In this document: positions 1-64,000 of the stretch, piece after piece | How the letters are laid out: every line of letters starts with the position of its first letter | How positions within the stretch are numbered: the stretch's first letter is position 1 | NCBI GenBank assembly: GCA_028820695.1 | Contig: JAPPIB010000042.1 | Span: forward strand, 1 to 64,000 | DNA length: 64,000 bases | From: Acidiferrobacterales bacterium | GTDB taxonomy: Bacteria; Pseudomonadota; Gammaproteobacteria; Arenicellales; JAJDZL01 | Reading direction: 5' to 3' | The notes under the pieces: model-generated | The model's input: only the letters and a program-made list of their open reading frames with translations | The model's database searches: none | What the model was told of the DNA's origin: nothing | Program-made: the position numbers and the translations under genes

Positions 1-54
1 GAAAGCGGTAGTCGATAACCGATAAACCTGTTGCGGAACGCAACTTAGTTCAAG

Positions 55-90
55 ACCGGAATAAATGTAAAGTTTTAATCGGAAGTGACA
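55..90. repeat. IS21-like terminal repeat remnant, copy 1
   Basis: A 36-bp stretch that recurs at 2678-2713 in the same orientation with only two mismatches, both near its left side. Its last 12 bases (TCGGAAGTGACA) also occur at 62757-62768 next to istA/istB remnants, which is why I read it as the tip of an IS21-family element (reverse complement TGTCACTTCCGA). No transposase coding sequence is attached here, so this is a solo end or deletion scar. Positions 91-232 hold nothing I can recognise. Confidence 0.55.
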
Positions 91-232
91 CTTAACGGAC
101 TTGATTGCCGTGCGATTATTGAACAACGATCATTGACACGTCGATAGGGAGGAAGTTACTACACTTAACCGCCATCCTTTGTGCCCTCCTTGGCTCTCAT
201 CGTATAGCGAACTCGAACGCTATGTTGGTGAT

Positions 233-271
233 GGTTCGAATACATTCCAACCGGGCCCACCAATTTAGAAT
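233..271. repeat. Imperfect repeat shared by the ends of vapC and the NYN gene, copy A
   Basis: This stretch (GGTTCGAATACATT followed by an ACCGGGCCCA core and TAGAAT) matches 3020-3060 with roughly 80% identity over about 40 bp. Copy A overlaps the 3' end of vapC; copy B lies just beyond the 3' end of the NYN-domain gene. The shared tail may be a recombination scar that moved these cassettes. A shorter echo (GAGGTTCGGATAC) is at 1781-1793 beside the group II intron. Confidence 0.4.
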
Positions 272-642
272 CCGATACGATGAACTCCGATTACGCGGTC
301 TAAGTGCGTATCGTTGCTTAGTATGGGTGAATCATATTGTTTCCCGATGGCGGCAATCCAAGTGTCATTGGAAGGTATGGGTGTGCCATTCCTCTTCAAT
401 TCCAATCGAATCTGTGCGTACCATTGAGCAGTTCTTCGATCAACTGAGGCAATTTCAATGTTCGGTAAGATTAGATTTAGCCAACGTGCATAACGGTCAT
501 AGTAACGAGACTGTTGAATGCCAAAATAATATTCGCCTAGGACGATGCTGGGAACTGAGACGCTATTTGCGTTGCCAAGAATTTCTTCTACTGCTTGAAT
601 TCCTTCTGCCCACGCTGATAGAGCGTTGGTATCCAGAATCAT
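265..642 (-). CDS. vapC: VapC-like PIN-domain toxin
   Basis: A 125-residue PIN-domain protein, normal length for VapC ribonuclease toxins, which cleave RNA with Mg2+ held by acidic residues. It opens with MILDTNALSAW, where Asp4 is the first catalytic acid. A glutamate follows in VLGEYYFGI (about residue 37), and the C-terminal acids are in SNDTWIAA (about 91) and SNDTHLDRV (about 109-115). It overlaps the upstream antitoxin gene by 4 bp, the classic toxin-antitoxin coupling, and would be neutralised and autoregulated by that partner. Its 3' end lies in a short repeat shared with the NYN gene. The family call is firm; the RNA target cannot be read from sequence. Confidence 0.85.
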   Translation of the reverse strand: MILDTNALSAWAEGIQAVEEILGNANSVSVPSIVLGEYYFGIQQSRYYDRYARWLNLILPNIEIASVDRRTAQWYAQIRLELKRNGTPIPSNDTWIAAIGKQYDSPILSNDTHLDRVIGVHRIGF

Positions 643-896
643 TGACAGTCGTTCTCGTCAACAACACCGAATTCTTCTTCGATGAGTTCGAGTATTCTGT
701 GGTTTTCCTCTGCTAAATCAGCCAAGTCCCCAAAGCCAACCATCCAAGGTTTTTCATTCTGTTTGTGGCATGGCAAAACAACTGACTCCTCTATCAATCC
801 AGAAACAAGTTGACTGAGAGTTATGCCTCGGATATCTGCAGCAGATTCAGCTTTCTTAAGGGTACTGTGACTTATTTCGATTACGGTTTTCGTCAT
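639..896 (-). CDS. vapB: VapB-like antitoxin
   Basis: An 85-residue protein directly upstream of and overlapping vapC. The N-terminal part (MTKTVIEISHSTLKKAESAADIR, then GITLSQLVSGLIEES) has the beta strand plus two helices expected of a ribbon-helix-helix DNA-binding fold. The acidic C-terminal tail (about residues 58-85, rich in Glu and Asp) would wrap the PIN toxin. Gene order antitoxin-toxin and the 4-bp overlap support the assignment. It should repress its own operon together with VapC. I infer the fold from residue pattern only; it could belong to another short antitoxin family. Confidence 0.7.
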   Translation of the reverse strand: MTKTVIEISHSTLKKAESAADIRGITLSQLVSGLIEESVVLPCHKQNEKPWMVGFGDLADLAEENHRILELIEEEFGVVDENDCQ

Positions 897-1103
897 TTCG
901 CAGTTGGTAGAATTCTTTGCTAAAGGTTGGTTGTTTCTCGTCGAATTTGATAGTCACAAATTTCAATCCCATAGATTTTACTTTTTGTCGATCTTCATAG
1001 CAATTCGCGCATTAAACCGTTTGACCGTATGAGGAGGTGCGCTGAATTGAATCTGTGTACGATGAAATTTGTGAATCCGTGTTATTGTATGCGTATTCGC
1101 TGG

Positions 1104-1353
1104 TAAATGAACGCGATTCGAAAGTTTTTGAACAAACCGAGTTTTCGCAAGATCTGCATCACGCAAACTGGATCAATTGGATTCCGCGATCAATATTGAC
1201 GACCTTGATAGGCCAGGCAATCATCTTAAGCTGCTCAAAGGGAATCGTAAAGGACAGTGGAGCATTCGCATTAATGATCAGTGGAGGCTTTGTTTCAGGT
1301 GGCCCGAAGACAGCTCAGGGCCGACGGATGTTGAAATCGTGGACTATCATTAG
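1104..1353 (+). pseudogene. higB: HigB/RelE-type toxin, frameshifted
   Basis: Two reading frames together give a HigB-like mRNA interferase. The first supplies DSKVFEQTEFSQDLHHA; the second, entered at about 1155-1170, supplies RKLDQLDSAINIDDL, then LKLLKGNRKGQWSIRINDQ, then WRLCFRWPEDSS and the terminal VEIVDYH before the stop at 1351-1353. The KGxRKGQWSIRINxQWRxCF block and terminal DYH are the family signature. A single indel between the halves breaks the gene, and the N-terminal start is unclear (an ATG at 1107 is in a third frame). The intact antitoxin gene follows at once. With no functional toxin, this pair is probably inert unless the frameshift is a sequencing error. Confidence 0.75.
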
Positions 1354-1370
1354 AATTGAGGAGACTTGCT

Positions 1371-1676
1371 ATGCGTGAACCCATCCATCCCGGCGAGACG
1401 TTGCGAGAGGACCTTGACGAGCTCGGCATGAGTGCGGCCGAATTGGCGCGTCAGATTGAGGTTCCAGTGAACCGCATCACCGAGATTCTCAACGGTCGGC
1501 GTTCTATTACCGGTGATACGGCTTTGAGATTAGGACGATACTTTGGAACTTCTGGAGAGTTTTGGCTCAACCTCCAAAAACTCTACGAATTGCGCTTGGC
1601 ACAGGAAAAAAACGGAGCAGAAATTTTCCAGTTGCCGACGCTTGATGCGAGTAAGGGACTGCGTGCGGCAAATTGA
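1371..1676 (+). CDS. higA: HigA-type HTH antitoxin
   Basis: A protein of about 101 residues starting MREPIHPGETLREDLDELGM, the standard HigA/VapI opening. It contains an XRE helix-turn-helix (AELARQIEVPVNRITEILNG, about residues 20-40) and the family segment GDTALRLGRYFGTSGEFWLNLQ. I chose the ATG at 1371 because GAGGA sits just upstream at 1358-1362; an upstream TTG in frame lacks such a site. It follows the broken higB by 17 bp, so toxin-first order is kept. The antitoxin should still bind its operator even though its toxin is disrupted. Confidence 0.88.
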   Translation: MREPIHPGETLREDLDELGMSAAELARQIEVPVNRITEILNGRRSITGDTALRLGRYFGTSGEFWLNLQKLYELRLAQEKNGAEIFQLPTLDASKGLRAAN

Positions 1677-1789
1677 CAGTGCGGCACACCCCTGGCGATT
1701 CAAGATACTTGTAATCTCGAACAGGAACCGCCTATGCCTTTAGAAGCAGGCGAATTTCGAATTTAAATTTGAAGGTTGCAGAGGTTCGG

Positions 1790-2643
1790 ATACGCTGGAA
1801 CGCCAGGCTAACTGGCATCAGGGCAGTCGGTGAAAGTCCGATGGACAGTAAATGTTAGCCACAAGCTGTCGCCGCGAGCCGTGCGCCAATATTCGCGAGG
1901 GTATTGGTGAAGTGTCGGCAGCGGTACGCATAGCCATGATGATTGAGCATCGAAAACGAAGATGTACAGAGTGTCGAGGCTGTCAGCGTGGCCGAAGGCA
2001 ATATCGGCTGTACTGTAATGGTGAGGTGCAGCTGAGCTCTGCGGTTTCGAGGGAATCGATGAATGTGCGCACGCGCTGTGTCGGGACCTGGGAGGGGTTT
2101 ATCTTTCCTTGACGGTCGTGTCAAGGACGCTGAAAGAAAGGAGGTATTCTGAATTTAAAGATGAACGGGGTAAACCAGTCGGATGCAGGCATAGTACTGA
2201 TGACAGCGGCGAACAAAGAGGCGCAAGCCTTGGCGGAGTCGAACGAGGGAAGGGCTGCAACCAAAGGGAATCTGCGAAGCCGAAGTACGTGCTGCACACG
2301 GGGGCGGCAGAGCGTGTCACAGGCGGTGGAGCGGATACGGCAGGCTGTGAAGAGAAATCCGAAGGAGAAACTCACTGCGCTGTTGCACCACATATCGGTG
2401 GATACACTTTGCTGGTCGTTTTACTCATTGAAGAAAAATGTAGCGACAGGTGTTGATGGTGTTGTATGGGAAGAGTATGAGCGGGAGTTGGACAGTCGGT
2501 TGGCTGACCTTCACCGGCGCGTACACACAGGCGCATATCGGGCGTTGCCATCACGGCGGGTGAGTATACCCAAAGCCGATGGCGGGACACGATCGCTTGG
2601 CATTGCCGCACTGGAGGACAAGGTTGTTCAAAAGGCAGAAAGG
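1790..2643 (+). mobile_element. Group II intron, 3'-truncated
   Basis: A domain-I-like segment with the GTGAAAGTCC motif at about 1830 and a TTAGCCACAAGCTGTC-like block near 1855 precedes an intron-encoded protein start at 2161. This is the layout of bacterial group II introns of the E. coli type. The 5' boundary is approximate; I do not see an unambiguous GTGCG start. The intron-encoded protein stops resembling its family near 2640, and an IS21-like end follows at 2678. Domains V and VI are missing, so it can no longer splice or move. Confidence 0.7.
2161..2643 (+). pseudogene. ltrA: Group II intron reverse transcriptase/maturase, N-terminal fragment
   Basis: About 160 residues of intron-encoded protein remain: a leader beginning MNGVNQSDAGIVLM, then AVERIRQAVKRNPKEKLTAL, LKKNVATGVDGVVWEEYE and SIPKADGGTRSLGIAALEDK. 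The last two are reverse transcriptase blocks 0-2 (TGVDGV and IPKxxGxxRxLGI). Similarity ends after EDKVVQKA; the catalytic YADD motif, maturase and endonuclease domains are absent. The open frame runs to 2847 but past about 2643 it reads through foreign DNA. It is inactive. Confidence 0.85.
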
Positions 2644-2677
2644 CAAATCATCCAGACTCACAAAGTGGAAACTTTAA

Positions 2678-2713
2678 ACCGGACTAGATGTAAAGTTTTA
2701 ATCGGAAGTGACA
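2678..2713. repeat. IS21-like terminal repeat remnant, copy 2
   Basis: Matches 55-90 at 34 of 36 positions and ends in TCGGAAGTGACA. It lies exactly between the broken end of the group II intron and the start of a truncated antitoxin, so an IS21-like insertion followed by internal deletion probably produced both truncations. I cannot assign target-site duplications. Confidence 0.55.
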
Positions 2714-2935
2714 ACTGTCAATGCAATATTAAGCGGTGTCTCACCGCTGCGAGCTTGGAGAGAGAGTTGCGGAATCAATTTGTCATCACTAGCCAAGCAA
2801 GTCGGTGTCTCGAAGAGTTATCTGTCACAGATCGAGAATCGCCGTAAACGTGGCACACTAGCTCTTTATCGACGAATATCAGTAGTGCTAGATGTCTCCA
2901 TTGATGATCTGGTTGAATGGAATGACCAGTGTTAA
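2708..2935 (+). pseudogene. XRE-family antitoxin, C-terminal half
   Basis: The frame reads AILSGVSPLRAWRESCGI, then SLAKQVGVSKSYLSQIENR and TLALYRRISVVLDVSIDDLV, a helix-turn-helix domain of the kind that forms the second half of bacterial antitoxins having an N-terminal Phd-like region and a xGxSPLRxWRExxG linker. The expected N-terminal half is missing: the frame begins inside the IS21-like end at 2678-2713. The existing ATG at 2708 lies within the IS end and could give a 75-residue DNA-binding peptide, so residual function is possible. No cognate toxin is adjacent. Confidence 0.6.
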
Positions 2936-3019
2936 CGACCCGGTTTGTTCAAAACCAGGGGAATGATACGTTCAATTTCGTTATCGAACGAACTGAAATC
3001 GAACCTCTATGGCAGTCGA

Positions 3020-3060
3020 GGTTCGGATACATTGGCGACCGGGCCCATCAAGTCTAGAAT
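3020..3060. repeat. Imperfect repeat, copy B (see 233-271)
   Basis: Partner of 233-271; the shared parts are GGTTCG, ATACATT, ACCGGGCCCA and TAGAAT. It lies 17 bp beyond the stop of the minus-strand NYN gene. The stretch 2936-3076 otherwise holds nothing recognisable. Confidence 0.4.
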
Positions 3061-3076
3061 ATTTCCAATGTTAGGT

Positions 3077-3709
3077 TTACCACGTTTGGGGTTTCTGTAT
3101 ATTTGTTCCGGGAATTGGAGATGGCAATTGATTCCTTTGCAATGAATGTTCTCGAATGTGGCAATGAAAGTCCGCATATCGATTCAGGTGGAAAGATGGA
3201 TGTGTTTTGCCTGGTTTACCTGGAGTAATTAGTCCAATATGTTTATGCAGTTGCAATTTTACAATGCGGATAGCCTCTGAAATATCGCTATCGTTGGTGA
3301 CTGCCACCGCGGAATCGAACTTGTTCATCCAGGCATCATTCAGCATGTGCACAGCGAGATTCACATCTGATCCCTTTTCTTCAGTACGAATTATTTCGGC
3401 AGTTCTGGGTCCATTGCCGGGGTATGCCAATGGTACACGTTTAATTTTTGTTTGAAACCGTCCGTAAATTATCTCAACTTCGTGGCAAAATGACGTTAAG
3501 GCTCGTAGATAGACATCTTGACGCTGTGGTATGGATTGGTCATCGGGACGTGATTGAACTCGCGCTGTGGAATACTTGATTTTCAGGATGTTATGGTCAG
3601 ACGGCAAGAGATCATGAAACAATCCCGAAAGATCAAGCCATTTGTACGGGGTGTCTTTTAGCGACCCGTAAAATAGATTGAATCCGTCAATGTAGATATG
3701 TGTAAGAAT
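3077..3709 (-). CDS. NYN-domain (LabA/DUF88-like) putative ribonuclease, non-ATG start
   Basis: The family opening THIYIDGFNLFYGSLKDT lies upstream of the first ATG (3622), in a frame open back to a TAA at 3722-3724. The first Asp of IDGFN is a predicted metal ligand. Later motifs are the central KGSDVNLAVHML and VAVTNDSDISEAI, followed by IGLITPG, the PIN-like acidic core. The only plausible initiation codon before IDGFN is ATT at 3707-3709 (no ATG, GTG or TTG there), so either ATT is used or the gene has lost its start. Predicted to be an Mg2+-dependent nuclease; partners unknown. It sits among decayed toxin-antitoxin genes. Confidence 0.65.
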   Translation of the reverse strand: MLTHIYIDGFNLFYGSLKDTPYKWLDLSGLFHDLLPSDHNILKIKYSTARVQSRPDDQSIPQRQDVYLRALTSFCHEVEIIYGRFQTKIKRVPLAYPGNGPRTAEIIRTEEKGSDVNLAVHMLNDAWMNKFDSAVAVTNDSDISEAIRIVKLQLHKHIGLITPGKPGKTHPSFHLNRYADFHCHIREHSLQRNQLPSPIPGTNIQKPQTW

Positions 3710-3725
3710 TTTTGCTCTACGTTAG

Positions 3726-3757
3726 AAAAAAGCAGGGGCTTCACAAGGAAGCCCCGC
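3726..3757 (-). terminator. Rho-independent terminator, minus strand
   Basis: An 8-bp perfect stem (GGGGCTTC at 3735-3742 with GAAGCCCC at 3748-3755) and a 5-nt loop, extended by a GC pair with a bulged A. Read on the minus strand it is followed by six T (3731-3726). It lies just upstream of the NYN gene, so it would end a minus-strand transcript from beyond 3757 and insulate that gene. Confidence 0.65.
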
Positions 3758-4086
3758 ACCCTGCGCTCGAAACCACAGGGGTAATTACCTGTCAATATAT
3801 ATGATCCTATCCGGCACAGTCAAGATTTTTTTGGTGGAAACATGAACTGATTCTGGGATACCCGTATGCCGACACTTTGAGTCGGTCAAAATTCGCCAAA
3901 TTGAAAGAACTGAGATATTCAAGCAGCAAAGGAGAATTGCGAGCTGCATTTGATTCATCAGTATCGGACCATTAAGGTCAGCACAGTAATGCACTGAATT
4001 TGGATGGAATTGGTAAACTTTCTCCTCAATCCCATTTCATTCCTGAATCTAATTCAATCCACTACTTGGCAATGAATCCTTAATTC
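3758..4086. other. No recognisable gene
   Basis: A 69-codon minus-strand open frame (3785-3994) is the longest here. It has no ribosome site I trust and no family resemblance. I see only AT-rich spacer between the terminator and the insertion-element end at 4087. Confidence 0.5.
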
Positions 4087-4293
4087 GTGTCTGTCAGAAA
4101 ACCATAAATGGTATAGTTATGTTAATCATAACAATGACGTAGGGGCAGACAAGCGGCACCGAAAGTACTCCAGTTCAAGCCGATTTTCCGCCTAAACGAA
4201 CTAAAAACACCTGATGCATGCGATTTTGGCAAAATCTTCAGGCAAATACCATGCGAAAAGTCGAATCCACACAGTATGAACTTGGCGCCAGTT
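4087..4293 (+). repeat. Left-end direct repeat, copy 1 (IS 5' end)
   Basis: A 207-bp segment matching 62106-62312 without indels and with about 21 mismatches by my count (about 90% identity), in the same orientation. It contains the element tip (GTGTCTGTCAGAAAACCA), the leader and the first codons of an ISNCY-like transposase (ATG at 4251). Confidence 0.8.
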
Positions 4294-4752
4294 ACATCAG
4301 CGATATCGTCATCAATCCGAAATCCAGAGACGACATCCCGGCCTTGCTGATTGGCCTGCAACACCTTGATACCGACACCCCGACGCGAGACAAACTGTTT
4401 GCGTAGCTTGAAGCGGAAGTCAATCCCACAGCGCGCAAGGACACCGGGCGTCCCGGCATGGAGCTTTGGCGCATCTTGGTGCTCGCGATCCTCAAACAGG
4501 GTTTGGGCTGTGACTACGACCGGCTCACCCATATCGCGAATCACGACAGCTTGGTTCGCAAGATGATGGGCCACGGTGTGCTTGAGCATGTCTACGAGCG
4601 GCAGACGATTGCAGACAACATCAAGCTGCTCAGCCCTGAGCTTCTCGCCAAGGTCAGCCAGCTGGTCGTTGAAAGTGGACAGGCGATGGCCAGAAAAAAA
4701 GCCTGGCGAGCCATTGCGAGGGCGGGCTGATTCGTTTGTCGTCGAAACAAAC
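4251..4752 (+). pseudogene. ISNCY-like transposase, broken and truncated
   Basis: The frame begins MRKVESTQYELGASYISDI and continues IVINPKSRDDIPALLIGLQ. It is interrupted by a TAG at 4404-4406 and resumes in the same frame with GRPGMELWRILVLAILKQGL, CDYDRLTHIANHD and LVRKMMGHGVLEH. These are the N-terminal motifs of transposases placed in the ISNCY group. A frameshift near 4728 then leads into GRADSFVVETN, the expected start of the catalytic region, after which similarity stops. Three lesions (stop, frameshift, loss of the DDE part) make it non-functional. Confidence 0.75.
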
Positions 4753-5040
4753 CGTCCCAAATCCTCTTACTGCTCGTATCTGACAGATGGCAAACAAGTT
4801 CTTCTTGCAACCGTAAGTATCAAACCGGATTTTTCGAACACGAATCTCCATAGTCCGCCGTTAGCAAACCTCGACGGAAATTGGAGATTTCAGGTAAAAT
4901 ACCTCTCACTCAGCAGTAGCTGTAAGTGCGGTCCAGTGTAAGCCCGGACCGAAACAGACCAGCGCATGTATGTCAAAGGACCTCAGCGCCAGTCGTTAAA
5001 TTGGAGTCATGCCCGAGCAACGGGATTCCAAAAGGGCTTC

Positions 5041-5095
5041 TCGCGTTGATTTGATGATCAGCTTGCCGGCGCGAATAAGTTCAGGGCTAAAGCGG
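5041..5095 (+). promoter_or_regulatory. SAM-II riboswitch upstream of metZ
   Basis: The sequence closely follows the SAM-II (metA-motif) aptamer. A 5' strand UCGCG (5041-5045) pairs with CGCGA (5070-5074) to form P1. It is followed by the conserved UGAUUU (5047-5052), AUAA after P1 (5075-5078) and the 3' GCUAAA (5086-5091). The loop GCUU (5061-5064) can pair with AAGC (5090-5093) as the pseudoknot. It lies 52 bp before the metZ start, fitting repression of methionine synthesis by S-adenosylmethionine. In the known class, ligand binding closes the pseudoknot and blocks translation. Confidence 0.85.
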
Positions 5096-5147
5096 TACCT
5101 CGAGTAATCCTTTCAGTTCCCTCCAGGCGCCAGACGAGGTAATTGCA

Positions 5148-6320
5148 ATGGATGGTAAAGGATTCAAGACGAGAGCAGTCAGGGCAGGTCAGTCCAGAAC
5201 CGAGGAGAACGAGCACAGCGATCCGATATTCGCGACCTCAAGTTTCGTATTCAGGGACTCGGCTGAGGCTGCTAGCCGGTTCGCCGAGACAGAACCCGGC
5301 AATGTCTATTCCAGGTTTACCAATCCGACTACCCGGGCGTTCGAGAACCGACTGTCGAAGTTGGAAAACGCGCATTTCTGCAGCGGAACCGCATCCGGTA
5401 TGGCCGCGATTCTCGCAATATGCATGACTACATTGAAATCCGGTGACCACATTCTTGCCGGGCGTGGCCTGTTTGGCTCGACTGTCAATCTGTTTTCCAA
5501 CATTCTAACCAGGTTCGATATCGAAACGACATTCATCTCTCCGACCGATGCTCAGGACTGGCGGGAGAAGTTGCGCAACAATACCAGGTTGATATTTGTG
5601 GAGTCTCCGTCAAACCCGCTTTGCGAGATCGTCGATATAGCCGAACTGGCCGCTGTCTCACGCGAAAAAGGCGATTGCATCGTGGTGGTCGACAACGCTG
5701 CATGTACACCGGCACTGCAACGACCATTGGAACTGGGAGCCGATGTCGTCGTGTACTCCGCCACCAAGTTTCTCGATGGTCAGGGCAGGGCTGTCGGGGG
5801 TGCAGTAGTCACGAACGAATCTGATATCGCGGACCGCATAGTCGGGTTCTTGCGTACCGCTGGACCTTGTATGAGCCCATTCAACGCATGGATTTTCCTC
5901 AAGGGCCTGGAAACTCTGGCGATCAGAATGTCCGAATCCTGTGCCAGTGCATTGAAAGTCGCAAATTGGCTGAATGCCCAGCCGAATGTCACTCAGGTGC
6001 ATTATCCGGGTCTGATTGGTCATTCCGGTCATGAGCTCGCAAAACAACAGCAAAGTGACTTCGGGGCGATTCTTTCGTTTGAGGTTGACGGTGGGAAGTC
6101 TGCCGCCTGGAATCTCATAGATCGATTGGAAGTGTTCTCAATCACCGGAAATCTGGGTGATGCCAAAAGCACGGTCAACCATTCAGCATCGACTACACAC
6201 GCGCGAATCCAACCCGAAGACCGGAAACGGGCTGGCATTACCGATGGACTGATTCGACTGTCGATTGGACTCGAGGACGCAGACGACCTGATCGCTGACT
6301 TACGGGCTGGCCTGGGCTAA
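5148..6320 (+). CDS. metZ: O-succinylhomoserine sulfhydrylase
   Basis: A 390-residue PLP enzyme of the Cys/Met metabolism family (fold type I). MetZ makes homocysteine directly from O-succinylhomoserine and sulfide. Visible features are the opening FKTRAVRAGQ, the substrate and PLP phosphate region NVYSRFTNPTTRAFENRL, the segment FCSGTASGMAAI, VVDNAACTPALQ and the Schiff-base lysine in YSATKFLDGQGRAVGG (about residue 207). The STVNHSAST motif near residue 345 is typical of this branch. The start is set by GAGG at 5136-5139. A SAM-II riboswitch precedes it, strongly supporting a methionine role. The 3' end overlaps the convergent oxygenase-like gene by 4 bp. Confidence 0.92.
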   Translation: MDGKGFKTRAVRAGQSRTEENEHSDPIFATSSFVFRDSAEAASRFAETEPGNVYSRFTNPTTRAFENRLSKLENAHFCSGTASGMAAILAICMTTLKSGDHILAGRGLFGSTVNLFSNILTRFDIETTFISPTDAQDWREKLRNNTRLIFVESPSNPLCEIVDIAELAAVSREKGDCIVVVDNAACTPALQRPLELGADVVVYSATKFLDGQGRAVGGAVVTNESDIADRIVGFLRTAGPCMSPFNAWIFLKGLETLAIRMSESCASALKVANWLNAQPNVTQVHYPGLIGHSGHELAKQQQSDFGAILSFEVDGGKSAAWNLIDRLEVFSITGNLGDAKSTVNHSASTTHARIQPEDRKRAGITDGLIRLSIGLEDADDLIADLRAGLG

Positions 6321-6898
6321 CCTGAACTGTCATGATTGCCGCTCAGTCGTGTCTCATCATGACGCAAACCGAATATCCACCGATCCGTCGTAACATCCTC
6401 AAGATAGTGGAATGGCCTATGAGACATTCCCTTGAAGCCCGGACCCGGCATCAGTATTACGTCACCGGGTAAGTTCACAACTTCCATTGAGCCCGTCTTC
6501 ACTCGGTCCCGGCTGATATGGAATCTCCCGTGCCCTGAGAGTACGAAAAGACAAATCATATGCCGGTAGTCGGTTCGGTCACGATGTGGTGTGATGCCGA
6601 TACAGCCAGGCACATATTTTTGTATGATCCAGTCGTTGAAAACAACGTCAGCGTCAAACAGATCACATCCTGCAATACTGTCGTTGAAAAGAGTCTGAAA
6701 GTCACGCACAAGCTCACCGAAGGCACCATTCATGCACAGTTGAGTTTGTAGAAACATTTCCTGTCTCACTTCATTCTTACCGCGTCCCATCGAATTGTTG
6801 ATGTAGCGAAGCGGATAGCTTTGTGCCTCTTCAAGAAGTTCGAGTCGAAACTCTTCGGTCAGAATCGGTATCGATAGCGCGCGAATGTGGTGAAGCAT
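6317..6898 (-). CDS. 2OG-Fe(II) oxygenase-like protein
   Basis: About 193 residues with an HxD...H iron-binding pattern: His and Asp in ITPHRDRTDYRHM, the distal His in GMSHRPFHYLEDV and a C-terminal DRWIFGLRHD arginine that could hold 2-oxoglutarate. GDVILMPGPGF fits the jelly-roll turn before the third ligand. I prefer the ATG at 6898, which has GGAG 9 bp upstream; an earlier in-frame ATG at 6952 lacks a ribosome site and adds atypical residues. It is convergent with metZ. The substrate is unknown; similarity is to compact AlkB-like or SM-20-like proteins, inferred only from the motif pattern. Confidence 0.6.
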   Translation of the reverse strand: MLHHIRALSIPILTEEFRLELLEEAQSYPLRYINNSMGRGKNEVRQEMFLQTQLCMNGAFGELVRDFQTLFNDSIAGCDLFDADVVFNDWIIQKYVPGCIGITPHRDRTDYRHMICLFVLSGHGRFHISRDRVKTGSMEVVNLPGDVILMPGPGFKGMSHRPFHYLEDVTTDRWIFGLRHDETRLSGNHDSSG

Positions 6899-7142
6899 CT
6901 GGATCGCTCCGGCCATATGCGCTGTGCAAATACGGAAAGTTGACATGCTCATTCAATGAAATTACCAGCGACAGTTCGAGATTCACCGCACGCTCACCCG
7001 GAATTATTTGTGATATATTTCCATCTTGATTGAATAACGTACAATAGAATCTATCGATATTCAGATACCACCATCCCAGAATAATTTCAAATCAATAAAG
7101 TGAACTTGACTGTCACGAGTGTGGTAGGGGAGAAGGCATTAT

Positions 7143-9251
7143 ATGAGTAATGGGGATGACTTAGGCCCACGCTTAGCCGCAATAAAGAACGCAGAGGTGA
7201 TCAAAAGCTTCTGCTATACCTGTCCTTGGCAGTGTCCAACCGAAGTGTTCGTGCGCGACGGGAAAATTGTCTATCACAAAGGTAATCCCGAATCGCCAAA
7301 CAATATCGGCTCAAGATGTGCCAAGGGTATGGCCAGCTGGTACGTAACCCGGGACCCAGATCGTCTGAAGTACCCGATGCTTCGAACCAACCCGAAAGGG
7401 GAACCCGGAAAGTTTCAGCGCATCTCCTGGGATGAGGCATATTCCTATATCGCGGACAAGCTGCGTTCCATCGCTGACCAATATGGTCCGGAAGCAGTTG
7501 CGCTGACTTGCCATCATGACCCCAACACCCAGTTCTACCGGCATTTGCTCGGCGAATTGTATGGTTCGCCGAATATGTATGCGCATACATCAGGATGCGA
7601 GCAGGACCGCAGGTCAGCGTGTCTGACAATGTTCGGACATGTATTTCCAATGCACGACTTCGCAAATTCGAGGTATGTCATGCTCTGGGGCATGAACAAT
7701 CTAGGGGCCAATCAGGGACTGTGGGAAAGTCGGGCATTGATCGACGCAAAGAAAAATGGGTGTAAATTGGTGGTGGTTGATCCGAATTTCACCGAAACTG
7801 CCCAAAAAGCGGATGAGTGGATACCCATTAATCCGGGAACCGACGGTGCGCTGGCACTGGCAATGTGTCACAGCATTGTCAGTAATCGTCTGTATGATCA
7901 GGATTTTGCCAACAACTACTGCAACGGTTTCGATGGGTTTCGCGATCATCTTCAGGACAAGGGATATTCCCCTCAATGGGCCGAGTCGATCTGCGGCGTC
8001 AGCAAGCAGACAATAGAACGCCTGGCGAGAGAGTTCGCGACGACCAAGCCAGCCATGTCGGCAATCTTCAAGGGCTCGGGCTACTACACCAACGGAGCGG
8101 ACGCCGGAAGGGCATGTTATGCCTTGAATGCCATTTGTGGTGAAGTCGACAAGCCTGGAAATCTACATCTCAAGGATTGGGCGCCTCTCGGGCTGCCAGT
8201 CGTTATTCCGGATGAGGCCAAGACAGCCCCTTCCAAGGGCCCGCTGCATGCGGAAATGGGATATCCCCTGGCTCCGGATCTTCCCAATTCAAAGTTGCCT
8301 GATGCCGTCATCGATGGCAATCCGTATCCTGTGAAGGGGTTGTTCGTTCACGCCACCAATCCGGTGATGAGTGATCCGAACCGAGACCGTGTTATCGAGA
8401 TGTTCAGACATCTTGAGCTTGCGGTCGCGTGTGAACTCTACATGAGTGAAACCGCACTGGAATGCGATATTGTCCTTCCCGAAACCTCATTCTATGAGCA
8501 GGCTGAAATCCGTCAGGGTATGTGGCTGGGTCCGCAGGTTGTTCTGTGTCAACCGGTTGTCGCACCGGTCGGGGAGTCTCAGCCGCCCTATGAAATTGCC
8601 AAGGGTATCGCACAGAAGATGGGCTGGGGAGAGTATTTCCCCTACGAAACCTGGGAAGACTGGGGCGAAGTCATGATGGAAACAGTGCCGATGTCCCTGG
8701 AAGAACTGAAAGGCAAGGGATTCTGGGCCGGTGAGATCCGTTACAACCGGGTTCCCGAAGGGCTTCCGACTCCATCCGGAAAAATCGAGATTCATTCGAG
8801 TGCTTACGTAGAAGCCGGATTCAGCGGGTATCCCGAATACACGGAGCGCAGCGTGATACCGGACGAGGAGTATCCATTGCAACTGACCCATTCAAAACTG
8901 AGCATGCATTGCAACATCGTAACCCAGAACAATCCGTATCTGATGGAGATATGTGGAGAGAACTGGGTGGAAATCAACAGCAAGGATGCGGCACAATACG
9001 GAATTGCAGATGACACGATGGTGATACTTGAGTCGCCGAAAGACAAGATCGAAATCAAGGCGAAAGTCGTTGAGGGTCTGGTGCCGGGCTGCGTCAGCGT
9101 CCGTCATGGCCACGGATTCGGACATTGGGCGATGGGTTCGACCGCCAAGGGCCACGGTGCCCATTCAAACAATCTGATGGACATTTATACCAACCCGATA
9201 ACCGGTGCGAACTGCTATAACGAGTGTAAAGTTCGCATTCGGGCAGCGTAA
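7143..9251 (+). CDS. Molybdopterin (Mo-bisPGD) oxidoreductase, catalytic subunit
   Basis: A 702-residue DMSO-reductase-superfamily enzyme of thiosulfate/polysulfide reductase (PhsA/PsrA) type. Residues about 20-60 carry a [4Fe-4S] motif CYTCPWQC followed by SRCAKGM. SGCEQDRRS (about 155) could supply the Mo-ligating Cys. Further motifs are LWGMNNLGANQG, VVVDPNFTETAQKADEW, INPGTDGALALAM and the C-terminal cofactor-binding SVRHGHGFGHWA. No twin-arginine signal precedes the iron-sulfur motif, so the enzyme is probably cytoplasmic, unlike PhsA or PsrA. AGGGGAGAAGG at 7127-7137 sets the start. It heads a tight run with a ferredoxin subunit, a UroD-type methyltransferase, a corrinoid protein and a b-type membrane subunit. 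The substrate cannot be told from sequence. Confidence 0.85.
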   Translation: MSNGDDLGPRLAAIKNAEVIKSFCYTCPWQCPTEVFVRDGKIVYHKGNPESPNNIGSRCAKGMASWYVTRDPDRLKYPMLRTNPKGEPGKFQRISWDEAYSYIADKLRSIADQYGPEAVALTCHHDPNTQFYRHLLGELYGSPNMYAHTSGCEQDRRSACLTMFGHVFPMHDFANSRYVMLWGMNNLGANQGLWESRALIDAKKNGCKLVVVDPNFTETAQKADEWIPINPGTDGALALAMCHSIVSNRLYDQDFANNYCNGFDGFRDHLQDKGYSPQWAESICGVSKQTIERLAREFATTKPAMSAIFKGSGYYTNGADAGRACYALNAICGEVDKPGNLHLKDWAPLGLPVVIPDEAKTAPSKGPLHAEMGYPLAPDLPNSKLPDAVIDGNPYPVKGLFVHATNPVMSDPNRDRVIEMFRHLELAVACELYMSETALECDIVLPETSFYEQAEIRQGMWLGPQVVLCQPVVAPVGESQPPYEIAKGIAQKMGWGEYFPYETWEDWGEVMMETVPMSLEELKGKGFWAGEIRYNRVPEGLPTPSGKIEIHSSAYVEAGFSGYPEYTERSVIPDEEYPLQLTHSKLSMHCNIVTQNNPYLMEICGENWVEINSKDAAQYGIADDTMVILESPKDKIEIKAKVVEGLVPGCVSVRHGHGFGHWAMGSTAKGHGAHSNNLMDIYTNPITGANCYNECKVRIRAA

Positions 9252-9268
9252 CGCTGGAGGATATTGGA

Positions 9269-9823
9269 ATGCAACATGGATTTTATTTCGATCATCACAG
9301 ATGCGTGAAGTGTCACGCCTGTGAGATCGCATGCAAGTCCTGGAACGAGATTGATATCGGTCCGCGCTGGCGGGAAGTCGTCAAGATCGAATCGGGAGTG
9401 TTCCCAAATGTCACGGCGATGAATGTTTCAATGGCATGCATGCATTGTGGCGATGCACCATGCCAGAACGCCTGTCCGGTCGGTGCAATTTCCAAAAGTG
9501 TTGAAAACGGCATTGTGACCGTTGATGAGAACACTTGTATTGGATGTGGATTCTGCACTTTTGCCTGCCCGTTCAATGCGCCTCAATTGAGTGCGACCGC
9601 CGGCAAAATGGAAAAATGTAATTTCTGCCAGACTCCAGGCAGGGAAAGACCGCTTGACATGCCTCGTGCCTGTGAGGAAATCTGTCCGACCAATGCGATC
9701 TCCTCCGGGCCGATGACAAAATTGGCAACCGAAAATCGTGCGACTGCGGCGAAGCGTCTGGCAGCACAGGGATTTCCGGGAATGGTGACAGATGCTGCCG
9801 CAAGATTCGGACCCGGTAGCTGA
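9269..9823 (+). CDS. Four-cluster ferredoxin subunit (DmsB/PhsB-like)
   Basis: A 184-residue electron-transfer protein with the cysteine groups of the DmsB/PhsB/NrfC family: CVKCHACEIACK (residues 12-23), CMHCGDAPCQNACPV (about 57-71), CIGCGFCTFACPF (about 91-103) and CNFCQTPGR with CEEICPTNA (about 118-140). It would wire the upstream Mo enzyme to the membrane subunit encoded at 12183. GGAGG lies 8 bp before the ATG, and the gene follows the Mo-subunit stop by 17 bp. Like its partner it has no export signal. Confidence 0.9.
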   Translation: MQHGFYFDHHRCVKCHACEIACKSWNEIDIGPRWREVVKIESGVFPNVTAMNVSMACMHCGDAPCQNACPVGAISKSVENGIVTVDENTCIGCGFCTFACPFNAPQLSATAGKMEKCNFCQTPGRERPLDMPRACEEICPTNAISSGPMTKLATENRATAAKRLAAQGFPGMVTDAAARFGPGS

Positions 9824-9875
9824 CCACATCAGTATGGGCCAAGACTCGAATATGAACCGCCCGAGGTGACATTCC

Positions 9876-11249
9876 ATGGCTGAAATTATCGGTAAGGCGA
9901 TCCCCCCGCAAAGAAAGCGGGTGATTGATGCCTTGCATCTGCGCGAACCTGATCTTGTTCCGGTCGGTTTGTGGGGGACAATTGAGGGATACCAGAACCT
10001 GCGAAAGGGGATTGGTATGGACTATAAAGCCGATCCGAAAGATTATCGGACTGGCTCAACCACTTGGACAACCGACGTCAGTTTCGAACTTGACGTGGCC
10101 TATGAATTGGATGTCGATTTCATGCGGATTGCGATTGGCACACCCGGCGGCTCACCGGGTTTTCGGGAAATCGCGTTCGACGAGATTCCCTTCGATATGG
10201 GAATCCCACCCCCGGATATGGACATCAACGTAGATGAATGGGGTGTCATTCGCAAGTGGACACCCCACGAACAGGGCGGCTATTACGAAATGATCGGATA
10301 CCCGCTGTTTCACGCGACCAGCGCGCCGCTTGAAGAAGGGCTGAGAATTCTGGACGAATTTCCCTGGCCGGATCCATGGGATGACTCGTGCCTTGAGGAT
10401 GCACCGATACCCGGAATGACATTGCGCGAATACTGCAAGTTCATTCATGAGGAGACTCCCTTCGCATTGTTGGGTCAGGGCGGCCGCGGCGGAATTTTCG
10501 AACAGGCCAAATACATGGTTGGATATGCGAAAATCTTTTCGGACTTCATCGAGTCCCCGGATTTCCTGGAAGCCATGCTGACACGCCTGACCGATATTGA
10601 GATCGACTTCAACAAGGCAATCATCGACGAGTGTGGTGAGTACCTGGACTGGTTGCGGATGAGTCCGGAAGATCTGGCCAGCGAGAAGACTGCCTTTCTC
10701 TCGCTTCGGATGTTTGACCGTCAGGTCAAACCTCACTATATCCGGGCGTTCAGAGAAATCAAGGAATACTACCTGAAGAAAAATCCATTGGGTAAGATTC
10801 AGTTTCACAGCTGTGGTGCGATTCCAGAGCCATTCATGCGTGGATTGATTGAGTCGGGAGTCGATGGGTATGACAGCCTGCCGCCGAAAGTGGCGCGGCA
10901 CTCCAATCCGGCAGCCAAGAAAAGACAGCTCGGCAAGGAAATGTTCTTTTATGGCGGCATTGATGTGCAGGAAACCCTTCCATGGGGAAGTGTCGAAGAT
11001 GTCCGTAACGAGGTTCGTCAGAGAATTTGGGAAATGGGCCACGGCGGCGGTTTCCTCCTCAGTTCGTCACATCGGCTGGAACACGATGTTCCCACTCAGA
11101 ATGTTCTGGCAATGATTGAAGAAGCAAGAAGCTATGGCGTGTATCCTCTGCCCAGTGAACCGCCACCCGGAGCGGATACTGGTGAGGGGTATGAACCATG
11201 GTCTGGCGAGCGCAAGCGAAGACGGCGACCGGTTCGCAAAGCGGCGTAA
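9876..11249 (+). CDS. UroD-family corrinoid methyltransferase
   Basis: A 457-residue protein of the uroporphyrinogen decarboxylase superfamily, branch of MtaA/MtbA/CmuA-type cobalamin-dependent methyltransferases. It opens RKRVIDALHLREPDLVPVGL and contains KIQFHSCGAIPEPFMRGLIE, where HxC is the usual zinc-site pair, and YDSLPPKVARHSNP. The last motif is FLLSSSHRLEHDVPTQNVLA, where most relatives have a Cys near the first His; here that position is Ser, so zinc binding may differ. A basic tail (ERKRRRRPVRK) ends the protein. GAGGTGA precedes the ATG. The corrinoid protein 28 bp downstream is the obvious partner; the methyl donor or acceptor is unknown. It is too divergent and out of context to be HemE. 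Confidence 0.8.
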   Translation: MAEIIGKAIPPQRKRVIDALHLREPDLVPVGLWGTIEGYQNLRKGIGMDYKADPKDYRTGSTTWTTDVSFELDVAYELDVDFMRIAIGTPGGSPGFREIAFDEIPFDMGIPPPDMDINVDEWGVIRKWTPHEQGGYYEMIGYPLFHATSAPLEEGLRILDEFPWPDPWDDSCLEDAPIPGMTLREYCKFIHEETPFALLGQGGRGGIFEQAKYMVGYAKIFSDFIESPDFLEAMLTRLTDIEIDFNKAIIDECGEYLDWLRMSPEDLASEKTAFLSLRMFDRQVKPHYIRAFREIKEYYLKKNPLGKIQFHSCGAIPEPFMRGLIESGVDGYDSLPPKVARHSNPAAKKRQLGKEMFFYGGIDVQETLPWGSVEDVRNEVRQRIWEMGHGGGFLLSSSHRLEHDVPTQNVLAMIEEARSYGVYPLPSEPPPGADTGEGYEPWSGERKRRRRPVRKAA

Positions 11250-11276
11250 GTTTTTGTTCCTTGGTAGATAACTGAT

Positions 11277-12125
11277 ATGGCTCTATTTATTGAGACGGAA
11301 AAAGAATGGGATCTTGAAGATCTTCAATACGACTATGAGGACTCTTTGGAAACTGACAGGTGGTCCGATGCACCACAGGAGATCAAGGAGTTGTTTCATG
11401 AAATCGAGTGGAACATTATTGACGGGGAGCACGAAGATACATCCGATCTGATTCACCCGGCGCTCGACTCGGACGTCTCACCCAGAACTCTGGTTGCCGG
11501 TCCAATGGCAACCGGCATTGCCGAAGTCGGGCGACGCTTCAAGATGGATGAGTATTTTCTTCCTGAAGTCATGATGTCTGCGAAGTGCATGCATGCTGCG
11601 CTCGGAATTCTCAAGCCGCTGATCATCGCTGAGAAATCCGAGGACATCGGAACTGTCGTGGTCGGCACCGTTCAGGGTGACTTGCACGATATCGGAAAGA
11701 AGATCGTCGCGATGATGCTCGAGGCGGCGGGCTTTACAGTGATTGATCTCGGAGTCACAGTCCCGCCAGAGGATTTTATTGCTGCGATTCGCGAGCACAA
11801 CCCCCAGATTGTTGGATTTTCGGCGCTTCTCACAACGACGATGAACATGCAGTGGGAAACCATCAAGCAGATCTCAGGCGAAGGACTTCGCTCTGACGTG
11901 AAGGTGTTTGTCGGAGGCGCACCGATAAGTCAGGCCTGGTGCGACAAGATCGGTGCAGACGCCTATGGTGTTGATGCCTTGGTCGCAGTTGAAAAGGCCA
12001 AAGCCTGCGTTCAGGAATATCAGGACATCAAGGGCGGGGATCCTGCCTTGCACACTGCGTTGCTTGCAATGGATGCAGAGAGAACCGCGGAACAGGCAGC
12101 CAAAGCGGCGGCTGCGGCGGGCTGA
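11277..12125 (+). CDS. Corrinoid (B12-binding) protein
   Basis: A 282-residue protein with the two-domain layout of methyltransferase corrinoid proteins (MtaC/MttC/MetH cap plus B12-binding fold). The helical cap spans about residues 30-125 (ALDSDVSPRTLVAGPMATGI, EVGRRFKMDEYFLPEVMMSA). The cobalamin site follows: GTVQGDLHDIGKKIVAMML with the DxHxxG base-off histidine ligand, VIDLGVTVPPEDFI, GFSALLTTTM and VFVGGAPI. Residues 1-30 are an acidic extension and the tail is Ala-rich. It should carry methyl groups to or from the UroD-type enzyme encoded just upstream. Confidence 0.9.
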   Translation: MALFIETEKEWDLEDLQYDYEDSLETDRWSDAPQEIKELFHEIEWNIIDGEHEDTSDLIHPALDSDVSPRTLVAGPMATGIAEVGRRFKMDEYFLPEVMMSAKCMHAALGILKPLIIAEKSEDIGTVVVGTVQGDLHDIGKKIVAMMLEAAGFTVIDLGVTVPPEDFIAAIREHNPQIVGFSALLTTTMNMQWETIKQISGEGLRSDVKVFVGGAPISQAWCDKIGADAYGVDALVAVEKAKACVQEYQDIKGGDPALHTALLAMDAERTAEQAAKAAAAAG

Positions 12126-12182
12126 GCCGACTTATTGTCCAGTCGTCGATTCCGAGTCCGGTTTATGGATTTGATCTGACAG

Positions 12183-13337
12183 ATGGATAAGACTGCCCAC
12201 GAGCTTCGGCGCCAGCTAAGGCGCACGTTTCTGCCGCTGGTTGCGGGCGTAGTGATGTTTACCCTCAAGCTGTCCGGACAGTTCGGAGCCGGGTCCGGAT
12301 ATGGCTTGCTGTTGGTTTCAGTGTGTCTGATCACTGCCGGAGTGGTTGCGACAGCACTGCTCGTTTTTACCCGTAGATTCTCCACAGAATCACTGACCGG
12401 CGCACTCAGGTGGTTGCTATGGGCAGGCGGTTGGCTATATGTGATTGCGGTTTTCGATCTGTCTGGATATTACGTTGCCGAAGGGTTGGCCGGTAATGTC
12501 GAATTAAGATGGATGCTGTTCGGCCCTCTGGCATTGGCGACGTTAGCCCTGTTCGATATCGGACTGTATCGGATTCTCGTACAGAAAAATCGTCCAAGCT
12601 GGGTCCGATATCGTCAGCACATCAGCCGGGAACATGCAGAACCGGAAGCTGCGCGCAAGACGTTTGTGATGGATGTAGTCCTGCATACAAGCCTGCTTTC
12701 GGTCAGCGGATTTCGCTGGCTCCGGCATACTCTGATCTATTGGGGATTCGTATTGCTGTTCGGGGTTGAGATCATTGCGGTTTTCGTTCGTGAGGGTATC
12801 CCTGCGTTCGGAATGATCGACATCTGGGAAATTCCGGGGCATCCGGTGCGATTGGCCTTCGATTTCGCCTTTGAATTCTTTGGTTTCATGGTGCTGGCAG
12901 GGTGTTTAATGTCATTTATGTGGCGTGTCAAGGCCGGCGGGACTCAGGAGCAGAAATTTGCCGATACGCCATCAGTCCTGTTTCTTTTCCTGGTCGTTTT
13001 CAGCGGTTTTGTAGTTGAGGCGGCCCGTTTCGCGACCGATGGTGCGCCTGATGGCAGCGGTTATTCATTTGTCGGATTTGCACTGATGTTGATTATGGGT
13101 GAAAATGTGAATTTGCTGGTTGGTATCTATACGCCAATTTGGTATTTTCACGTATTTGGCTCGCTGGCATTTATTGTCTATGTGCCGGCGTTCCGGCTGA
13201 TACACTCGTGTGCGACGCCTATCGGAAGGATAATCACTTCGCAGAAGAGGATACTGTCGAGCAAGCGAATGCATTCGATCAGGGGGCTGGCAATGCGTAC
13301 CGGTGGCAAGTTGAATTCAGAAGTAGAGATGGATTGA
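12183..13337 (+). CDS. b-type membrane subunit (NarI/DsrM/HdrE-like)
   Basis: A 384-residue integral membrane protein with about nine hydrophobic segments. The second half (SVSGFRWLRHTLIYWGFVLLF, RLAFDFAFEFFGFMVLAGCL, IWYFHVFGSLAFIVYVPAFR) resembles the nitrate-reductase gamma and HdrE fold, with histidines in transmembrane helices that could bind b hemes. I read it as the quinone-reactive anchor for the Mo/Fe-S pair encoded upstream. The N-terminal third adds extra helices (about residues 10-130), more than NarI has. It ends 3 bp before the next gene, so the run continues. The electron-flow direction is undetermined. Confidence 0.72.
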   Translation: MDKTAHELRRQLRRTFLPLVAGVVMFTLKLSGQFGAGSGYGLLLVSVCLITAGVVATALLVFTRRFSTESLTGALRWLLWAGGWLYVIAVFDLSGYYVAEGLAGNVELRWMLFGPLALATLALFDIGLYRILVQKNRPSWVRYRQHISREHAEPEAARKTFVMDVVLHTSLLSVSGFRWLRHTLIYWGFVLLFGVEIIAVFVREGIPAFGMIDIWEIPGHPVRLAFDFAFEFFGFMVLAGCLMSFMWRVKAGGTQEQKFADTPSVLFLFLVVFSGFVVEAARFATDGAPDGSGYSFVGFALMLIMGENVNLLVGIYTPIWYFHVFGSLAFIVYVPAFRLIHSCATPIGRIITSQKRILSSKRMHSIRGLAMRTGGKLNSEVEMD

Positions 13338-13340
13338 CAA

Positions 13341-14147
13341 ATGAGCAAAGTTATCGCAATTTATGGTAAGACATGTTGTCTGAAATCGGATGTTGCACGC
13401 GCAATATCTCGTCTGACCGGCTACAAACTCGCAAGCCGGGGGGAAGCCGTAACGACCCAGGCGCTCATGCACAAGCTGGCAAATGGTAACGAAGTCGACC
13501 TGGATTTTCATAAACAGCTCGATGAGCGTACACGGTCAATGCTGTCCTGGCCTGATCCTGTCGTGATATTGGAAAGCCGGTTCATAGACTCTGTTCTTGG
13601 CAGCCATGATGACGTTTTTTATGTCCACGTGAAGTCAGGGGATGAAGTGAGAAATGAGCGATGGATGCATCGGCGGGAAGAAGGAGGTGGTCGGACGCGA
13701 CAAATCGGCGAGGGCGTTGCACAGCGCGACAGTGATGACGAAGCATTACGCGAGCAGCTATATCCGGATGTGTCGCAAGTCAAGCCGAACATGAGCATTG
13801 ATACGACCGAAGGTGACGTATACGGCTATGCCGTCCAAATATGGTCGACGTTTACGGGCGAAGACCTGCAGCATCTTGTCGACTCTGCAGGCCAGGTCAT
13901 GGACAAGAAGCAGACTAAAGGTCTCAAACCCGGCCCGGCGACCGGTACCGTTGCAATCTACAACGCGTTAAGAAATCCTTTCGGAGGGTATATAACGGAC
14001 GACGAGAGCGGACGCAAGGTATTCATTCACAAAAGTGCTGTTGAATCAGCAGGTTTTGGCGAACTTCACATCGATCAGCGAGTTGCCTATCGAATCGTAG
14101 AGGACGGTTTCGGCGGATTCAGGGCTGTTGAAATCCAGAATCAGTAA
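13341..14147 (+). CDS. Cytidylate-kinase-like domain fused to a cold-shock-like domain
   Basis: A 268-residue two-domain protein. Residues about 1-165 resemble cytidylate-kinase-like P-loop proteins (VIAIYGKTCCLKSDVARAIS as a loose Walker A, VVILESRFIDSVLG, RNERWMHRREE). The glycine-rich loop is abnormal (GKTCCLKSD), so kinase activity is doubtful. Residues about 200-268 (TGTVAIYNALRNPFGGYITD, RKVFIHKSAVESAG, DQRVAYRIVEDGFGGFRAVE) match the beta-barrel pattern of cold-shock domains, with FIHKSA the RNP2-like strand. The gene starts 3 bp after the membrane subunit. I do not know this fusion from described systems; nucleotide-responsive RNA binding is speculation. Confidence 0.6.
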   Translation: MSKVIAIYGKTCCLKSDVARAISRLTGYKLASRGEAVTTQALMHKLANGNEVDLDFHKQLDERTRSMLSWPDPVVILESRFIDSVLGSHDDVFYVHVKSGDEVRNERWMHRREEGGGRTRQIGEGVAQRDSDDEALREQLYPDVSQVKPNMSIDTTEGDVYGYAVQIWSTFTGEDLQHLVDSAGQVMDKKQTKGLKPGPATGTVAIYNALRNPFGGYITDDESGRKVFIHKSAVESAGFGELHIDQRVAYRIVEDGFGGFRAVEIQNQ

Positions 14148-14159
14148 AGTGGGAATTCT

Positions 14160-14438
14160 GTGCCAACGTTAAGGGACGTACTGCCTCAGCTGGACCAGGA
14201 CGACTCGTATCGCGATTGCGGTGCGTATCCGCTAAGGGATGTCCAGGTCATTCAGATCAAGCTTGGCATTGGAGCGCCATGCTCGTCCCGCGATGAATTG
14301 TTTGCGCCTTGGCCGGGCGAGGAAGCGGACATTGAGAAGTGGTACGTATTGGATAACAACACAGCTGTCGGCGTGAAAGTCAACGGTGATGGCGTGTACG
14401 AGTTTCCGCTTTATGACATGGAACAGTCGGATGCCTGA
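14160..14438 (+). CDS. Hypothetical protein, 92 aa
   Basis: A GTG-started small acidic protein (MPTLRDVLPQLDQDDSYRDC, a CSSRDELFAPWPGEE segment, terminal FPLYDMEQSDA) with no family I recognise. It lies 12 bp after the fusion gene and its stop overlaps the start of the CDGSH gene by 8 bp, so it is very probably translated. There is no signal peptide or membrane segment. Two cysteines (residues 20 and 41) could matter for redox but are not in a known motif. Confidence 0.6.
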   Translation: MPTLRDVLPQLDQDDSYRDCGAYPLRDVQVIQIKLGIGAPCSSRDELFAPWPGEEADIEKWYVLDNNTAVGVKVNGDGVYEFPLYDMEQSDA

Positions 14439-14709
14439 AACACAATTACCCGCATGTCCACAAAAAGCCCCTTATGTAGTCAACGTTGAGTGCGGCGTTC
14501 TGTACGCGTGGTGCAGTTGCGGCTTAAGCGATACCCAGCCGTGGTGCGACGGTAACCATAGGGGTACGAATTTCAAACCGATCAAGTTTGTTGCTCCTAT
14601 TTCCGGTGAGTATTACATGTGTGGGTGCAAGCAATCGGATAATGCGCCATATTGTTTCGGGAACTGTATGGGCCATGCGCCTCCGAGCGGCTCGGGTGCC
14701 GCAGTCTGA
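14431..14709 (+). CDS. CDGSH iron-sulfur domain protein
   Basis: A 92-residue protein with a clear first CDGSH motif, CSCGLSDTQPWCDGNH (C-x-C-x2-S-x3-P-x-C-D-G-x-H, about residues 28-43), expected to bind a [2Fe-2S] cluster by three Cys and one His. A second, degenerate copy CGCKQSDNAPYCFGNC (about 65-80) has Phe for Asp and Cys for the histidine, so its cluster could be all-cysteine or absent. The ATG at 14431 overlaps the preceding gene, indicating translational coupling. Such tandem CDGSH proteins are thought to handle electrons or iron; the role here is inferred only from the redox-rich neighbourhood. Confidence 0.85.
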   Translation: MPETQLPACPQKAPYVVNVECGVLYAWCSCGLSDTQPWCDGNHRGTNFKPIKFVAPISGEYYMCGCKQSDNAPYCFGNCMGHAPPSGSGAAV

Positions 14710-14715
14710 AAGCCG

Positions 14716-15018
14716 ATGTACTACCGAGTAGTCGTGCGTCACAACCTGGTTGAGGAAATTCGCCATCAGCAGTCGCTTTCGGAAAGACAGAGTCTGTTGC
14801 ATTCGAATCTGGAAGCGGGTACTTTGCTGTCACAGAACTTCCGACAGACTGGTTGCATAGACGGGGAGTATTGTTTTGATGACTCACAACGGGCAAAGTT
14901 GTTCGCTTCAGTCTGCATGGACTTCATTTCAAAGTTGCTGGATAGCAGGTCTGCGCGGATTGAGTGCCTTAACCATGACGAGGAGTACCTGGCTGACGAC
15001 ATCAAGAGACATCAGTGA
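14716..15018 (+). CDS. Hypothetical protein, 100 aa
   Basis: Begins MYYRVVVRHNLVEEIRHQQS six bp after the CDGSH gene and reads through a charged, soluble, helix-rich sequence (LLHSNLEAGTLLSQNFRQTG, VCMDFISKLLDSRSARIECL). I recognise no family. It has no signal peptide. Position in an uninterrupted co-directional run is the main support for a real gene. Confidence 0.5.
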   Translation: MYYRVVVRHNLVEEIRHQQSLSERQSLLHSNLEAGTLLSQNFRQTGCIDGEYCFDDSQRAKLFASVCMDFISKLLDSRSARIECLNHDEEYLADDIKRHQ

Positions 15019-15034
15019 CCGAAAGAATCGAACA

Positions 15035-15838
15035 ATGACAGGAATGGTCGGAGTGCCAGTATTGGTCGCAATGCTGTTGTTGGTTGCGAGCCCTGTTGCA
15101 ATTGCGGATCGAGAACCTGACTACGAGCGCGAGGAAAGGCTGGCACAAGAGGCAATCGCCGGTTTATTCGATGGTGAAGTCATCTATCTGAATGACGGGA
15201 AAAGAGAATTTCTGTCGTTGCTGTCTGAGCCGGAAGATTCGGAATTCGATGGTGCGGTACTCCTGCTGCATGGCAGGGGTTTTCATCCGGATTGGCCGCA
15301 GGTGGCAGGGCCGTTGCGGGAAGGTCTTGGCGAATTGGGAATCACAACGCTGTCACTCCAGATGCCGGTTCTTGCCAAAGACGCCAAATATTATGAGTAC
15401 CTTGAGATTCTGGACGAGTCATTCCCTCGAATACAAGTCGGGATTGATTACCTGATGAACAGCAATTATGGGTGGATAGCGGTTGTAGCACATAGTTGTT
15501 CGGTCCACATGACAATGGGATGGATCAAGGAAATTGATAATGTGCCTTTTGACGCTTATGTCGGAATCGGCATGGGTGCCACAGACTACGGACAACCGAT
15601 GCTTGAGGAATTTCCGTTGTCTTCGATTCCCGTTCCGGTACTGGATGTTTTTGGTGATCAGGACTACCCGGCCGTGATCAATGCAGCTGACAGAAGGGCT
15701 GCGGCGATTGTGGCGGCGGGAAATTCCAGGTCACAGCAAATTCAACTGTCGGGACCGGATCATTTTTTTGAAGACTACGAAGACGTTCTGGTCGAGACCG
15801 TTGGAGAGTGGATACTGGCCGCTCGCAAGCCTGAATGA
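15035..15838 (+). CDS. Secreted alpha/beta-hydrolase, DUF3530-like
   Basis: About 267 residues starting with a signal peptide (MTGMVGVPVLVAMLLLVASP, cleavage likely near VAIA-DREP). The mature part has a hydrolase pattern: GAVLLLHGRGFHPDW (oxyanion HG), a nucleophile-elbow candidate VVAHSCSVHM (AHSCS in place of GHSxG), PVLDVFGDQDYP (acid) and SGPDHFF (His), matching DUF3530-type proteins. The frame is open further upstream but that segment overlaps the previous gene in another frame, so I use the ATG at 15035. Convergent with phoU, 2 bp apart. The substrate is unknown. Confidence 0.7.
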   Translation: MTGMVGVPVLVAMLLLVASPVAIADREPDYEREERLAQEAIAGLFDGEVIYLNDGKREFLSLLSEPEDSEFDGAVLLLHGRGFHPDWPQVAGPLREGLGELGITTLSLQMPVLAKDAKYYEYLEILDESFPRIQVGIDYLMNSNYGWIAVVAHSCSVHMTMGWIKEIDNVPFDAYVGIGMGATDYGQPMLEEFPLSSIPVPVLDVFGDQDYPAVINAADRRAAAIVAAGNSRSQQIQLSGPDHFFEDYEDVLVETVGEWILAARKPE

Positions 15839-15840
15839 AG

Positions 15841-16581
15841 TTACTCCTGTTTCAGGATTTCATCAATATCGAGATGTCTGATATCCTCACCCTTGACATA
15901 AAAGATCACGTGCTCGCAAATATTGCAAAGTCGGTCACCGATTCTTTCGAGTGAACGAATTGCCCATAGGGTCTCAATTGCGTCAGGCACGGAATTCGAC
16001 TCGGCCATCATCCATTTTTTTATTTTCTTGAGGGTCGTTTCAAACTTCTTGTCGACTTTCTTGTCTTTTCTGATCAGGGTGAGCGCTCCGGCATCATCTT
16101 CCTGTTCGAACACGCGCAATGTCTGAATCAGCAACTTGTGCACTCGTGCAGCCAGTTCTTCAATATCATCATCTTGCGGAGAATCTCCGCCATTGGAAAC
16201 AACTCTGCTGCCCATCTCGAACACCCGGTGCACCTCGTCTCCCATACGTTCCATATCGTTCACCGTCTTGATGATCATGATGATGAATCTGAGGTCGCTC
16301 GCAATCGGTTGCCGTCGGGCGAGGATCTCGACACATTCCCTGTCAATCTCGACTTCAAGATTGTTGATCACTGTCTCGGTTTCCAAAACTTCACGTTCGA
16401 GTAACCGGTCACCGTGAATGAGAGATTGGATTGCGCGCCTCAACTGTTTTTCAATCAGTTGCCCCATCTCGAGTGTTCTGTCACTCAGTTGTCGGAGTTC
16501 GACGTCGTACTTTGCTGAATAGTGGCCTGATATCATCGTTTTCGAATTAACAATCGGTGCTGATTTTACCTGGATTGTCAT
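15841..16581 (-). CDS. phoU: Phosphate signalling regulator PhoU
   Basis: A PhoU of about 246 residues with two three-helix PhoU domains. Signature segments are ISGHYSAKYDVELRQLSD, RRQPIASDLRFIIMIIKTVN with DMERMGDEVHRV (domain 1 metal-binding helix) and TLWAIRSLERIGDRLCNICE (domain 2). It links the PstSCAB transporter to PhoR/PhoB and damps the Pho response when phosphate is sufficient. The start is uncertain: an upstream ATG at 16614 and an inner one at 16536 are possible, and none has a strong ribosome site. It is divergent from pstS instead of closing the pst operon as in E. coli. Confidence 0.92.
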   Translation of the reverse strand: MTIQVKSAPIVNSKTMISGHYSAKYDVELRQLSDRTLEMGQLIEKQLRRAIQSLIHGDRLLEREVLETETVINNLEVEIDRECVEILARRQPIASDLRFIIMIIKTVNDMERMGDEVHRVFEMGSRVVSNGGDSPQDDDIEELAARVHKLLIQTLRVFEQEDDAGALTLIRKDKKVDKKFETTLKKIKKWMMAESNSVPDAIETLWAIRSLERIGDRLCNICEHVIFYVKGEDIRHLDIDEILKQE

Positions 16582-17097
16582 CGTTGAGATAGTTTGTGCA
16601 CGAGACGCCAACATGGGGGTCGGCGACGAATGTCTAGTTCAACACTGTGGAAATCATCTGCATTGATTTTTGATCTGCTAATTAATTGTACTTTATCCGC
16701 CACTTAGGCTGTGCAAGTTTAAATCGAATGAAATGATGAATTAAGTGCGCTCATCTCCAGACGGTTGGCAGGCAAAACGCGTTCGGAAGGTTGCACCAAG
16801 CGTCCAATGCCGGCGGAAGAGCCGATCGAGAACAGCTGGCAGGGTGCCGTTGCATTCGAAATCCCCTGTCTGGAAAAGAGTTACATAATTTAACAGGAAT
16901 ATCCTTATAGAACGATTGACTGTCACGTTCCGATTACGATCGGCAAACTGCCATGAATAAAGGAGTCTTGGAACCACAGGGGCAATAAAACTTGACAAAC
17001 ATGAATATTTCGCTAAATTAGCCAATGAAACTGTTTAGTTTCTGAACCCTTTTTTGATGACCTTACAGGTCGACATTTTCTTCTTCAGGAGATTGAA
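16582..17097. other. Divergent phoU-pstS intergenic region with promoter candidate
   Basis: About 515 bp with no convincing gene; a 94-codon minus-strand frame at 16741-17025 has no family resemblance. A plausible pstS promoter is TTGACA at 16992-16997 with TAAATT at 17014-17019 (16-bp spacing). Single Pho-box half-sites (CTGTCAC near 16919, CTGCCAT near 16948) are visible but not as the 11-bp-spaced pair that defines a Pho box. A small palindrome CCGAT-TACG-ATCGG lies at about 16930. Confidence 0.35.
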
Positions 17098-18168
17098 ATG
17101 GTCCATTTGGCATCAAATCTCAGGGGTTACCTGACTGTTCTGGCTGTGATGCTAGGGTCCTTTCCGATGGCTGTTCAAGCTGACGAACGAGACTATATCA
17201 GTATTGTTGGATCTTCTACGGTCTATCCTTTTGCAACGGTGGTTGCGGAACGTTTTGGAACCGGTACGGAGTATCCAACTCCAATTATTGAATCGACAGG
17301 CTCCGGCGGCGGTCTGAAACTGTTCTGTACAGGTATCGGAGTCAAGCATCCTGACATCACGAATTCCTCAAGGCGGATCAAGCAATCTGAAGTCGATCGC
17401 TGTGCAAAAAGTGGTATTACAGGAATCGTCGAAGTTAAGTTCGGGTACGACGGTATTGTCATTGCGAATTCAGTTGAAGCCGAGCCATTCGTTTTGACGA
17501 GAAGAGAGATTTTTCTTGCGCTTGCGAAGCATGTTCCTTCGCCGGATGACTCTGAGACATTGGTCACAAATCCTTACAAGACATGGAAGGATGTCAATCC
17601 TGAATTACCTGATGCGGCGATCCGCGTTCTCGGACCACCACCGACATCGGGTACTCGAGATGCATTCGCCGAACTCGCTCTTGAGGGTGGTTGTGAGACT
17701 TTCGAATGGATCAAGGCAATTGAAATATCTGACAAGAAGCGCTACAAGTCGATCTGTCACGCTGTTCGTGAAGACGGTGCGTGGGTTGAAGCCGGTGAAA
17801 ATGACAATATCATCGTTCAGAAATTGAACGCGGATAAACAATCGCTTGGGGTTTTCGGATTCAGTTTCCTGGATCAGAATTCAGATCTGGTACAAGGCGC
17901 TGTTATTGATGGCGTTGCCCCTGAGTTCGAAAATATTGCAGACGGCTCCTATGCCATCTCTCGCTCCCTGTACTTCTACGTTAAATCTGCACACATCAAC
18001 CTGATTCCTGGAATCAAGGACTATGTTGCAGAATTTACCAACGAGCGTGCTTGGGGTGATGACGGCTATCTGGTGGACAAAGGAATGATCCCCATGCCAG
18101 AAGCCGAACGTTCTGAGTTTAAGACAGCCGCCAAGGAACTAAGGTCCGTCAAACTCGCTTCCCATTGA
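17098..18168 (+). CDS. pstS: Phosphate-binding periplasmic protein
   Basis: A 356-residue PstS. The signal peptide is roughly residues 1-28 (YLTVLAVMLGSFPMAVQADE). The mature protein shows the phosphate-site segments ISIVGSSTVYPFATVVAERF (SST loop), STGSGGGLKLFCTGIG and GPPPTSGTRDAFAELALEGG, the STGSGGG and SGTRD loops being the classic phosphate contacts. CAGGAG lies 7 bp before the ATG. First gene of pstSCAB; expected to deliver phosphate to PstCA and to be induced by phosphate starvation. Confidence 0.95.
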   Translation: MVHLASNLRGYLTVLAVMLGSFPMAVQADERDYISIVGSSTVYPFATVVAERFGTGTEYPTPIIESTGSGGGLKLFCTGIGVKHPDITNSSRRIKQSEVDRCAKSGITGIVEVKFGYDGIVIANSVEAEPFVLTRREIFLALAKHVPSPDDSETLVTNPYKTWKDVNPELPDAAIRVLGPPPTSGTRDAFAELALEGGCETFEWIKAIEISDKKRYKSICHAVREDGAWVEAGENDNIIVQKLNADKQSLGVFGFSFLDQNSDLVQGAVIDGVAPEFENIADGSYAISRSLYFYVKSAHINLIPGIKDYVAEFTNERAWGDDGYLVDKGMIPMPEAERSEFKTAAKELRSVKLASH

Positions 18169-18387
18169 ATTGACGGTTTGGAGTGAACCATTGTTGGTTC
18201 GACCAACGGTTGACAAAACCCGGGATAGTCGAGCTTGTCCGCAAGATTCATAAAGTCAAGAGTGTCAGGCAATGCATCAACTACCATTTCGGATCACAAG
18301 AGTCTGCAATTTGCAGTCTGCGCGATACCGGTCGAATAATGAAGCTTTTGAATTTGCTGCAATGATCAATGACAGGATGAGTGGCGC

Positions 18388-19779
18388 ATGAACGCCTGGA
18401 CATTGGCAATCATCATGCTTGTGATGTCGTCGCTGTTCTACGCGATTGCGAAAAAACGTTCACTGCGAATTGCCGAAGGTATCGGAGGTATCAGGAATCT
18501 GCATTCCGCACCAAGGTATTACGGCGTTGTCGCGGCCGCCCTGTTCGCGATTCCAGCGCTATCAGTGCTTGGTTTGTGGATCAGTGTGGACGAAAGCATC
18601 ATATTACGCATGGTATTGTCCGAATTCTACGCAGACATGCAGTTCGCTGATCAGGCCGATAAGGACTGGGTGGTCAGTCAGATCCAGATTTACGCCCAGT
18701 CGGGCCAGCTTGTTGCGACAGAGAATGTTCAGGTCCTGACCGCAGCAGCAGATCGTTATCAGCATCTGGTCAATCTAAGCGACACCTTGCGTAACGCATC
18801 GATACTGGTGCTGGGCGCGATTATCAGTTTCATATTCATTGTCTTGATCTCCGCAAAAGTACGTGCTCGCGTAATTGCTGAGTCAATCACCAAGCTGTTG
18901 CTCCTAGCCAGTTCCCTGATTGCAATTTTTACAACGCTGGGAATCGTTCTATCGGTATTGTTTGAGGCCATATTGTTTTTTCAGAAAGTCCCCGTACATG
19001 AATTTCTGTTTGGACTCGAGTGGAGCCCTCAGATTGCGATTCGAGAGGATCAGGTCGGGTCGTCAGGTTTATTTGGAAGTGTACCGCTGTTTACTGGGAC
19101 ACTGCTTATTGCCGCAGTAGCGATGGGTGTTGCGGTGCCGGTCGGCTTGCTATCAGCGATTTATCTGGCCGAATACGCCTCGACGAAAGTCCGTTCGTTC
19201 GCAAAACCCGCACTGGAGATCCTTGCAGGTGTTCCGACTGTAGTGTACGGCTTCTTTGCGATACTTGTAGTCGCGCCCTTGCTTCGAGAGTTTGGTTTTA
19301 CGCTGGGACTCGACATTGCGCAGGAAAGCGCTCTGGCGGCGGGTGCGGTCATGGGAATTATGATTGTTCCATTTGTATCGTCACTAACCGATGATGTCAT
19401 TACCGCATTGCCGCAGTCGATCCGGGAAGCATCTTTGGCTTGCGGGGCAACGAAGTCGGAAACCATCAAGAAGGTCGTGCTTCCAGCAGCACTGCCGGGA
19501 ATAGTAGGATCGCTTCTACTCGCGGTTTCCAGGGCGATTGGAGAAACGATGATTGTCTTGATGGCTGCCGGCCTGGCAGCCAGACTGACTGTAAACCCAC
19601 TGGAGTCGGTCACGACCGTAACGGTGCAAATCGTCACGCTTCTCGTTGGCGACCAGGAATTTGACAGCGCAAAGACACTTGCGGCATTTGCGCTGGGACT
19701 GACACTGTTTGTCGCAACACTGCTGTTGAACGTTACGGCACTGTATATCGTTCGCAAGTATAGTGAACAATATGAATAG
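18388..19779 (+). CDS. pstC: Phosphate ABC transporter permease PstC
   Basis: A 463-residue permease, longer than the roughly 320 residues of E. coli PstC because of an N-terminal extension (about 1-170) with extra membrane segments (WTLAIIMLVMSSLFYAIAKK, YYGVVAAALFAIPALSVLGL, ASILVLGAIISFIFIVLI). The ABC-permease core follows, with the EAA loop SIREASLACGATKSETIKKV and AIGETMIVLMAAGLAARL. It lies 219 bp after pstS, a gap with no gene, and overlaps pstA by 17 bp. Confidence 0.92.
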   Translation: MNAWTLAIIMLVMSSLFYAIAKKRSLRIAEGIGGIRNLHSAPRYYGVVAAALFAIPALSVLGLWISVDESIILRMVLSEFYADMQFADQADKDWVVSQIQIYAQSGQLVATENVQVLTAAADRYQHLVNLSDTLRNASILVLGAIISFIFIVLISAKVRARVIAESITKLLLLASSLIAIFTTLGIVLSVLFEAILFFQKVPVHEFLFGLEWSPQIAIREDQVGSSGLFGSVPLFTGTLLIAAVAMGVAVPVGLLSAIYLAEYASTKVRSFAKPALEILAGVPTVVYGFFAILVVAPLLREFGFTLGLDIAQESALAAGAVMGIMIVPFVSSLTDDVITALPQSIREASLACGATKSETIKKVVLPAALPGIVGSLLLAVSRAIGETMIVLMAAGLAARLTVNPLESVTTVTVQIVTLLVGDQEFDSAKTLAAFALGLTLFVATLLLNVTALYIVRKYSEQYE

Positions 19780-21052
19780 CGTTGAAGCTCAGCAATCAAA
19801 GGTGGTGTGGGAGAGTCCTCACTTCAGAAAGCGTCTGAAAAGACGCAATTCTGCCGAAGTGCGTTTCAAATGCTATGGCCTCGGTGCGGTAATACTGGGC
19901 GTGATATTTGTCTTTTCGCTATTCGCTAGCATTGCGGTCAATGGGATCAGTTCGTTTTGGCAGACTCAGATCCAACTGGAGGTCCACTTTGACTCGGGCG
20001 ACATCGATGCAAACGATCTGCGAGGCGGGAATTATGGCAAATTGATCAAACAGGCGATGTACAAGCAGTTTCCAGACGTTACCAAGCGCAAGCAGAAACG
20101 GGAACTCTCGAGAATTGTCAGCATCGGAGCCAGTTTCATCCTGCAGCGACTGGTTGCAGATGATCCGTCACTTCTCGGCACGACGAAGACACTGTGGGTG
20201 CCGGTGGATGATGAATTCGATATGCTGTTCAAGCACGATATCGGGAGGGACGGCAGGTCTCGTTTGTCCAAAAATCAGATTGACTGGTTTGATCAGTTGG
20301 TTGATCGCGGATTGATTCAAAGTCGGTTCAACAAGTTGTTCTTGACCGCTGGTGACTCCAGGGAACCTGAGCTCGCAGGTTTGCGAGGGGCGTTGACAGG
20401 GTCATTTCTGATGATCTTGGTTACTTTGCTGATATCTTTTCCGGTCGGTGCGGCCGGTGCGGTTTATCTACAGGAATTTGCGCCGCGCAATCGGTTTACA
20501 GACATTATCGAAATCAATATCAACAACCTTGCTGCAGTGCCCTCGGTCGTTTTTGGCTTGCTGGGCTTGGCCGTCTTCATTAATTTCTTCGGCATGCCCA
20601 GATCGGTACCGCTGGTGGGTGGGCTGGTATTGAGTCTGATGACGATTCCGACGATTATCATCGCTGGTCGAGCTGCGTTGAGGGCCATTCCTCCATCAAT
20701 ACGCGAAGGATCGCTTGCACTTGGAGCATCAAAGACTCAAACTGTGATACAGGAAGTTGTTCCGCTCGCGATGCCGGGATTTCTTACGGGCACGATAATC
20801 GGATTGGCGCAGGCTTTGGGTGAAACTGCACCTCTGCTGATGATTGGCATGGTCGCATTCATTGTGGACATACCCGGCGGTTTACTGGACCCTTCGACGG
20901 CTCTTCCGGTACAGATCTACCTGTGGGCGGACAGCCCTGAGCGGGCTTTTTTGGAAAAAACTTCAGGGGCGATATTGATTCTTCTGGGCTTTTTGTTCAC
21001 AATGAACGTTGTAGCAGTGATATTACGACGCAAATTTGAAAGAAAGTGGTAG
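19763..21052 (+). CDS. pstA: Phosphate ABC transporter permease PstA
   Basis: A 429-residue permease with an enlarged periplasmic insertion (about residues 60-200, containing SGDIDANDLRGGNYGKLIKQ) between its first membrane helix and the conserved core. The core has FLMILVTLLISFPVGAAGAV, the EAA loop SIREGSLALGASKTQTVIQE and AQALGETAPLLMIGMVAF. The GTG at 19763 and an ATG at 19772 are both possible starts inside the end of pstC. It pairs with PstC to form the channel. Confidence 0.92.
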   Translation: MNNMNSVEAQQSKVVWESPHFRKRLKRRNSAEVRFKCYGLGAVILGVIFVFSLFASIAVNGISSFWQTQIQLEVHFDSGDIDANDLRGGNYGKLIKQAMYKQFPDVTKRKQKRELSRIVSIGASFILQRLVADDPSLLGTTKTLWVPVDDEFDMLFKHDIGRDGRSRLSKNQIDWFDQLVDRGLIQSRFNKLFLTAGDSREPELAGLRGALTGSFLMILVTLLISFPVGAAGAVYLQEFAPRNRFTDIIEININNLAAVPSVVFGLLGLAVFINFFGMPRSVPLVGGLVLSLMTIPTIIIAGRAALRAIPPSIREGSLALGASKTQTVIQEVVPLAMPGFLTGTIIGLAQALGETAPLLMIGMVAFIVDIPGGLLDPSTALPVQIYLWADSPERAFLEKTSGAILILLGFLFTMNVVAVILRRKFERKW

Positions 21053-21091
21053 GTTTGACACTTCGCCAGACATGCATTGGAGGTAAGTGAC

Positions 21092-21955
21092 GTGGAAATG
21101 GAAACAGAGGCAGTTACCGAAAAAGAAAGAATTGTCATTCATACCGATACTTCCAGATTTGGTGCCGATGATTCCGCACAAGCAGGCAAGAGTTCCATCG
21201 AGAATCGTATGACGGTCGAAAATGTTGATGTCTATTACTCGGACAATCATGCCATCAAAGATGTGAGTCTGGAAATTCGGGCGAACGAAGTTTTGGCAAT
21301 AATCGGGCCGTCAGGATGTGGCAAGTCAACCTTCTTGCGATGTCTGAATCGGATCAATGACATCATCGACGGTTGTCGGATCACCGGCAGTATCAAGCTC
21401 GACGGCAAGGATGTCTACCGCAGTGGATTGGATGTAGTTGAGCTCCGAGCGCGTGTGGGGATGGTTTTTCAAAAGCCGAATCCATTTCCCAAATCGATCT
21501 ACGACAATGTGGCGTATGGCCCACGGTTGCACAGTCTGGTAAGCAATCAGGCCGAGACCGATGAAGTTGTCTACTCGTGTCTTGAGAGAGTCGGACTGCT
21601 GTCTGAAGTCAGTGACAGAATTCAGAATTCCGGAACCGAATTGTCTGGTGGTCAGCAGCAACGGTTATGCATTGCGAGAGCGATCGCAGTCCAGCCCGAG
21701 GTCATACTGATGGACGAGCCGTGTTCCGCACTGGATCCGATCGCTACCGCCAGGATTGAGGACTTGATTGATGAACTGCGTTCACAATATTCGATCGTAA
21801 TTGTGACGCACTCAATGCAACAGGCTGCCAGAGTGTCGCAGAGAACGGCATATTTCAACCTCGGTGAATTAATCGAACTTGGCGACACAAGCGAAGTCTT
21901 TACCAACCCCAAGCATCAGCTCACCGAAGATTACATCACCGGAAAGTTTGGCTGA
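21092..21955 (+). CDS. pstB: Phosphate ABC transporter ATPase PstB
   Basis: About 287 residues. After an acidic leader of about 40 residues comes the PstB core: [16 protein letters not shown], Walker [40 protein letters not shown], the signature [17 protein letters not shown] and Walker [22 protein letters not shown] prefer the GTG at 21092, correctly spaced from GGAGG at 21079-21083, over the TTG at 21077 that overlaps it. Last gene of the operon. Confidence 0.94.
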
Positions 21956-21966
21956 TTGTTGTCGAT

Positions 21967-21982
21967 CTGGGGTTTTCCCCAG
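21967..21982 (+). terminator. Hairpin after pstB, terminator-like
   Basis: A perfect CTGGGG-TTTT-CCCCAG stem-loop, enlarged by flanking CGAT/ATCG bases, begins 11 bp after pstB. No clear T run follows, so termination efficiency is doubtful. The rest of 21983-22229 holds no gene. Confidence 0.45.
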
Positions 21983-22229
21983 CAGATCGCATTGCGATTA
22001 TTTGACTCCTTTTCCAAGCGCCGGGTGATTTGCACGATACTGTAGTTGTTGACCGCGCGCTTCAGGCAGTTTTGTCAATCTATTCCATGTCAATTCCCCG
22101 CTATAACCCGAAAACTTTTCGAAGTGAGCACGGTCAAATTGAAGATCTTCAAGGACTGATCGAATTTGCGTCTATTGCGCAATGACTTTGATATACAATG
22201 ATTCTCGTTTTTTTACTCGAAACGTCAAT

Positions 22230-23027
22230 ATGTCAAGTCAAGTAGTTCAAGCAGCCGAATCGCCTTACGCTTTGGAAGTGGATAATATCCACAAGAGTTT
22301 CGGTAACGTGGAGGTCTTGAAGGGAATCTCCCTGAACGCCAATGATCAAGATGTGATTTCCATTCTCGGAAGTAGTGGTTCAGGAAAGAGCACCTTCTTG
22401 CGCTGTATCAATTTGCTGGAGACTCCCACCTCTGGCTCTGTTCGAGTCAAGGGAGAATTGATCGAAATGAAGCAGTTGCGAAACGGCCAGACTGTTCCAA
22501 GCGACAGAAAACAGGTTGATCGCATTCGTTCGCGCCTCGCCATGGTTTTTCAACAATTCAACCTGTGGTCGCATATGACGGTCATGGAAAATGTTTGTGA
22601 GGCACCCGTCCATGTATTGAAAGTTCCCAAGAAAGAGGCACGCGAACATGCTGAATCTGTCCTCCAAAGGGTGGGCCTGTTTGATCGCAAGGATTATTAC
22701 CCGGCGCACCTTTCCGGCGGTCAGCAGCAAAGAGCGGCAATCGCCAGGGCGCTTGCAATGGATCCGGACTTGATGCTGTTTGATGAGCCTACCTCAGCAC
22801 TGGACCCCGAGTTGGTCGGTGAAGTCTTGCGTGTCATGCGCGGACTGGCTGAAGACGGAACAACGATGTTGGTTGTTACCCATGAAATGGGATTTGCCAG
22901 AGAAGTATCCAATCGAGTGATGTTTCTGCATCAAGGCAGGGTAGAAGAGGACGGATTGCCAGCTGAGGTGTTTGATAGCCCAAAATCGGAACGATTCAAG
23001 GAATTCCTGTCGGGCAGTTTGAAATAA
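22230..23027 (+). CDS. Polar amino-acid ABC transporter ATPase (HisP/AotP-like)
   Basis: About 265 residues. Motifs are Walker [19 protein letters not shown], the Q-loop [18 protein letters not shown] typical of HisP/Aot[18 protein letters not shown], Walker [15 protein letters not shown] and [17 protein letters not shown] use the ATG of MSSQVVQ (22230); an upstream in-frame ATG (22182) adds an unlikely leader. It is followed by a binding protein and two permeases, a complete basic or polar amino-acid importer. The substrate (lysine, arginine, ornithine or histidine class) is inferred from the binding protein. Confidence 0.88.
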
Positions 23028-23052
23028 GTTTTATAACAATGTTCAGGAGAAT

Positions 23053-23838
23053 ATGACTATGAGAAAAGCACTAGCAATTTTCGTCGCACTTGTAATTTCC
23101 ATGTCGGGTGCGATTGCGGTAGCGAAAGACTGGACCAAGATTAGAATTGGCGTTGAGGGTGCCTACCCTCCGTTCAGTGCTGTGACAACAACTGGTGAGC
23201 TGCACGGATTCGATATCGATATCGCCAATGCATTATGTGACGAAATTGGTGCTGAATGCACACTCGTTCAGCAGGATTGGGACGGCATTATTCCAGCACT
23301 GCTTGCGAGAAAATATGACGCGATAATTGCGTCAATGTCGATTACAGAAGAAAGGAAGAAAAAGGTTGCTTTCTCAAACAAATACTACAGCACTCCTGCA
23401 AAATTTGCCCAGATGAAAGGTGCGGGCAATGAAATCAGCGCAGAGGGGTTGGCTGGCAAGACAGTCGGTGTTCAGCGCGCGACGACTCACGACGGTTTTC
23501 TTACCGGTGAATTCGGCGACACAGTGGATATCAAACGATACGGAACTCAAGACGAGGCCTACCTGGATGCAAATTCCGGCCGGGTAGATCTGTTGCTTGC
23601 TGATTCTGTTGCCATGGCGGAAGGGTTTCTCTCTACTGAACACGGGCAGAATTGGGAATTCGTAGGACCTGGTTATTCGGACCCGAAGTATTTCGGTGAA
23701 GGGGCAGGAATCGCGATTCGAAAAGGTGACGAAGATCTGGTGGAAGCGTTCAACAAGGCAATTGCCACGATCAGAGCCAATGGGGTATACGCGGAAATCA
23801 ACGCCAAGTACTTTGATTTCGATGTTTACGGTGAGTAA
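23053..23838 (+). CDS. Amino-acid-binding periplasmic protein (ArgT/HisJ-like)
   Basis: A 261-residue family-3 solute-binding protein with a signal peptide (LAIFVALVISMSGAIAVA). The mature protein begins WTKIRIGVEGAYPPFSAVTT and continues GFDIDIANALCDEIG, VQQDWDGIIPALLARKYDAI and SMSITEERKKKVAFSNKYY, the standard ligand-site strands of lysine/arginine/ornithine-binding proteins. CAGGAGAA precedes the ATG. It feeds the two permeases downstream, with a strong hairpin between. Confidence 0.9.
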   Translation: MTMRKALAIFVALVISMSGAIAVAKDWTKIRIGVEGAYPPFSAVTTTGELHGFDIDIANALCDEIGAECTLVQQDWDGIIPALLARKYDAIIASMSITEERKKKVAFSNKYYSTPAKFAQMKGAGNEISAEGLAGKTVGVQRATTHDGFLTGEFGDTVDIKRYGTQDEAYLDANSGRVDLLLADSVAMAEGFLSTEHGQNWEFVGPGYSDPKYFGEGAGIAIRKGDEDLVEAFNKAIATIRANGVYAEINAKYFDFDVYGE

Positions 23839-23862
23839 GCCGGCGAACTGACACTCTTCATA

Positions 23863-23892
23863 CAGACTGTCAGCTTGACGGCTGGCAGTCTG
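23863..23892 (+). promoter_or_regulatory. Intercistronic hairpin between binding protein and permeases
   Basis: A 12-bp stem with a single G-U pair (CAGACTGTCAGC with GCTGGCAGTCTG) and loop TTGACG. It lacks a T run, so it probably stabilises the upstream mRNA or attenuates, giving more binding protein than permease, as known in many ABC operons. Confidence 0.6.
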
Positions 23893-23923
23893 CATATCAA
23901 TCTCTGTTTGAATCAATACCACA

Positions 23924-24640
23924 GTGCATGAGTTTCTGACCGAATTGTTTAGCGGCTTTCTGGGCGGGTATCTTTACCCGTTCATTCTCGAAGGCATGTT
24001 GCTGACAGTTCAACTCGCGATTTTTTCCCTGTTCATAGCACTTGCGTTGGGCATGCTTGGCGCAGTAGCAAAGTTGTCATCCAACAGAGTCGCGCGACTT
24101 GTCGCCGGTGCGTACACTACGCTCATCCGAGGTGTACCGGATATAGTCCTGATGTTCATTATCTTTTTCGGTGGACAGTTGCTTGTCAATGCCATTGGCG
24201 ACAGACTCGGACTTGACTACATCGAGGTCAGTGAATTTACAGCCGGTGTCATAACGATCGGATTTATTTTCGGAGCGTATATGGCGGAAACATTCCGAGG
24301 TGCGATATTGGCGGTTCCGCGCGGCGAGATTGAAGCAGGATTTGCCTACGGCATGACCTCGCTTCAGGTATTTCGCCGAATTACCTTTCCCGCGTGTGTA
24401 AGACATGCCATACCGGGATTTGGAAACAACTGGCTGGTATTGGCGAAGACAACTGCCTTGGTATCAGTGATTGGATTGGAGGATATGGTTTTCCGTGCTA
24501 CGCAGGCCGGGGGATCATTAAGGCAACCGTTTACCTTTTATTTTGTAGTCGCGCTTTTGTATCTGGTCATTACCGCGGTGTCGGATGGCGGGTTGCGTTG
24601 GATGGAAAAACGTTATAGCGCGGGTGTGCGAAAGGCGTAA
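23924..24640 (+). CDS. Amino-acid ABC transporter permease (HisQ-like)
   Basis: A 238-residue HisMQ-family permease, GTG start. Membrane segments include FILEGMLLTVQLAIFSLFIA, IVLMFIIFFGGQLLVNAI and FYFVVALLYLVITAVSDGGL. The EAA-type cytoplasmic loop is GEIEAGFAYGMTSLQVFRRI. It pairs with the permease encoded 6 bp downstream. Confidence 0.88.
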   Translation: MHEFLTELFSGFLGGYLYPFILEGMLLTVQLAIFSLFIALALGMLGAVAKLSSNRVARLVAGAYTTLIRGVPDIVLMFIIFFGGQLLVNAIGDRLGLDYIEVSEFTAGVITIGFIFGAYMAETFRGAILAVPRGEIEAGFAYGMTSLQVFRRITFPACVRHAIPGFGNNWLVLAKTTALVSVIGLEDMVFRATQAGGSLRQPFTFYFVVALLYLVITAVSDGGLRWMEKRYSAGVRKA

Positions 24641-24646
24641 GGTCAA

Positions 24647-25339
24647 ATGGATATTGCAGCAATCGTAACCAATCTGCCGCTTTATTTTGAGGGGCTTGTT
24701 ACCACAGTCCAACTGGTGGTCTTGGCTCTCGCCCTGGGATTGGTGTTGGCAGTGCCACTCGCATTGCTGGCAAGCAGCAACAGTGCGACTGCATATATCC
24801 TGCCGAAAGCCTTCATATACTTTTTTCGGGGAACACCTTTGATTGTGCAGATGTACATCATCTATTATGGAGCCGGGCAGTTCGAACCTTTACGAGAAAG
24901 TATTTTCTGGCCAATATTCAAGGAGGCGTACACGTGCGCACTCATTGCGTTCGCACTCAACACTGCGGCTTATACAGCTGAAATTCTACGAGGCGCAATC
25001 CTCGCCACACCTTATGGAGAAATTGAAGCCGCACGTGCATGTGGAATGTCAAAATGGTTGGCTATGAGGCGGGTCGTTTTACCGAACTCGTTCCGCAGAG
25101 CGCTTCCCGCGTACGGAAATGAAGTCATCTTCATGCTTCACGGCAGCGCTCTCGCCGGTGTGATTACGATCATTGACCTGTTCGGAGCGGCGAGAATCGT
25201 CAATTCAAGACATTTCGTACCGTTTGAGTCTTTCATAACTGCGGGCGTATTCTATCTGATACTCACCTTTGCGATCATCTGGATATTCAAGCGAGTTGAG
25301 TTTCGATGGCACGCTCATTTGCGACAGAGAGATTCCTGA
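24647..25339 (+). CDS. Amino-acid ABC transporter permease (HisM-like)
   Basis: A 230-residue HisMQ-family permease. It contains PLYFEGLVTTVQLVVLALAL, YFFRGTPLIVQMYIIYYG (family hallmark FRGTPLIVQ), the EAA loop GEIEAARACGMSKWLAMRRV and GVITIIDLFGAARIVNSR. Last gene of the importer; 25340-25443 holds no gene before the convergent sHdr cluster. Confidence 0.9.
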   Translation: MDIAAIVTNLPLYFEGLVTTVQLVVLALALGLVLAVPLALLASSNSATAYILPKAFIYFFRGTPLIVQMYIIYYGAGQFEPLRESIFWPIFKEAYTCALIAFALNTAAYTAEILRGAILATPYGEIEAARACGMSKWLAMRRVVLPNSFRRALPAYGNEVIFMLHGSALAGVITIIDLFGAARIVNSRHFVPFESFITAGVFYLILTFAIIWIFKRVEFRWHAHLRQRDS

Positions 25340-25443
25340 GAAACGTTTATTCTGTCCGCGTCACATAAAGACTGCTATTCACTTATACGTGTAACTTCTG
25401 TAGCGGTTAGGTCAAAGAACGGTCGAAAAATTCGCTCAACTTG

Positions 25444-25674
25444 TCAAGCGCCTGATTTTTCGAGTAAGAAGATATAGACTCCATTTTCCTGACTGGACTC
25501 AAGTAGTTTGTGGCCGGTCTGTCGACACAAAGCCTCAAAGTCCATCACCGACCCGGGGTCGGTTGAATGTACTTCCAATGTTTGCCCGGAATTCATCCCG
25601 GCGATTTCCTTTTTTGCCTTGAGTATCGGCAAAGGGCAGTTTAATCCTTTTGTATCAAGTACCTGATCTGGCAT
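25444..25674 (-). CDS. tusA: TusA-family sulfur carrier
   Basis: A 76-residue protein with the TusA/SirA motif LDTKGLNCPLPILKAKKEI, in which Cys of CPxP carries a persulfide, and PGSVMDFEALCRQTGHKLLE. Located at the end of the sHdr cluster, it is expected to pass sulfane sulfur to DsrE and onward to the sHdr complex rather than to serve tRNA thiolation. 54 bp downstream of lbpA. Confidence 0.92.
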   Translation of the reverse strand: MPDQVLDTKGLNCPLPILKAKKEIAGMNSGQTLEVHSTDPGSVMDFEALCRQTGHKLLESSQENGVYIFLLEKSGA

Positions 25675-25728
25675 TTACAGTACCTCCTTGCGAACCAGTA
25701 TAAGGGACATAGGTTTGCAGGGCTTCGG

Positions 25729-26172
25729 TCATGGGTTACATCCATCAAAACCGTCGGCTTGCATTTTCGCCTCATAGGGGCCGGCAATCTCGCCACCCGC
25801 TTTAAGCTGGGGTTTGATTGATGTCCAGTCGTCGACACGAATCTTCATCAGCCATCCGTCACCGTATGGCGCTGAATTGGCAAGACCTGGAGAGGTGCTG
25901 ATCACGTCGTTTACTTCCACAACCTCACCACCGGTGAGCAGTTTGGCCGGGCCGACCCACTTGCCGGATTCCACAGTCGCGCAACTTCGCCCCGGTTGCA
26001 CCTTGCGACCGGCTCGCTTGGGTGTGATTGCGACAATTTGACCAGCCATCGCAGACGCTACAGAAGTCATTCCCACAGTGATCGTATCGTCGTCATTTTC
26101 GCGATACCAGATGTTGTTTTCTACATCATAGAGAAGTTCATCCGGAAAATCACATCCGCGTACTGTAATCAT
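25729..26172 (-). CDS. lbpA: Lipoate-binding protein of the sHdr system (GcvH-like)
   Basis: A 147-residue GcvH-fold protein (NNIWYRENDDDTITVGMTSV, GQIVAITPKRAGRKVQPG, then CATVESGKWVGPAKLLTGGE and VVEVNDVIS). The lysine in ESGKW is at the lipoylation position. In known sHdr systems a dedicated lipoate-binding protein carries sulfur intermediates through the Hdr-like complex and is not a glycine-cleavage protein. Its start overlaps the upstream gene by 4 bp. No lipoate ligase or LipS/LipT genes are in the window. Confidence 0.9.
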   Translation of the reverse strand: MITVRGCDFPDELLYDVENNIWYRENDDDTITVGMTSVASAMAGQIVAITPKRAGRKVQPGRSCATVESGKWVGPAKLLTGGEVVEVNDVISTSPGLANSAPYGDGWLMKIRVDDWTSIKPQLKAGGEIAGPYEAKMQADGFDGCNP

Positions 26173-26591
26173 TGATCAGTTACCTCACTGTGTCGGGTTC
26201 TGAGCGGTTTGGACGAACAGCAAAACTCTCCCAGTTGCTGAACTTCCAGTTTGCCGCGTACAAAATAGAGTAAATGCATTGCAACCATTGCCATCATACT
26301 TGTTTGGGAGACTTCATTCTTCATGCGGTATAGGTTAACCTGATACACAAGTTCCCTGCAAGTGTCCCTGCATGCAAGAAACGAAGGATCGTTTATTGCA
26401 CCCTGTCTGTGCAATGCGAGCAATCTATACCTCTCATGCTTGGCAGATGTTGGTTCAAGCTTGTGACTTACGAGCCAATTCTCCAAAATCTGCTCGCCGA
26501 GTCTCAGCAGATGTTCAGCTGGGTCGGGCACAGTTTGTGGATTGTCGCGTACCGACTTGATGTTGCTCTCGAGTTCAGAAAATTCAATCAT
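26169..26591 (-). CDS. Hypothetical protein within the sHdr cluster
   Basis: A 140-residue soluble, helix-rich protein. It begins MIEFSELESNIKSVRDNPQ and includes LVSHKLEPTSAKHERYRLLA, FLACRDTCRELVYQVNLYRM and MMAMVAMHLLYFVRGKLEVQ. It overlaps hdrB2 by 4 bp and lbpA by 4 bp, so it is translationally coupled to both. I know no function. Cysteines in CRDTC and CCSS could bind a cofactor or persulfide, but no standard motif is present. An assembly or sulfur-transfer role is inferred from position only. Confidence 0.65.
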   Translation of the reverse strand: MIEFSELESNIKSVRDNPQTVPDPAEHLLRLGEQILENWLVSHKLEPTSAKHERYRLLALHRQGAINDPSFLACRDTCRELVYQVNLYRMKNEVSQTSMMAMVAMHLLYFVRGKLEVQQLGEFCCSSKPLRTRHSEVTDQ

Positions 26592-27541
26592 GCCAATCCC
26601 TTCTCGCGAAGAAGACCAAGCGAATCCGAAATATTTTCCTGAATCCCCAATTTACGCGGCGATAAACCGAGTGCCAGACCGAGTAGTTGGGTGAAATACA
26701 GCATGACCGGTTTGGTGGCAATGTTCAGGGTTTCTTCGGCGCGTATCTGGTGCATTTCAAGTCCGGTATGGCAGGTCGGACACTCTGTCGCAATCACATC
26801 CGCACCACAGGTTTCAGCCGCTTGCAGGATGTTGAGGACAAGACGTGTTGATGTGTCACTGTCTGACAAGGTGTGAGCACCGCCGCAACATGCTGTCTTC
26901 AGGGGGAAATCTATAACTTGAGCTCCAGCAGCTCGTAGCAGATCGTCCATAAAATGCGGGTCGGTTGTTGACTCACTGCCTTCACCCTGATCCTTTTCCG
27001 GGAAAATGTGACGTGGTCGGGTGTACATGCAACCGTAATAATTGACGATTTTCAGGCCATCCAGTGAATTTTTCACTTGGCGGGCGAGATTCTCTTCTCC
27101 GATTGCGTGTTTGATCCAGTCGAGCGCATGTATCGTTTCCACGTCTCCAGCGGAGTACTCCGGAACTTTCGACTTTCTGGACAACTTTTCGAGAACCGAC
27201 CTGGTCTGTTCTCGATGAGTCACATCGTGCTCGGCTTTCTTAAGGTTGTGATAGCAGCCGTTGCACGGTGCCATCACTACATCGAGTCCCATTTTGTGTT
27301 TGGCAATCGCCATGTTGCGAACGGACAAAAAGTTCTGAATCTCAGGATCGATGTTCTTGACTTCCATCGCTCCACAACAATTCCAATCCTTGATCTCGAC
27401 CAGGTCCAGACCGAGTTTCTTTCCAACCTGCTTGGTAGAGCGGTTGTACGCGTGTCCAGTACCTTCCAACGCGCAGCCAGGATAATAGCCAACCCGTTGC
27501 AAATCAGTTCTCAGCTGTTCGTTCTTAGCCATGCATGTCAC
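26588..27541 (-). CDS. hdrB2: sHdrB2, CCG-domain subunit
   Basis: A 317-residue HdrB-like subunit with two complete CCG domains. The first is YYPGCALEGTG, then DWNCCGAMEV and APCNGCYHN; the second is YYGCMYTRP, then TACCGGAHT and ECPTCHTGLE. In methanogen HdrB these hold noncubane [4Fe-4S] clusters that split a disulfide; in sulfur oxidisers the complex works oxidatively on LbpA-bound sulfur. An inner ATG at 27532 is an alternative start. It follows hdrC2 directly. Confidence 0.92.
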   Translation of the reverse strand: MTCMAKNEQLRTDLQRVGYYPGCALEGTGHAYNRSTKQVGKKLGLDLVEIKDWNCCGAMEVKNIDPEIQNFLSVRNMAIAKHKMGLDVVMAPCNGCYHNLKKAEHDVTHREQTRSVLEKLSRKSKVPEYSAGDVETIHALDWIKHAIGEENLARQVKNSLDGLKIVNYYGCMYTRPRHIFPEKDQGEGSESTTDPHFMDDLLRAAGAQVIDFPLKTACCGGAHTLSDSDTSTRLVLNILQAAETCGADVIATECPTCHTGLEMHQIRAEETLNIATKPVMLYFTQLLGLALGLSPRKLGIQENISDSLGLLREKGLA

Positions 27542-27542
27542 T

Positions 27543-28280
27543 TCATTGTTCAGTGCGATTCAACACCTTGTTTCGTTCTCCGATCCGTTCATTCAGATAT
27601 TCATCGATTGCACTCGATGAAGCTTTCCAGTTCTTGGTTCTGGGGCGAAGCAAAGTGGAAATGCCCATTTTGATCATGAGTGTGATCGGCAGTCCCCGAA
27701 GCAGGCCTTTTGCCAATCGAACCAACCAATTCTGAAACAGCGGTTGCGAAGTACGGTTGAAATAGTTTCGTATCACGCGTCCTTCCTCGATCTTGCCGGT
27801 TTCCAGGACCTGCGAATAGAATTCCTCGTCAAAATGCATTGAATTTGATTTCGGTGTATGCCCTTTGTGCTCGAGCCAATGGCTCAACGCCTTCATGACT
27901 CCTTCAGGCTCAACGTCACGCGGGCAGACATGTGTGCACTTGTGGCATGAAACACATTGCCAGATGATGTCCTTGTCTCTGACGAGTTCCTGTTCCATAC
28001 CCAGGCGCGCAAGATATATCCAGTAGCGAGGGTTGAAGTCGGGATTGACCGCATTGACCGTGCATGAGTTGGTACATGCACCACATTGCCAGCAACGATG
28101 GATCCGAGAGCCGCCCGGAAATGCCGCAATTTCTTCTTCAAGGTCCTCGTTGTAATCATTGACGACACGCGATTCAATAAACGTACTCCATTGTCCCGAT
28201 ACATCGACACCGTCGATATCAAGCTTCTCGTGCTCCCGAAGATTCTCCGGACGAATCAGTGACTTCTCATGAATGGGCAT
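27543..28280 (-). CDS. hdrC2: sHdrC2, iron-sulfur subunit
   Basis: A 245-residue HdrC-like protein carrying two four-cysteine motifs, CWQCGACTNSCTV (about residues 64-76) and CVSCHKCTHVCPR (about 109-121). The first lacks the usual proline after its last Cys. The C-terminal half (WLVRLAKGLLRGLPITLMIK and a basic tail) is amphipathic. Partner of HdrB2, whose gene follows with 1 bp between. Confidence 0.92.
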   Translation of the reverse strand: MPIHEKSLIRPENLREHEKLDIDGVDVSGQWSTFIESRVVNDYNEDLEEEIAAFPGGSRIHRCWQCGACTNSCTVNAVNPDFNPRYWIYLARLGMEQELVRDKDIIWQCVSCHKCTHVCPRDVEPEGVMKALSHWLEHKGHTPKSNSMHFDEEFYSQVLETGKIEEGRVIRNYFNRTSQPLFQNWLVRLAKGLLRGLPITLMIKMGISTLLRPRTKNWKASSSAIDEYLNERIGERNKVLNRTEQ

Positions 28281-28298
28281 TTGATCAGGATTGCGATA

Positions 28299-29186
28299 TC
28301 AATGCGTGGAAGCGTCGATCAGTTCGGAGAGTCGATGCCGGGACCCATCTGCCAGCACCATATGTGTCAGACCATTGCCTGTCAGTGCAGCATCCAGACC
28401 CAGCATTCTCAGTGCGTAGTCGAAAGGAGTGCCCGACTGACTGAACTCGGTTTTCAGGAAACTGCCACCCTGGGATCCGATGTACTGGCTGTACACCCAG
28501 GCGAACAGTATGTCCATGATGAAATTGTGATTCGCGTAGATCCCTGCGTTTTCCAGAAAACCGTGCAGTTCCCGTCTCAATTCCAGATGTGTACGAACTC
28601 CATCGGAAATTTCGAGTCTGTTGTTCTTCATCTCAGCGAACCAGACTTCTCTCAGGACGCCGGTATTTGACTCTCTGTCCCACACCCACCGGGTCATCAG
28701 TGGGAACTCGTCTGGACTTCGATAATGCACAATCTCTGCCGCGAGGTCCTGAATCCAACGATCCTTCGCATCGAGTGCCAGTTCCGCTTTCAGTGTCTGA
28801 ATTCGACTGTCAGCGTTTTCCAACGTAATTCCATTGAGCAGTGTCTTTATCGTATCGCGCAGAAATTCAAATCCTCTGGCTTGAAGAAGCAACCGGATAC
28901 GTCTTCGTACGGTCGGCATGAATGCACATACATCAAAAAATTCTGTATCGGTCATCATGTCTGCGTCATCCGAAAAAATTCTCTGAAACAACAGGGATTT
29001 TCCGCGGACTCCCTCAACGATCGTTTCGATACCGCCGAGCTTGTCGCCGCATTCAATCATTGAATCGAACGCGGTATGTAAAAACGCACCATCCAAGTGC
29101 AAAACGGGTGTGCTGTGCATGATCTGTGATTCGGGAGTGAATTCCTGTAATCTGTCAGAAACGAAGTCGCTGTACCCGATGAACAA
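28299..29186 (-). CDS. Conserved hypothetical of the sHdr cluster
   Basis: A 295-residue soluble protein lying between hdrA and hdrC2, the position always filled by a conserved hypothetical gene in sHdr operons. It includes TPVLHLDGAFLHTAFDSMIE, LQARGFEFLRDTIKTLLNGI, MTRWVWDRESNTGVLREVWF and ILFAWVYSQYIGSQGGSFLK. I see no cofactor motif. Family knowledge ties it to the complex, but its activity is unknown. Confidence 0.75.
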   Translation of the reverse strand: MFIGYSDFVSDRLQEFTPESQIMHSTPVLHLDGAFLHTAFDSMIECGDKLGGIETIVEGVRGKSLLFQRIFSDDADMMTDTEFFDVCAFMPTVRRRIRLLLQARGFEFLRDTIKTLLNGITLENADSRIQTLKAELALDAKDRWIQDLAAEIVHYRSPDEFPLMTRWVWDRESNTGVLREVWFAEMKNNRLEISDGVRTHLELRRELHGFLENAGIYANHNFIMDILFAWVYSQYIGSQGGSFLKTEFSQSGTPFDYALRMLGLDAALTGNGLTHMVLADGSRHRLSELIDASTH

Positions 29187-29215
29187 CTCTAAAGACTCGA
29201 CTTTCCGACATCTCG

Positions 29216-30253
29216 TCAGGCAGCACGATTGATATTGCCCAACGCGGCCATCGCCGCTGCCTGGCCCTGCGCAATGGAATCATCGATCGTCTCCGGGCCG
29301 ATTGCAGCGCCGGCAACAAAGATTCCCGGTCTGGACGTTCCGGCAATCGAGTCGTATGAAGGCTGTTTCCTGATATGTCCGTGCGGTTCAAGCTCAACAC
29401 CAAAAGTGGCCGCAATATTGGGATTGTCGACGTTCGGATCCATTCCGATTGCGTGTACGACCAGATCAAACGGAATTGAAATCGGGCGTTTCACCAAGGT
29501 ATCCTCCCCCTTGAGCAAAACCCTGTTTCCGTCAAAGGTAACTTCCGCGATCCGCGCCTTGATGTATTTGACCTTGAACTCCTCCTGACTGCGCCAGTAG
29601 AACTGGCCTTCGTAAAGTCCGAATGTTCGGATATCCATGTAATAGATGTAAACGCTGCAGTCCGGCAGTTCCTCGCGGATTTCCATAGCCAGATTGGCTG
29701 ATACAGTGCAACAGATTTTTGAGCACCATTCACGGCCGATCTGGCGATCTCGGGAGCCCACACACAAAAGGATCGCAACGCGATCCGGCTTGCGGTTATC
29801 GGAAGGGCAGCGTACGCCATGGCCCGAGGATATCATCTGTTCCACCTGCGTAGTCGTTACGACGTCCGGGTGCGACCCGAATCCCCACTCAGGTTTGTTG
29901 ACCGAGTCAAAGTGCGTAAACCCGGTCGCGAGAATCACCGATGATGCCTCTACTTCCGAACCGTCAGACAGTTGTGCAGTAAACTGGCCGGCATCGCCAT
30001 CAAGGCGGGTTACAGTTGTCGAAGTCTTGACGTCGATTGCTGGCTTGCTTTCAACTGCGACGACCATTCTTCCAATGGCATCCTTCGCCCACTCGCCCGA
30101 TGGAACAAGGCGTGCGTAACCTGAGAGTATAGGCGCGCCGCCGAGGACTGATTCTCGTTCAACGAGGGTGGCGCAGTGTCCTGCCTCAGCCAGGGATCGA
30201 GCGGCGGACAAGCCTGCTGGACCACCGCCGACGATCAGGGTCGTAGCGGTCAC
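29216..30253 (-). CDS. hdrA: sHdrA, FAD subunit
   Basis: A 345-residue short HdrA. The FAD-binding GGGPAGLSAARSLAEAG is at the N-terminus, ATGFTHFDSV lies mid-protein and the second nucleotide segment GIFVAGAAIGPETIDDSIAQ at the C-terminus. A cysteine cluster CVGSRDRQIGREWCSKICC (about residues 178-196) binds the [4Fe-4S] of HdrA. It lacks the ferredoxin inserts of methanogen HdrA, as expected for the sulfur-oxidising type. Overlaps hdrB1 by 4 bp. Confidence 0.92.
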   Translation of the reverse strand: MTATTLIVGGGPAGLSAARSLAEAGHCATLVERESVLGGAPILSGYARLVPSGEWAKDAIGRMVVAVESKPAIDVKTSTTVTRLDGDAGQFTAQLSDGSEVEASSVILATGFTHFDSVNKPEWGFGSHPDVVTTTQVEQMISSGHGVRCPSDNRKPDRVAILLCVGSRDRQIGREWCSKICCTVSANLAMEIREELPDCSVYIYYMDIRTFGLYEGQFYWRSQEEFKVKYIKARIAEVTFDGNRVLLKGEDTLVKRPISIPFDLVVHAIGMDPNVDNPNIAATFGVELEPHGHIRKQPSYDSIAGTSRPGIFVAGAAIGPETIDDSIAQGQAAAMAALGNINRAA

Positions 30254-31617
30254 GCGCGGGCCTCGAACCCGGGACCGGAAGTGATTGCCCGACGCGGATC
30301 GTACAGCGTCTCAAAATTTCCTGCTTCCACGTCGACCAGATAGCTCTCAAATTGATTCTTGGCTAACTCCCAGTCAATACCGAGTTTATCCAGCAGAGGC
30401 TCAAATGCTGAGGCGTGCCAATGCAGCTGGGCAATTTTGTACGGATGGGCGCCACAGAGCACAGCTGCAAGCTGGCAGTCTGCCAGAATCGGCATTTCGT
30501 AGTGTTTGTCAACAGCTTTGCCAATCCATTGATTCTTGTCCAGTGTGGTGATACAGCCGGTGTCGTGCCCCACCATCACATCTGCCCGGGCCTCTTCGAC
30601 GGCAACCTTGATTTTTCGATCGATTGCGAAAGAGCGGGTGAATTCCCGTTCTGAAATGATGTGACGGAAACCGAATCCGCAGCAATCGTACCAAGTGGAG
30701 TAATCGATGACATTTGCCCCCAGTGCCTGAACCAGTCCTGTCGATACCGCTACGCGATTTCCATCCAGAACGTCATCATCATATATGACATCTTCCGGGA
30801 CCATTTTGTAGACATGGCATGCCGGATGGATAACGGCACGAATTTCCGATGCATCAATAGTCTGTCTCTCACTGATCTGATGCCGCATCACGTGCAGCCA
30901 TTCCGAATAGTGCACGATCTCTTCTGGAATCAGGATCTTGCCGTCAACCAGGCGCCCGATTTTTGCGAGAATTTTCTTTACCTGTTCCCGCAGTTCAGCC
31001 GAACGGAGCAGAAACTGCCTCATTTCCTTGTAGTTTCCAAACGATGTTCCGCAGTGAACCAACGGATAGTAGTGCGCGTAGTCCAACCCTTCTGCGCGGG
31101 ATGCTACGTACGCCTGATGGAAATTTCTCAGAAAAACCGCTGCCAGGGAAACTACGTTCCCGATTCCCGAACCATGGTAGTTCCAGGCGGTACAGGAAGT
31201 CTGGTCGGTTTCGTCGAGATACTCCGTTCCAAGCTCGTTCATGAGCCAAAGCAACGACGTGGGGTAACCGGGAATATTACCGCATTGTCCACAGGACTTG
31301 TGATGCCATAGACGATTCGTTGGAATTTTCTTATCCCAGCCATAGAGTGTCTTTGTCATTACCGGCTTGTGTCCATCGTTGACCCGATGTACCACGATTT
31401 CCCCATCCTTTTCCAACTGCCACATAATGTCACGGACATCTTCGACTTGCTCGCGGGATGTGAGCATTGCCCGCTTGTCTATTTTCGCTTCCACCCATTG
31501 CGTGGCCGCCTGCGCCTGCTGCGGATCCAGGTTCGAATCCTTCCACTCCGCACCGTGTCCGGTAAATCTGTGCTCAGAATTCTGATTTCCAAACGGAACC
31601 ATAACGCTCATTTCCAA
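30250..31617 (-). CDS. hdrB1: sHdrB1, CCG-domain subunit
   Basis: A 455-residue HdrB-like subunit, longer than HdrB2. The N-terminal CCG domain is modified (HKSCGQCGNIPG, DQTSCTAWNYHG, PLVHCGTSFGN). The second domain shows VIHPACHVYKM, STWYDCCGFGFRHIISE and VGHDTGCITTLDKN, where the last cysteine pair is reduced to one Cys. This asymmetry against HdrB2 matches the sHdr pattern of two non-identical B subunits. 31 bp after hdrC1. Confidence 0.9.
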   Translation of the reverse strand: MEMSVMVPFGNQNSEHRFTGHGAEWKDSNLDPQQAQAATQWVEAKIDKRAMLTSREQVEDVRDIMWQLEKDGEIVVHRVNDGHKPVMTKTLYGWDKKIPTNRLWHHKSCGQCGNIPGYPTSLLWLMNELGTEYLDETDQTSCTAWNYHGSGIGNVVSLAAVFLRNFHQAYVASRAEGLDYAHYYPLVHCGTSFGNYKEMRQFLLRSAELREQVKKILAKIGRLVDGKILIPEEIVHYSEWLHVMRHQISERQTIDASEIRAVIHPACHVYKMVPEDVIYDDDVLDGNRVAVSTGLVQALGANVIDYSTWYDCCGFGFRHIISEREFTRSFAIDRKIKVAVEEARADVMVGHDTGCITTLDKNQWIGKAVDKHYEMPILADCQLAAVLCGAHPYKIAQLHWHASAFEPLLDKLGIDWELAKNQFESYLVDVEAGNFETLYDPRRAITSGPGFEARA

Positions 31618-31648
31618 TCTCCTCTATTGTGTTTCCAGTGTCTTAAGA

Positions 31649-32377
31649 TCAGCCATCATCCTGCTCATCCAGCCAGTCTTCGTATTCTTCGCGCTTCTCA
31701 TCCATGATATCTACAATGACGTCAAATAGATTTTCATCGATCGTTTCCAGCTGATCAAGGACGCCGGACTCTTCCCAGATTGTGTATAGCTCAATTGACG
31801 TCTTCAGATTGACTTCCCATGCGGTATCGATGGTATGCATGGTCGGCATCGGGACCGCTTTGCGCAGTACCTGCAAAGGGGCATCTATCTTGCTGATGTT
31901 GGGACCCCAGTCGGCGAAGTGGTCGGGTGTGATCATGTTGGGTGCCAGTTGATTCCCAGTCGAGATCAGCTTAAGCATCACGCGGGAGAACGGTCGAAGA
32001 ACATCCTTGGCGGACTGCATTCCGTGCTTGATTGAAACTTCCCGCAAGATGCTGACCAGACCGCCTGGAGAATTACCGAACGGACAGCGGGCGGCGCAGG
32101 TATAGCATTGCGCGCAGGCCCAGATTTTTTCCTGCATGGCATCATAGATTCCTTCGAGATTCTCAGTCCAGAGCAATTGCACAATTTCTCTGGGTGAGTA
32201 ATCGAAATAGTGTGCAGACGGGCAGGTGGCGGTGCAGATTCCGCAATTCAGACAGCCATGCAGTTCGTGGTCATAGAGCGGATGTTCACAGATATCCGAA
32301 AAAATCTCTTCCAACTGATCGCGGCCGATCTCATGTTCGGTCAGCGGATCACCGATTGTCATGGCTGCTGATGACAT
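31649..32377 (-). CDS. hdrC1: sHdrC1, iron-sulfur subunit
   Basis: About 242 residues with two [4Fe-4S] motifs, CLNCGICTATCPS and CAQCYTCAARCPF, followed by a long acidic C-terminus ending EEYEDWLDEQDDG. The frame is open to 32464, which would overlap dsrE by 79 bp. The ATG at 32377, 8 bp after the dsrE stop and preceded by GAGTGAG, is the sensible start (MSSAAMTIGDPL). It passes electrons between HdrA and HdrB1. Confidence 0.9.
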   Translation of the reverse strand: MSSAAMTIGDPLTEHEIGRDQLEEIFSDICEHPLYDHELHGCLNCGICTATCPSAHYFDYSPREIVQLLWTENLEGIYDAMQEKIWACAQCYTCAARCPFGNSPGGLVSILREVSIKHGMQSAKDVLRPFSRVMLKLISTGNQLAPNMITPDHFADWGPNISKIDAPLQVLRKAVPMPTMHTIDTAWEVNLKTSIELYTIWEESGVLDQLETIDENLFDVIVDIMDEKREEYEDWLDEQDDG

Positions 32378-32385
32378 TCGCTCAC

Positions 32386-32766
32386 TCAGTAACTGAGCAC
32401 CTTGGTTTCCTCTTCCTCCATCACGCGTTCGATGACGTAGGCACCACCTACAATACCCTCGCATTCCGGTATGAGGTCATCGGGCGTCATGTCAAAAAGA
32501 TCCAGATTCGGCGAGCAGCAGAAAAACTTGACGCCTGCCTCGTATGCATCCTGGATGAAGTTATAAACGGACTTGTCCGAGCCAGGTTTCACAAATATGG
32601 TCTCGGCGACGCCTTTTTTCATGAGTTTGCCGGCAGTGGCCGTGCAGATCACCTCCACCTCATACTCCATCGCTGCGGCCACTGACGCCTGAAAAATCGG
32701 CGCCCCCATCTCCTCTCCATTTGAGGGGTCGGAATTGACCATCATGATTACTAATTTTTCTGCCAT
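32386..32766 (-). CDS. dsrE3: DsrE-family sulfurtransferase (DsrE3-like)
   Basis: A 126-residue DsrE/F-fold protein (KLVIMMVNSDPSNGEEMGAP, ASVAAAMEYEVEVICTATAG, YEAGVKFFCCSPNLDLFDMT). The cysteine pair in FFCCSPN includes the conserved persulfide-carrying Cys. First gene of the sHdr transcription unit; it should exchange sulfane sulfur with TusA. A palindromic operator candidate lies 50 bp upstream. Confidence 0.88.
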   Translation of the reverse strand: MAEKLVIMMVNSDPSNGEEMGAPIFQASVAAAMEYEVEVICTATAGKLMKKGVAETIFVKPGSDKSVYNFIQDAYEAGVKFFCCSPNLDLFDMTPDDLIPECEGIVGGAYVIERVMEEEETKVLSY

Positions 32767-32816
32767 AGTATTTGTTTGATTCTCAGGTTGAGCACATGGA
32801 TTGAAACTTTATTTTA

Positions 32817-32840
32817 ATATATTAGAAATTTCTAATATAT
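32817..32840. promoter_or_regulatory. Perfect 24-bp palindrome, operator candidate for the sHdr operon
   Basis: Each half is ATATATTAGAAA and its exact complement, centred between 32828 and 32829, with no spacer or mismatch. It is 50 bp upstream of dsrE3 and 28 bp from the end of the GATase-like gene. ArsR-family persulfide-sensing repressors (BigR/SqrR/sHdrR type) bind AT-rich palindromes in front of sulfur-oxidation operons, so this is a good operator candidate. No such regulator gene is in the window. Confidence 0.65.
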
Positions 32841-32868
32841 CGCATTTTATTCAGCCCATCAGCGATCA

Positions 32869-33561
32869 TCAATTCATCCAACCGGTTATCTGAATCACGC
32901 CCGTCATGATACTGATGAGCGATTTCTCGATTTCAGGTTGGAGATTGCGTATGTTCTCCAAAATGTCGATATTTGCGACATCGAACGCTGGCATCTGTAC
33001 CATTGAGTCCTCAATCATCGCACTTTTCATGCCCGGGTGACCGATAAACCCCAGACAGTTGTCGGAAATCTGAAATAGAGCAGCTGTGTCATCGTCAAAT
33101 ACAGATAGTACGCGAGCGTCTTGCGCAATGACAGGGAAGTCTCGCATATAGGTGACAATCGGATACCTGACTGGGAGATGTCCATTAAGCGCGTCGTCGT
33201 CGACTCGTCGGGCAGTTTGCAGATCGAGTGTCAGTTCACGTGATTTGACCGTGCTGCCGGATGCGAGCGCCAGCAGTTGCGTACCGGTGCCGAAAGCCAG
33301 GATCGGGAGTTTTTCCGAAAGATAGTTCTCGATGATTTCAACCCGTTGCTCCAGCATCGGCAATTTTGGGTCGCTGACAGTCCCATATGGCGCGGCACCC
33401 AGTATGATCAAGCCGTCACTTGGAAGGCTCAGATTGTCAATCCATTTGTTGTCATGTGCCGGACGGATGTATCGAAACCGGATATTGCGCCCCTCAAGGT
33501 GATCCTCAACCAGGCCTAGATGTTCAGCATCGGTGTTCTGCAGAACTGAGATGGTTTTCAT
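32869..33561 (-). CDS. Class I glutamine-amidotransferase-like protein lacking the catalytic Cys
   Basis: A 230-residue protein with the GATase1 fold pattern: TISVLQNTDAEHLGLVEDHL, DGLIILGAAPYGTV, then ILAFGTGTQLLALASG where true amidotransferases have GxCxGxQ; the cysteine position is Gly/Thr here. CLGFIGHPGMKSAMIEDSM holds a His near the expected spot. It is probably not a glutaminase; it may bind a ligand or act on another substrate. It is co-directional with and upstream of the sHdr cluster, separated by the palindrome region, so it may be a separate unit. Confidence 0.65.
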   Translation of the reverse strand: MKTISVLQNTDAEHLGLVEDHLEGRNIRFRYIRPAHDNKWIDNLSLPSDGLIILGAAPYGTVSDPKLPMLEQRVEIIENYLSEKLPILAFGTGTQLLALASGSTVKSRELTLDLQTARRVDDDALNGHLPVRYPIVTYMRDFPVIAQDARVLSVFDDDTAALFQISDNCLGFIGHPGMKSAMIEDSMVQMPAFDVANIDILENIRNLQPEIEKSLISIMTGVIQITGWMN

Positions 33562-33739
33562 GGTTTCGACCGACCATATTGCTGTGGCAGGTTGTCGGTG
33601 GAGATCGCGTTTTGCGCCGAACTCTCCGACACCCTGATACAGACATTGAATTTAATGTAATTGATTTGATGCAAGGACATTCTTACTCGTTAGTGGGCGA
33701 GAAGTGCTTGCAGGCAACAAATGTTGTGAAATCGACATC

Positions 33740-34033
33740 ATTCGAATGATTGCCTATCGGGCTGAGACGCGTATGGTTCCGGCGACTGCCGCAGCACAGG
33801 GCAAAAAACCCAATGCAAGAAAAGCACTGCAGAAACTGTTCAATGCGGATGCCAACATCATTCCAGACCACGACCGAGGTCTACTGAAAGTGCAGATTCT
33901 TGGCCTGGGCGGCAACTGTGTGGACCGGGCCTTGAAACCGCTTCTTGATGAATTGACTGCGACCGAAACCGTGTATCCCGCAACCAGTCTGAAGCTGGTC
34001 TATGAGTTGGCGTCCGAGCAGTTTCAGACTTGA
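33740..34033 (+). pseudogene. Transposase C-terminal fragment
   Basis: About 95 residues (IRMIAYRAETRMVPATAAAQ, KKPNARKALQKLFNADANII, DELTATETVYPATSLKLVYE) resemble the extreme C-terminus of transposases that end with an AYRAET helix and an NxTETxxPGTxLRLxYEL strand. No catalytic part, upstream coding sequence or inverted repeats are visible, and no start codon has a ribosome site. Likely an old scar between the sHdr region and the outer-membrane protein gene. The family call rests on memory of this tail pattern. Confidence 0.5.
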
Positions 34034-34357
34034 AATGTTAATATCATGTGCACTGCGATATTAGCAGCAGGTCAGGTTGTCTGAAATTATAGCAAAATCA
34101 GCAATTCAACTCCAAAAGCCCGTTTTGAAAGCGTCATTTTTTTCTCACTGACTTACTGAGATAAAAAATCGCCCTGTGTGTAACGAACGCGTATTATCGT
34201 ATAATATCAAAGAAATATGGATTGTATCGGTTATCGTGCGAGAAGCGATTTCAAAGCGGTATGAAGGACTGGTACCGAGTGTTCCCAAGTAGACAATCTC
34301 CTCATCAGCACCAGACTCTTTTCCAGTCAGGTTCAGAATAAAGGTAAGAGTGCACAC
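34034..34357. other. AT-rich intergenic region
   Basis: No gene. An imperfect AT-rich inverted repeat lies at about 34134-34169 (TTTTTTCTCA facing TGAGATAAAAAA). It could act as a weak bidirectional terminator after the transposase scar or as a binding site. I see no clear promoter for the next gene. Confidence 0.35.
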
Positions 34358-35626
34358 ATGTGGTTTCGAATCGTCACCGGCTCGTTCGTCTTCGCAATTG
34401 CAGCCGTACTGGGTATTGCCATATCTTCCAAATCTGTTGCCGACGCCGGAATCGACGTTGAGTTCTTCGGCCGAATCGGTGTCGAAAGCCAGTCATTCTT
34501 GCAACATGGTGACCACCCGAATCAGCGTCGTCGCTCATATGGCGTCATTCTCGAGCCTGAATTCTACTTTGAGACTCCGGCAGGCTCAAGTTTCAGTCTC
34601 AGGCCGTTTTATCGGTATGACAGTGCGGATGAGCGGCGTCGTCACGGAGACTTGCGCGAGGCATATTTTCTATGGTTCGGGGAAGCCGGAAACGGTGAGT
34701 GGGAGTTGCGTCTGGGGATTGAGCAGATTTTTTGGGGTGTAACCGAAACGACCAATATTGTCAACATCATCAATCAGTCTGATTTGGTGGAGGATCTAAC
34801 GGAAAAGGAGAAACTGGGTCAGCCGATGGCGCATCTGACTTGGTCGGCTGACTGGGGCGTCACAGAGTTCTTTGTGCTTCCGTACCATAGAAAGCGCACG
34901 TATCCAGGCGAAAACGGACGATTCAGATCCCCACTGGTTGTCGATAATTCCGAAGCTTCGTATGAAAACTCTAAAGGCAAGCGCCATATCGATTATGCGC
35001 TGAGGTATAGTCACAATATAGGGCTGATCGATTTCGGTATAAGTGGATTTTCAGGCACGAGCCGAACACCCTTTTTGAGACCGGACATTTCAAAACCCAC
35101 GCCCAAGTTGCAGCCGTCCAAGTTGCTGCCGTATTATGGTCAAATTCGTCAGATCGGATTGGATTTGCAGGTTACGCTGGAATATTGGCTGTTGAAACTT
35201 GAGGCGATACGACGCAAGGGAGCCCGCAACTCATCCGGCGTCGAAGAGGACTACAACGCCTATATAGCTGGTGCCGAACGCACTTTTTATTCAGTATTCG
35301 GCTCAAACACCGACATTACCGCACTTGGTGAATGGGTCTATGACTCCAGAGGTCCGAGATCCACAGAGAGTCTGGATGATGATGCGTTTCTTGGCATTCG
35401 CTGGGCTTTGAACGACACCCAGGACACTGAGTTCGTAGTTGGCTATGTTGCCGACTCGAGATATGAATCAGCAACCTTGTCGGCCGAGTTCAATCGTCGA
35501 ATTTCTGACGAGTATTCGTTGGAAGTGGAACTTTTCAGTGTCGATCGGGCTGACGTGAGGGATCTGAACTTTTACCCCATCAACAAGGACAGTAACCTAA
35601 GTATCAGGCTGTATTACCACTTCTGA
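34358..35626 (+). CDS. Outer-membrane beta-barrel protein
   Basis: A 422-residue protein with a signal peptide (residues about 1-29, ending SSKSVADA) and alternating hydrophobic beta strands through to a C-terminal LSIRLYYHF, the aromatic end of outer-membrane barrels. FGRIGVESQSFLQ, YDSADERRRHGDLREAYFLW and ELRLGIEQIFWGVTETTNIV resemble porin-like proteins that carry an aligned LREAYL segment. No ligand can be deduced. It sits alone between the sHdr region and ispH. Confidence 0.65.
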   Translation: MWFRIVTGSFVFAIAAVLGIAISSKSVADAGIDVEFFGRIGVESQSFLQHGDHPNQRRRSYGVILEPEFYFETPAGSSFSLRPFYRYDSADERRRHGDLREAYFLWFGEAGNGEWELRLGIEQIFWGVTETTNIVNIINQSDLVEDLTEKEKLGQPMAHLTWSADWGVTEFFVLPYHRKRTYPGENGRFRSPLVVDNSEASYENSKGKRHIDYALRYSHNIGLIDFGISGFSGTSRTPFLRPDISKPTPKLQPSKLLPYYGQIRQIGLDLQVTLEYWLLKLEAIRRKGARNSSGVEEDYNAYIAGAERTFYSVFGSNTDITALGEWVYDSRGPRSTESLDDDAFLGIRWALNDTQDTEFVVGYVADSRYESATLSAEFNRRISDEYSLEVELFSVDRADVRDLNFYPINKDSNLSIRLYYHF

Positions 35627-35719
35627 TCTGGCATACACACTGTTCTATCCTGCTATCCCGGTGCGGTCATCCTGACTCAGGTGAGGCGCAAGTTGATTCC
35701 GTGTGCAAGATATTGTCGT

Positions 35720-36637
35720 CTATCCCAATTTCGGCAAGTTGAAATGCACATTCTCATCGATCCCATTCATTGTAGAGACTTCGGAGCTCTCGTAGTTATC
35801 GATCTTGGCAATCACTTCCTCAACCAGTTCTTCCGGAGTAGAGGCGCCAGCTGAAATGCCGACGATTTTCTTGCCCTCAAGCCATTCCAGTTTCAGATCA
35901 TCCGCTTCCTGCAGCAGATATGTGGGTGTCCCGCTGGCTCGGCTGACTTCACATAGACGATTTGAATTGGAACTGTTGGTTGCGCCGACAACCAGTACCA
36001 GATCGACCCTCTTGGCCAGTGCCCGGACCGCATTCTGACGATTCTGTGTGGCGTAGCATATGTCGTCTATGTCGGGTCCTACGATCTTCGGAAACTTGAC
36101 CTTGAGGGCATCCACCACTTCGGCTGTATCGTCGACCGATAGGGTGGTTTGCGTGATGAAAGCAACCCGCTCTGGGTTCCTTACCTCAAGTTTATCAACA
36201 TCGGAGAGGTCACTGATGAGATGGACTTTTCCGGATATCTGGCCGATGGTTCCCTGAACTTCAGGGTGGTATTCATGCCCGATAAGAATGATCTCGTAGC
36301 CTCTGGCTGCGTACCGCTGTCCTTGGCTGTGCACCTTGGTCACAAGGGGACAGGTTGCATCCACAGTTGTCAGATTCCTCTGCTTTGCATTCTGCTTGAC
36401 TTGTTTGGATACACCATGTGCGCTGAAAACTGTGAGTGATCCGTTCGGTATCTGATCCACTTCCTCGACAAATTTAACTCCCTTGTTCTTCAACTTCTCC
36501 ACCACTCTGCGGTTATGGACGATTTCATGTCGAACGTAGACCGGGGATTTGTTTTTTTCGAGAAGGGTATCAACGATGGCGATCGCACGCTCAACACCGG
36601 CACAGAATCCACGTGGTTGTGCTAGTAAAACCTGCAT
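35720..36637 (-). CDS. ispH: 4-hydroxy-3-methylbut-2-enyl diphosphate reductase
   Basis: A 305-residue IspH (LytB), the last MEP-pathway enzyme, making IPP and DMAPP with a [4Fe-4S] cluster. The three cluster cysteines are in RGFCAGVERAI, DATCPLVTKVH and GATNSSNSNRLCEV. VYVRHEIVHNRRVV and FSAHGVSKQVKQNA are substrate-pocket motifs, including the His of AHG. Upstream of it in the same orientation lie two squalene/phytoene synthase genes, so isoprenoid genes are grouped. Confidence 0.95.
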   Translation of the reverse strand: MQVLLAQPRGFCAGVERAIAIVDTLLEKNKSPVYVRHEIVHNRRVVEKLKNKGVKFVEEVDQIPNGSLTVFSAHGVSKQVKQNAKQRNLTTVDATCPLVTKVHSQGQRYAARGYEIILIGHEYHPEVQGTIGQISGKVHLISDLSDVDKLEVRNPERVAFITQTTLSVDDTAEVVDALKVKFPKIVGPDIDDICYATQNRQNAVRALAKRVDLVLVVGATNSSNSNRLCEVSRASGTPTYLLQEADDLKLEWLEGKKIVGISAGASTPEELVEEVIAKIDNYESSEVSTMNGIDENVHFNLPKLG

Positions 36638-36834
36638 TTTGTCGGCGCTCTCCTGGAAAATTCCGTACTTGACACTGTCTGCGGATTATATAGGACTATA
36701 CCGATGGGCACCCAATTGAATTGCCGGTGCCAAGTGGTTCCAACCATGCAAGACCTCAATGCTTGAGAGACTGATGTCCGGGTACCCAGCCACAGACGAA
36801 AGAATTCCGACCTGATCTGCGGGAAGCTTGCGAG

Positions 36835-37902
36835 TCATTGTTGTTCGGAGGCCGTTTGCGGTGAGTTGACCTTGGGAAGAGGCCGGGTGAGTAAAAAGAA
36901 AATTGTCCTTAACGCGACATCCGATCGTGCCAGCAGGTTCAACAGCCCGACTACGTTTCGCACGCTGGTTTTTGAAAGTGATATCTCTTCGCCCCGGTCA
37001 AAGGTTTCGCTGAAATAGACCTTTCGAAGCATCAGAGCCGAAAGCCCGAGTGATGAGACTATCTGTCGGCGGATTCGATATTCCGAGCTTGGTATTGCCA
37101 ATGCGAACCCCAGACCCTCGAGCAGGTGGTTTCGTGCGACTGCGATCAGTTTCACCAGTCCGTCGGAGAATCCCGGATTTGCCTGGCCGACTGCGAGATC
37201 ATTCAAGTCAAATCCAGATTCCAAAAACAGATCCCTCGGTAACCAGCACATCCCTTCGCGTTGGTCATCCCAAATGTCCTTGATGATGTTGGTGAGCTGC
37301 ACCCCTTTGCCACAGGATACCGACCGAACCTGCAATTGCTCTGAGCGCTTGTCAATTTCAGTCGAGTACGCGCAGAACAATTCCGCAAGCATCTCGCCAA
37401 CCACGCCTGCGACGAAGTAACAATAGCGCTCAAGCTGCGCAATATCCTTCAGGCCCTGGCTGTTTTCGTATTGCTGGAACTCGAGCATGCCGGTCGACAT
37501 GACGCGAATACAGCGTTCCAACGCCTTGCGCTGGCGAGATTCGAAACTCAAGGTGACGCGTATTACCTGCTCCGAGTTGCGCACGAGTCTGCGCACACTC
37601 TCCGGGGTGGTCGGTCCGAGTTGCGCGGCGAGTCGGCCGGCGAATGGCCCGGCCGGCTTCTCAGCGGCGACGATAGCCGCGAACTGATGGAGATAGTTCT
37701 CTTTGTCAGCCAGCGCCATGTCGGGGTCATCTTCGATGCTGTCGGCGATTCTGCAAAGCAGATAGCCATTGGTAACTGCATGCCGAAGTTGCGGGGGCAA
37801 AAGTGGAATGGTCATCGCATAGGTTTGGGAAACCTGTTGCAGAATCTCGGTCTGGAAAGCAAGATCGGCATCTGACCGAGTCGTTGTACCGGTGGTGCTC
37901 AT
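36835..37902 (-). CDS. Squalene/phytoene synthase family protein (squalene-synthase type), paralog 1
   Basis: A 355-residue head-to-head prenyl synthase close to Methylococcus- and eukaryote-like squalene synthases. Both aspartate-rich motifs are present: CRIADSIEDDPDMA (about residues 51-64) and NIIKDIWDDQREGMCWLPRD (about 205-225). YCYFVAGVVGEMLAELF is the typical mid-helix. The reaction would be farnesyl-PP condensation to squalene or presqualene. It is 57 bp downstream of a clear paralog, suggesting duplication and division of labour. Confidence 0.85.
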   Translation of the reverse strand: MSTTGTTTRSDADLAFQTEILQQVSQTYAMTIPLLPPQLRHAVTNGYLLCRIADSIEDDPDMALADKENYLHQFAAIVAAEKPAGPFAGRLAAQLGPTTPESVRRLVRNSEQVIRVTLSFESRQRKALERCIRVMSTGMLEFQQYENSQGLKDIAQLERYCYFVAGVVGEMLAELFCAYSTEIDKRSEQLQVRSVSCGKGVQLTNIIKDIWDDQREGMCWLPRDLFLESGFDLNDLAVGQANPGFSDGLVKLIAVARNHLLEGLGFALAIPSSEYRIRRQIVSSLGLSALMLRKVYFSETFDRGEEISLSKTSVRNVVGLLNLLARSDVALRTIFFLLTRPLPKVNSPQTASEQQ

Positions 37903-37959
37903 TGAAGTGATTGGCGCAAATTCAGTCGTTCAGCCGCACTCATGATTCGTCGACAGATG

Positions 37960-39069
37960 TCATTCGAAATCCTGCCGATATCGGCTCAGCCCGGCAATCG
38001 ATGAGAGTCCGCCTTCCGGTTCGGCGATTGGCAAGTCGCGCCTGAGGTAATTGAAAATCATCTCAAGCATGCCGTTGAATCGGGAAAAGACGCTGGTCAA
38101 TACGATAATCGTGCGCACGGTACTGCGGGAGATCTTGACTTGCTCACCGCTGGTGAAATCAGGTTGAGCATAGATTTTCCGCAGTGTCGCTATGGCCATT
38201 CCAGCAGCCCACAGGCAGTATCGCCGATAACCGGCTTGGTGCGAAGGAATGAGCTGAATGTAGTGTTGGGCATTCAGAAGATGCCAATTGCTCAATGCGA
38301 TCAGTTGCGACATACCGTCGGCAAATCCCTGATGTACCTGGCTGTCCCTGTTATCCAGATTCTGCAAATCAACACCATGCGCCAAAAACAAATCACGCGG
38401 CAGCCAGCAGACGCTGCGGGAGCGATCTTCCCAGATATCCTTGAGGATGTTGACCATCTGAAGTCCGAGACCGAACGACAAGCCCAGCGGCAGCAACTGC
38501 TCGCGATTGCGGTGAATCTCATCAGAATGATCGCACATGAGTTCGGTCAGGGTTTCCCCGACAATCCCCGCGACACTATAGCAATACCGGTTATAGCTGG
38601 ATATATCGGCGAGTCCTTCGACTGTGGCATTGCGCTGAAATTCAACCATACCTCTTGACATGATGGAAACACAGCGCTCAAGTATCGCTTGTTGCTCCGG
38701 ACTGAACTGGCGCTTGATGCGAATCACCGCGGAAGTGCAGGCGACCAGTTCTTTCTCGCTGTCCAGCATCGATTCGGACAACAGATCACTCAGTTCACTT
38801 GCAAACCACTCATCATCAGTCTGTTCCGTCACAATCGAGACGAATCGTCCGGCAAAAAAGTCTTTTTGCTCGATTGACAATTCCGGATCGTCTTCTATCG
38901 TATCGTTGATTCGGCACAGCAGATAGGCATTGGCGAACAGTGCCTGCAGCGGTCGCGGCAACTGCGGTGTGGTTAGAGCGAATGTTCTTGCGACTCCAGA
39001 CAATAATTTGTGCTGAAATTGTAAGTCGTCATCTGAAATCAAACTCTGGTTTGTTCGGTTACGAGCCAT
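37960..39069 (-). CDS. Squalene/phytoene synthase family protein (squalene-synthase type), paralog 2
   Basis: About 369 residues and the same domain layout as the downstream gene: TFALTTPQLPRPLQALFANA, CRINDTIEDDPELS, YCYSVAGIVGETLTELMC and NILKDIWEDRSRSVCWLPRD. Both Asp-rich motifs are intact, so both copies could be active. I use the ATG at 39069 (MARNRTNQS); the open frame extends further to 39237 but with unlikely sequence. Whether the products are squalene for hopanoids or sterols, or the two enzymes make different C30 lipids, is unknown. Confidence 0.83.
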   Translation of the reverse strand: MARNRTNQSLISDDDLQFQHKLLSGVARTFALTTPQLPRPLQALFANAYLLCRINDTIEDDPELSIEQKDFFAGRFVSIVTEQTDDEWFASELSDLLSESMLDSEKELVACTSAVIRIKRQFSPEQQAILERCVSIMSRGMVEFQRNATVEGLADISSYNRYCYSVAGIVGETLTELMCDHSDEIHRNREQLLPLGLSFGLGLQMVNILKDIWEDRSRSVCWLPRDLFLAHGVDLQNLDNRDSQVHQGFADGMSQLIALSNWHLLNAQHYIQLIPSHQAGYRRYCLWAAGMAIATLRKIYAQPDFTSGEQVKISRSTVRTIIVLTSVFSRFNGMLEMIFNYLRRDLPIAEPEGGLSSIAGLSRYRQDFE

Positions 39070-39377
39070 CGGATAACAGTGGATACAGTATGGACCGTTC
39101 TGTGAATTATAAGGTGAACCTGTACATGAATTGCGTTCTGGGATCACTGACTTGTTCCATAACGTCTCGACGGTACAATGCCTGGAGTTTACAGTCAGTC
39201 GGGCGCAATACATTCCCCGAATCAGCGACCGGTTCATGCCAATGTCAGTCTGCGCGTCAATTGGACGATGTTGGGAATGCGAAGTGAACTTTCTGATTCA
39301 GCACGGAGCAGATTTTTAATATACTATCGCACTTACCACAATTGATTCACTCAACTGAATGACGCGTGCATGAAATG

Positions 39378-39405
39378 TTGATGAAGCATGTGCTAAATTT
39401 ATATC
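39378..39405 (+). promoter_or_regulatory. Promoter candidate for the sox operon
   Basis: TTGATG (39378-39383), 16 bp, TATATC (39400-39405): four of six matches in each hexamer. It lies 28 bp before soxX. I see no palindromic SoxR-type operator here comparable to the one before dsrE3. Confidence 0.35.
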
Positions 39406-39433
39406 AGTAACGAAGAGTCCAGGACTATTCAAT

Positions 39434-39799
39434 ATGAAGAAAATTCTAATCAGTCTGATTTCACTCATTGCCATTGCGGTGGTTCCGGCACTGAGTTTCA
39501 GTCCGGTTTATGCCGATTCCATGCAAGACCTGATTGCGGAAGGTAAGGAACTGTCGTTCAACCGACAGAAAGGCAACTGTCTGTCGTGTCACATCATTGA
39601 GGACGGTCTGATGCCCGGCACCCATGGTCCGCCATTGATTTTCATGCAGAGACGGTTTCCTGACAAAGGGAAGCTCAGGGCTCGGATCTACGATCCGACT
39701 GCGGCCAATCCGAATACGATGATGCCGCCGTTCGGACTTCATGGGATATTGACGGACAGTGAAATCGACGCAATTACAGAGTATATCTTTACGTTATAA
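39434..39799 (+). CDS. soxX: SoxX, sulfur-oxidation c-type cytochrome
   Basis: A 121-residue periplasmic monoheme cytochrome c. Signal peptide about 1-27 (ISLIALIAIAV-like core ending VYADS). The heme motif is CLSCHIIEDG (about residues 55-59) and the axial methionine is probably in NTMMPPFGLHGIL. It pairs with SoxA to oxidatively join thiosulfate to SoxY. First gene of soxXYZAKB. Confidence 0.93.
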   Translation: MKKILISLISLIAIAVVPALSFSPVYADSMQDLIAEGKELSFNRQKGNCLSCHIIEDGLMPGTHGPPLIFMQRRFPDKGKLRARIYDPTAANPNTMMPPFGLHGILTDSEIDAITEYIFTL

Positions 39800-39812
39800 G
39801 AGAGGGATTCTG

Positions 39813-40289
39813 ATGAAAACGCTTGAAAAACAAAGACGCAAGGTGCTCAAAGGTGCTCTCGCAACCAGTCTGGTGGCACTTGCGGCATCTTGGGGCATGC
39901 TTGGCAGTCGTGCATTTGCTGCCCGACCCCAAATGGCATTCGATGCCGATGATCTCGGCGGTACGCTCAAGGCACTGTTCGGAGAAGATGCCATTGAGGA
40001 CAGTGGCGACATCATCGTCAAGGGGCCTGAAATCGCAGAAAACGGCGCGGTTGTTCCTATCAAGGTGACCGCCAAAATGAATGATGTGCAATCCATCGCC
40101 ATCCTCGTGCCGGAAAATCCCGCACCCATGGTGGCATCGTTTGACTTGGACGCGGGAATTGTTCCCGAAGTGTCGGTACGCATCAAGATGGGCAAGACAT
40201 CTGACGTGATAGCACTGGTGCGATCGAACGGAAAGGTCTATCGAGGCGCCAAGGAAGTCAAAGTAACCATCGGCGGTTGCGGCGGCTGA
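39813..40289 (+). CDS. soxY: SoxY, sulfur-carrier subunit
   Basis: 158 residues. A twin-arginine-like leader (MKTLEKQRRKVLKGALATS, then AASWGMLGSRAFA) precedes the immunoglobulin-like SoxY fold. The chain ends in GGCGG, the mobile C-terminal arm whose Cys carries the sulfur substrate. The ATG at 39813 has AGAGGG upstream; the open frame to 39759 overlaps soxX and is ignored. Works as a SoxYZ heterodimer. Confidence 0.95.
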   Translation: MKTLEKQRRKVLKGALATSLVALAASWGMLGSRAFAARPQMAFDADDLGGTLKALFGEDAIEDSGDIIVKGPEIAENGAVVPIKVTAKMNDVQSIAILVPENPAPMVASFDLDAGIVPEVSVRIKMGKTSDVIALVRSNGKVYRGAKEVKVTIGGCGG

Positions 40290-40313
40290 TCCGATACAGA
40301 GAGGTATTGAATC

Positions 40314-40625
40314 ATGACTATGAAATCAAAAGTTAAATTGACCAGCGAAGGCAGCGTGCATGTCAAATTGCTGATCAAGCATCCCATGGAAACCGGTCAG
40401 CGCAAGGACCGAAAGACCGGCGAACCGATACCTGCCCATTTCGTCGAGGTGGTTACCTGCGAATGGCAGGGTAAGGAGATGATCCGCGCACATTGGGGTC
40501 CGGCCATCTCTAAAAATCCGTATTTGTCATTCAAGATTATGGGACCACAGGCAGGTGATATGCTGACCTTGCGTTGGTTGGACAATCAAGGCGAGTCCGG
40601 CGAACAGCAGGCTCAGGTAAGCTGA
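40314..40625 (+). CDS. soxZ: SoxZ, sulfur-carrier partner subunit
   Basis: A 103-residue SoxZ with no signal peptide; it is exported with SoxY. Signature parts are VHVKLLIKHPMETGQRKDRK, AHFVEVVTCEWQGKEMIRAH and GPAISKNPYLSFKIMG. GAGAGGTATTG precedes the start. It follows soxY by 24 bp. Confidence 0.95.
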   Translation: MTMKSKVKLTSEGSVHVKLLIKHPMETGQRKDRKTGEPIPAHFVEVVTCEWQGKEMIRAHWGPAISKNPYLSFKIMGPQAGDMLTLRWLDNQGESGEQQAQVS

Positions 40626-40664
40626 CTGGTCTGCAACTAGAAATCGAATTTTGGAGAAAGCTCT

Positions 40665-41501
40665 ATGAAAAGATGTTTGCTATCCCTGTTGGCCATCACG
40701 CTGACGGCGGGAATGTCGTCATTTGTGCAGGCGGCTCCTGAAGAAGATCGGCTGGCATTCGAGAACTATTTTTTAACCAAGTTTCCGGATACACCCAAGG
40801 AAGACTTCGTCAACGGTATTTACTCAATCGATCCCGTCGCGCGCGATCAATGGATTGACCTTGAGGAATTTCCACCGTATGAACTGGCTCTTGAACTGGG
40901 ACAAACCCTCTTCGAAACGCCGTTCGCCAATGGCAAGACGTATGGCGACTGTTTCGAGAACGGTGGTATCGGAATCCGGCAGAATTACCCTTATTTTGAT
41001 ACCGAAGTGGGCCAGGTTGTGACAATTGAACTCGCAATCAATCAGTGTCGCGAGGCGAACGGTGAAAAACCACTCAAGTACAAGTCTGGACCCATTGCGG
41101 CGGTTTCTGCATATATGGCGTTCACGTCCAGAGGAAATACAATCAATGTGGTGATACCGGACGATCCGCGCGCGATTGCAGCCTATGAGGAAGGCAAGCA
41201 GTTTTACTACACCAAAAGAGGCCAGTTGAACTTTTCGTGCTCTGACTGTCATATCGGAGGTTCGGGCGGCTTCATTCGAACTGAAATGTTGAGCCCATCT
41301 CTGGGACATATCAGTCACTGGCCTGTTTACCGACTGAAGTGGGGGGCGATCGGTACCCTGCATCGTCGATTCAGTGGCTGCAATCAGCAGGTGCGGGCGA
41401 AAGCATTCAAGCCACAGGGTCAGGAGTATCGAAACCTGGAATATTTCCTGAGTTACATGAGTAACGGATTGACATTCAACGGACCGGGTGTCCGCCGCTG
41501 A
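40665..41501 (+). CDS. soxA: SoxA, sulfur-oxidation c-type cytochrome
   Basis: A 278-residue SoxA with signal peptide (about 1-23, ending FVQAAPE). It has one CxxCH heme motif, FSCSDCHIGGSGG (about residues 189-193), and the downstream cysteine in RRFSGCNQQVRAKAF, the likely persulfide heme ligand. The N-terminal heme motif of two-heme SoxA is absent; only a Cys (GDCFENGG) remains there. This matches the monoheme SoxA type usually accompanied by SoxK, which indeed follows. Confidence 0.93.
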   Translation: MKRCLLSLLAITLTAGMSSFVQAAPEEDRLAFENYFLTKFPDTPKEDFVNGIYSIDPVARDQWIDLEEFPPYELALELGQTLFETPFANGKTYGDCFENGGIGIRQNYPYFDTEVGQVVTIELAINQCREANGEKPLKYKSGPIAAVSAYMAFTSRGNTINVVIPDDPRAIAAYEEGKQFYYTKRGQLNFSCSDCHIGGSGGFIRTEMLSPSLGHISHWPVYRLKWGAIGTLHRRFSGCNQQVRAKAFKPQGQEYRNLEYFLSYMSNGLTFNGPGVRR

Positions 41502-41521
41502 ACCTGAGGGACGAAACGATA

Positions 41522-41836
41522 ATGAAAAAATTGCTTTTTATATTTGTTGCGACTATCGCACTGGCAACCGGGACAGCGGCAACTGCAGACCAAGCCAGTA
41601 TCGAACAGTTCAACATGGCATTTTCTGAAGCCAATGAACTGAGAAAAGCGGCTGGACAAGCGGCTCATGAGTGGCGGGATACCGCCAAACTTCTGAGGTC
41701 GGCCCAAGCTGCTGCGGAACAGGGAGATCTGGAAAAAGCGATGATGCTTGTCGCCGAAGCCAGGTTCCAAAGTGTAGCTGCAGTCGCTCAGGCTGAGCGC
41801 GAGCAACGCCTTTGGGAAGGCCGGGTTGTCAGGTAA
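41522..41836 (+). CDS. soxK: SoxK, SoxAX-binding protein
   Basis: A 104-residue exported helical protein: signal peptide about 1-22 (LLFIFVATIALATGTAATA) and a coiled-coil mature part (FNMAFSEANELRKAAGQAAH, LLRSAQAAAEQGDLEKAMML). Size, position between soxA and soxB and composition match SoxK/SAXB, which holds SoxAX together and raises activity in Chromatiales-type systems. Confidence 0.85.
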   Translation: MKKLLFIFVATIALATGTAATADQASIEQFNMAFSEANELRKAAGQAAHEWRDTAKLLRSAQAAAEQGDLEKAMMLVAEARFQSVAAVAQAEREQRLWEGRVVR

Positions 41837-41945
41837 CACATATACTGTTCCAGAGTCCTTACCAGGAGAAGTGATACCACCGGTCAACCTATCGCACCAC
41901 CTGCGACCGTGTCCCGGACGTGCGCCGGGAAGGAGGCAATAGATC

Positions 41946-43700
41946 GTGGATATGTGTCGTCGTGAATTCATCCAGGCGCTCGTTGCCGCGAGCGCTTGCG
42001 GTATTGTGCCTTCAATTTCGGCAGGCAGTTCGAGTCTATACGATTTCGCCCCCTTTGGCGATGTACGTCTGCTGCACATCACCGACACACATGCCCAGCT
42101 GAATCCGGTCTACTATCGGGAACCTCATGTCAATATCGGGTTAGGTGAAGCGCTCGGCCGCCCACCACACATCGTGGGGGATCGTTTCTTTGACTACTTC
42201 GCGATTGCGCCATCGACACCAAGCGCTTACGCGTTTGCCTATTCGAACTTCACGGAGCTGGCCGAAAAGTTCGGCAGGATCGGCGGATATGCCTATCTCA
42301 AAACCCTGATTGACCGGTTGCGACACGAATACGGTTCTGAGCGAACCTTGCTGCTTGATGGCGGGGACAGCTGGCAGGGCAGCGGCACCGCGCTGTGGAC
42401 GCGGGGCATGGAAATGGTGGAGGCGAGCAATCTTCTTGGTGTTGACATTGCGACCGGGCACTGGGAATTCACCTATACACCGCAAGAGATCCAGGCCAAT
42501 CTTCAGGCTCTCGCAGGAGACTTCGTCGCCCAGAATATTTTTCTGACCGAGGATGCACTGTTTGATGAGAAACCAGTCTTCGACGAGGATACCGGTCATG
42601 CCTTTGCGCCATATGTCATGAAGTCTCTTGGCACTCGCACGGTGGCGGTGATCGGGCAGGCGTTTCCCTACACTCCGATCGCCAACCCCAGACGAAACAT
42701 ACCGGACTGGACATTTGGCATCCGGGCTGAGGAACTGCAGGGTCTGGTCAATCATATCCGGGCAGCCGAACGGCCGGACGCTGTGATCTTGCTATCACAC
42801 AACGGCATGGATGTTGACCTGAAACTCGGCGAGGTCGTAACAGGTATCGATGCGGTTCTTGGCGGACATACTCACGATGCGGTGCCGGCGGCACTCGAGG
42901 TGCGAAACTCTCAGGGCACCACATTGGTCACCAACGCCGGGTCCAACGGAAAGTTCGTTGGCGTTCTCGATCTGAAATTTACTGACAAAGGTGTAAGCGA
43001 TTACCGGTATCGACTGTTACCTGTGTTTGGAAACTTCCTTGAGGCAGACGCTGGGATGGAGGAATTCATAGCGGGCTCGCGCGCGCCGTTTTCGTCAGTG
43101 CTCGATGAGAAGCTGGCGGTGACGGAGTCACTGCTGTTTCGTCGCGGCAATTTCAACGGTACGTTTGATGAGGTGATCTGTAATGCACTGCTTCACAATG
43201 GAGATGCCCAAATTGCCCTTTCGCCCGGATTTCGCTGGGGAACTTCCGTCATTCCAGGGCAGACAATCTCCATGGAGGACGTGCTGAGTCAGACTGCAAT
43301 GACTTATCCGGAAACCTATGTACGTGAAATGTCGGGAGAGACCCTGAAGCTGATTCTTGAGGATGTTGCGGACAACTCATTCAACTCCGACCCGTTTTAT
43401 CAGCAAGGTGGTGATATGGTGAGGACGCAGGGATTGACATACACACTCAACCCGGCCAACTCGATTGGGAAGCGAATTTCGCAAATGCGTCTCGACAATG
43501 GAGATTTGATCGAAGCTGACAAGAATTACATGGTGGCCGGCTGGGCAACTGTCGGCGAAGTTTCACCGGGTCCGCCGATTTGGGAATTGGTTGCTGATTA
43601 TCTGCGCGCACAAGGTGTCGTCAGAGTTGATCGCGTCAATCAACCGCGACTCGTAATAGGAGCCGATAACCCCGGTGTCGGCATGTGGCCCGCAACCTGA
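41946..43700 (+). CDS. soxB: SoxB, thiosulfohydrolase
   Basis: A 584-residue dimanganese hydrolase that removes sulfonate from SoxY-bound thiosulfate. N-terminal twin-arginine signal (MCRREFIQALVAASACGI). Metal-site motifs are DTHAQLNP, LLDGGDSWQGSGTALWTRG, TGHWEFTY, LLSHNGMD and VLGGHTHDAVP. AAGGAGG at 41930-41936 fits the GTG at 41946 better than the ATG six bp later. The C-terminal domain is complete. Confidence 0.96.
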   Translation: MDMCRREFIQALVAASACGIVPSISAGSSSLYDFAPFGDVRLLHITDTHAQLNPVYYREPHVNIGLGEALGRPPHIVGDRFFDYFAIAPSTPSAYAFAYSNFTELAEKFGRIGGYAYLKTLIDRLRHEYGSERTLLLDGGDSWQGSGTALWTRGMEMVEASNLLGVDIATGHWEFTYTPQEIQANLQALAGDFVAQNIFLTEDALFDEKPVFDEDTGHAFAPYVMKSLGTRTVAVIGQAFPYTPIANPRRNIPDWTFGIRAEELQGLVNHIRAAERPDAVILLSHNGMDVDLKLGEVVTGIDAVLGGHTHDAVPAALEVRNSQGTTLVTNAGSNGKFVGVLDLKFTDKGVSDYRYRLLPVFGNFLEADAGMEEFIAGSRAPFSSVLDEKLAVTESLLFRRGNFNGTFDEVICNALLHNGDAQIALSPGFRWGTSVIPGQTISMEDVLSQTAMTYPETYVREMSGETLKLILEDVADNSFNSDPFYQQGGDMVRTQGLTYTLNPANSIGKRISQMRLDNGDLIEADKNYMVAGWATVGEVSPGPPIWELVADYLRAQGVVRVDRVNQPRLVIGADNPGVGMWPAT

Positions 43701-43719
43701 TGCAAGGGGGAACGAGCCA

Positions 43720-44265
43720 GTGCATGGAGTAGTCCGAACCTTCGTTGCCGTATTGATACTCAGCCTTGCTGTCGTTTTTCAGTTGCAGGCAGAAGTCCGG
43801 GATCCTGAAGAGTATTTTTTCCATCAGAGTTTTGGAGACCTTCCCGAAGAGGTTGAAATTGCCAAAGAAGAGGGGCAGACCTCTATCCTGGTGATGTTTG
43901 AGTTGAATGACTGCCCGTGGTGCGAAAGGATGAAGGAGATGATTCTGAATCAGTCAGAGGTTCAGGACTATTTCAGGAAGCATTTTCGGGTTCTGATGAT
44001 GAATGTCGAAGGTGACAATCTGATTGTGGATTTCGACGGTGAGGAAATATTGGAAAAGGACTTCGCCCTCAAGCACAATCGGATTCGGGCCACTCCGGTA
44101 TTTCTGTTTCTTGACTTGGAGGGCAGTCGAATTGCCCGCTACACTGGCGCAGCGAAGAACATTGAGGAGTTCATGTTGCTTGGAGAATATGTGACCGATG
44201 GGCACTTTGAGACCACCAATTTCGTCCGATTCAAGCGTGCCAGGTTGAAGTCCAGTTCAAATTGA
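43720..44265 (+). CDS. Periplasmic thioredoxin-like protein (SoxW-like)
   Basis: About 181 residues starting at GTG 43720 after AAGGGGGAAC, with a signal or anchor segment VVRTFVAVLILSLAVVFQLQ and a thioredoxin fold carrying the redox pair DCPWCERM, plus the cis-proline loop RATPVFLFLD. It follows soxB by 19 bp. SoxW/SoxS-type thioredoxins keep SoxYZ in its active reduced state; that role here is inferred from position. Confidence 0.82.
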   Translation: MHGVVRTFVAVLILSLAVVFQLQAEVRDPEEYFFHQSFGDLPEEVEIAKEEGQTSILVMFELNDCPWCERMKEMILNQSEVQDYFRKHFRVLMMNVEGDNLIVDFDGEEILEKDFALKHNRIRATPVFLFLDLEGSRIARYTGAAKNIEEFMLLGEYVTDGHFETTNFVRFKRARLKSSSN

Positions 44266-44317
44266 GCGGGATGGGTGATCCGATCGCTCGATTCGTCACC
44301 CCGATACTGTAATCATC

Positions 44318-45604
44318 ATGTGGAGACAATTAATTTCGGTTGCGGCGCTGATTGTGCCTGTGTTGCCCGGAATGGTTCATTCATTCGATATTCCACAGGA
44401 ACCTCTTCGCCTGCATGACGCCATCGCTTATGCGCAACAGACTCACCCCGCAAGTCGCCAACTGGAACTGGATTATGAATTGGCGCGTGATGCCCATCAT
44501 CAGCTTGAATCCGGAAGTCAACTTGATGCACGTGTGCTGATTGTTCCCCAGAGGGCAGACCGTGCAGCTATGGGTATGCCGAACTCCGAGGACGACAGTT
44601 ACGCCCGCCTTGAGTTAAGTTACCCGATATTTGATTCCGGTCTCAGACGTGCTGCGACAGATCATGCGGCAACCACTCGGGACCTGGCCGAGCGTGCAGT
44701 TGATCTCACCATTGATCAACGCCGGCTTTCGATCATGAGACACTATTTCGATGTATTGCTTGCTGATCTTGACTATGCGGTGAAGAATGAGAAGATGACG
44801 CTCGCCTTTCTTCGTTTCAATCGCCACCGAGAAGAAATGGATCTCTACCAAGCACATGCGGAGGTGGATGTGCTCGCCCTCGAGACAATCTATCGAGATC
44901 GGTTTCATGTACGCGAGCAGGCCGCGATTGAGCGAATGGTGGCCCGGCGCAAACTGGGAATGCTGATGGGGTCGGTGGATTACGTACCGCGTGACCTTCA
45001 GCAACCGGACCTGTCGAACTATCTTGAAAGGGAAGTGCTGGATTTTGATGTCATGCTGGAACAGGTGCTGGCGCACAGTCCCGAGATGATCGCCGCAAAA
45101 TTGCAAGTGGAAAAGGCACGGCAGGCTGTGACCGTCACTGAGAAGCGTTATCAGCCTTCAATCAGAGCGAAACTCGAAGCGAATGAGTGGGCTCAGGAAA
45201 CCGGCAGTCGCAACTCGGCATCCATTGGCCTCCAGCTGGAGTTGCCTTTGGTGTCCGAGTCACGCAGGAGTCATGAACGGAGCAAGTCAATGATTGATGT
45301 CGAACGTGCTCAAGCAGGCGTCGTCGAAGTCGAGCACGGACTTCGAACGCGGGTGTTGAGACTCTGGAAGACGATCAGTTTGAAACGCGTTGACCTGGCA
45401 GCGGCCAGCGTGCGTTCCGATTATCGGGATCAATACATGGACCGGGCGCGGGCGCTATATGAGCTTGAAGAGGCTGCTGATATCGGAGATGCGCAGGCGG
45501 AGCAGTTGCGTTCGTTGATGGAACTGAAAAGCGTGGAGTTCGAACTGACATTGGCATGGAGTGAGTTCGACATGCTGCGCGGTGCGCCGGTATATCCTGA
45601 ATGA
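44318..45604 (+). CDS. TolC-like outer-membrane channel protein
   Basis: A 428-residue outer-membrane-factor protein with signal peptide (about 1-22) and the TolC pattern of long alpha-helical repeats: LRLHDAIAYAQQTHPASRQL, PIFDSGLRRAATDHAATTRD, MLEQVLAHSPEMIAAKLQVE, LELPLVSESRRSHERSK and QAEQLRSLMELKSVEFELTL. It lies 52 bp after the SoxW-like gene in the same direction. No inner-membrane partner is adjacent; the HlyD-like adaptor at 59811 is a distant candidate. Confidence 0.75.
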   Translation: MWRQLISVAALIVPVLPGMVHSFDIPQEPLRLHDAIAYAQQTHPASRQLELDYELARDAHHQLESGSQLDARVLIVPQRADRAAMGMPNSEDDSYARLELSYPIFDSGLRRAATDHAATTRDLAERAVDLTIDQRRLSIMRHYFDVLLADLDYAVKNEKMTLAFLRFNRHREEMDLYQAHAEVDVLALETIYRDRFHVREQAAIERMVARRKLGMLMGSVDYVPRDLQQPDLSNYLEREVLDFDVMLEQVLAHSPEMIAAKLQVEKARQAVTVTEKRYQPSIRAKLEANEWAQETGSRNSASIGLQLELPLVSESRRSHERSKSMIDVERAQAGVVEVEHGLRTRVLRLWKTISLKRVDLAAASVRSDYRDQYMDRARALYELEEAADIGDAQAEQLRSLMELKSVEFELTLAWSEFDMLRGAPVYPE

Positions 45605-45761
45605 GTGAAATTGCAAATTAGCGGGCGTAAATCAATCCTGTAATCGAAATGGGCGGTTTTTTCGATACGGAATATATTTTCGTCGGCAAAAAACTAATTT
45701 TCAGGTTCTCTTCGATGTATATTTAGAGTGTTTTTTTCAATTATAGGAATCGAGGAAAGGT

Positions 45762-47237
45762 ATGGATTCTACAGACTTAGAACGACATGTCAATCAACCC
45801 GGTCGCGATGATCTGGTCAGACAGGTTCGAGAGAAAATAAATGAACTGAATGTGGATTACATTTACTATCAGTTTATTTCTGTTACCGGTCGAATTGTCG
45901 GAAAGGGTGTGCCAGCAGACCACTGGGAGCAGATCGCCAGTCGGGGGTTTCAGTTGGTTTATGGATCAACCGCCAATCTGTTTATCGATCGGTATGGAGA
46001 CTACATTGGTTATGGTCCCGAAGCAATGGAACTGGTGGGTATTCCGGATCCTGAAACATTCTGTCAACTACCCTGGGACAAGCGCGTCGCACGTGTTTTC
46101 TGTACCTGCTTCCGTAATCGGGAAGAGAAAGTTGATGCGGGAGCACATCTGACTTCTGACTGTCGCGGCAATTTGCGCATCATTCACGAAGAGTTCAAGG
46201 CCAAGCATGGTGGACTGCACATGCGCCATGGCATGGAGCCTGAAATGATGTGGCTGAAACGCGGCGAGGACGGCAAACCCGATGGCGGGTTTTCAAAACC
46301 CTATTGCTATCATATCGATCAGTTCGAGAGCTTGCGACCGGTCTTCATGCAGGTTATTGAATATTCGCGATTTATGGGGCTGGATATGATTCAGGGCGAC
46401 CATGAGGACGCACCGGGTCAGCTGGAATTGAACTTCACGTTCGATGACGTGCTCAGGACCTGTGATCGACTGTCAACATACAGGCAGATTTGTGCGCAGG
46501 TTGCGAGAGAGAATAATCTGATTGCATGCTTTATGACAAAACCGTTCATGGGTGTTTCTGCGAGTGGTTGCCATACCAACATGTCGCTTTGGACCGGTGG
46601 CGAGGATGAGATCAACACTCTGGGCAATGACAATCTGAATGGCTTGGATGACGTTTACAGTTATTGTAAAGGTGGCGAGAATATGTTCATGCCGGATACA
46701 GATGACCCGCAGATGCCCGGTGAGATCGGACTGTATTCAGTCGCAGGCGTCATGAAGCATCTCGATGGTCTCACTGCGCTGGGTTGTTCGACCGTCAATT
46801 CCTATCGTAGATTGTGGGATACTGGTTTCTGGGCACCGGTCTATAAGGATTGGGGTTACCAGAACAGAACCACCGCGTTGAGGATATCGGCACCGGGAAG
46901 ATTCGAGTTTCGAGCTGTGGATTCGATGGTCAATCCGTATCTGTTGTGCGCCGGACTGCTCAAGGCGTTTGATGACGGCATCTCAAACCAACTTGATCCA
47001 GGTCAGCCTGAGAATCGAAATATCTACGAGGCGATGGATGCTGGCAAGCAAGTTACTAAACTCCCAATGTCACTGGGTGAAGCGATCGATGCTCTGAAAC
47101 AAGATGAGTTGCTGATGGAAGCGTTGCCTGATGAAATGGGGAAGGTCTTCTTGCATTACAAGGAGGACGAGTGGGCTAAATTCATGGCCACTGTAACTGA
47201 TTGGGATATGGAAACCTATCTGGACTGTCTACCGTAG
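45762..47237 (+). CDS. gmaS: Gamma-glutamylmethylamide synthetase (glutamine-synthetase family)
   Basis: A 491-residue glutamine-synthetase-fold protein with the metal/ATP motifs GDHEDAPGQLELNFTF, SASGCHTNMSLW, STVNSYRRLW and RFEFRAVDSMVNPYL. It is shifted from true GlnA sequences and placed directly upstream of mgsA-B-C, the arrangement of the N-methylglutamate pathway. It ligates methylamine to glutamate with ATP. GAGGAAAGG precedes the ATG. A GlnA paralog of other function is the alternative, but context makes GmaS very likely. Confidence 0.88.
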   Translation: MDSTDLERHVNQPGRDDLVRQVREKINELNVDYIYYQFISVTGRIVGKGVPADHWEQIASRGFQLVYGSTANLFIDRYGDYIGYGPEAMELVGIPDPETFCQLPWDKRVARVFCTCFRNREEKVDAGAHLTSDCRGNLRIIHEEFKAKHGGLHMRHGMEPEMMWLKRGEDGKPDGGFSKPYCYHIDQFESLRPVFMQVIEYSRFMGLDMIQGDHEDAPGQLELNFTFDDVLRTCDRLSTYRQICAQVARENNLIACFMTKPFMGVSASGCHTNMSLWTGGEDEINTLGNDNLNGLDDVYSYCKGGENMFMPDTDDPQMPGEIGLYSVAGVMKHLDGLTALGCSTVNSYRRLWDTGFWAPVYKDWGYQNRTTALRISAPGRFEFRAVDSMVNPYLLCAGLLKAFDDGISNQLDPGQPENRNIYEAMDAGKQVTKLPMSLGEAIDALKQDELLMEALPDEMGKVFLHYKEDEWAKFMATVTDWDMETYLDCLP

Positions 47238-47247
47238 GAGATTTACT

Positions 47248-48192
47248 GTGTGTGGAATCGCTGGATTAATTCATAGAGGAAAGCAGTCTGACATCGGTGG
47301 CGAATTGCTATCGATGCTTCAGGCTTTGAAGCATCGGGGTCCGGATTCTACCGGACTCGCGGTATACGGATCGACTGATGATGTGGATGCGACTGAGTAT
47401 GTCATGCGCTTCAAGGTTGCCGAAGGTGCTGAACTGGCTAGTGGATTCAGGATATTCGATGAGATCAGGGAGCGTCACGAAGCCGTGCATGAGCGTTTGT
47501 CCGAAAGTGGCGCAAAGGTCAGTTCGGAACAGTCGGCGACAGAATATGCATACCGTTGCCGATTTAACTTCGATGGCGATATGAGACGCCTGGCCAACTA
47601 TCTTGAGGATATCGAAGGTGTGGAAATTCTTTCGATCGGCAAGGCGCTTGAACTCGTCAAGGACCTTGGTGATGCACAGACCGTCGGCGACCAATATGGT
47701 CTTGGGGGCTTTCAGGGCACGCACGCGATCGGACATACCCGCATGGCAACCGAATCGGATGTGGACATCCGATCGGCACATCCGTATTGGGCCTATCCGT
47801 TTCTGGATGTCTCAGTCGTTCATAACGGACAGTTGACCAACTATTGGAATTCTCGTCGGGCGCTTGAGCGAAAGGGTCACCGATTCATGTCGAACTGCGA
47901 TTCGGAACTGATTGCTGTCTATCTGGCTGATGCTATGGACCGCGGTGAGGACCTGGAAGAGTCCATGCATCGATCATTGTCGGATCTGGACGGTGTGTTC
48001 ACTTACGTCGTGGCATCGCAAAATGAGCTTGGGATGGCAAAGGATTACATGGCTGCCAAACCGATGGTGCTTTACGAGTCGGATGACTTTGTTGCATTGG
48101 CTTCCGAAGAGGTCGCTATCAGAAGTGTATTTCCTCACGAAATCGACACAATCGACCCCTATGAAGGAGAGGTTAGAGTATGGCGGAGTTGA
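47248..48192 (+). CDS. mgsA: N-methylglutamate synthase subunit A (class II amidotransferase domain)
   Basis: A 314-residue class II glutamine-amidotransferase domain. After the GTG start the chain is MCGIAGLIHRG, where Cys2 becomes the N-terminal nucleophile. Further motifs are LKHRGPDSTGLAVYGS, GTHAIGHTRMATESD and VVHNGQLTNYW. In the Mgs complex this subunit hydrolyses gamma-glutamylmethylamide, releasing methylamine for transfer to MgsC. 10 bp after gmaS and overlapping mgsB by 13 bp. Confidence 0.9.
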   Translation: MCGIAGLIHRGKQSDIGGELLSMLQALKHRGPDSTGLAVYGSTDDVDATEYVMRFKVAEGAELASGFRIFDEIRERHEAVHERLSESGAKVSSEQSATEYAYRCRFNFDGDMRRLANYLEDIEGVEILSIGKALELVKDLGDAQTVGDQYGLGGFQGTHAIGHTRMATESDVDIRSAHPYWAYPFLDVSVVHNGQLTNYWNSRRALERKGHRFMSNCDSELIAVYLADAMDRGEDLEESMHRSLSDLDGVFTYVVASQNELGMAKDYMAAKPMVLYESDDFVALASEEVAIRSVFPHEIDTIDPYEGEVRVWRS

Positions 48193-49010
48193 ATCAACCG
48201 GGATCGATGCATCAGGAGAAGCTTGCCGGTCGGACCCAACAGATATTTTTTCCGGCAGTAGAGTCAGACCGACTCGCGTCACCGCATGCGATTGATGTGG
48301 ATTTTGCCAAGTGTGCTGAAATTGATGCAGAAAACCGTACCGCTCGAGAAGTCAATTCCAGAGTTGCGGAACTGATGAGAGAGGGGTGCGGGACAATCAC
48401 TGTATTGAACCCGGGCGCAAAACACTCTTTGGGAGTCGGTATCCTGAATCGTCTGAATCTGAATTTCGAGGGCAGTCTCGGATATTTCGGTTGTGGTCTG
48501 AGTGACGGTCCCAATATTCGCATTGCAGGTCGGGTCGGCTGGTCGTGTGCGGAAAACATGATGTCGGGCACGATTGTCATAGAAAAGAATGCCGGTTCAA
48601 CGTTCGGTGCCGCGATTCGCGGTGGTGATTTGGTCTGTAAGGGAGACGTAGGCTCTCGGACAGGGATTGACATGAAAGGCGGCACAATCATTATCGGAGG
48701 ACGAACTGGTGCTTTCAGCGGATTCATGATGCAGCGGGGCCGCATGATCGTCCTCGGCGATGCAGGTCCGAACCTGGGCGACTCCATGTATGATGGGCTG
48801 ATTTATGTCGGCGGCAAAATTGCAGGTCTCGGCGTTGATGCAGTCGACGCTGAAATGACAGATCTGGAATGTACCTGGATTGAGCGTAAGCTTGCCATGT
48901 ATGGATTGGAGGCCCCGAATGGGGTTGCCAACATGCGAAAGATTGAATCGGGCAAGCAGTTATGGAACTACGACAGTCTGGAACCCACAGAGAAAAAACT
49001 TGTACTTTAA
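48180..49010 (+). CDS. mgsB: N-methylglutamate synthase subunit B (GltB C-terminal-like)
   Basis: A 276-residue beta-helix protein like the C-terminal GXGXG domain of glutamate synthase: GLSDGPNIRIAGRVGWSCAE, GAAIRGGDLVCKGDVGSRTG, MKGGTIIIGGRTGAFSGF and GDSMYDGLIYVGGKIAGLG. It has a structural role in the synthase. Overlaps mgsA by 13 bp and precedes mgsC by 12 bp. Confidence 0.9.
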   Translation: MAELNQPGSMHQEKLAGRTQQIFFPAVESDRLASPHAIDVDFAKCAEIDAENRTAREVNSRVAELMREGCGTITVLNPGAKHSLGVGILNRLNLNFEGSLGYFGCGLSDGPNIRIAGRVGWSCAENMMSGTIVIEKNAGSTFGAAIRGGDLVCKGDVGSRTGIDMKGGTIIIGGRTGAFSGFMMQRGRMIVLGDAGPNLGDSMYDGLIYVGGKIAGLGVDAVDAEMTDLECTWIERKLAMYGLEAPNGVANMRKIESGKQLWNYDSLEPTEKKLVL

Positions 49011-49022
49011 CGGAACGAACTG

Positions 49023-50396
49023 ATGGAACCAAAACCGAAAACATCACCACCACTGCCTCCGACACCGTCAAGGAATGTCAGTAGTCTGGGGCGCAGTTCC
49101 ATATTCTCACCGGAAACGATTGATGATATTCATATCAAGTCGGAACTGGGTCGATATCGGATGCGTGGATTTTCTCTTTTCAAAAAAATCCCCACTTTCG
49201 ATGAACTGACATTTCTGCCGGGTACACTGACAAGGTTTGTGATTGAAGGCTATCGCGAGCGTTGTGTCACAAAGACTGTACTTGGCCCGCGTGCGAAGCG
49301 GCCGTTGATACTGGATATACCGGTATACATCACCGGAATGAGTTTTGGTGCGCTTTCCTATGAGGCCAAGACAGCCTTGGCGCGGGGAGCGACCATGGCT
49401 GGTACCGCGACTTGCTCAGGGGAGGGCGGAATGATACCTGATGAGCGTCGCTACTCCAGCAAGTGGTTCTATCAGTGCATTCAATCACGCTACGGATTCA
49501 ATCCGCATCATCTGCGTCTGGCGGATGCGGTCGAATTCTTTATCGGACAGGGATGCAAGGTTGGACTTGGTGGTCACCTGATGGGGCAGAAAGTGACTGA
49601 TCAGGTAGCGGAAATGCGTTCATTGCCAGCAGGCATCGACCAGCGTTCGCCGGCTCGTCATCCAGATTGGCTGGGGCCTGACGATCTTGCGTTGAAAATA
49701 GAGGAAATCCGCGAGGCGACTGACTGGCAGATTCCGATTCAGTTGAAACTCGGTGCGGCACGTGTGTACGACGATGTTCGCATGGCCGCGAAAACCGACC
49801 CTGACATGATCTATATCGATGGAATGGAAGGTTCGACCGGTGCAGGTCCTCATCTGGCGACAGAGGAAACAGGAGTGCCTGGAATTGCGGCAATTCGACA
49901 GGCAAGAAAGGCATTGGATGATGTCGGCAAGACAGGTGAGATTTCCCTGATTTATGCCGGCGGTGTACGAAATGGCGGCGACTTGGCCAAGGCACTGGCG
50001 TTAGGTGCTGATGCTGTCGCGATCGGACACGCCTCACTGATGGCCCTGAACTGCAACAAGGATATTCCGGAGGCAGATTATCAGAACGAGATCGGTGTCG
50101 AGGCTGGTTATTGCTATCACTGCCATACGGGACGGTGTCCCGTCGGCGTTGCCACCCAGGACCCGGTGCTTCGGCAGCGACTGAATCCGGACGATGCAGC
50201 TGAACGTGTCTACAATTTTCTGCACACGCTTGCCATCGAGTGTCAGATGATGGCGCGGGCCTGTGGCAAGACAGATGTTCACTCTTTGGAACCGGAAGAC
50301 CTCGCTGCACTGACAATGGAAGCGTCTGCCATGGCCATGGTTCCGCTCGCTGGGACACAGCACACGGTTGGACGTCCCGACATGACTCGCTATTGA
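49023..50396 (+). CDS. mgsC: N-methylglutamate synthase subunit C (FMN-binding)
   Basis: A 457-residue FMN-binding glutamate-synthase-like domain. It contains ITGMSFGALSYEAKTALARG, CSGEGGMIPDERRYSS, IQLKLGAARVYDDVRMA, DGMEGSTGAGPHL and the phosphate-binding IYAGGVRNGGDLAKALALGA. A cysteine motif CYHCHTGRCPVGVATQDP probably binds the iron-sulfur cluster. It joins methylamine to the 2-oxoglutarate/glutamate skeleton. The N-methylglutamate dehydrogenase (mgdABCD) genes are not in the window. Confidence 0.92.
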   Translation: MEPKPKTSPPLPPTPSRNVSSLGRSSIFSPETIDDIHIKSELGRYRMRGFSLFKKIPTFDELTFLPGTLTRFVIEGYRERCVTKTVLGPRAKRPLILDIPVYITGMSFGALSYEAKTALARGATMAGTATCSGEGGMIPDERRYSSKWFYQCIQSRYGFNPHHLRLADAVEFFIGQGCKVGLGGHLMGQKVTDQVAEMRSLPAGIDQRSPARHPDWLGPDDLALKIEEIREATDWQIPIQLKLGAARVYDDVRMAAKTDPDMIYIDGMEGSTGAGPHLATEETGVPGIAAIRQARKALDDVGKTGEISLIYAGGVRNGGDLAKALALGADAVAIGHASLMALNCNKDIPEADYQNEIGVEAGYCYHCHTGRCPVGVATQDPVLRQRLNPDDAAERVYNFLHTLAIECQMMARACGKTDVHSLEPEDLAALTMEASAMAMVPLAGTQHTVGRPDMTRY

Positions 50397-50406
50397 GGAA
50401 TCGCAG

Positions 50407-50808
50407 ATGGAAAATGTAACCAACATCAGTGACAAGTTGAAGGATTCGACTACTGAACGGGAAAAGGAAATCGGCCAGCATATCGGTTATCGATATGATG
50501 TGAATCTTGTTCCGGATTATTCCAGACTTACTCCGTTTCTGAAGGAGTACATTGAGTTTATGGGCTGGGATGATCTGAACTGGCTGGAAGATGTTCACCT
50601 GGGATATGAAGAAGGCGAACCCGCGGTATTTGACCGAAATATCAACGGTTGGGTTCAGGTGCCGAGTGATCTCGACCTGCCAGAAGGACAGCAGGACCGG
50701 GATATGGTTGCCAGGGAATTGTTAGTGAAGTTTCAGTGCTCGGAAGTACACCCGATGGTGGAACTCAATGCAGAGTATGGGAAGGTAAAACCACCGTCTG
50801 GAGATTGA
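50407..50808 (+). CDS. Hypothetical protein of the mgs operon
   Basis: A 133-residue soluble acidic protein (HIGYRYDVNLVPDYSRLTPF, LKEYIEFMGWDDLNWLED, RELLVKFQCSEVHPMVELNA). It lies 10 bp after mgsC and before a strong terminator, so it is the last gene of gmaS-mgsABC. I recognise no family; a role in N-methylglutamate metabolism is only inferred from position. Confidence 0.65.
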   Translation: MENVTNISDKLKDSTTEREKEIGQHIGYRYDVNLVPDYSRLTPFLKEYIEFMGWDDLNWLEDVHLGYEEGEPAVFDRNINGWVQVPSDLDLPEGQQDRDMVARELLVKFQCSEVHPMVELNAEYGKVKPPSGD

Positions 50809-50890
50809 ATCTGACGTCTGAGTCATTTTACTGATCAGGTCTTCGTCAGCCACGATTCAAGACAGGGTTGAATAGGTACTCTCAAAAGAA

Positions 50891-50919
50891 GCCATGCCGG
50901 CAACGGCATGGCTTTTTTT
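50891..50919. terminator. Strong bidirectional terminator between mgs operon and tmm
   Basis: GCCATGCCG-GCAA-CGGCATGGC, a perfect 9-bp GC-rich stem with a 4-nt loop, followed by seven T on the plus strand. On the minus strand the stem is followed by TTCTTTT, so it also serves the convergent tmm gene. Confidence 0.9.
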
Positions 50920-50944
50920 ACGATATGCAGTGCACTGGACCCAT

Positions 50945-52279
50945 TCAGGTCAGATAACTTTCCATGGTGTCATCCATCGCTTCGATCCACTTCGTATGAT
51001 GCACCGGTTGCATGTTGCTTGTCACCAGTGATCGATGACCATTGTCGCGATAACCAATGATACTGTCGTGTTTATGATGCTCCCAGTTCATGAAGGTGTC
51101 GCCCATCCCCTTGACATCAAACTCCGGATAGTCAACCTGGTCTAGCAGGACTCTGATGTAGTCAGCCTGAAAGAAGATTTCCTGTTCGTAGTCCGCCAGG
51201 GTGGCTTCGCGCTCAAGCCATGCGGCATCGTCTTTGTCCCGTTCCGTTCTTGACGGCACGTCGATGCGGCCCATAATGACATCTCGAACATACCAGGCTT
51301 GGACATCAAACATATTGAATGTGTAATATTGGTCCTGCATGCCAAGATACATGACTTTGGGGTTGTCGTTCCAGATTACACCCTGATAAAGATTGGGAGT
51401 CCACATCCTGTTCGTCGTGCTCAGCTGCAAGGGCTTGTCCATAAAGGGGAAATGGTGCAGATACCCTGTACAAAGTATGATTGCATCCACGTTCTTGCTT
51501 ACGCCATTTTTGAAATGTGCAGTCTTGCCCTCAACCCGGGTCAGCAAGGGCACCTCCTCAAATGAATCCGGCCAGTGAAACCCGGTCGGTGCCGTTCGAT
51601 GGCTGATTGTGAGAGAGTTGGCACCGTATTTATGACACTGGGATGCGATGTCCTCTGCTGAATAGCTGGTTCCGATTATGAGGACATCCATGCCTTCAAA
51701 CTCACGGGCATCCCTGAAATCGTGCGCATGAAGGACACGTCCATTGAAAGTGTCAAAACCTTCGAATTGCGGTACGTTGGGGACCGAAAAGTGACCCGTA
51801 GCCACAACCACAGAATCAAACTGCTCTGTGACCGAGGAGTTCTCTTCCAGATTTCTTGCAGTCACTGAGAATTTTTCGGAGGTGTCATCGTAGCTGACCC
51901 ATTGCACGGCATGATTGAACTTGCAAAATTTACGAATTCCGGATGATTCAGCGCGTCCCTTGATGTAATCGGTAAGTACCGCACGCGGTGGAAAGGAAGG
52001 TATTGCCCGTCCAAAGTGTTCCTCAAACGAGTAGTCGGCGAATTCAAGACATTCTTTGGGGCCATTTGACCACAGATACCGGTACATACTGCCGTGAACG
52101 GGTTCCCCATACTGATCTGTGCCGGTGCGCCAAGTGTAATTCCACAGCCCACCCCAGTCACTTTGCTTCTCATAGCAGACAATTTCTGGAATATCTGCGC
52201 CGTTTCTCTCGGCACAAGCGAATGCATGCAACTGTGAAATGCCACAAGGGCCGGCGCCAAGTACTGCGACTCGAGTCAT
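50945..52279 (-). CDS. tmm: Trimethylamine monooxygenase
   Basis: A flavin-containing monooxygenase of about 444 residues that oxidises trimethylamine to TMAO with NADPH and O2. It has the FAD motif VLGAGPCGISQLHAFA, the FMO signature FNGRVLHAHDF (FxGxxxHxxxF), the NADPH motif IGTSYSAEDIASQ and ATG-type VVATGHFSVPNVPQF. The segment RYLWSNGPKECLEFADYSF is typical of bacterial Tmm. The ATG at 52279 has AAGGAG upstream; the longer open frame to 52408 is ignored. It is divergent from a transporter operon and near tdm. Confidence 0.92.
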   Translation of the reverse strand: MTRVAVLGAGPCGISQLHAFACAERNGADIPEIVCYEKQSDWGGLWNYTWRTGTDQYGEPVHGSMYRYLWSNGPKECLEFADYSFEEHFGRAIPSFPPRAVLTDYIKGRAESSGIRKFCKFNHAVQWVSYDDTSEKFSVTARNLEENSSVTEQFDSVVVATGHFSVPNVPQFEGFDTFNGRVLHAHDFRDAREFEGMDVLIIGTSYSAEDIASQCHKYGANSLTISHRTAPTGFHWPDSFEEVPLLTRVEGKTAHFKNGVSKNVDAIILCTGYLHHFPFMDKPLQLSTTNRMWTPNLYQGVIWNDNPKVMYLGMQDQYYTFNMFDVQAWYVRDVIMGRIDVPSRTERDKDDAAWLEREATLADYEQEIFFQADYIRVLLDQVDYPEFDVKGMGDTFMNWEHHKHDSIIGYRDNGHRSLVTSNMQPVHHTKWIEAMDDTMESYLT

Positions 52280-52566
52280 TTGGTTGCTCCTTTTGTGATT
52301 TTTAGAAATTTCGTCATGTAGTTGATTGGCGATTATAACTAATGAAATCTTCCTGTGCATTTCATTCATTGGGCAACCAAATGCGGCGGTTGACCTCAAC
52401 AAATCCATTCATCGCCTGAGCACACCTGTCCCAGCGGTGAAGGAAATTTCCAGGCCGACAGAAGGCACTTCGAGCCGCTTGAACAAATTTATTTTGTCTT
52501 AACTGCGCCATTGACTACAATTTACATAGTTAAAATTAAACTGTGGCAAATGCCGGAGGAAAATGC
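52280..52566. promoter_or_regulatory. Divergent control region of tmm and the transporter operon
   Basis: 287 bp without genes. On the plus strand TTGACT near 52512 followed by an AT-rich stretch (TAAAATTAAA near 52530) could be a promoter for the transporter. I see no clear operator. Shared regulation by trimethylamine or TMAO is plausible but not shown. Confidence 0.35.
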
Positions 52567-53844
52567 ATGAGTCTTCAACAACAAGAATCAAGACGAAAGT
52601 TCTTAAAACAGATGGCTGCTGGCGCAGCTACAGTATCGGCAGCTGGACTCGTTCCAGGCCGAGCGTTCTCAGCTAACAAGACACTGACGGTCGGAATGAA
52701 CATCCCGATGACCGGTGATCTGGCGCCTTGGGGCCTGCCGGGATACTACGGCTGCGAGATTATTGCGAACAATATCAATGCGGCTGGGGGAGTCACCATA
52801 GGTGGCGAGACATATGACTTGAAAATTGCGACCTACGACCATGCCTACGAAACCGACAAGGCAGTTCAAGGCATGAAGAAGCTGGTTTTGGAAGACGATG
52901 CCAAGATGGTCATGATGCTCGGTGGAGCTACGGTCGCTGCCGTTCTCCCGTGGGCAACTCGAAAGAAGGTCTTGACAACAACCCTTCTGCCGAGTGACAT
53001 CACACCGGATTCGGAATATTTGGTTGCTACGTGTGAGTCGCATCCGCTCTATAACGTTACCGGAGTGCAGTATCTGGCAAGGGAATTCCCTGATGCCAAG
53101 ACTGCGGTGATCGTGACCAACAACGACGTGGAATATGGTCTTCAATCGACCGCAACGTATCAGGCAGCCTTTGAAGTGGAGGGAATCGAGGTGGTCGACA
53201 CCAACCTGCACGGATTTGATGTCACCGACTTCGCCCCGATTGTCAGTTCAGTTCTGGCGAAGAATCCTGACATCTTCTGCATGGCGACGAGTTTCTACGT
53301 CACGCCGATCATGGAGCAACTGTATCACCAGGGTTTCGAAGGCAAGATTGTGTCATGCACCTTGGATTACTATGACGAGATCATCCAGAAAACGAGTGTT
53401 GATTTCGTCAATGGTACTATTTTCCAATTCCCGGACTTCGATGATCCGGCACTGCTGGAAGAGGGAGTCAGTTTCCCTGATCCTGCGGGATTTGACGCAG
53501 CATTTCGAAAGGATCATCCCAATGACTGGTCAGCAGTTGCCTGGGAGTATCCCGTCATCTTGCTGAATTGGCTCGAAAACGCGAAAGCGGCCGGCAGTGT
53601 CGAGTCCGAAGCGGTAACCGCACACATGACCGGCAACAAGCAGGAGTTTGTATTCGGTGGCGGAGACTGGTGGGGCAGTCAGTTGTGGGGCCTCGACAAT
53701 GTTCTGATCGGTCGCTGGCCGGTAGTCGTGGTAACCGACGGCAAAGCGAGAATCCAGGAATATGGTGATCTCGCCGGCTGGCTCGATGCTAACAATGATG
53801 TCCTGATCAAGCACATGAAAGATCTTGGGCTTAGAACAGTCTGA
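52567..53844 (+). CDS. Substrate-binding protein of a Liv-type ABC transporter
   Basis: A periplasmic-binding protein type I of about 425 residues with a twin-arginine signal (QESRRKFLKQMAAGAATVSA). The mature part includes LTVGMNIPMTGDLAPWGLPG, ANNINAAGGVTIGG, TYDHAYETDKAVQGMKKLVL and VTNNDVEYGLQSTATYQAAF. GGAGGAAA fits the ATG at 52567. Placed between tmm and tdm, the importer probably handles trimethylamine, TMAO or another small amine or amide instead of branched-chain amino acids. Confidence 0.85.
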   Translation: MSLQQQESRRKFLKQMAAGAATVSAAGLVPGRAFSANKTLTVGMNIPMTGDLAPWGLPGYYGCEIIANNINAAGGVTIGGETYDLKIATYDHAYETDKAVQGMKKLVLEDDAKMVMMLGGATVAAVLPWATRKKVLTTTLLPSDITPDSEYLVATCESHPLYNVTGVQYLAREFPDAKTAVIVTNNDVEYGLQSTATYQAAFEVEGIEVVDTNLHGFDVTDFAPIVSSVLAKNPDIFCMATSFYVTPIMEQLYHQGFEGKIVSCTLDYYDEIIQKTSVDFVNGTIFQFPDFDDPALLEEGVSFPDPAGFDAAFRKDHPNDWSAVAWEYPVILLNWLENAKAAGSVESEAVTAHMTGNKQEFVFGGGDWWGSQLWGLDNVLIGRWPVVVVTDGKARIQEYGDLAGWLDANNDVLIKHMKDLGLRTV

Positions 53845-53866
53845 CATCTGACGTAAACTTACCTGG

Positions 53867-53907
53867 GGGGAGAGAAGCAGTTGAATTCTCTCCCCTTCAT
53901 TATTTTT
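53867..53907 (+). terminator. Terminator/attenuator after the binding-protein gene
   Basis: A 10-bp stem (GGGGAGAGAA with TTCTCTCCCC), a 9-nt loop, then TTCATTATTTTT. Partial read-through into the permease genes would give excess binding protein. Confidence 0.7.
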
Positions 53908-53932
53908 GCTTGAGTAAACCAGAGAATTTCTA

Positions 53933-54802
53933 TTGGATCTGTTTGTACAAACAATCGTAAATGGATTTATCCAAAGCGGATTCTATGCGCTGGCATCAAT
54001 CGGCTTGGTTCTGGTGTTCGGAGTGATGCGCGTTGTCAACTTCGCGCATGGCGAATTGGTCATGGTGGGCGCGTACACAGTATGGCTGGTTCACGCTCAG
54101 CACGGCGCGCCGTATCTGCTGACTGTGGTTCTCGCGATCATTGTGGTAATGGGAATCGGGTTAGCGATGGAGCGATTTCTGTTCCGTCCTATGGTGAATG
54201 ATCCACTCGGTGGGTTGATATGCTCGATTGGCGTACTGTTCATCCTGCAGGTGATCGCAACCTACGTAGGCGGTGAGGGTCCTTCCAAGCAGGTTCCACC
54301 GCCTTTCGAGGGAACCATGGTGATCATGGACTCCATTCGGATTCCAAATCAGAGACTGTTCAGCATCTGTGTATGCGTCGCGGCGCTTGTCACGTTGTGG
54401 CACTTCCTTACAAGAACCAAACTAGGTTGGGCGGTCAGGGCTGTATCCATGGACCGGGAGGCAGCTGCGCTTCAGGGAATCAGTACGGTTCGTATTTCCA
54501 TGGTTGCTATCGGCGTCGGTGCGGCGATGGCTGGATTGGCAGGTGCGTTGATGGCTCCACTGACCAATATCAATCCGCATATGGGTCATAACGTCATCAT
54601 CACCGCATTTATCGTCACTATCGTAGGCGGAATCGGCAGTCTGCCCGGTGCGGTGATCGCTGCGGTGCTTTATGCTCTGTTCCACACTTTCATGACAACA
54701 TACTTCAGCGGAACGATTGCCACGATATCCGGACTGCTGATCATGGTATTGGTGCTGATCGTCCGTCCGACTGGAATCATGGGACACAGGGTAAGCGAGT
54801 GA
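53933..54802 (+). CDS. Liv-type ABC transporter permease 1 (LivH-like)
   Basis: A 289-residue membrane protein starting at TTG: IVNGFIQSGFYALASIGLVL, VFGVMRVVNFAHGELVMVGA (family hallmark VNFAHGE), GWAVRAVSMDREAAALQGIS and the final VLIVRPTGIMG. Couples 1 bp before the next permease gene. Confidence 0.9.
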   Translation: MDLFVQTIVNGFIQSGFYALASIGLVLVFGVMRVVNFAHGELVMVGAYTVWLVHAQHGAPYLLTVVLAIIVVMGIGLAMERFLFRPMVNDPLGGLICSIGVLFILQVIATYVGGEGPSKQVPPPFEGTMVIMDSIRIPNQRLFSICVCVAALVTLWHFLTRTKLGWAVRAVSMDREAAALQGISTVRISMVAIGVGAAMAGLAGALMAPLTNINPHMGHNVIITAFIVTIVGGIGSLPGAVIAAVLYALFHTFMTTYFSGTIATISGLLIMVLVLIVRPTGIMGHRVSE

Positions 54803-54803
54803 G

Positions 54804-55763
54804 ATGAACACGCCTGCGTTGAGAACCACAATACTGATTGCCGGACTGCTGATTGGTCTGGCCATACTGCCGCATTTTCTCAAGTATCATCAACAGGATT
54901 TTCTGATCTTCCTCACCATCAACATCCTTGTGGTTGTCAGCTATCGTCTGGTGACATTGACGGGTGAGTGGTCTTTGATCCACGCGGTCATGATGGGGGT
55001 TGGTGCCTATACGAGCGCCCTATTGAGTAAGAATTTTGACATCTCTTTCTGGATCACTCTTCCTTTGGCTGGTGTAGCTGCAGGCACCATGGCTGCGTTG
55101 CTGAGTTATCCATTGTTTCGCATGACGCAGTTTTATTTTCTGATTGGCTCGTTCGCAACCGGTGAGGCAATCCGCTTGTGCTGGATTCAATTTATCAAGC
55201 CATTTGGTGGAACAGGAGGTATCAGTGCGATTCCATCTCCCGAACTGCTTGATATCGATTTTCTTGAGCCGATACCCTATTTTTATCTGGTCCTGATTAT
55301 CGTCACTGTCTGTGTATTCCTACTTTACCGAATAGAGAAATCCCGCATCGGATTGACATTGCATGCCGTTCACTGGAAAGCAGTACTGGCCGAATCCGTT
55401 GGGATCAACACGTGGAATTACCGTGCACTGGCATTCGTGATCGGTTCCTTGTTCGTTGGAATTGCCGGTGCTCTGAAAGTGCACTATATCGGTACAGTCG
55501 CGCCTAAACAATTCGACATCGGTTTTATGGTTTTCATACTCATTTGGGTAATTGTCGGAGGGTATCGAACCTTTTACGGTGCGATGCTTGGTGCTGTGGC
55601 GCTATCCGTACTGGACGAAACGCTGCGGGGAGTTGATCAGTTGCGGCCCGCTATTTATGGATTCACATTGATATTGTTTATTCTTTATCTTTCTGGCGGC
55701 CTGGAGCAGTTGCCGCAAAAACTTCGCAGAATTTTTTGGGTTGGAAAGCAGGGCAATGTCTGA
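54804..55763 (+). CDS. Liv-type ABC transporter permease 2 (LivM-like)
   Basis: A 319-residue permease: NILVVVSYRLVTLTGEWSLI, HAVMMGVGAYTSALLSKNF, GGTGGISAIPSPELL and RIEKSRIGLTLHAVHWKAVL with AESVGINTWNYRALAFVIGS. Its stop overlaps the start of the next ATPase gene by one base. Confidence 0.9.
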   Translation: MNTPALRTTILIAGLLIGLAILPHFLKYHQQDFLIFLTINILVVVSYRLVTLTGEWSLIHAVMMGVGAYTSALLSKNFDISFWITLPLAGVAAGTMAALLSYPLFRMTQFYFLIGSFATGEAIRLCWIQFIKPFGGTGGISAIPSPELLDIDFLEPIPYFYLVLIIVTVCVFLLYRIEKSRIGLTLHAVHWKAVLAESVGINTWNYRALAFVIGSLFVGIAGALKVHYIGTVAPKQFDIGFMVFILIWVIVGGYRTFYGAMLGAVALSVLDETLRGVDQLRPAIYGFTLILFILYLSGGLEQLPQKLRRIFWVGKQGNV

Positions 55764-56515
55764 TGCCTATCCTTGAAGTAAGGAATCTGACGATGCAATT
55801 TGGCGGCTTGATTGCGGTCGATGATGTCAGTTTCGCGGTCGATGAAGGCGAGATTCATGGGTTGATCGGTCCGAATGGCGCTGGCAAGAGCACGACCTTC
55901 AAAGTCATTGCCGGATTCTTGACTCCAACGGGCGGGGATGTTGTGTTTCGCAACACCAGTATTAAGGGACGGAAGCCCTTCCGAATCGCCAAAGACGGTA
56001 TTGTGCGCACTTTTCAGGAAACCACCCTGTTTCAGGAACTCAGTGTTTTTGACAATGTATTGATCGGCGTGCATAAGGAAGCCAAGACAGATGTGTTTTC
56101 GGCGGTGCTGGGACTTGACCGACAACGGCAGGCGCAGGCGTCGGCGGACGCCAATCGGGTTATTGACTTCATCGGACTCGGGGATCGCAGGGATCAACTG
56201 GCCGCGGAACTGCCACTTGGATTCCAGCGGGTGTTGGCGGTAGCTGTGGCATTGGCCTCAAAGCCAAGTCTGTTGCTTATGGATGAGCCGTTTGCCGGAA
56301 TGAATCCGGAGGAGACTCGACATATGATGGATCTGACCCGCACTGTGCGCGAATCTGGGGTAACCATTGTGCTCGTTGAGCACAATATGAAAGCGGTGAT
56401 GGGGTTGTGCGACCGTCTGACGGTGCTTAATTTTGGAACGGTGTTGGCTGACGGAACACCGGAGCAGATCAGAAACAATCCCGATGTGATCCAAGCTTAT
56501 CTTGGAGGGCAGTGA
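55763..56515 (+). CDS. Liv-type ABC transporter ATPase (LivG-like)
   Basis: About 250 residues. The gene starts at ATG 55763 (MPILEVRNLTMQFGG), which overlaps the previous stop codon. Motifs: GPNGAGKSTTFKVIAGF, GIVRTFQETTLFQELSVFDN, LPLGFQRVLAVAVALASKPS (a modified signature; canonical LSYGxQR is altered) and LLLMDEPFAGMNPEE. The signature deviation may affect ATPase rate. Confidence 0.88.
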   Translation: MPILEVRNLTMQFGGLIAVDDVSFAVDEGEIHGLIGPNGAGKSTTFKVIAGFLTPTGGDVVFRNTSIKGRKPFRIAKDGIVRTFQETTLFQELSVFDNVLIGVHKEAKTDVFSAVLGLDRQRQAQASADANRVIDFIGLGDRRDQLAAELPLGFQRVLAVAVALASKPSLLLMDEPFAGMNPEETRHMMDLTRTVRESGVTIVLVEHNMKAVMGLCDRLTVLNFGTVLADGTPEQIRNNPDVIQAYLGGQ

Positions 56516-56518
56516 GAT

Positions 56519-57226
56519 ATGCGGCTGGAAGTGAAAGATCTTGAGGTCAATTACCAAAATATCGCCGCACTGAAGGGAATCAGTTTTACGGTACCAAACG
56601 GGGCGTTCATTACCATAATTGGATCAAACGGGGCTGGCAAGAGCACAACATTGCGCACCATTTCGGGGCTCGTCAAGCCAAGTTCAGGTACCATTTCGGT
56701 CGACGGAGAACGTATTGATGGTCTGGCTGCCGATAAGATTGTAGCGTTGGGGATTTCTCATGTGCCTGAAGGTCGTCGCATATTCAAGGATCTCACGGTC
56801 GTTGAGAATCTGCATCTGGGTGCCTTCATTTACAAAGATCAGGATCGTATTGATCGCGACCTGAATGAAGTCTACAGCCACTTCCCAAGACTGCTTGAAC
56901 GCAGTAACCAGCAAGCAAGGACGCTAAGCGGTGGTGAGCAGCAGATGCTGTCAATTGGAAGGGCGTTGATGTCTCGTCCGAAAGTTCTTTTGCTCGATGA
57001 ACCGTCGTTGGGGTTGGCGCCACTTGTAGTTCAGGAGATTGGTGAGATCCTGCAGCAGATCAACCAGGCCGGTGTAACCGTCATCCTGGTAGAGCAGAAT
57101 GCAGATCTAGCCCTTCGACTGGTCAACTACGGGCATGTATTGGAGAACGGAAGAATTACAATGAGCGACAAGGCGGGAAACCTTGCCAACAACGACCACG
57201 TCAGAAGGGCGTATCTGGGCGTCTAG
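56519..57226 (+). CDS. Liv-type ABC transporter ATPase (LivF-like)
   Basis: A 235-residue ATPase: GSNGAGKSTTLRTISGLVKP, ISHVPEGRRIFKDLTVVENL, TLSGGEQQMLSIGRALMSRP and LLLDEPSLGLAPLVVQEIGE. Last gene of the transporter operon; it ends 4 bp inside the convergent tdm gene. Confidence 0.92.
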   Translation: MRLEVKDLEVNYQNIAALKGISFTVPNGAFITIIGSNGAGKSTTLRTISGLVKPSSGTISVDGERIDGLAADKIVALGISHVPEGRRIFKDLTVVENLHLGAFIYKDQDRIDRDLNEVYSHFPRLLERSNQQARTLSGGEQQMLSIGRALMSRPKVLLLDEPSLGLAPLVVQEIGEILQQINQAGVTVILVEQNADLALRLVNYGHVLENGRITMSDKAGNLANNDHVRRAYLGV

Positions 57227-59595
57227 TCGGATTCCGGATAGATTCCCCGAACCCTCGATTTTGTCGGATCAAAGTGAGGGAAGGGAACAACCGCAGCTGG
57301 GATTCTTTTCTGATGGTCGTCGAGTTTGCCGACCTGCACCTCAGTTCCATCTTCGGAAAACTCAATGTTCATTTTACATAGGGCAATTGTCTTGCCCAGA
57401 ACGGGTGACACTGTGGAACTTGTGATATCGCCCACGCGATAACGTCCATTGAAAACTCCATCTCCCGACTCTGCCGCTTCACGTCCCACGAGTTCCAGCC
57501 CGACTAATTTTCTTTGTGGGTTGGCTTTCCGTCGTTCAAGCGCTTCCCGACCGATGAAGTTGTCTGTTTTCGATTTCAGCGGCACTGTGAAGGGGATGCC
57601 GGCCTCGAACGGATCGGTCTGTTCACAGAATTCATGACCAGCCAGGATCAGACCTGCTTCGATACGAAGCATGTCCAGTGCATCCATCCCCATAGGCGTT
57701 ACCGGCATTCCATGCGACGGATCTATGATCATCTGCCAGACAGTGGCCGCATCTCGGGGGTGGCAGAATATCTCGTAGCCCAACTCGCCGGTATATCCGG
57801 TTCGTGACACAACTATGGGCAATCCAGCTGCATCCTGCATCCTGGCGACGGAAAAGCGAAACCAGCCCAATTCTTCCACCGATGCCTGATCGGGTCTGGT
57901 CCAAATCAACTGACTGAGCAATTTACGGCTATTCGGTCCTTGCACCTGCAGGTTGGCTAGTTGATCAGTCGAGTTCTTGACCCATACCTTGAGTCCGAGC
58001 TTTTCCGCCTGCTCGCGCAACCACAGTCCAGAACCGTCACATCCGCCGACCCAGCGAAAGTTATGCGGTGCAAGGCGAAAGACTGTTCCATCGTCAATCA
58101 TCCCACCGGACTCATTGCACATCGCGGTATACGATACCTGTCCAACCGACAGTTTTTTCATATCCCGCGTGAGACAGGTCTGTAGAAGCAATTCAGCGTC
58201 AGGACCGAGAACCTCATATTTACGCAAAGCAGAAAGATCAGTTACGACTACGCCCCGTCGACATGCCCAATACTCTTCAATGGCACCTTGATTGAGATAA
58301 CAGGACGGCATCCAATAGCCGGCGTTTTCCACATAATTACGGGTAAGCTTCGAGGTTTCTGAATGAAATCCGGTTTCCTGTGTCATGATAGGGTCAGCAT
58401 CTGTAGTCATTCGTATTGCAATTGAACTTTTGAACAATTCCTTTCGGTCATAAACTCGCACCTGAATATCGGTGGGATTCCAAGCGTTGGCCGGATCAAT
58501 GTCATCGGAACAGGACGAACTTACGCACACCATATCGCGCATGGCGCGCATCAGTACGTAATCGCCCGGGCGAGACCAAGGCTCATCGGAAAGGAGTTGA
58601 AAATTGTCGTCAAAGAATGAATTGAAAAACAAGTTGATCGCCATCCAGCCTTTGCGGGGTGCGACCGGATATTCCTCTAGAGCAAAATTGAAATTGTCCG
58701 AGCAGTTTGGGTGTCCGGGGTAGCCCATTTCATCGTAAGTCTTGCTGGTGCAGGCAAGTCCGAAACTGTCATGTCGCCCACAGGTATCCTGTACGACTTC
58801 GATAACGGGCTGAAGGTCAACGTCAAAGAATTTTGAGAACAATCCCGGGCTCGGGTAAGCCGCGCCCATCAAGGATCTCGTAACGGTAGCGTCAAGACAT
58901 CTTTCCAGACCTTTGTCGAGTGCCGGAATGTCAAAACACTGGAAGTCGGAACACTGTCGTCCATCAATGTCCAGAACCTGGATATAGTCCCCAGCCTTGA
59001 CTTCGTAAGTTACAGCAGTCGATGCTTCAATGCGGAAATCCTGTGTGGGGGCAGCAAGCGGGTCAGGCAAATCGTATGAGATGTGTTGAGCGGGAGAGTT
59101 ACGCGTGACCCACACAATCAAGTCGGTCGGTGGGTTTTGCTGATCGACCGGCATTGGATTTCCCGGAGCACCGATAATTCCGATGCATTCCGTGTTGGAG
59201 TTCAGGCTGATTCGGGAACCCGGAGCGGTTTCTCCATCCAATAGCAACTTTGGCTGGGCAGTTGCAAGGTTCATATCGAACCTTTTCAATTTTGAGCGAA
59301 TTGCATGGGCACCCGGAGTTTCGGCGTTGAGCATTTCCGCGAGAGTCTGACCTTCAACCGTCTTCCCTTTGCTGAACTGTCCGGAGCAATCAGTTCCATG
59401 AGAGTCAAAGGCCGCAATATGTGCACACTGCAGTCCTTCGGGGTCGACTATCTCAATCTGGTCGCCTGGCAGCAAGGGCATGAGAGTCATCGCGCCGCCT
59501 CGGACGACATATCTTTCCCGCCCAAGATTGAAAGGATTCAGTCCGGGTTCAAGCGCCTGCCTGGTTATTCCGGGTTCTAGAAGTTCTGGTAACAT
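57223..59595 (-). CDS. tdm: TMAO demethylase (DUF1989-GcvT fusion)
   Basis: About 790 residues in two parts. Residues about 1-400 form a DUF1989-like region (LMPLLPGDQIEIVDPEGLQC, VKAGDYIQVLDIDGRQCSDF, PRKGWMAINLFFNSFFDD), with several Cys and His that could bind zinc. Residues about 420-790 are an aminomethyltransferase (GcvT)-like tetrahydrofolate-binding domain (ACRRGVVVTDLSALRKYEVL, GYTGELGYEIFCHPRDAATV, MGMDALDMLRIEAGLILAGH). This architecture is that of Tdm, which splits TMAO into dimethylamine and formaldehyde. The tmm neighbourhood supports it. A dimethylglycine-type demethylase is the alternative. Confidence 0.82.
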   Translation of the reverse strand: MLPELLEPGITRQALEPGLNPFNLGRERYVVRGGAMTLMPLLPGDQIEIVDPEGLQCAHIAAFDSHGTDCSGQFSKGKTVEGQTLAEMLNAETPGAHAIRSKLKRFDMNLATAQPKLLLDGETAPGSRISLNSNTECIGIIGAPGNPMPVDQQNPPTDLIVWVTRNSPAQHISYDLPDPLAAPTQDFRIEASTAVTYEVKAGDYIQVLDIDGRQCSDFQCFDIPALDKGLERCLDATVTRSLMGAAYPSPGLFSKFFDVDLQPVIEVVQDTCGRHDSFGLACTSKTYDEMGYPGHPNCSDNFNFALEEYPVAPRKGWMAINLFFNSFFDDNFQLLSDEPWSRPGDYVLMRAMRDMVCVSSSCSDDIDPANAWNPTDIQVRVYDRKELFKSSIAIRMTTDADPIMTQETGFHSETSKLTRNYVENAGYWMPSCYLNQGAIEEYWACRRGVVVTDLSALRKYEVLGPDAELLLQTCLTRDMKKLSVGQVSYTAMCNESGGMIDDGTVFRLAPHNFRWVGGCDGSGLWLREQAEKLGLKVWVKNSTDQLANLQVQGPNSRKLLSQLIWTRPDQASVEELGWFRFSVARMQDAAGLPIVVSRTGYTGELGYEIFCHPRDAATVWQMIIDPSHGMPVTPMGMDALDMLRIEAGLILAGHEFCEQTDPFEAGIPFTVPLKSKTDNFIGREALERRKANPQRKLVGLELVGREAAESGDGVFNGRYRVGDITSSTVSPVLGKTIALCKMNIEFSEDGTEVQVGKLDDHQKRIPAAVVPFPHFDPTKSRVRGIYPESD

Positions 59596-59810
59596 CAATT
59601 TCGCCCGATGGACTTAATTTTTTGCCAATAAAAGGTCTGCTTGAAAATTCTGCTGTGAAAAGTAGTATATCACTTGCCATGAATCCATTACATAGGTTGA
59701 GCATTCGCGGGTATTTTCCTGGACTTTGCATGCGAGACTATCAGAAAAGGCAATCAGCGGTAGCTTGGTGTCTGCAAAATTCAAATCTGCAGGGACTGTC
59801 TTGTTAAAAT

Positions 59811-60635
59811 GTGCAGACAATGCCGGAACATTCAGTCCAATTCATTCGAGATAGTCATAGGTCAGGCTTCATCAGACGACTGGCGTGCATGGGAGCGTTG
59901 CTGGTTGCCTCGACGGGCATCGCATTTGCCGATGAAATGCTTGGTGAGATTTCTTACAGGACACTTATTCCCATCATTGCATTGGATAAGGGGATGGTGA
60001 CCGAAGTGCATGCGGATATTGGCGATCATGTGTCATCCGGTGACGTCCTCATCGAGTTCGATCCAACCGTACACAAAGCCAGGGTGACAGCACGAAAAAG
60101 TGCGGTAGAGCGCATCAAGATCGAAGTTGACAGTCTTTCAGATAAGTTTGAAAGACAACAGGAAATGTTCGACCGTGGCTCGCTCTCGTTGCTGGCTTAC
60201 GAGGAAACGGACAACGCGCTGAAGACTGTCAAAGCGAAATTGAAATCTGCCCAGTCCAAATTGTCTGTCGCTCAGCATTATGTGGAACGTACCAGATTGC
60301 GTGCGCCTATGGATTCAATTGTCCTAAGCAGGAATATTCATCCTGGCATGAACGTGGTTCCCGAATTACAGACAGAACCACTGATGGTTTTGGCCAGCGA
60401 TGGGAATTTCACAGTGAGACTGGATATGGACTTCGACAACTGGTCGAAATTGAGAAAATCCGAGAGTTCGGTACAAATTGATGTCAATGGCACCACATTT
60501 ACTCCGGATCTGACTGAGTCTATATTCCTTCCGGCCTCTTCGGAAAGCGGAACTGGTTTTGTTGTGGAACTGAGTATTCGTGACGATTCAGGTGTAGTGG
60601 TTCCGGGTACGTTCGCAACAGTCCGATTTCAATAA
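59811..60635 (+). CDS. HlyD/RND-type periplasmic adaptor protein
   Basis: A 274-residue membrane-fusion-type protein. After an N-terminal hydrophobic segment (ACMGALLVASTGIAFADEML) it shows the lipoyl-like half VTEVHADIGDHVSSGDVLIE, a coiled-coil hairpin (about residues 95-165), RTRLRAPMDSIVLSRNIHPG and a beta-barrel part ending VVVPGTFATVRFQ. It is shorter than most adaptors and no pump gene adjoins, so its partner is unknown; the TolC-like protein at 44318 is one candidate. Confidence 0.78.
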   Translation: MQTMPEHSVQFIRDSHRSGFIRRLACMGALLVASTGIAFADEMLGEISYRTLIPIIALDKGMVTEVHADIGDHVSSGDVLIEFDPTVHKARVTARKSAVERIKIEVDSLSDKFERQQEMFDRGSLSLLAYEETDNALKTVKAKLKSAQSKLSVAQHYVERTRLRAPMDSIVLSRNIHPGMNVVPELQTEPLMVLASDGNFTVRLDMDFDNWSKLRKSESSVQIDVNGTTFTPDLTESIFLPASSESGTGFVVELSIRDDSGVVVPGTFATVRFQ

Positions 60636-60808
60636 ATTGATCTTGCTTCGATCCGCCGGGCCGGTTCGGCGCGGGTATGGACTATTTCGTAGCCACATTT
60701 CGGTTATTTTGCCTCGTTCCTCCACATCCATAGACTAAATTTCAGTTAGCCAATGGGGTGCGGTCTCGAGAATCTTCGGGTTCGCACCTAAGCATCAGGT
60801 GAAGAGCA

Positions 60809-61657
60809 ATGCATTATGCAATTCTATGGATGTTCGGGACTGTGGTCAGCTATTCGGCAGTCGCCATAGCAACGCGAGAAGCATCCTATGTGGTTGACAC
60901 CCCAACCATCCTTTTCATTCGTTCACTCGTTGCGATCGTCTTGGTCACTTTACTGTTGGGATTTTCCAGGCAGGGATTTACCCAGGTCCGAACTGATCGC
61001 GTGTACATGCATGTGGCAAGAAACTGCGTTCATTTTGTGGGACAGTTTGGCTGGTTTTTCTCCATCGCCCTGATTCCATTGGCTCATGTTTTCGCGTTGG
61101 AATTCACGACTCCGATCTGGATTGCACTGCTCGCTCCTGTTTTTCTCAACGAAAAGTTAACGATGAGCAGGGTGTTGTGCATACTGGTTGGGTTTGTCGG
61201 AGTTATGATCATTGTCCGCCCTTTTGGAATGGGAGTTGAAGTGGGGTCGGTTGCCATGTTGATTGGCGCGGCCGGATTCGCAGGTGCGATGCTTTTTACG
61301 CGAAAACTCCTGTCCACTGAATCGCCTCTTTGCATCCTGTTCTACATGGCGATCATGCAATTACCTATGTCAACCGGATTGCTGGTATTGTTCGGTGACT
61401 TCCAGTTTCCTGATCTTTCGACGTTGTTTCTGATCGTATTCATTACCGCTGGAGTAATGTTCTCTCATTACTGTATGGCACGTGCCTTTCAACTAGCGGA
61501 AGTCAGTGCTGTCGTTCCGGTGGAATATTTACGATTGCCGCTGATAGCAATCGCAGGTGCGTTGCTTTATGCCGAGCCAATTGATCTGGCGACCATTGTC
61601 GGCGGGGCGGCCATTATTGCGGCAAACTATATGAACCTACGTTCGTCCGCTCGTTGA
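60809..61657 (+). CDS. EamA/DMT-family transporter
   Basis: A 282-residue protein with ten predicted membrane helices in two EamA repeats (ILWMFGTVVSYSAVAIATRE, RSLVAIVLVTLLLGFSRQGF, ALEFTTPIWIALLAPVFLNE, ILVGFVGVMIIVRPFGMG, VEYLRLPLIAIAGALLYAEP). The TTPIWIALLAPVFLNEKL segment is the usual fourth-fifth helix signature. Exports or imports small metabolites; the substrate is unknown. Followed by tRNA-Val on the other strand. Confidence 0.85.
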   Translation: MHYAILWMFGTVVSYSAVAIATREASYVVDTPTILFIRSLVAIVLVTLLLGFSRQGFTQVRTDRVYMHVARNCVHFVGQFGWFFSIALIPLAHVFALEFTTPIWIALLAPVFLNEKLTMSRVLCILVGFVGVMIIVRPFGMGVEVGSVAMLIGAAGFAGAMLFTRKLLSTESPLCILFYMAIMQLPMSTGLLVLFGDFQFPDLSTLFLIVFITAGVMFSHYCMARAFQLAEVSAVVPVEYLRLPLIAIAGALLYAEPIDLATIVGGAAIIAANYMNLRSSAR

Positions 61658-61683
61658 TTCGCAATGGTCGGAAAATGGGGAAA

Positions 61684-61758
61684 TGGTGGGCGATACTGGG
61701 ATTGAACCAGTGACCTCTGCCGTGTGAAGGCAGCGCTCCCCCGCTGAGCTAATCGCCC
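61684..61758 (-). tRNA. tRNA-Val (anticodon CAC)
   Basis: A complete cloverleaf on the minus strand: acceptor GGGCGAT pairs with ATCGCCC, the D arm contains AGCTCAGC, the anticodon stem CTGCC/GGCAG encloses the loop TTCACAC (anticodon CAC, codon GUG), the T arm contains GGTTCAATCC, and CCA is encoded at 61686-61684. It marks the right edge of the metabolic block, a common integration target for islands. Confidence 0.95.
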
Positions 61759-62105
61759 ACAAATACGATTATAGATGATATGGGAAAGCGTGCCTGTGCA
61801 CATGATTCTGACTCGGGCTGAGGTGGAAATCATTGGGAATCGTCCCTACTGCATAATTTCCTCTATTGTCTGTGGCTTTCGTAATTCAAGATAAAAATTG
61901 ATTCAAACTGGGGTCAATCTCTCCACAAGCCACGCTTCGTCCGAGCTTTTCAGTTGTTCATTCCGAAGGTGATTTTTCGTTCACTCTGATACTTGTGGTG
62001 GAGCAGTGCGATGATCACCTTTGATATGTGCACTGGCGATAGATCGCTATTCAAGGCGGAAAAATACTGAGTTTCTGTTTTCGTGCCTTCAGTTGCAATT
62101 AGGCA
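61759..62105. other. No recognisable gene
   Basis: About 347 bp between the tRNA and the second insertion-element end. Only very short frames are seen, none with a family pattern. No clear tRNA-derived direct repeat (att site) was found by eye. Confidence 0.45.
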
Positions 62106-62312
62106 GTGTCTGTCCGAAAACCAATTATGGTCTAATTATGTTAATCATAACAACGATGTAGAGGCAGATAAGCGGCACCGAAAGTATTCCAATTCAAGCC
62201 GATTTTCTGCCAAAACGAACTAAAAACACCCGATTCATACCATTTCGGCAAAATCTTCAGGCAAATACCATGCGAAAAGTCGAATCCACCCAGCATGAAC
62301 TTGGCGCCAGTT
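62106..62312 (+). repeat. Left-end direct repeat, copy 2 (IS 5' end)
   Basis: Partner of 4087-4293, same orientation and length, about 90% identical. It carries the element tip and the first codons of the same ISNCY-like transposase (ATG at 62270, MRKVESTQHELGAS), then breaks off abruptly at an istB fragment. Confidence 0.8.
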
Positions 62313-62642
62313 TATTCACCGAAAGTGCACCACCTGCTTTCGCTCAATGAAGTCCAGGCCGGCCAGTGCCTCGATGCGGTTGCGGTCGAGCGATGGCTGA
62401 AAAGCGAAATCAAACGACTCAAGGGATTTGGGCAGCATCAGCCCGGCGGTAGCAATCGACATCCTGATGCGACGGTTCTCGCGATTGGTCAGCTCCTCGG
62501 TCAACAATGCATCCATCGCCTCCAACGCATTGAGCTGACCGTCCTCAAGCTGTCTGACAACCCAGGAGAAGTGCTCCAGCGCAAACGGCATCTTCAACCC
62601 GACCAGCGTCTGGCCGATATGGTCCAATACTGCGGCACTCAT
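62313..62642 (-). pseudogene. istB: IS21-family istB, N-terminal fragment
   Basis: About 105 residues of the IstB helper ATPase: MSAAVLDHIGQTLVGLKMPF, DGQLNALEAMDALLTEELTN, RENRRIRMSIATAGLMLPKS and LESFDFAFQPSLDRNRIEAL. It ends at ERKQVVHF, just before the expected Walker A, where it meets the ISNCY-like fragment. Its start overlaps a short upstream frame ending DEQVSP (62639 on), the expected istA-istB overlap. Confidence 0.82.
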
Positions 62643-62768
62643 GGGCTCACCTGCTCATCGGCATCCGCCAGTCGCTGCCTGACCGGGTCGGCCGGCCGGA
62701 CTTTGCGATGCGTCGGGTCTGTAGATACCGGTTTAAAATTCCCCAAAAGTTTGTCGTCGGAAGTGACA
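62639..62768 (-). mobile_element. istA: IS21-like end with istA 3' remnant
   Basis: Read on the minus strand: the element tip TGTCACTTCCGA (62768-62757, shared with 55-90 and 2678-2713), then within about 40 bp a frame TDPTHRKVRPADPVRQRLAD ending at the stop that overlaps the istB start. The body of istA is missing, so an internal deletion joined the element end to the istA tail. The tip is only 10 bp from the stop of the neighbouring ATPase gene. Confidence 0.5.
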
Positions 62769-62778
62769 CTTGGCAGGG

Positions 62779-64000
62779 TTATCGCTGCAAGGATGACAAG
62801 ATCGCGGGCAATTGCTCGATGAGATAGAGCGGAAGTGAGAGCAAGCAATACTGACTGGGCACCTGCTTGCCTCGCACATACACCCGTGTCTTTATATCGT
62901 GTACGCTTGCCGCACTGGCGTTAAATCGAACGGCAAGCGGGATGCCTTTTTCGGCAACAAACTGGTGGAGGGATTTGAGCGTGCCTGTCGCACCTGTTTT
63001 GACTTCAATTGGCACAACGCGCCCGTCAATAGCCACCACGTAGTCTACTTCAGCGTTTGATGACTGTCCTTCCCGGAGCCAGTAACTGAGTTCACGATTG
63101 GGGGACTCGGCAAGCAAGTACTGAAGATGCTGGCCGATAAACTGCTCGGCCATAGGCCCCTCGTTGACCAGTTGCAGTTCAGTCGCGCTCTGGATTGACT
63201 CCCAACTGATTCCGCATGCGGCCGTCATCAGCCCGATATCCATATAGATTAGCTTGTAGGTGCGGGAGTCTGAATCCGCTTGCAACGGAAGTCCATTACA
63301 AGAGCTGTGGACCACTTTCGAAAACACGCGCGCCATGCACAGCAATTCGATGTCCGACTTGATGGTTGCTGCCTGATCATCCCTTGAGTAGTGTACGTAT
63401 TTGACTTTCTGCCCGACATTTTGTGCGGCTGAATTGAAAACGTTGACAATGCGTGCAAGGTTACGTGATCCGATGTACTTCGGGAAGTCTTCCCGATAGG
63501 TATCAATGATTGAAGCGTGTACTTCCTGTACAGCTCGCATTTGACGTGTAAGTCTGTACGCTTCAACCGCTTCTGGCATGCCGCCGACAAAGTAGTAATC
63601 ACGTAAGTGTTCGATTAGAAGTTCGTGGATTACCGGGTCCAAACCTTGTTCGATATCAAAATTAATAATCGCACGGGCGAGCCCTTCAGCGCCAACCGCA
63701 TTCAGGAATTCTGTAAAGCTCATGGACCCCATATGCAGGTATGTGATACGGCCTACAGGCATTGACCAATTATGATCGCTCAGGGAGAAGTCAAGCAATG
63801 AACCCGCAGCCAGAACCGGAAGACGGTTCATGTCCTCCTTGAAGTAGCGAAGGGCAGCGATGGCCTCCGGAACGGATTGAATTTCGTCAAGAAACAAAAT
63901 CGAATCGCTTCTGATTGGCTCAATCCTGGGCAATCCCTCCAGAACATTCAATATGTAGGTCGGATCGTTGCGGGCGAACACATCAGCCAAATTGCGATGG
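62779..64000 (-). CDS. AAA ATPase with DUF4143 domain, partial at window edge
   Basis: At least 406 residues are visible; the frame continues beyond 64000, where the Walker A should be. DSILFLDEIQSVPEAIAALR is the Walker B region, and PVLAAGSLLDFSL follows. The C-terminal half is DUF4143, with nuclease-like elements (EGQSSNAEVDYVVAIDGRVV, PIEVKTGATGTLKSL; E-x-D and ExK pattern). Proteins of this kind are common in accessory regions and of unsettled function, perhaps defence or toxin-antitoxin related. An IS21-like end abuts its stop codon. Confidence 0.85.
   Translation of the reverse strand, partial: HRNLADVFARNDPTYILNVLEGLPRIEPIRSDSILFLDEIQSVPEAIAALRYFKEDMNRLPVLAAGSLLDFSLSDHNWSMPVGRITYLHMGSMSFTEFLNAVGAEGLARAIINFDIEQGLDPVIHELLIEHLRDYYFVGGMPEAVEAYRLTRQMRAVQEVHASIIDTYREDFPKYIGSRNLARIVNVFNSAAQNVGQKVKYVHYSRDDQAATIKSDIELLCMARVFSKVVHSSCNGLPLQADSDSRTYKLIYMDIGLMTAACGISWESIQSATELQLVNEGPMAEQFIGQHLQYLLAESPNRELSYWLREGQSSNAEVDYVVAIDGRVVPIEVKTGATGTLKSLHQFVAEKGIPLAVRFNASAASVHDIKTRVYVRGKQVPSQYCLLSLPLYLIEQLPAILSSLQR

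Follow-up and report, generated by a model that had tools for sequence, protein, structure and literature searches.

The window, a 64,000-nucleotide stretch of an Acidiferrobacterales genome, contains five co-directional genes (7143-13337, + strand) that we consider likely to carry out the central demethylation and redox steps in the catabolism of methylated arsenicals, in which the methyl group would pass to THF and a Mo enzyme would cycle arsenic between its pentavalent and trivalent states against the quinone pool. Behind this proposal stand the genes present, their orthologues and co-occurrence in other genomes, the arsenic genes linked to them and the conservation of active-site residues, and from these observations we infer the substrate, the order of the steps and the direction of the Mo reaction.

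A conserved cassette and its companion C1 module

The cassette begins with the 702-aa catalytic subunit of a Mo-bisPGD oxidoreductase (7143..9251; Pfam, motif and tree), followed by a four-cluster [4Fe-4S] electron-transfer subunit of the DmsB/PsrB type (9269..9823), whose 16 Cys are arranged in four groups, a 457-aa URO-D family methyltransferase (9876..11249; Pfam and alignment), its cognate corrinoid protein with B12-binding domains and a DLHDIG motif (11277..12125), and a 384-aa predicted NarI-superfamily cytochrome b membrane anchor (12183..13337; model and conserved His). The gaps between the called ORFs are 17, 52, 27 and 57 bp. ORFs, domains and motifs bear out the five-gene run of Mo enzyme, ferredoxin, methyltransferase, corrinoid protein and membrane subunit recognised in the preliminary description. 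The conserved unit extends past 13337 to about 15018, as four follower genes on the + strand recur behind the cassette in other loci. The next ORF (13341..14147) starts 3 bp after the membrane subunit gene and encodes a kinase-like N-terminus fused to a cold-shock domain, the counterpart of which is reduced to the cold-shock part in several alphaproteobacterial loci. It is followed by a 92-aa protein (14160..14438), a CDGSH iron-sulfur protein (14386..14709), whose real start is probably downstream of 14438, and a 100-aa protein (14716..15018). Upstream of the Mo gene, a divergent 211-aa protein (6317..6952, - strand), for which a search for a family match found none, is kept in Arenicellales only. 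Since the block is kept in beta-, gamma- and alphaproteobacterial loci, the cassette is not a chance grouping.

Eighteen carriers were found, including the window's genome, all of them metagenome-assembled genomes and 12 of them outside the Arenicellales. The preliminary description had treated the genes as one functional unit, a view that would suit poorly genes rarely found together. In support of it, all 17 other genomes with a URO-D orthologue (75-97% identical to the window protein) also encode the Mo orthologue (71-94% identity), which was present in none of 397 other Pseudomonadota, an evenly drawn sample. A search of plasmids for cassette orthologues found none. The gene set is rare, tightly conserved and bacterial. 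Every carrier, the window's genome included, also has a second C1 module comprising a methyl-THF:corrinoid methyltransferase (MeTr), RamA, UroD2 and Cor2, and UroD2 was found in 0 of 384 other Alphaproteobacteria. In the window's genome (G000) RamA (60%), MeTr, UroD2 and Cor2 lie on contig C52, with an AprB-type protein beside the module; SoxB, HdrB-like subunits and a GcvH-like protein in the window mark the host as a sulfur oxidiser.

Redox and methyl-transfer subunits

The Mo subunit carries the Pfam Molybdopterin, Molydop_binding and Fe4S4 domains, with the cluster motif C24-C27-C31-C59. Its first 60 residues lack a twin-arginine motif, in agreement with the cytoplasmic reaction that had been proposed for it. 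Alignment revealed an invariant H148-x-S-G-C152-E-x-D-R-R157 motif, in which C152 aligns with the Mo-ligand Cys of PsrA and ArrA. The His at C-4 and the Arg at C+5 occupy the positions of ArrA H189 and K198, so that the surroundings of the ligand Cys resemble ArrA, whereas PsrA has Ser at C-4. The phylogeny called for in the preliminary description placed the subunit in a clade of its own (support 100/100), outside the PhsA/PsrA and the ArrA plus ArxA-like clades. Assignment to PhsA, to which it is about 30% identical, was rejected on both score (430 bits against a curated cut-off of 694) and tree; so were ArrA/ArxA (193 bits against the ArrA equivalog cut-off of 1600) and PsrA. The cassette thus shares with PhsABC/PsrABC and ArrAB/ArxAB a Mo-bisPGD subunit with a Cys ligand, a four-cluster FeS subunit and a membrane anchor, but differs from them in its Tat-less Mo subunit with a clade of its own, in its methyltransferase partners and in an anchor that resembles NarI/EtfD-type cytochrome b rather than NrfD.

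The membrane subunit has no match in Pfam or NCBIfam, and profile searches of the PDB with its alignment and with that of the URO-D protein returned no matches. Its AF2 model (pLDDT 79) is structurally closest to EtfD (Z 13.5 over 248 residues) and NarI (Z 9.5 over 184 residues). His182, His323 and His341 are invariant in the alignment, with 18 residues between the last two, and His168 and His220 are nearly so. The modelled fold and this pattern of predicted heme ligands fit a NarI-superfamily cytochrome b, which makes the suggested coupling to the quinone pool probable.

The methyltransferase matches Pfam URO-D (E 1e-17); its low-confidence AF2 model (pLDDT 58) can be used only as support for the URO-D fold (3cyv, E 4e-5). 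Membership in the MtaA/CmuA family (TIGR01463) was rejected, with 29 bits falling far under the curated cut-off of 235. In place of the MtaA/CmuA zinc pattern His-x-Cys...Cys, H311-x-C313 is kept and the third position is H399 in all aligned sequences; the window protein has no Cys after C313. These three invariant residues stand at the zinc-ligand positions, the third ligand Cys of MtaA being replaced by His. As in three-component corrinoid systems, the methyltransferase adjoins its cognate corrinoid protein, and a RamA-type activator and a second methyltransferase are encoded in the window's genome. Cobalamin-dependent methyl transfer, as put forward earlier, is the predicted chemistry. MtaABC, MtbABC, CmuAB and MtvABC with RamA likewise combine a URO-D-fold methyltransferase, an MtaC/MtbC-type corrinoid protein with DxHxxG, a RamA/AcsV-like activator and a methyl-THF:corrinoid methyltransferase; what sets the cassette apart is that its operon also encodes a Mo/FeS/cytochrome b complex of its own, and that arsenic genes are attached to it in other lineages. 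The open-licence PMC literature yielded no described system with this gene combination, which agrees with the earlier statement that no known system joins a Mo enzyme to a corrinoid methyltransferase pair.

Arsenic genes around the orthologues

ArsD and ArsA are linked to the locus in 8 of the 12 non-Arenicellales carriers; no ArsDA was found near the loci examined in G006, G015, G010 and G016. In alphaproteobacterial loci ArsR, ArsD (113 bits, cut-off 90) and ArsA (770 bits, cut-off 650) lie between the FeS and URO-D genes or adjoin the Mo gene. Three arrangements of this trio occur: inside the operon, divergent from the Mo gene (G014) and adjoining the second module (betaproteobacterial G009). 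The arsenite oxidase subunit AioA exceeds its curated cut-off in 11 of the 12 non-Arenicellales carriers compared with 13 of 288 Alphaproteobacteria (Fisher p 8e-13), and it adjoins the cassette or the C1 module in nine of these 11, typically in the order h190-MTHFR-AioB-AioA-pentapeptide-aquaporin. The linked AioA (983 bits against a cut-off of 359) keeps all four arsenite-site residues, aligned with H195, E203, R419 and H423 of 1g8k; this form scores lower (about 980-1000 bits) than canonical copies (1240-1320). In G014, the sole non-Arenicellales carrier without AioA, a PsrA-like Mo enzyme is encoded next to a membrane-anchor-like gene. We do not identify this enzyme as ArxA, since it scores below every curated cut-off and joins ArrA in the tree only on a long branch, as a deep outgroup.

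The non-Arenicellales loci also hold aquaporins and usually a LIV-type importer. The C1 module of Arenicellales G001 includes an aquaporin, and in G004 and G005 one is found on the same contig within about 7 kb of RamA. None of the 18 carriers has ArsB, and G016 is the only one with Acr3, which leaves ArsA without a known pump partner; both were rejected as that partner, apart from the Acr3 of G016. The orthologue neighbourhoods, with ArsR/ArsD/ArsA in the operon and AioBA and an aquaporin by the C1 module, point to arsenic and do not support the methylated sulfur, selenium or amine compound first suggested as substrate. The Arenicellales carriers lack AioA. The window's genome (97.6% complete) lacks ArsA, AioA, Acr3 and ArsB; orthology is what ties it to arsenic, and no LIV importer was found at its cassette.

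Proposed pathway and alternative readings

In the pathway we propose, an organoarsenical such as arsenobetaine, trimethylarsine oxide or dimethylarsinate would be taken up by the LIV-type ABC importer where present. With the corrinoid protein in its Co(I) state as acceptor, the URO-D protein would take a methyl group off pentavalent arsenic, which would thereby become trivalent. The methyl-THF:corrinoid methyltransferase would hand this group to THF, with RamA-type reactivation of the corrinoid, and an MTHFR-like enzyme would channel the methyl carbon into C1 metabolism. The trivalent product would be re-oxidised with water by the Mo enzyme to the pentavalent oxide, from which the next methyl could be removed, as in the Challenger pathway run in reverse, and quinone would receive the electrons by way of ferredoxin and cytochrome b. 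The final inorganic As(III) may be held by ArsD/ArsA, exit via the aquaporin and be oxidised by periplasmic AioBA, where these are present.

For the direction of the Mo reaction we lean towards re-oxidation; the opposite, in which the enzyme primes the substrate by reducing As(V) to As(III), is a serious, if lesser, prospect. The corresponding full alternative, in which quinol supplies electrons via cytochrome b and ferredoxin for reducing pentavalent methylarsenicals to the trivalent forms that are then demethylated, seems to us rather unlikely. It agrees with the mostly reductive character of the closest characterised clades (PsrA/PhsA and ArrA) and with the report that trivalent DMAs, DMAs(III), is the form demethylated by methanogens (PMC10579292), a counter-point to an oxidising enzyme. 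As a matter of chemical inference, however, CH3+ transfer to Co(I) would formally turn As(III) into As(I) but As(V) into As(III), so that repeated demethylation would need re-oxidation rather than reduction; the linked AioBA works in the oxidising direction too.

The arsenic genes could instead be accessory resistance and arsenite-oxidation islands of bacteria in arsenic-rich places, with a methylated sulfur or selenium compound as the substrate. This would suit a sulfur-oxidising host (SoxB, HdrB-like, GcvH-like and AprB-type proteins), Arenicellales carriers without AioA and a window genome in which no ArsA was found, and a sulfur substrate may apply to the Arenicellales lineage alone. As a general account it is improbable: ArsR-ArsD-ArsA sit within the operon, between the ferredoxin and transporter genes, and in three arrangements; AioA is so frequent among the non-Arenicellales carriers and mostly linked; and resistance islands normally bring a pump, of which only one genome has any. 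Methyl-transfer steps are all reversible in principle, so the system might also run from methyl-THF through corrinoid and URO-D proteins to methylate As(III) for detoxification or osmolyte synthesis, in keeping with the toxicity of arsenic and the part of ArsD/ArsA in As(III) handling. This we judge very improbable, because an importer with a periplasmic binding protein, an MTHFR-like enzyme and AioBA fit better with a substrate that is taken up, catabolised through C1 reactions and released as inorganic As(III).

There is a precedent in methanogens, which convert the methyl groups of dimethylarsenate to methane by genes not identified (PMC10579292, PMC6776024), and the mechanism for demethylating dimethylated arsenicals has been described as unclear (PMC10579292). 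There the methyl group is likewise thought to reach C1 metabolism via corrinoid proteins (PMC6776024, PMC10579292), in anaerobic archaea, whereas the catabolic pathway proposed here would be a bacterial gene set using THF. The C-As lyase ArsI demethylates a methylarsenical, as the cassette may do, but is a dioxygenase for MMAs(III), while the putative corrinoid chemistry would conserve the methyl group. The chances appear evenly divided that the carriers practise methylotrophy on organoarsenicals, alternating corrinoid demethylation with Mo-dependent arsenic re-oxidation, which would save methyl carbon and electrons, with arsenite oxidase added in most carriers outside the Arenicellales. The locus offers a gene-level candidate for demethylating dimethylated arsenicals and names partners for uptake, methyl transfer, redox reactions and the disposal of arsenite; Mo, URO-D and UroD2 can serve as marker genes for metagenome surveys. 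If the proposal is true, methylotrophy would be joined to the arsenic cycle.

Composition and distribution of the cassette

The five plus-strand genes of the cassette (7143-13337) are tightly packed, with intergenic gaps of 17, 52, 27 and 57 bp. The Mo subunit contains all three DMSO-reductase family Pfam domains and a cluster motif C-x2-C-x3-C-x27-C, and no twin-arginine signal was found in it. The second protein carries four groups totalling 16 cysteines, the third has the URO-D fold, the fourth is a two-domain corrinoid protein with DLHDIG, and the fifth is predicted by structural matching to be a NarI/EtfD-type cytochrome b (Z 13.5 to EtfD, 9.5 to NarI). The third zinc ligand of MtaA is a Cys, whereas in the URO-D protein here this Cys is replaced by an invariant His. 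Genes for a kinase-like/cold-shock fusion, a 92-aa protein, a CDGSH protein and a 100-aa protein follow 3' of the cassette and are retained in many orthologous loci. PhoU-PstSCAB-like genes lie directly downstream in the window (15841-21955) and in carrier stretches L009 and L012, with PhoU alone in L013; this synteny is perhaps coincidental. A reverse-transcriptase-like fragment of group II intron type (2161-2847), recognized by eye from its translation, is located about 4 kb upstream.

The URO-D protein, searched against 84,980 species genomes, yielded 17 orthologous loci, which belong to Arenicellales, further Gammaproteobacteria, Betaproteobacteria and Alphaproteobacteria, and all 17 genomes with a URO-D orthologue possess a Mo orthologue (71-94% identity). 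The URO-D gene was present in 6 of 119 relatives, namely the 6 genomes of the window's own genus, and the Mo gene in 1 of 398 evenly drawn Pseudomonadota, the window's genome alone. The system is rare and patchy, and is passed on or transferred as a unit. The Mo subunit forms a separate, fully supported clade outside the PhsA/PsrA and ArrA/ArxA-like proteins, in a tree with some long branches that make its placement between clades unsure.

Arsenic genes in other carriers

In the alphaproteobacterial loci, ArsR, ArsD, ArsA and a LIV-type importer are encoded between the ferredoxin and URO-D genes, and ArsD and ArsA exceed curated cut-offs. ArsD-ArsA is divergent from Mo in carrier G014, and ArsD and ArsA flank module 2, the C1 module, in the betaproteobacterial G009. 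AioA scored above cut-off in 11 of the 12 non-Arenicellales carriers (all except G014) versus 13 of 288 Alphaproteobacteria (p 8e-13, for carriers not fully independent by descent and a background of Alphaproteobacteria alone). AioBA adjoins the cassette or module 2 in 9 of these 11, usually as MTHFR-AioB-AioA-pentapeptide protein-aquaporin, and the linked AioA retains the arsenite-site residues. The AioA linked to the system scores about 980-1000 bits, and a second set in G006, G008 and G015 scores 1240-1307 bits (L066-L077); possibly there are two arsenite oxidase subclades, one bound to the methyl pathway. Among Arenicellales, an aquaporin gene lies inside module 2 in G001 and about 7 kb or less from RamA in G004 and G005, and the window's genome encodes just one more distant member of the family, at another place (contig C54). 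ArsA is linked in 8 carriers, yet ArsB was detected in 0 and Acr3 in 1 of the 18 carriers (G000-G017), which leaves ArsA without a recognized pump as its membrane partner.

The C1 module

A RamA orthologue was present in all carriers (in G002-G005 the check covered RamA itself only). In the stretches read, including contig C52 of the window's genome, RamA belongs to a conserved set encoding a virulence-factor-like protein, an MTHFR-like protein (not seen in the G014 module), a methyl-THF:corrinoid methyltransferase, the second URO-D protein UroD2, a second corrinoid protein, the RamA/AcsV-type activator, CobW and a GntR regulator. UroD2 was found in 0 of 384 other Alphaproteobacteria. The module is expected to be a sink for methyl groups into THF. 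In Arenicellales, AprB (APS reductase beta subunit) and an AprA-like flavoprotein are encoded close behind its GntR gene (L098:14151-16453 on C52; L108:3199-5501 in G001). Just upstream of the module in G014, MttB-like and phosphonate-degradation-like (PhnW/PhnX) genes were identified by eye (L109:236-3935).

Substrate, redox direction and host

Together, the methyl-transfer and arsenic genes point to methylated arsenicals as the substrate, for which the preliminary description had proposed a methylated sulfur, selenium or amine compound; the identity of the substrate, the order of the steps and the direction of the redox reaction are all inferred. A His and an Arg adjoining the Mo-ligand Cys align with the arsenate-binding positions of ArrA. 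Removal of CH3+ from pentavalent arsenic would leave trivalent arsenic, so that a two-electron re-oxidation would be required between successive demethylations. The cytoplasmic Mo enzyme may perform this re-oxidation and pass the electrons to quinone, which would account for its coupling to a methyltransferase. The main rival is that the Mo enzyme runs the opposite way, in a priming reduction before demethylation. This reading gains support from methanogens, for which DMAs(III) is reported to be the species that undergoes demethylation (PMC10579292).

ArsA, AioA, ArsB and Acr3 were all absent from the window's own genome, and therefore the arsenic role in Arenicellales rests on orthology. Another methylated substrate is possible there, and is made more plausible by a host that oxidizes sulfur compounds and trimethylamine. 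The host is a sulfur oxidizer, judging from two stretches (25729-32766 and 39434-43700) that contain Sox genes (SoxB above cut-off) and genes for HdrB-like subunits with a GcvH-like protein, the latter possibly forming an sHdr-LbpA set. The trimethylamine methylotrophy genes (45762-59598) comprise glutamine-synthetase-like and NMG-synthase-like genes (45762-50396), trimethylamine monooxygenase (50945-52408, minus strand), a LIV-type ABC transporter (52543-57226) and TMAO demethylase (57223-59598, minus strand), both enzymes being above cut-off. This placement of an importer next to TMAO demethylase recalls the LIV-type importer that accompanies the cassette in other lineages.

Searches of the open literature turned up no description of this system. 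We regard it as a novel form of the corrinoid methyltransferase systems, and there is a fair chance that the pathway as a whole is new.

Follow-up and report, generated by a model that had tools for sequence, protein, structure and literature searches.

The window, by which we mean the whole 64,000-nucleotide stretch analysed here, carries on its minus strand nine ORFs which, named by domain and order, read dsrE3, hdrC1, hdrB1, hdrA, a hypothetical gene, hdrC2, hdrB2, a second hypothetical gene and lbpA. The order of all nine is identical in five congeneric genomes (G001 to G005; the window's own genome is G000). A perfect palindrome lies ahead of the first gene, and the features of the locus are as follows.

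32869..33561, minus strand: 230-aa ORF upstream of the palindrome, glutamine amidotransferase-like by eye, no Pfam match
32817..32840, no strand assigned: perfect 24-bp palindrome, the proposed dsrE3-shdr-lbpA operator, its core kept in 5/5 congeners
32819..32838, no strand assigned: conserved core ATATTAG-N6-CTAATAT, 7-base half-sites identical in 6/6 genomes
32811..32816, minus strand: putative -10 box, TAAAAT, 2 bp past the core
32386..32766, minus strand: dsrE3, encoding a DsrE-family protein (PF13686, E 1.3e-9) and opening the operon; the name is that of the first-pass annotation and fits
31649..32464, minus strand: hdrC1-type ferredoxin-like protein (Fer4 models); the real start probably lies further downstream
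30250..31617, minus strand: hdrB1-type CCG-domain protein (PF02754)
29216..30253, minus strand: hdrA-type flavoprotein (PF07992)
28299..29186, minus strand: shdr-cluster hypothetical protein, no Pfam match, position common to 6/6 genomes
27543..28280, minus strand: hdrC2-type ferredoxin-like protein (Fer4 models)
26588..27541, minus strand: hdrB2-type CCG-domain protein (PF02754, E 1.1e-24)
26169..26591, minus strand: cluster hypothetical protein, no Pfam match, position common to 6/6 genomes
25729..26172, minus strand: lbpA, GcvH-like lipoate-binding protein, last gene of the operon (PF01597, E 1.7e-30)

The palindrome was first described as having no regulator gene adjacent to it, and this holds: its neighbors are dsrE3 and the 230-aa ORF, which gives no Pfam match at E 0.001. 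The latter is found no more than about 10 kb from dsrE3 in 5/6 genomes, the sixth contig ending earlier, and is not in every congener the gene adjoining the site. The sox genes of the window's genome are found at 39434-43700, about 7 kb from dsrE3, and 1833-2056 of the window matches a domain of group II introns (Rfam RF02005, 153 bits).

The palindrome and its conservation ahead of dsrE3

The element at 32817-32840, ATATATTAGAAATTTCTAATATAT, is indeed, as claimed at first sight, a perfect palindrome of 12+12 bp without a gap, and the ATG of dsrE3 (32766, minus strand) lies 50 bp beyond its end. The next longest gap-free perfect palindrome in the window has arms of 8+8 bp, and the 2.77-Mb assembly (97.6% complete) holds no further copy of the element even when 3 mismatches are allowed. 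That it is a chance product of an AT-rich gap, an idea to which the local G+C content of 29% lends some color, has negligible probability: at this composition the count expected in the 102-bp gap is about 3e-5 (about 0.004 over the whole window), and an arm of 12 bp is reached in 0/60 order-2 Markov copies of the window (an arm of 11 bp in 2/60), in keeping with the initial judgment that it is very unlikely by chance. The chance reading is, moreover, already refuted by the conservation of the core in all five congeners, and the palindrome is a real, conserved upstream element.

Close homologs of dsrE3 (84-92% identity) occur in 5/59 other genomes, namely the congeners, with weak matches in three more. 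In each of the five, ATATTAG-N6-CTAATAT stands ahead of dsrE3 without a mismatch; the central six bases of the core vary among the six genomes, and the flanks have diverged. BLASTN of the 300-bp upstream regions (E 0.01) aligns the window with three of the congeners over no more than 23-31 nt that take in the motif; between the window and the remaining two it returns no match. A wider comparison takes in 29 dsrE3 loci, 19 at 75-92% identity (the five congeners included) and 10 at 33-46%. The shorter form ATTAG-N6-CTAAT is exact in 10 of the 19 closer loci, beginning 51-104 bp ahead of the start codon; going by the taxa of the database records, these are the five congeners, one gammaproteobacterium (L064) and four Alphaproteobacteria (L066, L068, L075 and L076). 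Among the other closer loci, L069 and L070 carry the motif with one mismatch in ten, L071-L073 keep a single good half-site, and L065, L067, L074 and L077 have no convincing motif at the dsrE3 promoter. The exact form is found in 0/10 of the more distant homologs. Matches to hdrB1 and hdrA are present in 18/19 of the close loci, the exception being L074, which ends soon after dsrE3.

A TANAAT hexamer starts 1-2 bp after the core in 6/6 genomes, with no good -35 box at the proper spacing from it. An alternative TAAAAT at 32844-32849, just before the palindrome and with TTGATG 17 bp upstream, occurs at the rate expected by chance. The transcript of the palindrome folds better than its shuffles (-19.4 kcal/mol, z -3.07), as would befit an element acting in RNA, either as a terminator or as a hairpin behind the upstream ORF. 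This is nonetheless very improbable, and we reject it: any perfect palindrome folds by construction, 32700-33000 contains 0 terminator-like sites, and the stem is AT-rich and lacks a U-run, whereas an intrinsic terminator needs a G+C-rich stem followed by one. Further, the outer half-site letters are themselves conserved, beyond mere pairing, and the nearest long upstream ORFs in G002 and G003 are transcribed away from the site, so that no transcript should end there and hence no terminator is to be expected.

The candidate regulator and its relatives

In the window's genome, a PF01022 search (E 0.001) recovers a single arsR gene; it lies on contig C10, unlinked to dsrE3, in line with the earlier prediction that the repressor must be encoded elsewhere. 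Its 110-aa product has a PF01022 winged helix (E 8.6e-13) with the recognition helix QSSTSQHL. In 4/5 congeners (G001, G002, G003 and G005) the arsR gene adjoins soxX, facing away from it at a distance of about 250-580 bp, which identifies it as the SoxR ortholog; in G000 and G004 it is not beside soxX. The same search gives one or two ArsR genes in each congener, and in L043 and L044 (G003 C39 and G005 C23) a second ArsR-family gene, distinct from SoxR, is seen. As to gene order, the sox cluster lies near shdr and apart from soxR in G000 and G004 (L053), and soxX adjoins soxR in the other four congeners (L039-L042), pointing to a rearrangement inside the genus.

The six orthologous ArsR proteins share 50 invariant columns, which include C32 and C98 (6/6). 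The top PDB match is a chain of entries 6o8k-6o8o (E 9e-22), which we take to be SqrR, followed by HlyU, BigR, NolR and YgaV. C32 and C98 align with the cysteines of the 6o8l chain, the trait tested being a Cys in alpha-2 plus a Cys near the C-terminus. The search for two-cysteine ArsR genes proposed in the first-pass annotation thus ends in one gene, which keeps both SqrR-type cysteines.

The companion proposal, to scan the genome for further copies of the half-site, fared less well: apart from the dsrE3 site it gave one weak extra match, with 1 mismatch in 14, and the counts at 2 mismatches are like those of the control. This AT-rich match lies on C10 (26898-26917; L037:8899), between genes in a moderately conserved region some 4 kb away from soxR, itself unlinked. 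As an autoregulatory site we leave it as weak, its likewise AT-rich counterpart in G004 (L038:8705) having 2 mismatches within an alignable stretch much wider than the motif. The motif is also missing, with best scores of 4-6 mismatches of 14, from eight regions where SoxR should act: the 400 bp upstream of soxR and the 250 bp upstream of soxX, each in G000 and G004, and the intervals between soxR and soxX in the remaining four congeners. Nor is an ArsR gene found in any of the 29 dsrE3 loci (tblastn 1e-6; flanks up to 6 kb, some shorter).

The best studied parallel comes from Hyphomicrobium denitrificans, where SoxR and sHdrR, both two-Cys ArsR repressors, gel-shift the fragment before dsrE3C. 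According to the consulted text of PMC10451225, the dsrE3C upstream fragment to which SoxR binds is 173 bp long, shdr transcription goes up when soxR is lost, and polysulfide keeps SoxR from binding, the last being shown on fragments other than that of dsrE3C; a truncated sHdrR binds the same four fragments as SoxR (consulted text of PMC12423496). The text consulted of these two papers gives no operator sequence for either repressor. The two systems differ in that, as far as this text goes, H. denitrificans encodes a pair of repressors within its shdr-sox region, whereas the window's genome has one, which is unlinked.

The operators of other relatives can be set beside the palindrome. An AT-rich palindromic element overlapping the -10 region, the BigR box, is known from Xylella and Agrobacterium, and its regulator is of the same type as SqrR and SoxR. 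The Rhodobacter capsulatus SqrR operator, as quoted in the part of PMC9774250 seen, is ATTC-N8-GAAT. The palindrome reads ATTA-N8-TAAT and hence does not match it exactly; its inverted half-sites lie in the same ATT-N10-AAT frame as those of the operator so quoted, SqrR being also the closest PDB regulator, and the difference is one base per half-site, the fourth being C in SqrR and A in the palindrome. A perfect ATTC-N8-GAAT is present at 39345-39360 of the window, about 73 bp before soxX; we set it aside, as the corresponding regions of the 5 other genomes have no exact copy and the window holds two copies vs about one expected by chance. The HlyU operator was likewise discarded as a motif match, with 2 mismatches of 10.

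In Escherichia coli, ygaVP is preceded by two tandem TTTAG-N6-CTTAA dyads, 16 bp apart, which start at -39 and -23 relative to the ATG. They lie in the stretch around the transcription start where, by the portion of PMC9774250 seen, YgaV protects DNA (near the start, at -28). Each dyad is 3/10 bases off ATTAG-N6-CTAAT, and the arrangement is tandem rather than single. NolR is an ArsR-type relative of the window's regulator (PDB 4omy, E 1.3e-16) for which we know of no role in sulfur metabolism. Its consensus, (A/T)TTAG-N9-A(T/A) in the part of PMC12445080 available to us, is fitted by the palindrome on both strands but is, as given there, not symmetric. NolR Gln56 at the start of alpha-4, which reads A/T according to the portion of PMC8960804 seen, seems by eye to match the invariant Gln52 of the window's regulator.

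Motif and regulator across Gammaproteobacteria

The class sample comprises 369 gammaproteobacterial genomes, the window's own included. Exact ATATTAG-N6-CTAATAT is found at 144 sites in 93 of these vs 5 sites for the reversed pattern, a control that is equally palindromic and of equal base composition. With a profile built from the six ArsR proteins, 238/369 genomes give a match (E <=1e-15), and the regulator is present in 90/93 site-bearing vs 148/276 site-free genomes (Fisher 1e-16, a value that includes kinship and composition). Base composition and common descent may account for part of this genome-level association; the reversed-pattern control speaks against composition as the sole cause.

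A sharper link appears at the promoters of related arsR genes themselves. The set consists of 29 loci besides the window's own, which are the best matches from the 238 genomes and not a random draw, and contains near duplicates (L118/L119 and L141/L145). A simple pattern recognizes both cysteines in 26/29 of the proteins, "two-Cys" being inexact as a description of every one. When the region from -250 to +20 is scanned with 14 half-site positions scored, 15 of these 29 best-match promoters bear the motif at <=2 mismatches, 8 at <=1 and 2 exactly; exact sites are found at the arsR start in two genomes, G067 and G126. No other spacing between 0 and 12 is seen in more than 2/29 of the best-match promoters, making the link essentially N6-specific. 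The 139 other permutations of the half-site score 0.2 promoters on average, the best reaching 9 (AATTTAG, one neighbor swap away) and the next 3, and 100 shuffles of the promoters give a mean of 0.07 motif-bearing promoters and a maximum of 1. The motif also tracks the recognition helix: it accompanies 15/22 proteins with QSxxSQHL vs 0/7 with other helices (p 0.002, over the 29 best-match loci). At <=2 mismatches it is missing from 14/29 of the best-match promoters, 7 of these with the QSxxSQHL helix.

L118 and L119 each have the exact motif twice in tandem, at -28 and -12. More generally, L118, L119, L122, L125, L129 and E. coli K-12 ygaV (L167) have 2-3 tandem N6 dyads, 15-16 bp apart and in some cases mismatched. 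Set against the single dyad at the dsrE3 promoters of the genus, this tandem arrangement at arsR-type promoters suggests cooperative autoregulation. No ArsR gene lies beside the exact gammaproteobacterial sites, either in 29 site loci (<=3 kb) or in 20 wider regions. With no motif at soxR or soxX, no linked ArsR gene and 14 of the 29 promoters free of the motif, the assignment of the regulator rests on class-wide evidence rather than on local linkage.

The absence of the motif near the genus's own soxR and soxX, together with a genome-wide regulator search that covered PF01022 alone, leaves some room for another dimeric regulator, e.g., a MarR-, TetR- or Lrp-type protein, to use the palindrome as its operator and control shdr, with the ArsR protein uninvolved. 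We consider this unlikely, since the same N6 motif marks related arsR promoters and tracks the recognition-helix class, and such an ArsR is present in all but three of the 93 site-bearing gammaproteobacterial genomes.

The proposed operator and a possible class-wide code

We propose, with a probability of about 0.82, that the palindrome is a SoxR-type sulfane-sulfur-responsive operator of the dsrE3-shdrC1B1A-hyp-C2B2-hyp-lbpA operon, bound by the single PF01022 ArsR protein, the SoxR ortholog. The observed basis is the palindrome, its conservation, the nearby TANAAT, the single two-Cys regulator and the motif at the promoters of related regulators; binding by ArsR, repression and release by sulfane sulfur we infer from the motif in combination with the literature on homologs. 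The original suggestion of an ArsR-type persulfide-responsive operator is in this sense supported, by the one unlinked two-Cys ArsR gene, by the 5/5 congeners and by the 15/29 best-match arsR promoters, with binding, repression and persulfide release as its inferred part. The operator of a SoxR/SqrR-type repressor is a known kind of element, of which this site is very probably a further case.

Mechanistically, a dimer of this ArsR protein, of the SqrR/BigR type, with two cysteines and encoded on another contig, would bind ATTAG-N6-CTAAT directly before the TANAAT box and so block RNA polymerase. A rise in sulfane sulfur (persulfide or polysulfide, e.g., derived from thiosulfate) would then lead to a sulfur bridge between its two cysteines, upon which the bridged dimer would leave the DNA and the cytoplasmic sulfur-oxidation operon would be made. 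The papers on sHdr regulation that we found concern one alphaproteobacterium and, in the text consulted, name no operator sequence. For a gammaproteobacterial lineage known through metagenome assemblies, in which the repressor gene is not adjacent to its target operon, the present comparison proposes a concrete operator together with its regulator and a rule for the recognition helix.

We lean slightly toward a broader view, in which Gamma- and Alphaproteobacteria have a sulfane-sulfur operator code in common, ATTAG-N6-CTAAT, whose readers are two-Cys ArsR proteins carrying the QSxxSQHL helix and which ties together shdr, sox, rhodanese, YgaP-like, sulfate-permease and TolC-HlyD-RND efflux operons. 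Among the papers listed by a search of open full texts, we saw no statement of this motif for the two-Cys ArsR class, which is weak evidence of absence. If the code is real, reactive-sulfur regulons would be predictable from DNA alone, even where the regulator is unlinked, and the TolC-HlyD-RND efflux operons would be unexpected members. The motif would then allow the prediction, in many genomes, of a reactive-sulfur regulon that takes in RND efflux pumps; this class-wide code and its RND-efflux targets are the more interesting part of the result.

The neighbors of the sites were examined for 29 of the 144 exact sites and in some wider regions, and the sulfur and efflux genes found downstream are, as a list, suggestive only. 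Many exact gammaproteobacterial sites precede genes with no evident sulfur role, e.g., inorganic-pyrophosphatase-like by eye (L090/L091), and that of L097 lies inside a gene, pyruvate-kinase-like by eye. Exact sites stand before outer-membrane efflux OEP genes in L088, L089 and L093; in the wider regions of L147 and L149 the OEP gene is followed by AcrB-type RND genes, and in L089 the OEP gene alone is seen. HlyD-RND pairs follow exact sites in L111/L153 and L156. These TolC-, HlyD- and AcrB-type RND genes could possibly encode efflux pumps under the control of reactive sulfur. Other exact sites precede rhodanese genes (L096 and L108, with a match just under the Pfam cut-off in L151), YgaP-like membrane proteins (L098 and L100) and a SulP permease (L163). 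In L158 an exact site lies 220 bp ahead of the gene for a soxX-like cytochrome, which shares its cluster with genes resembling soxA and soxB.
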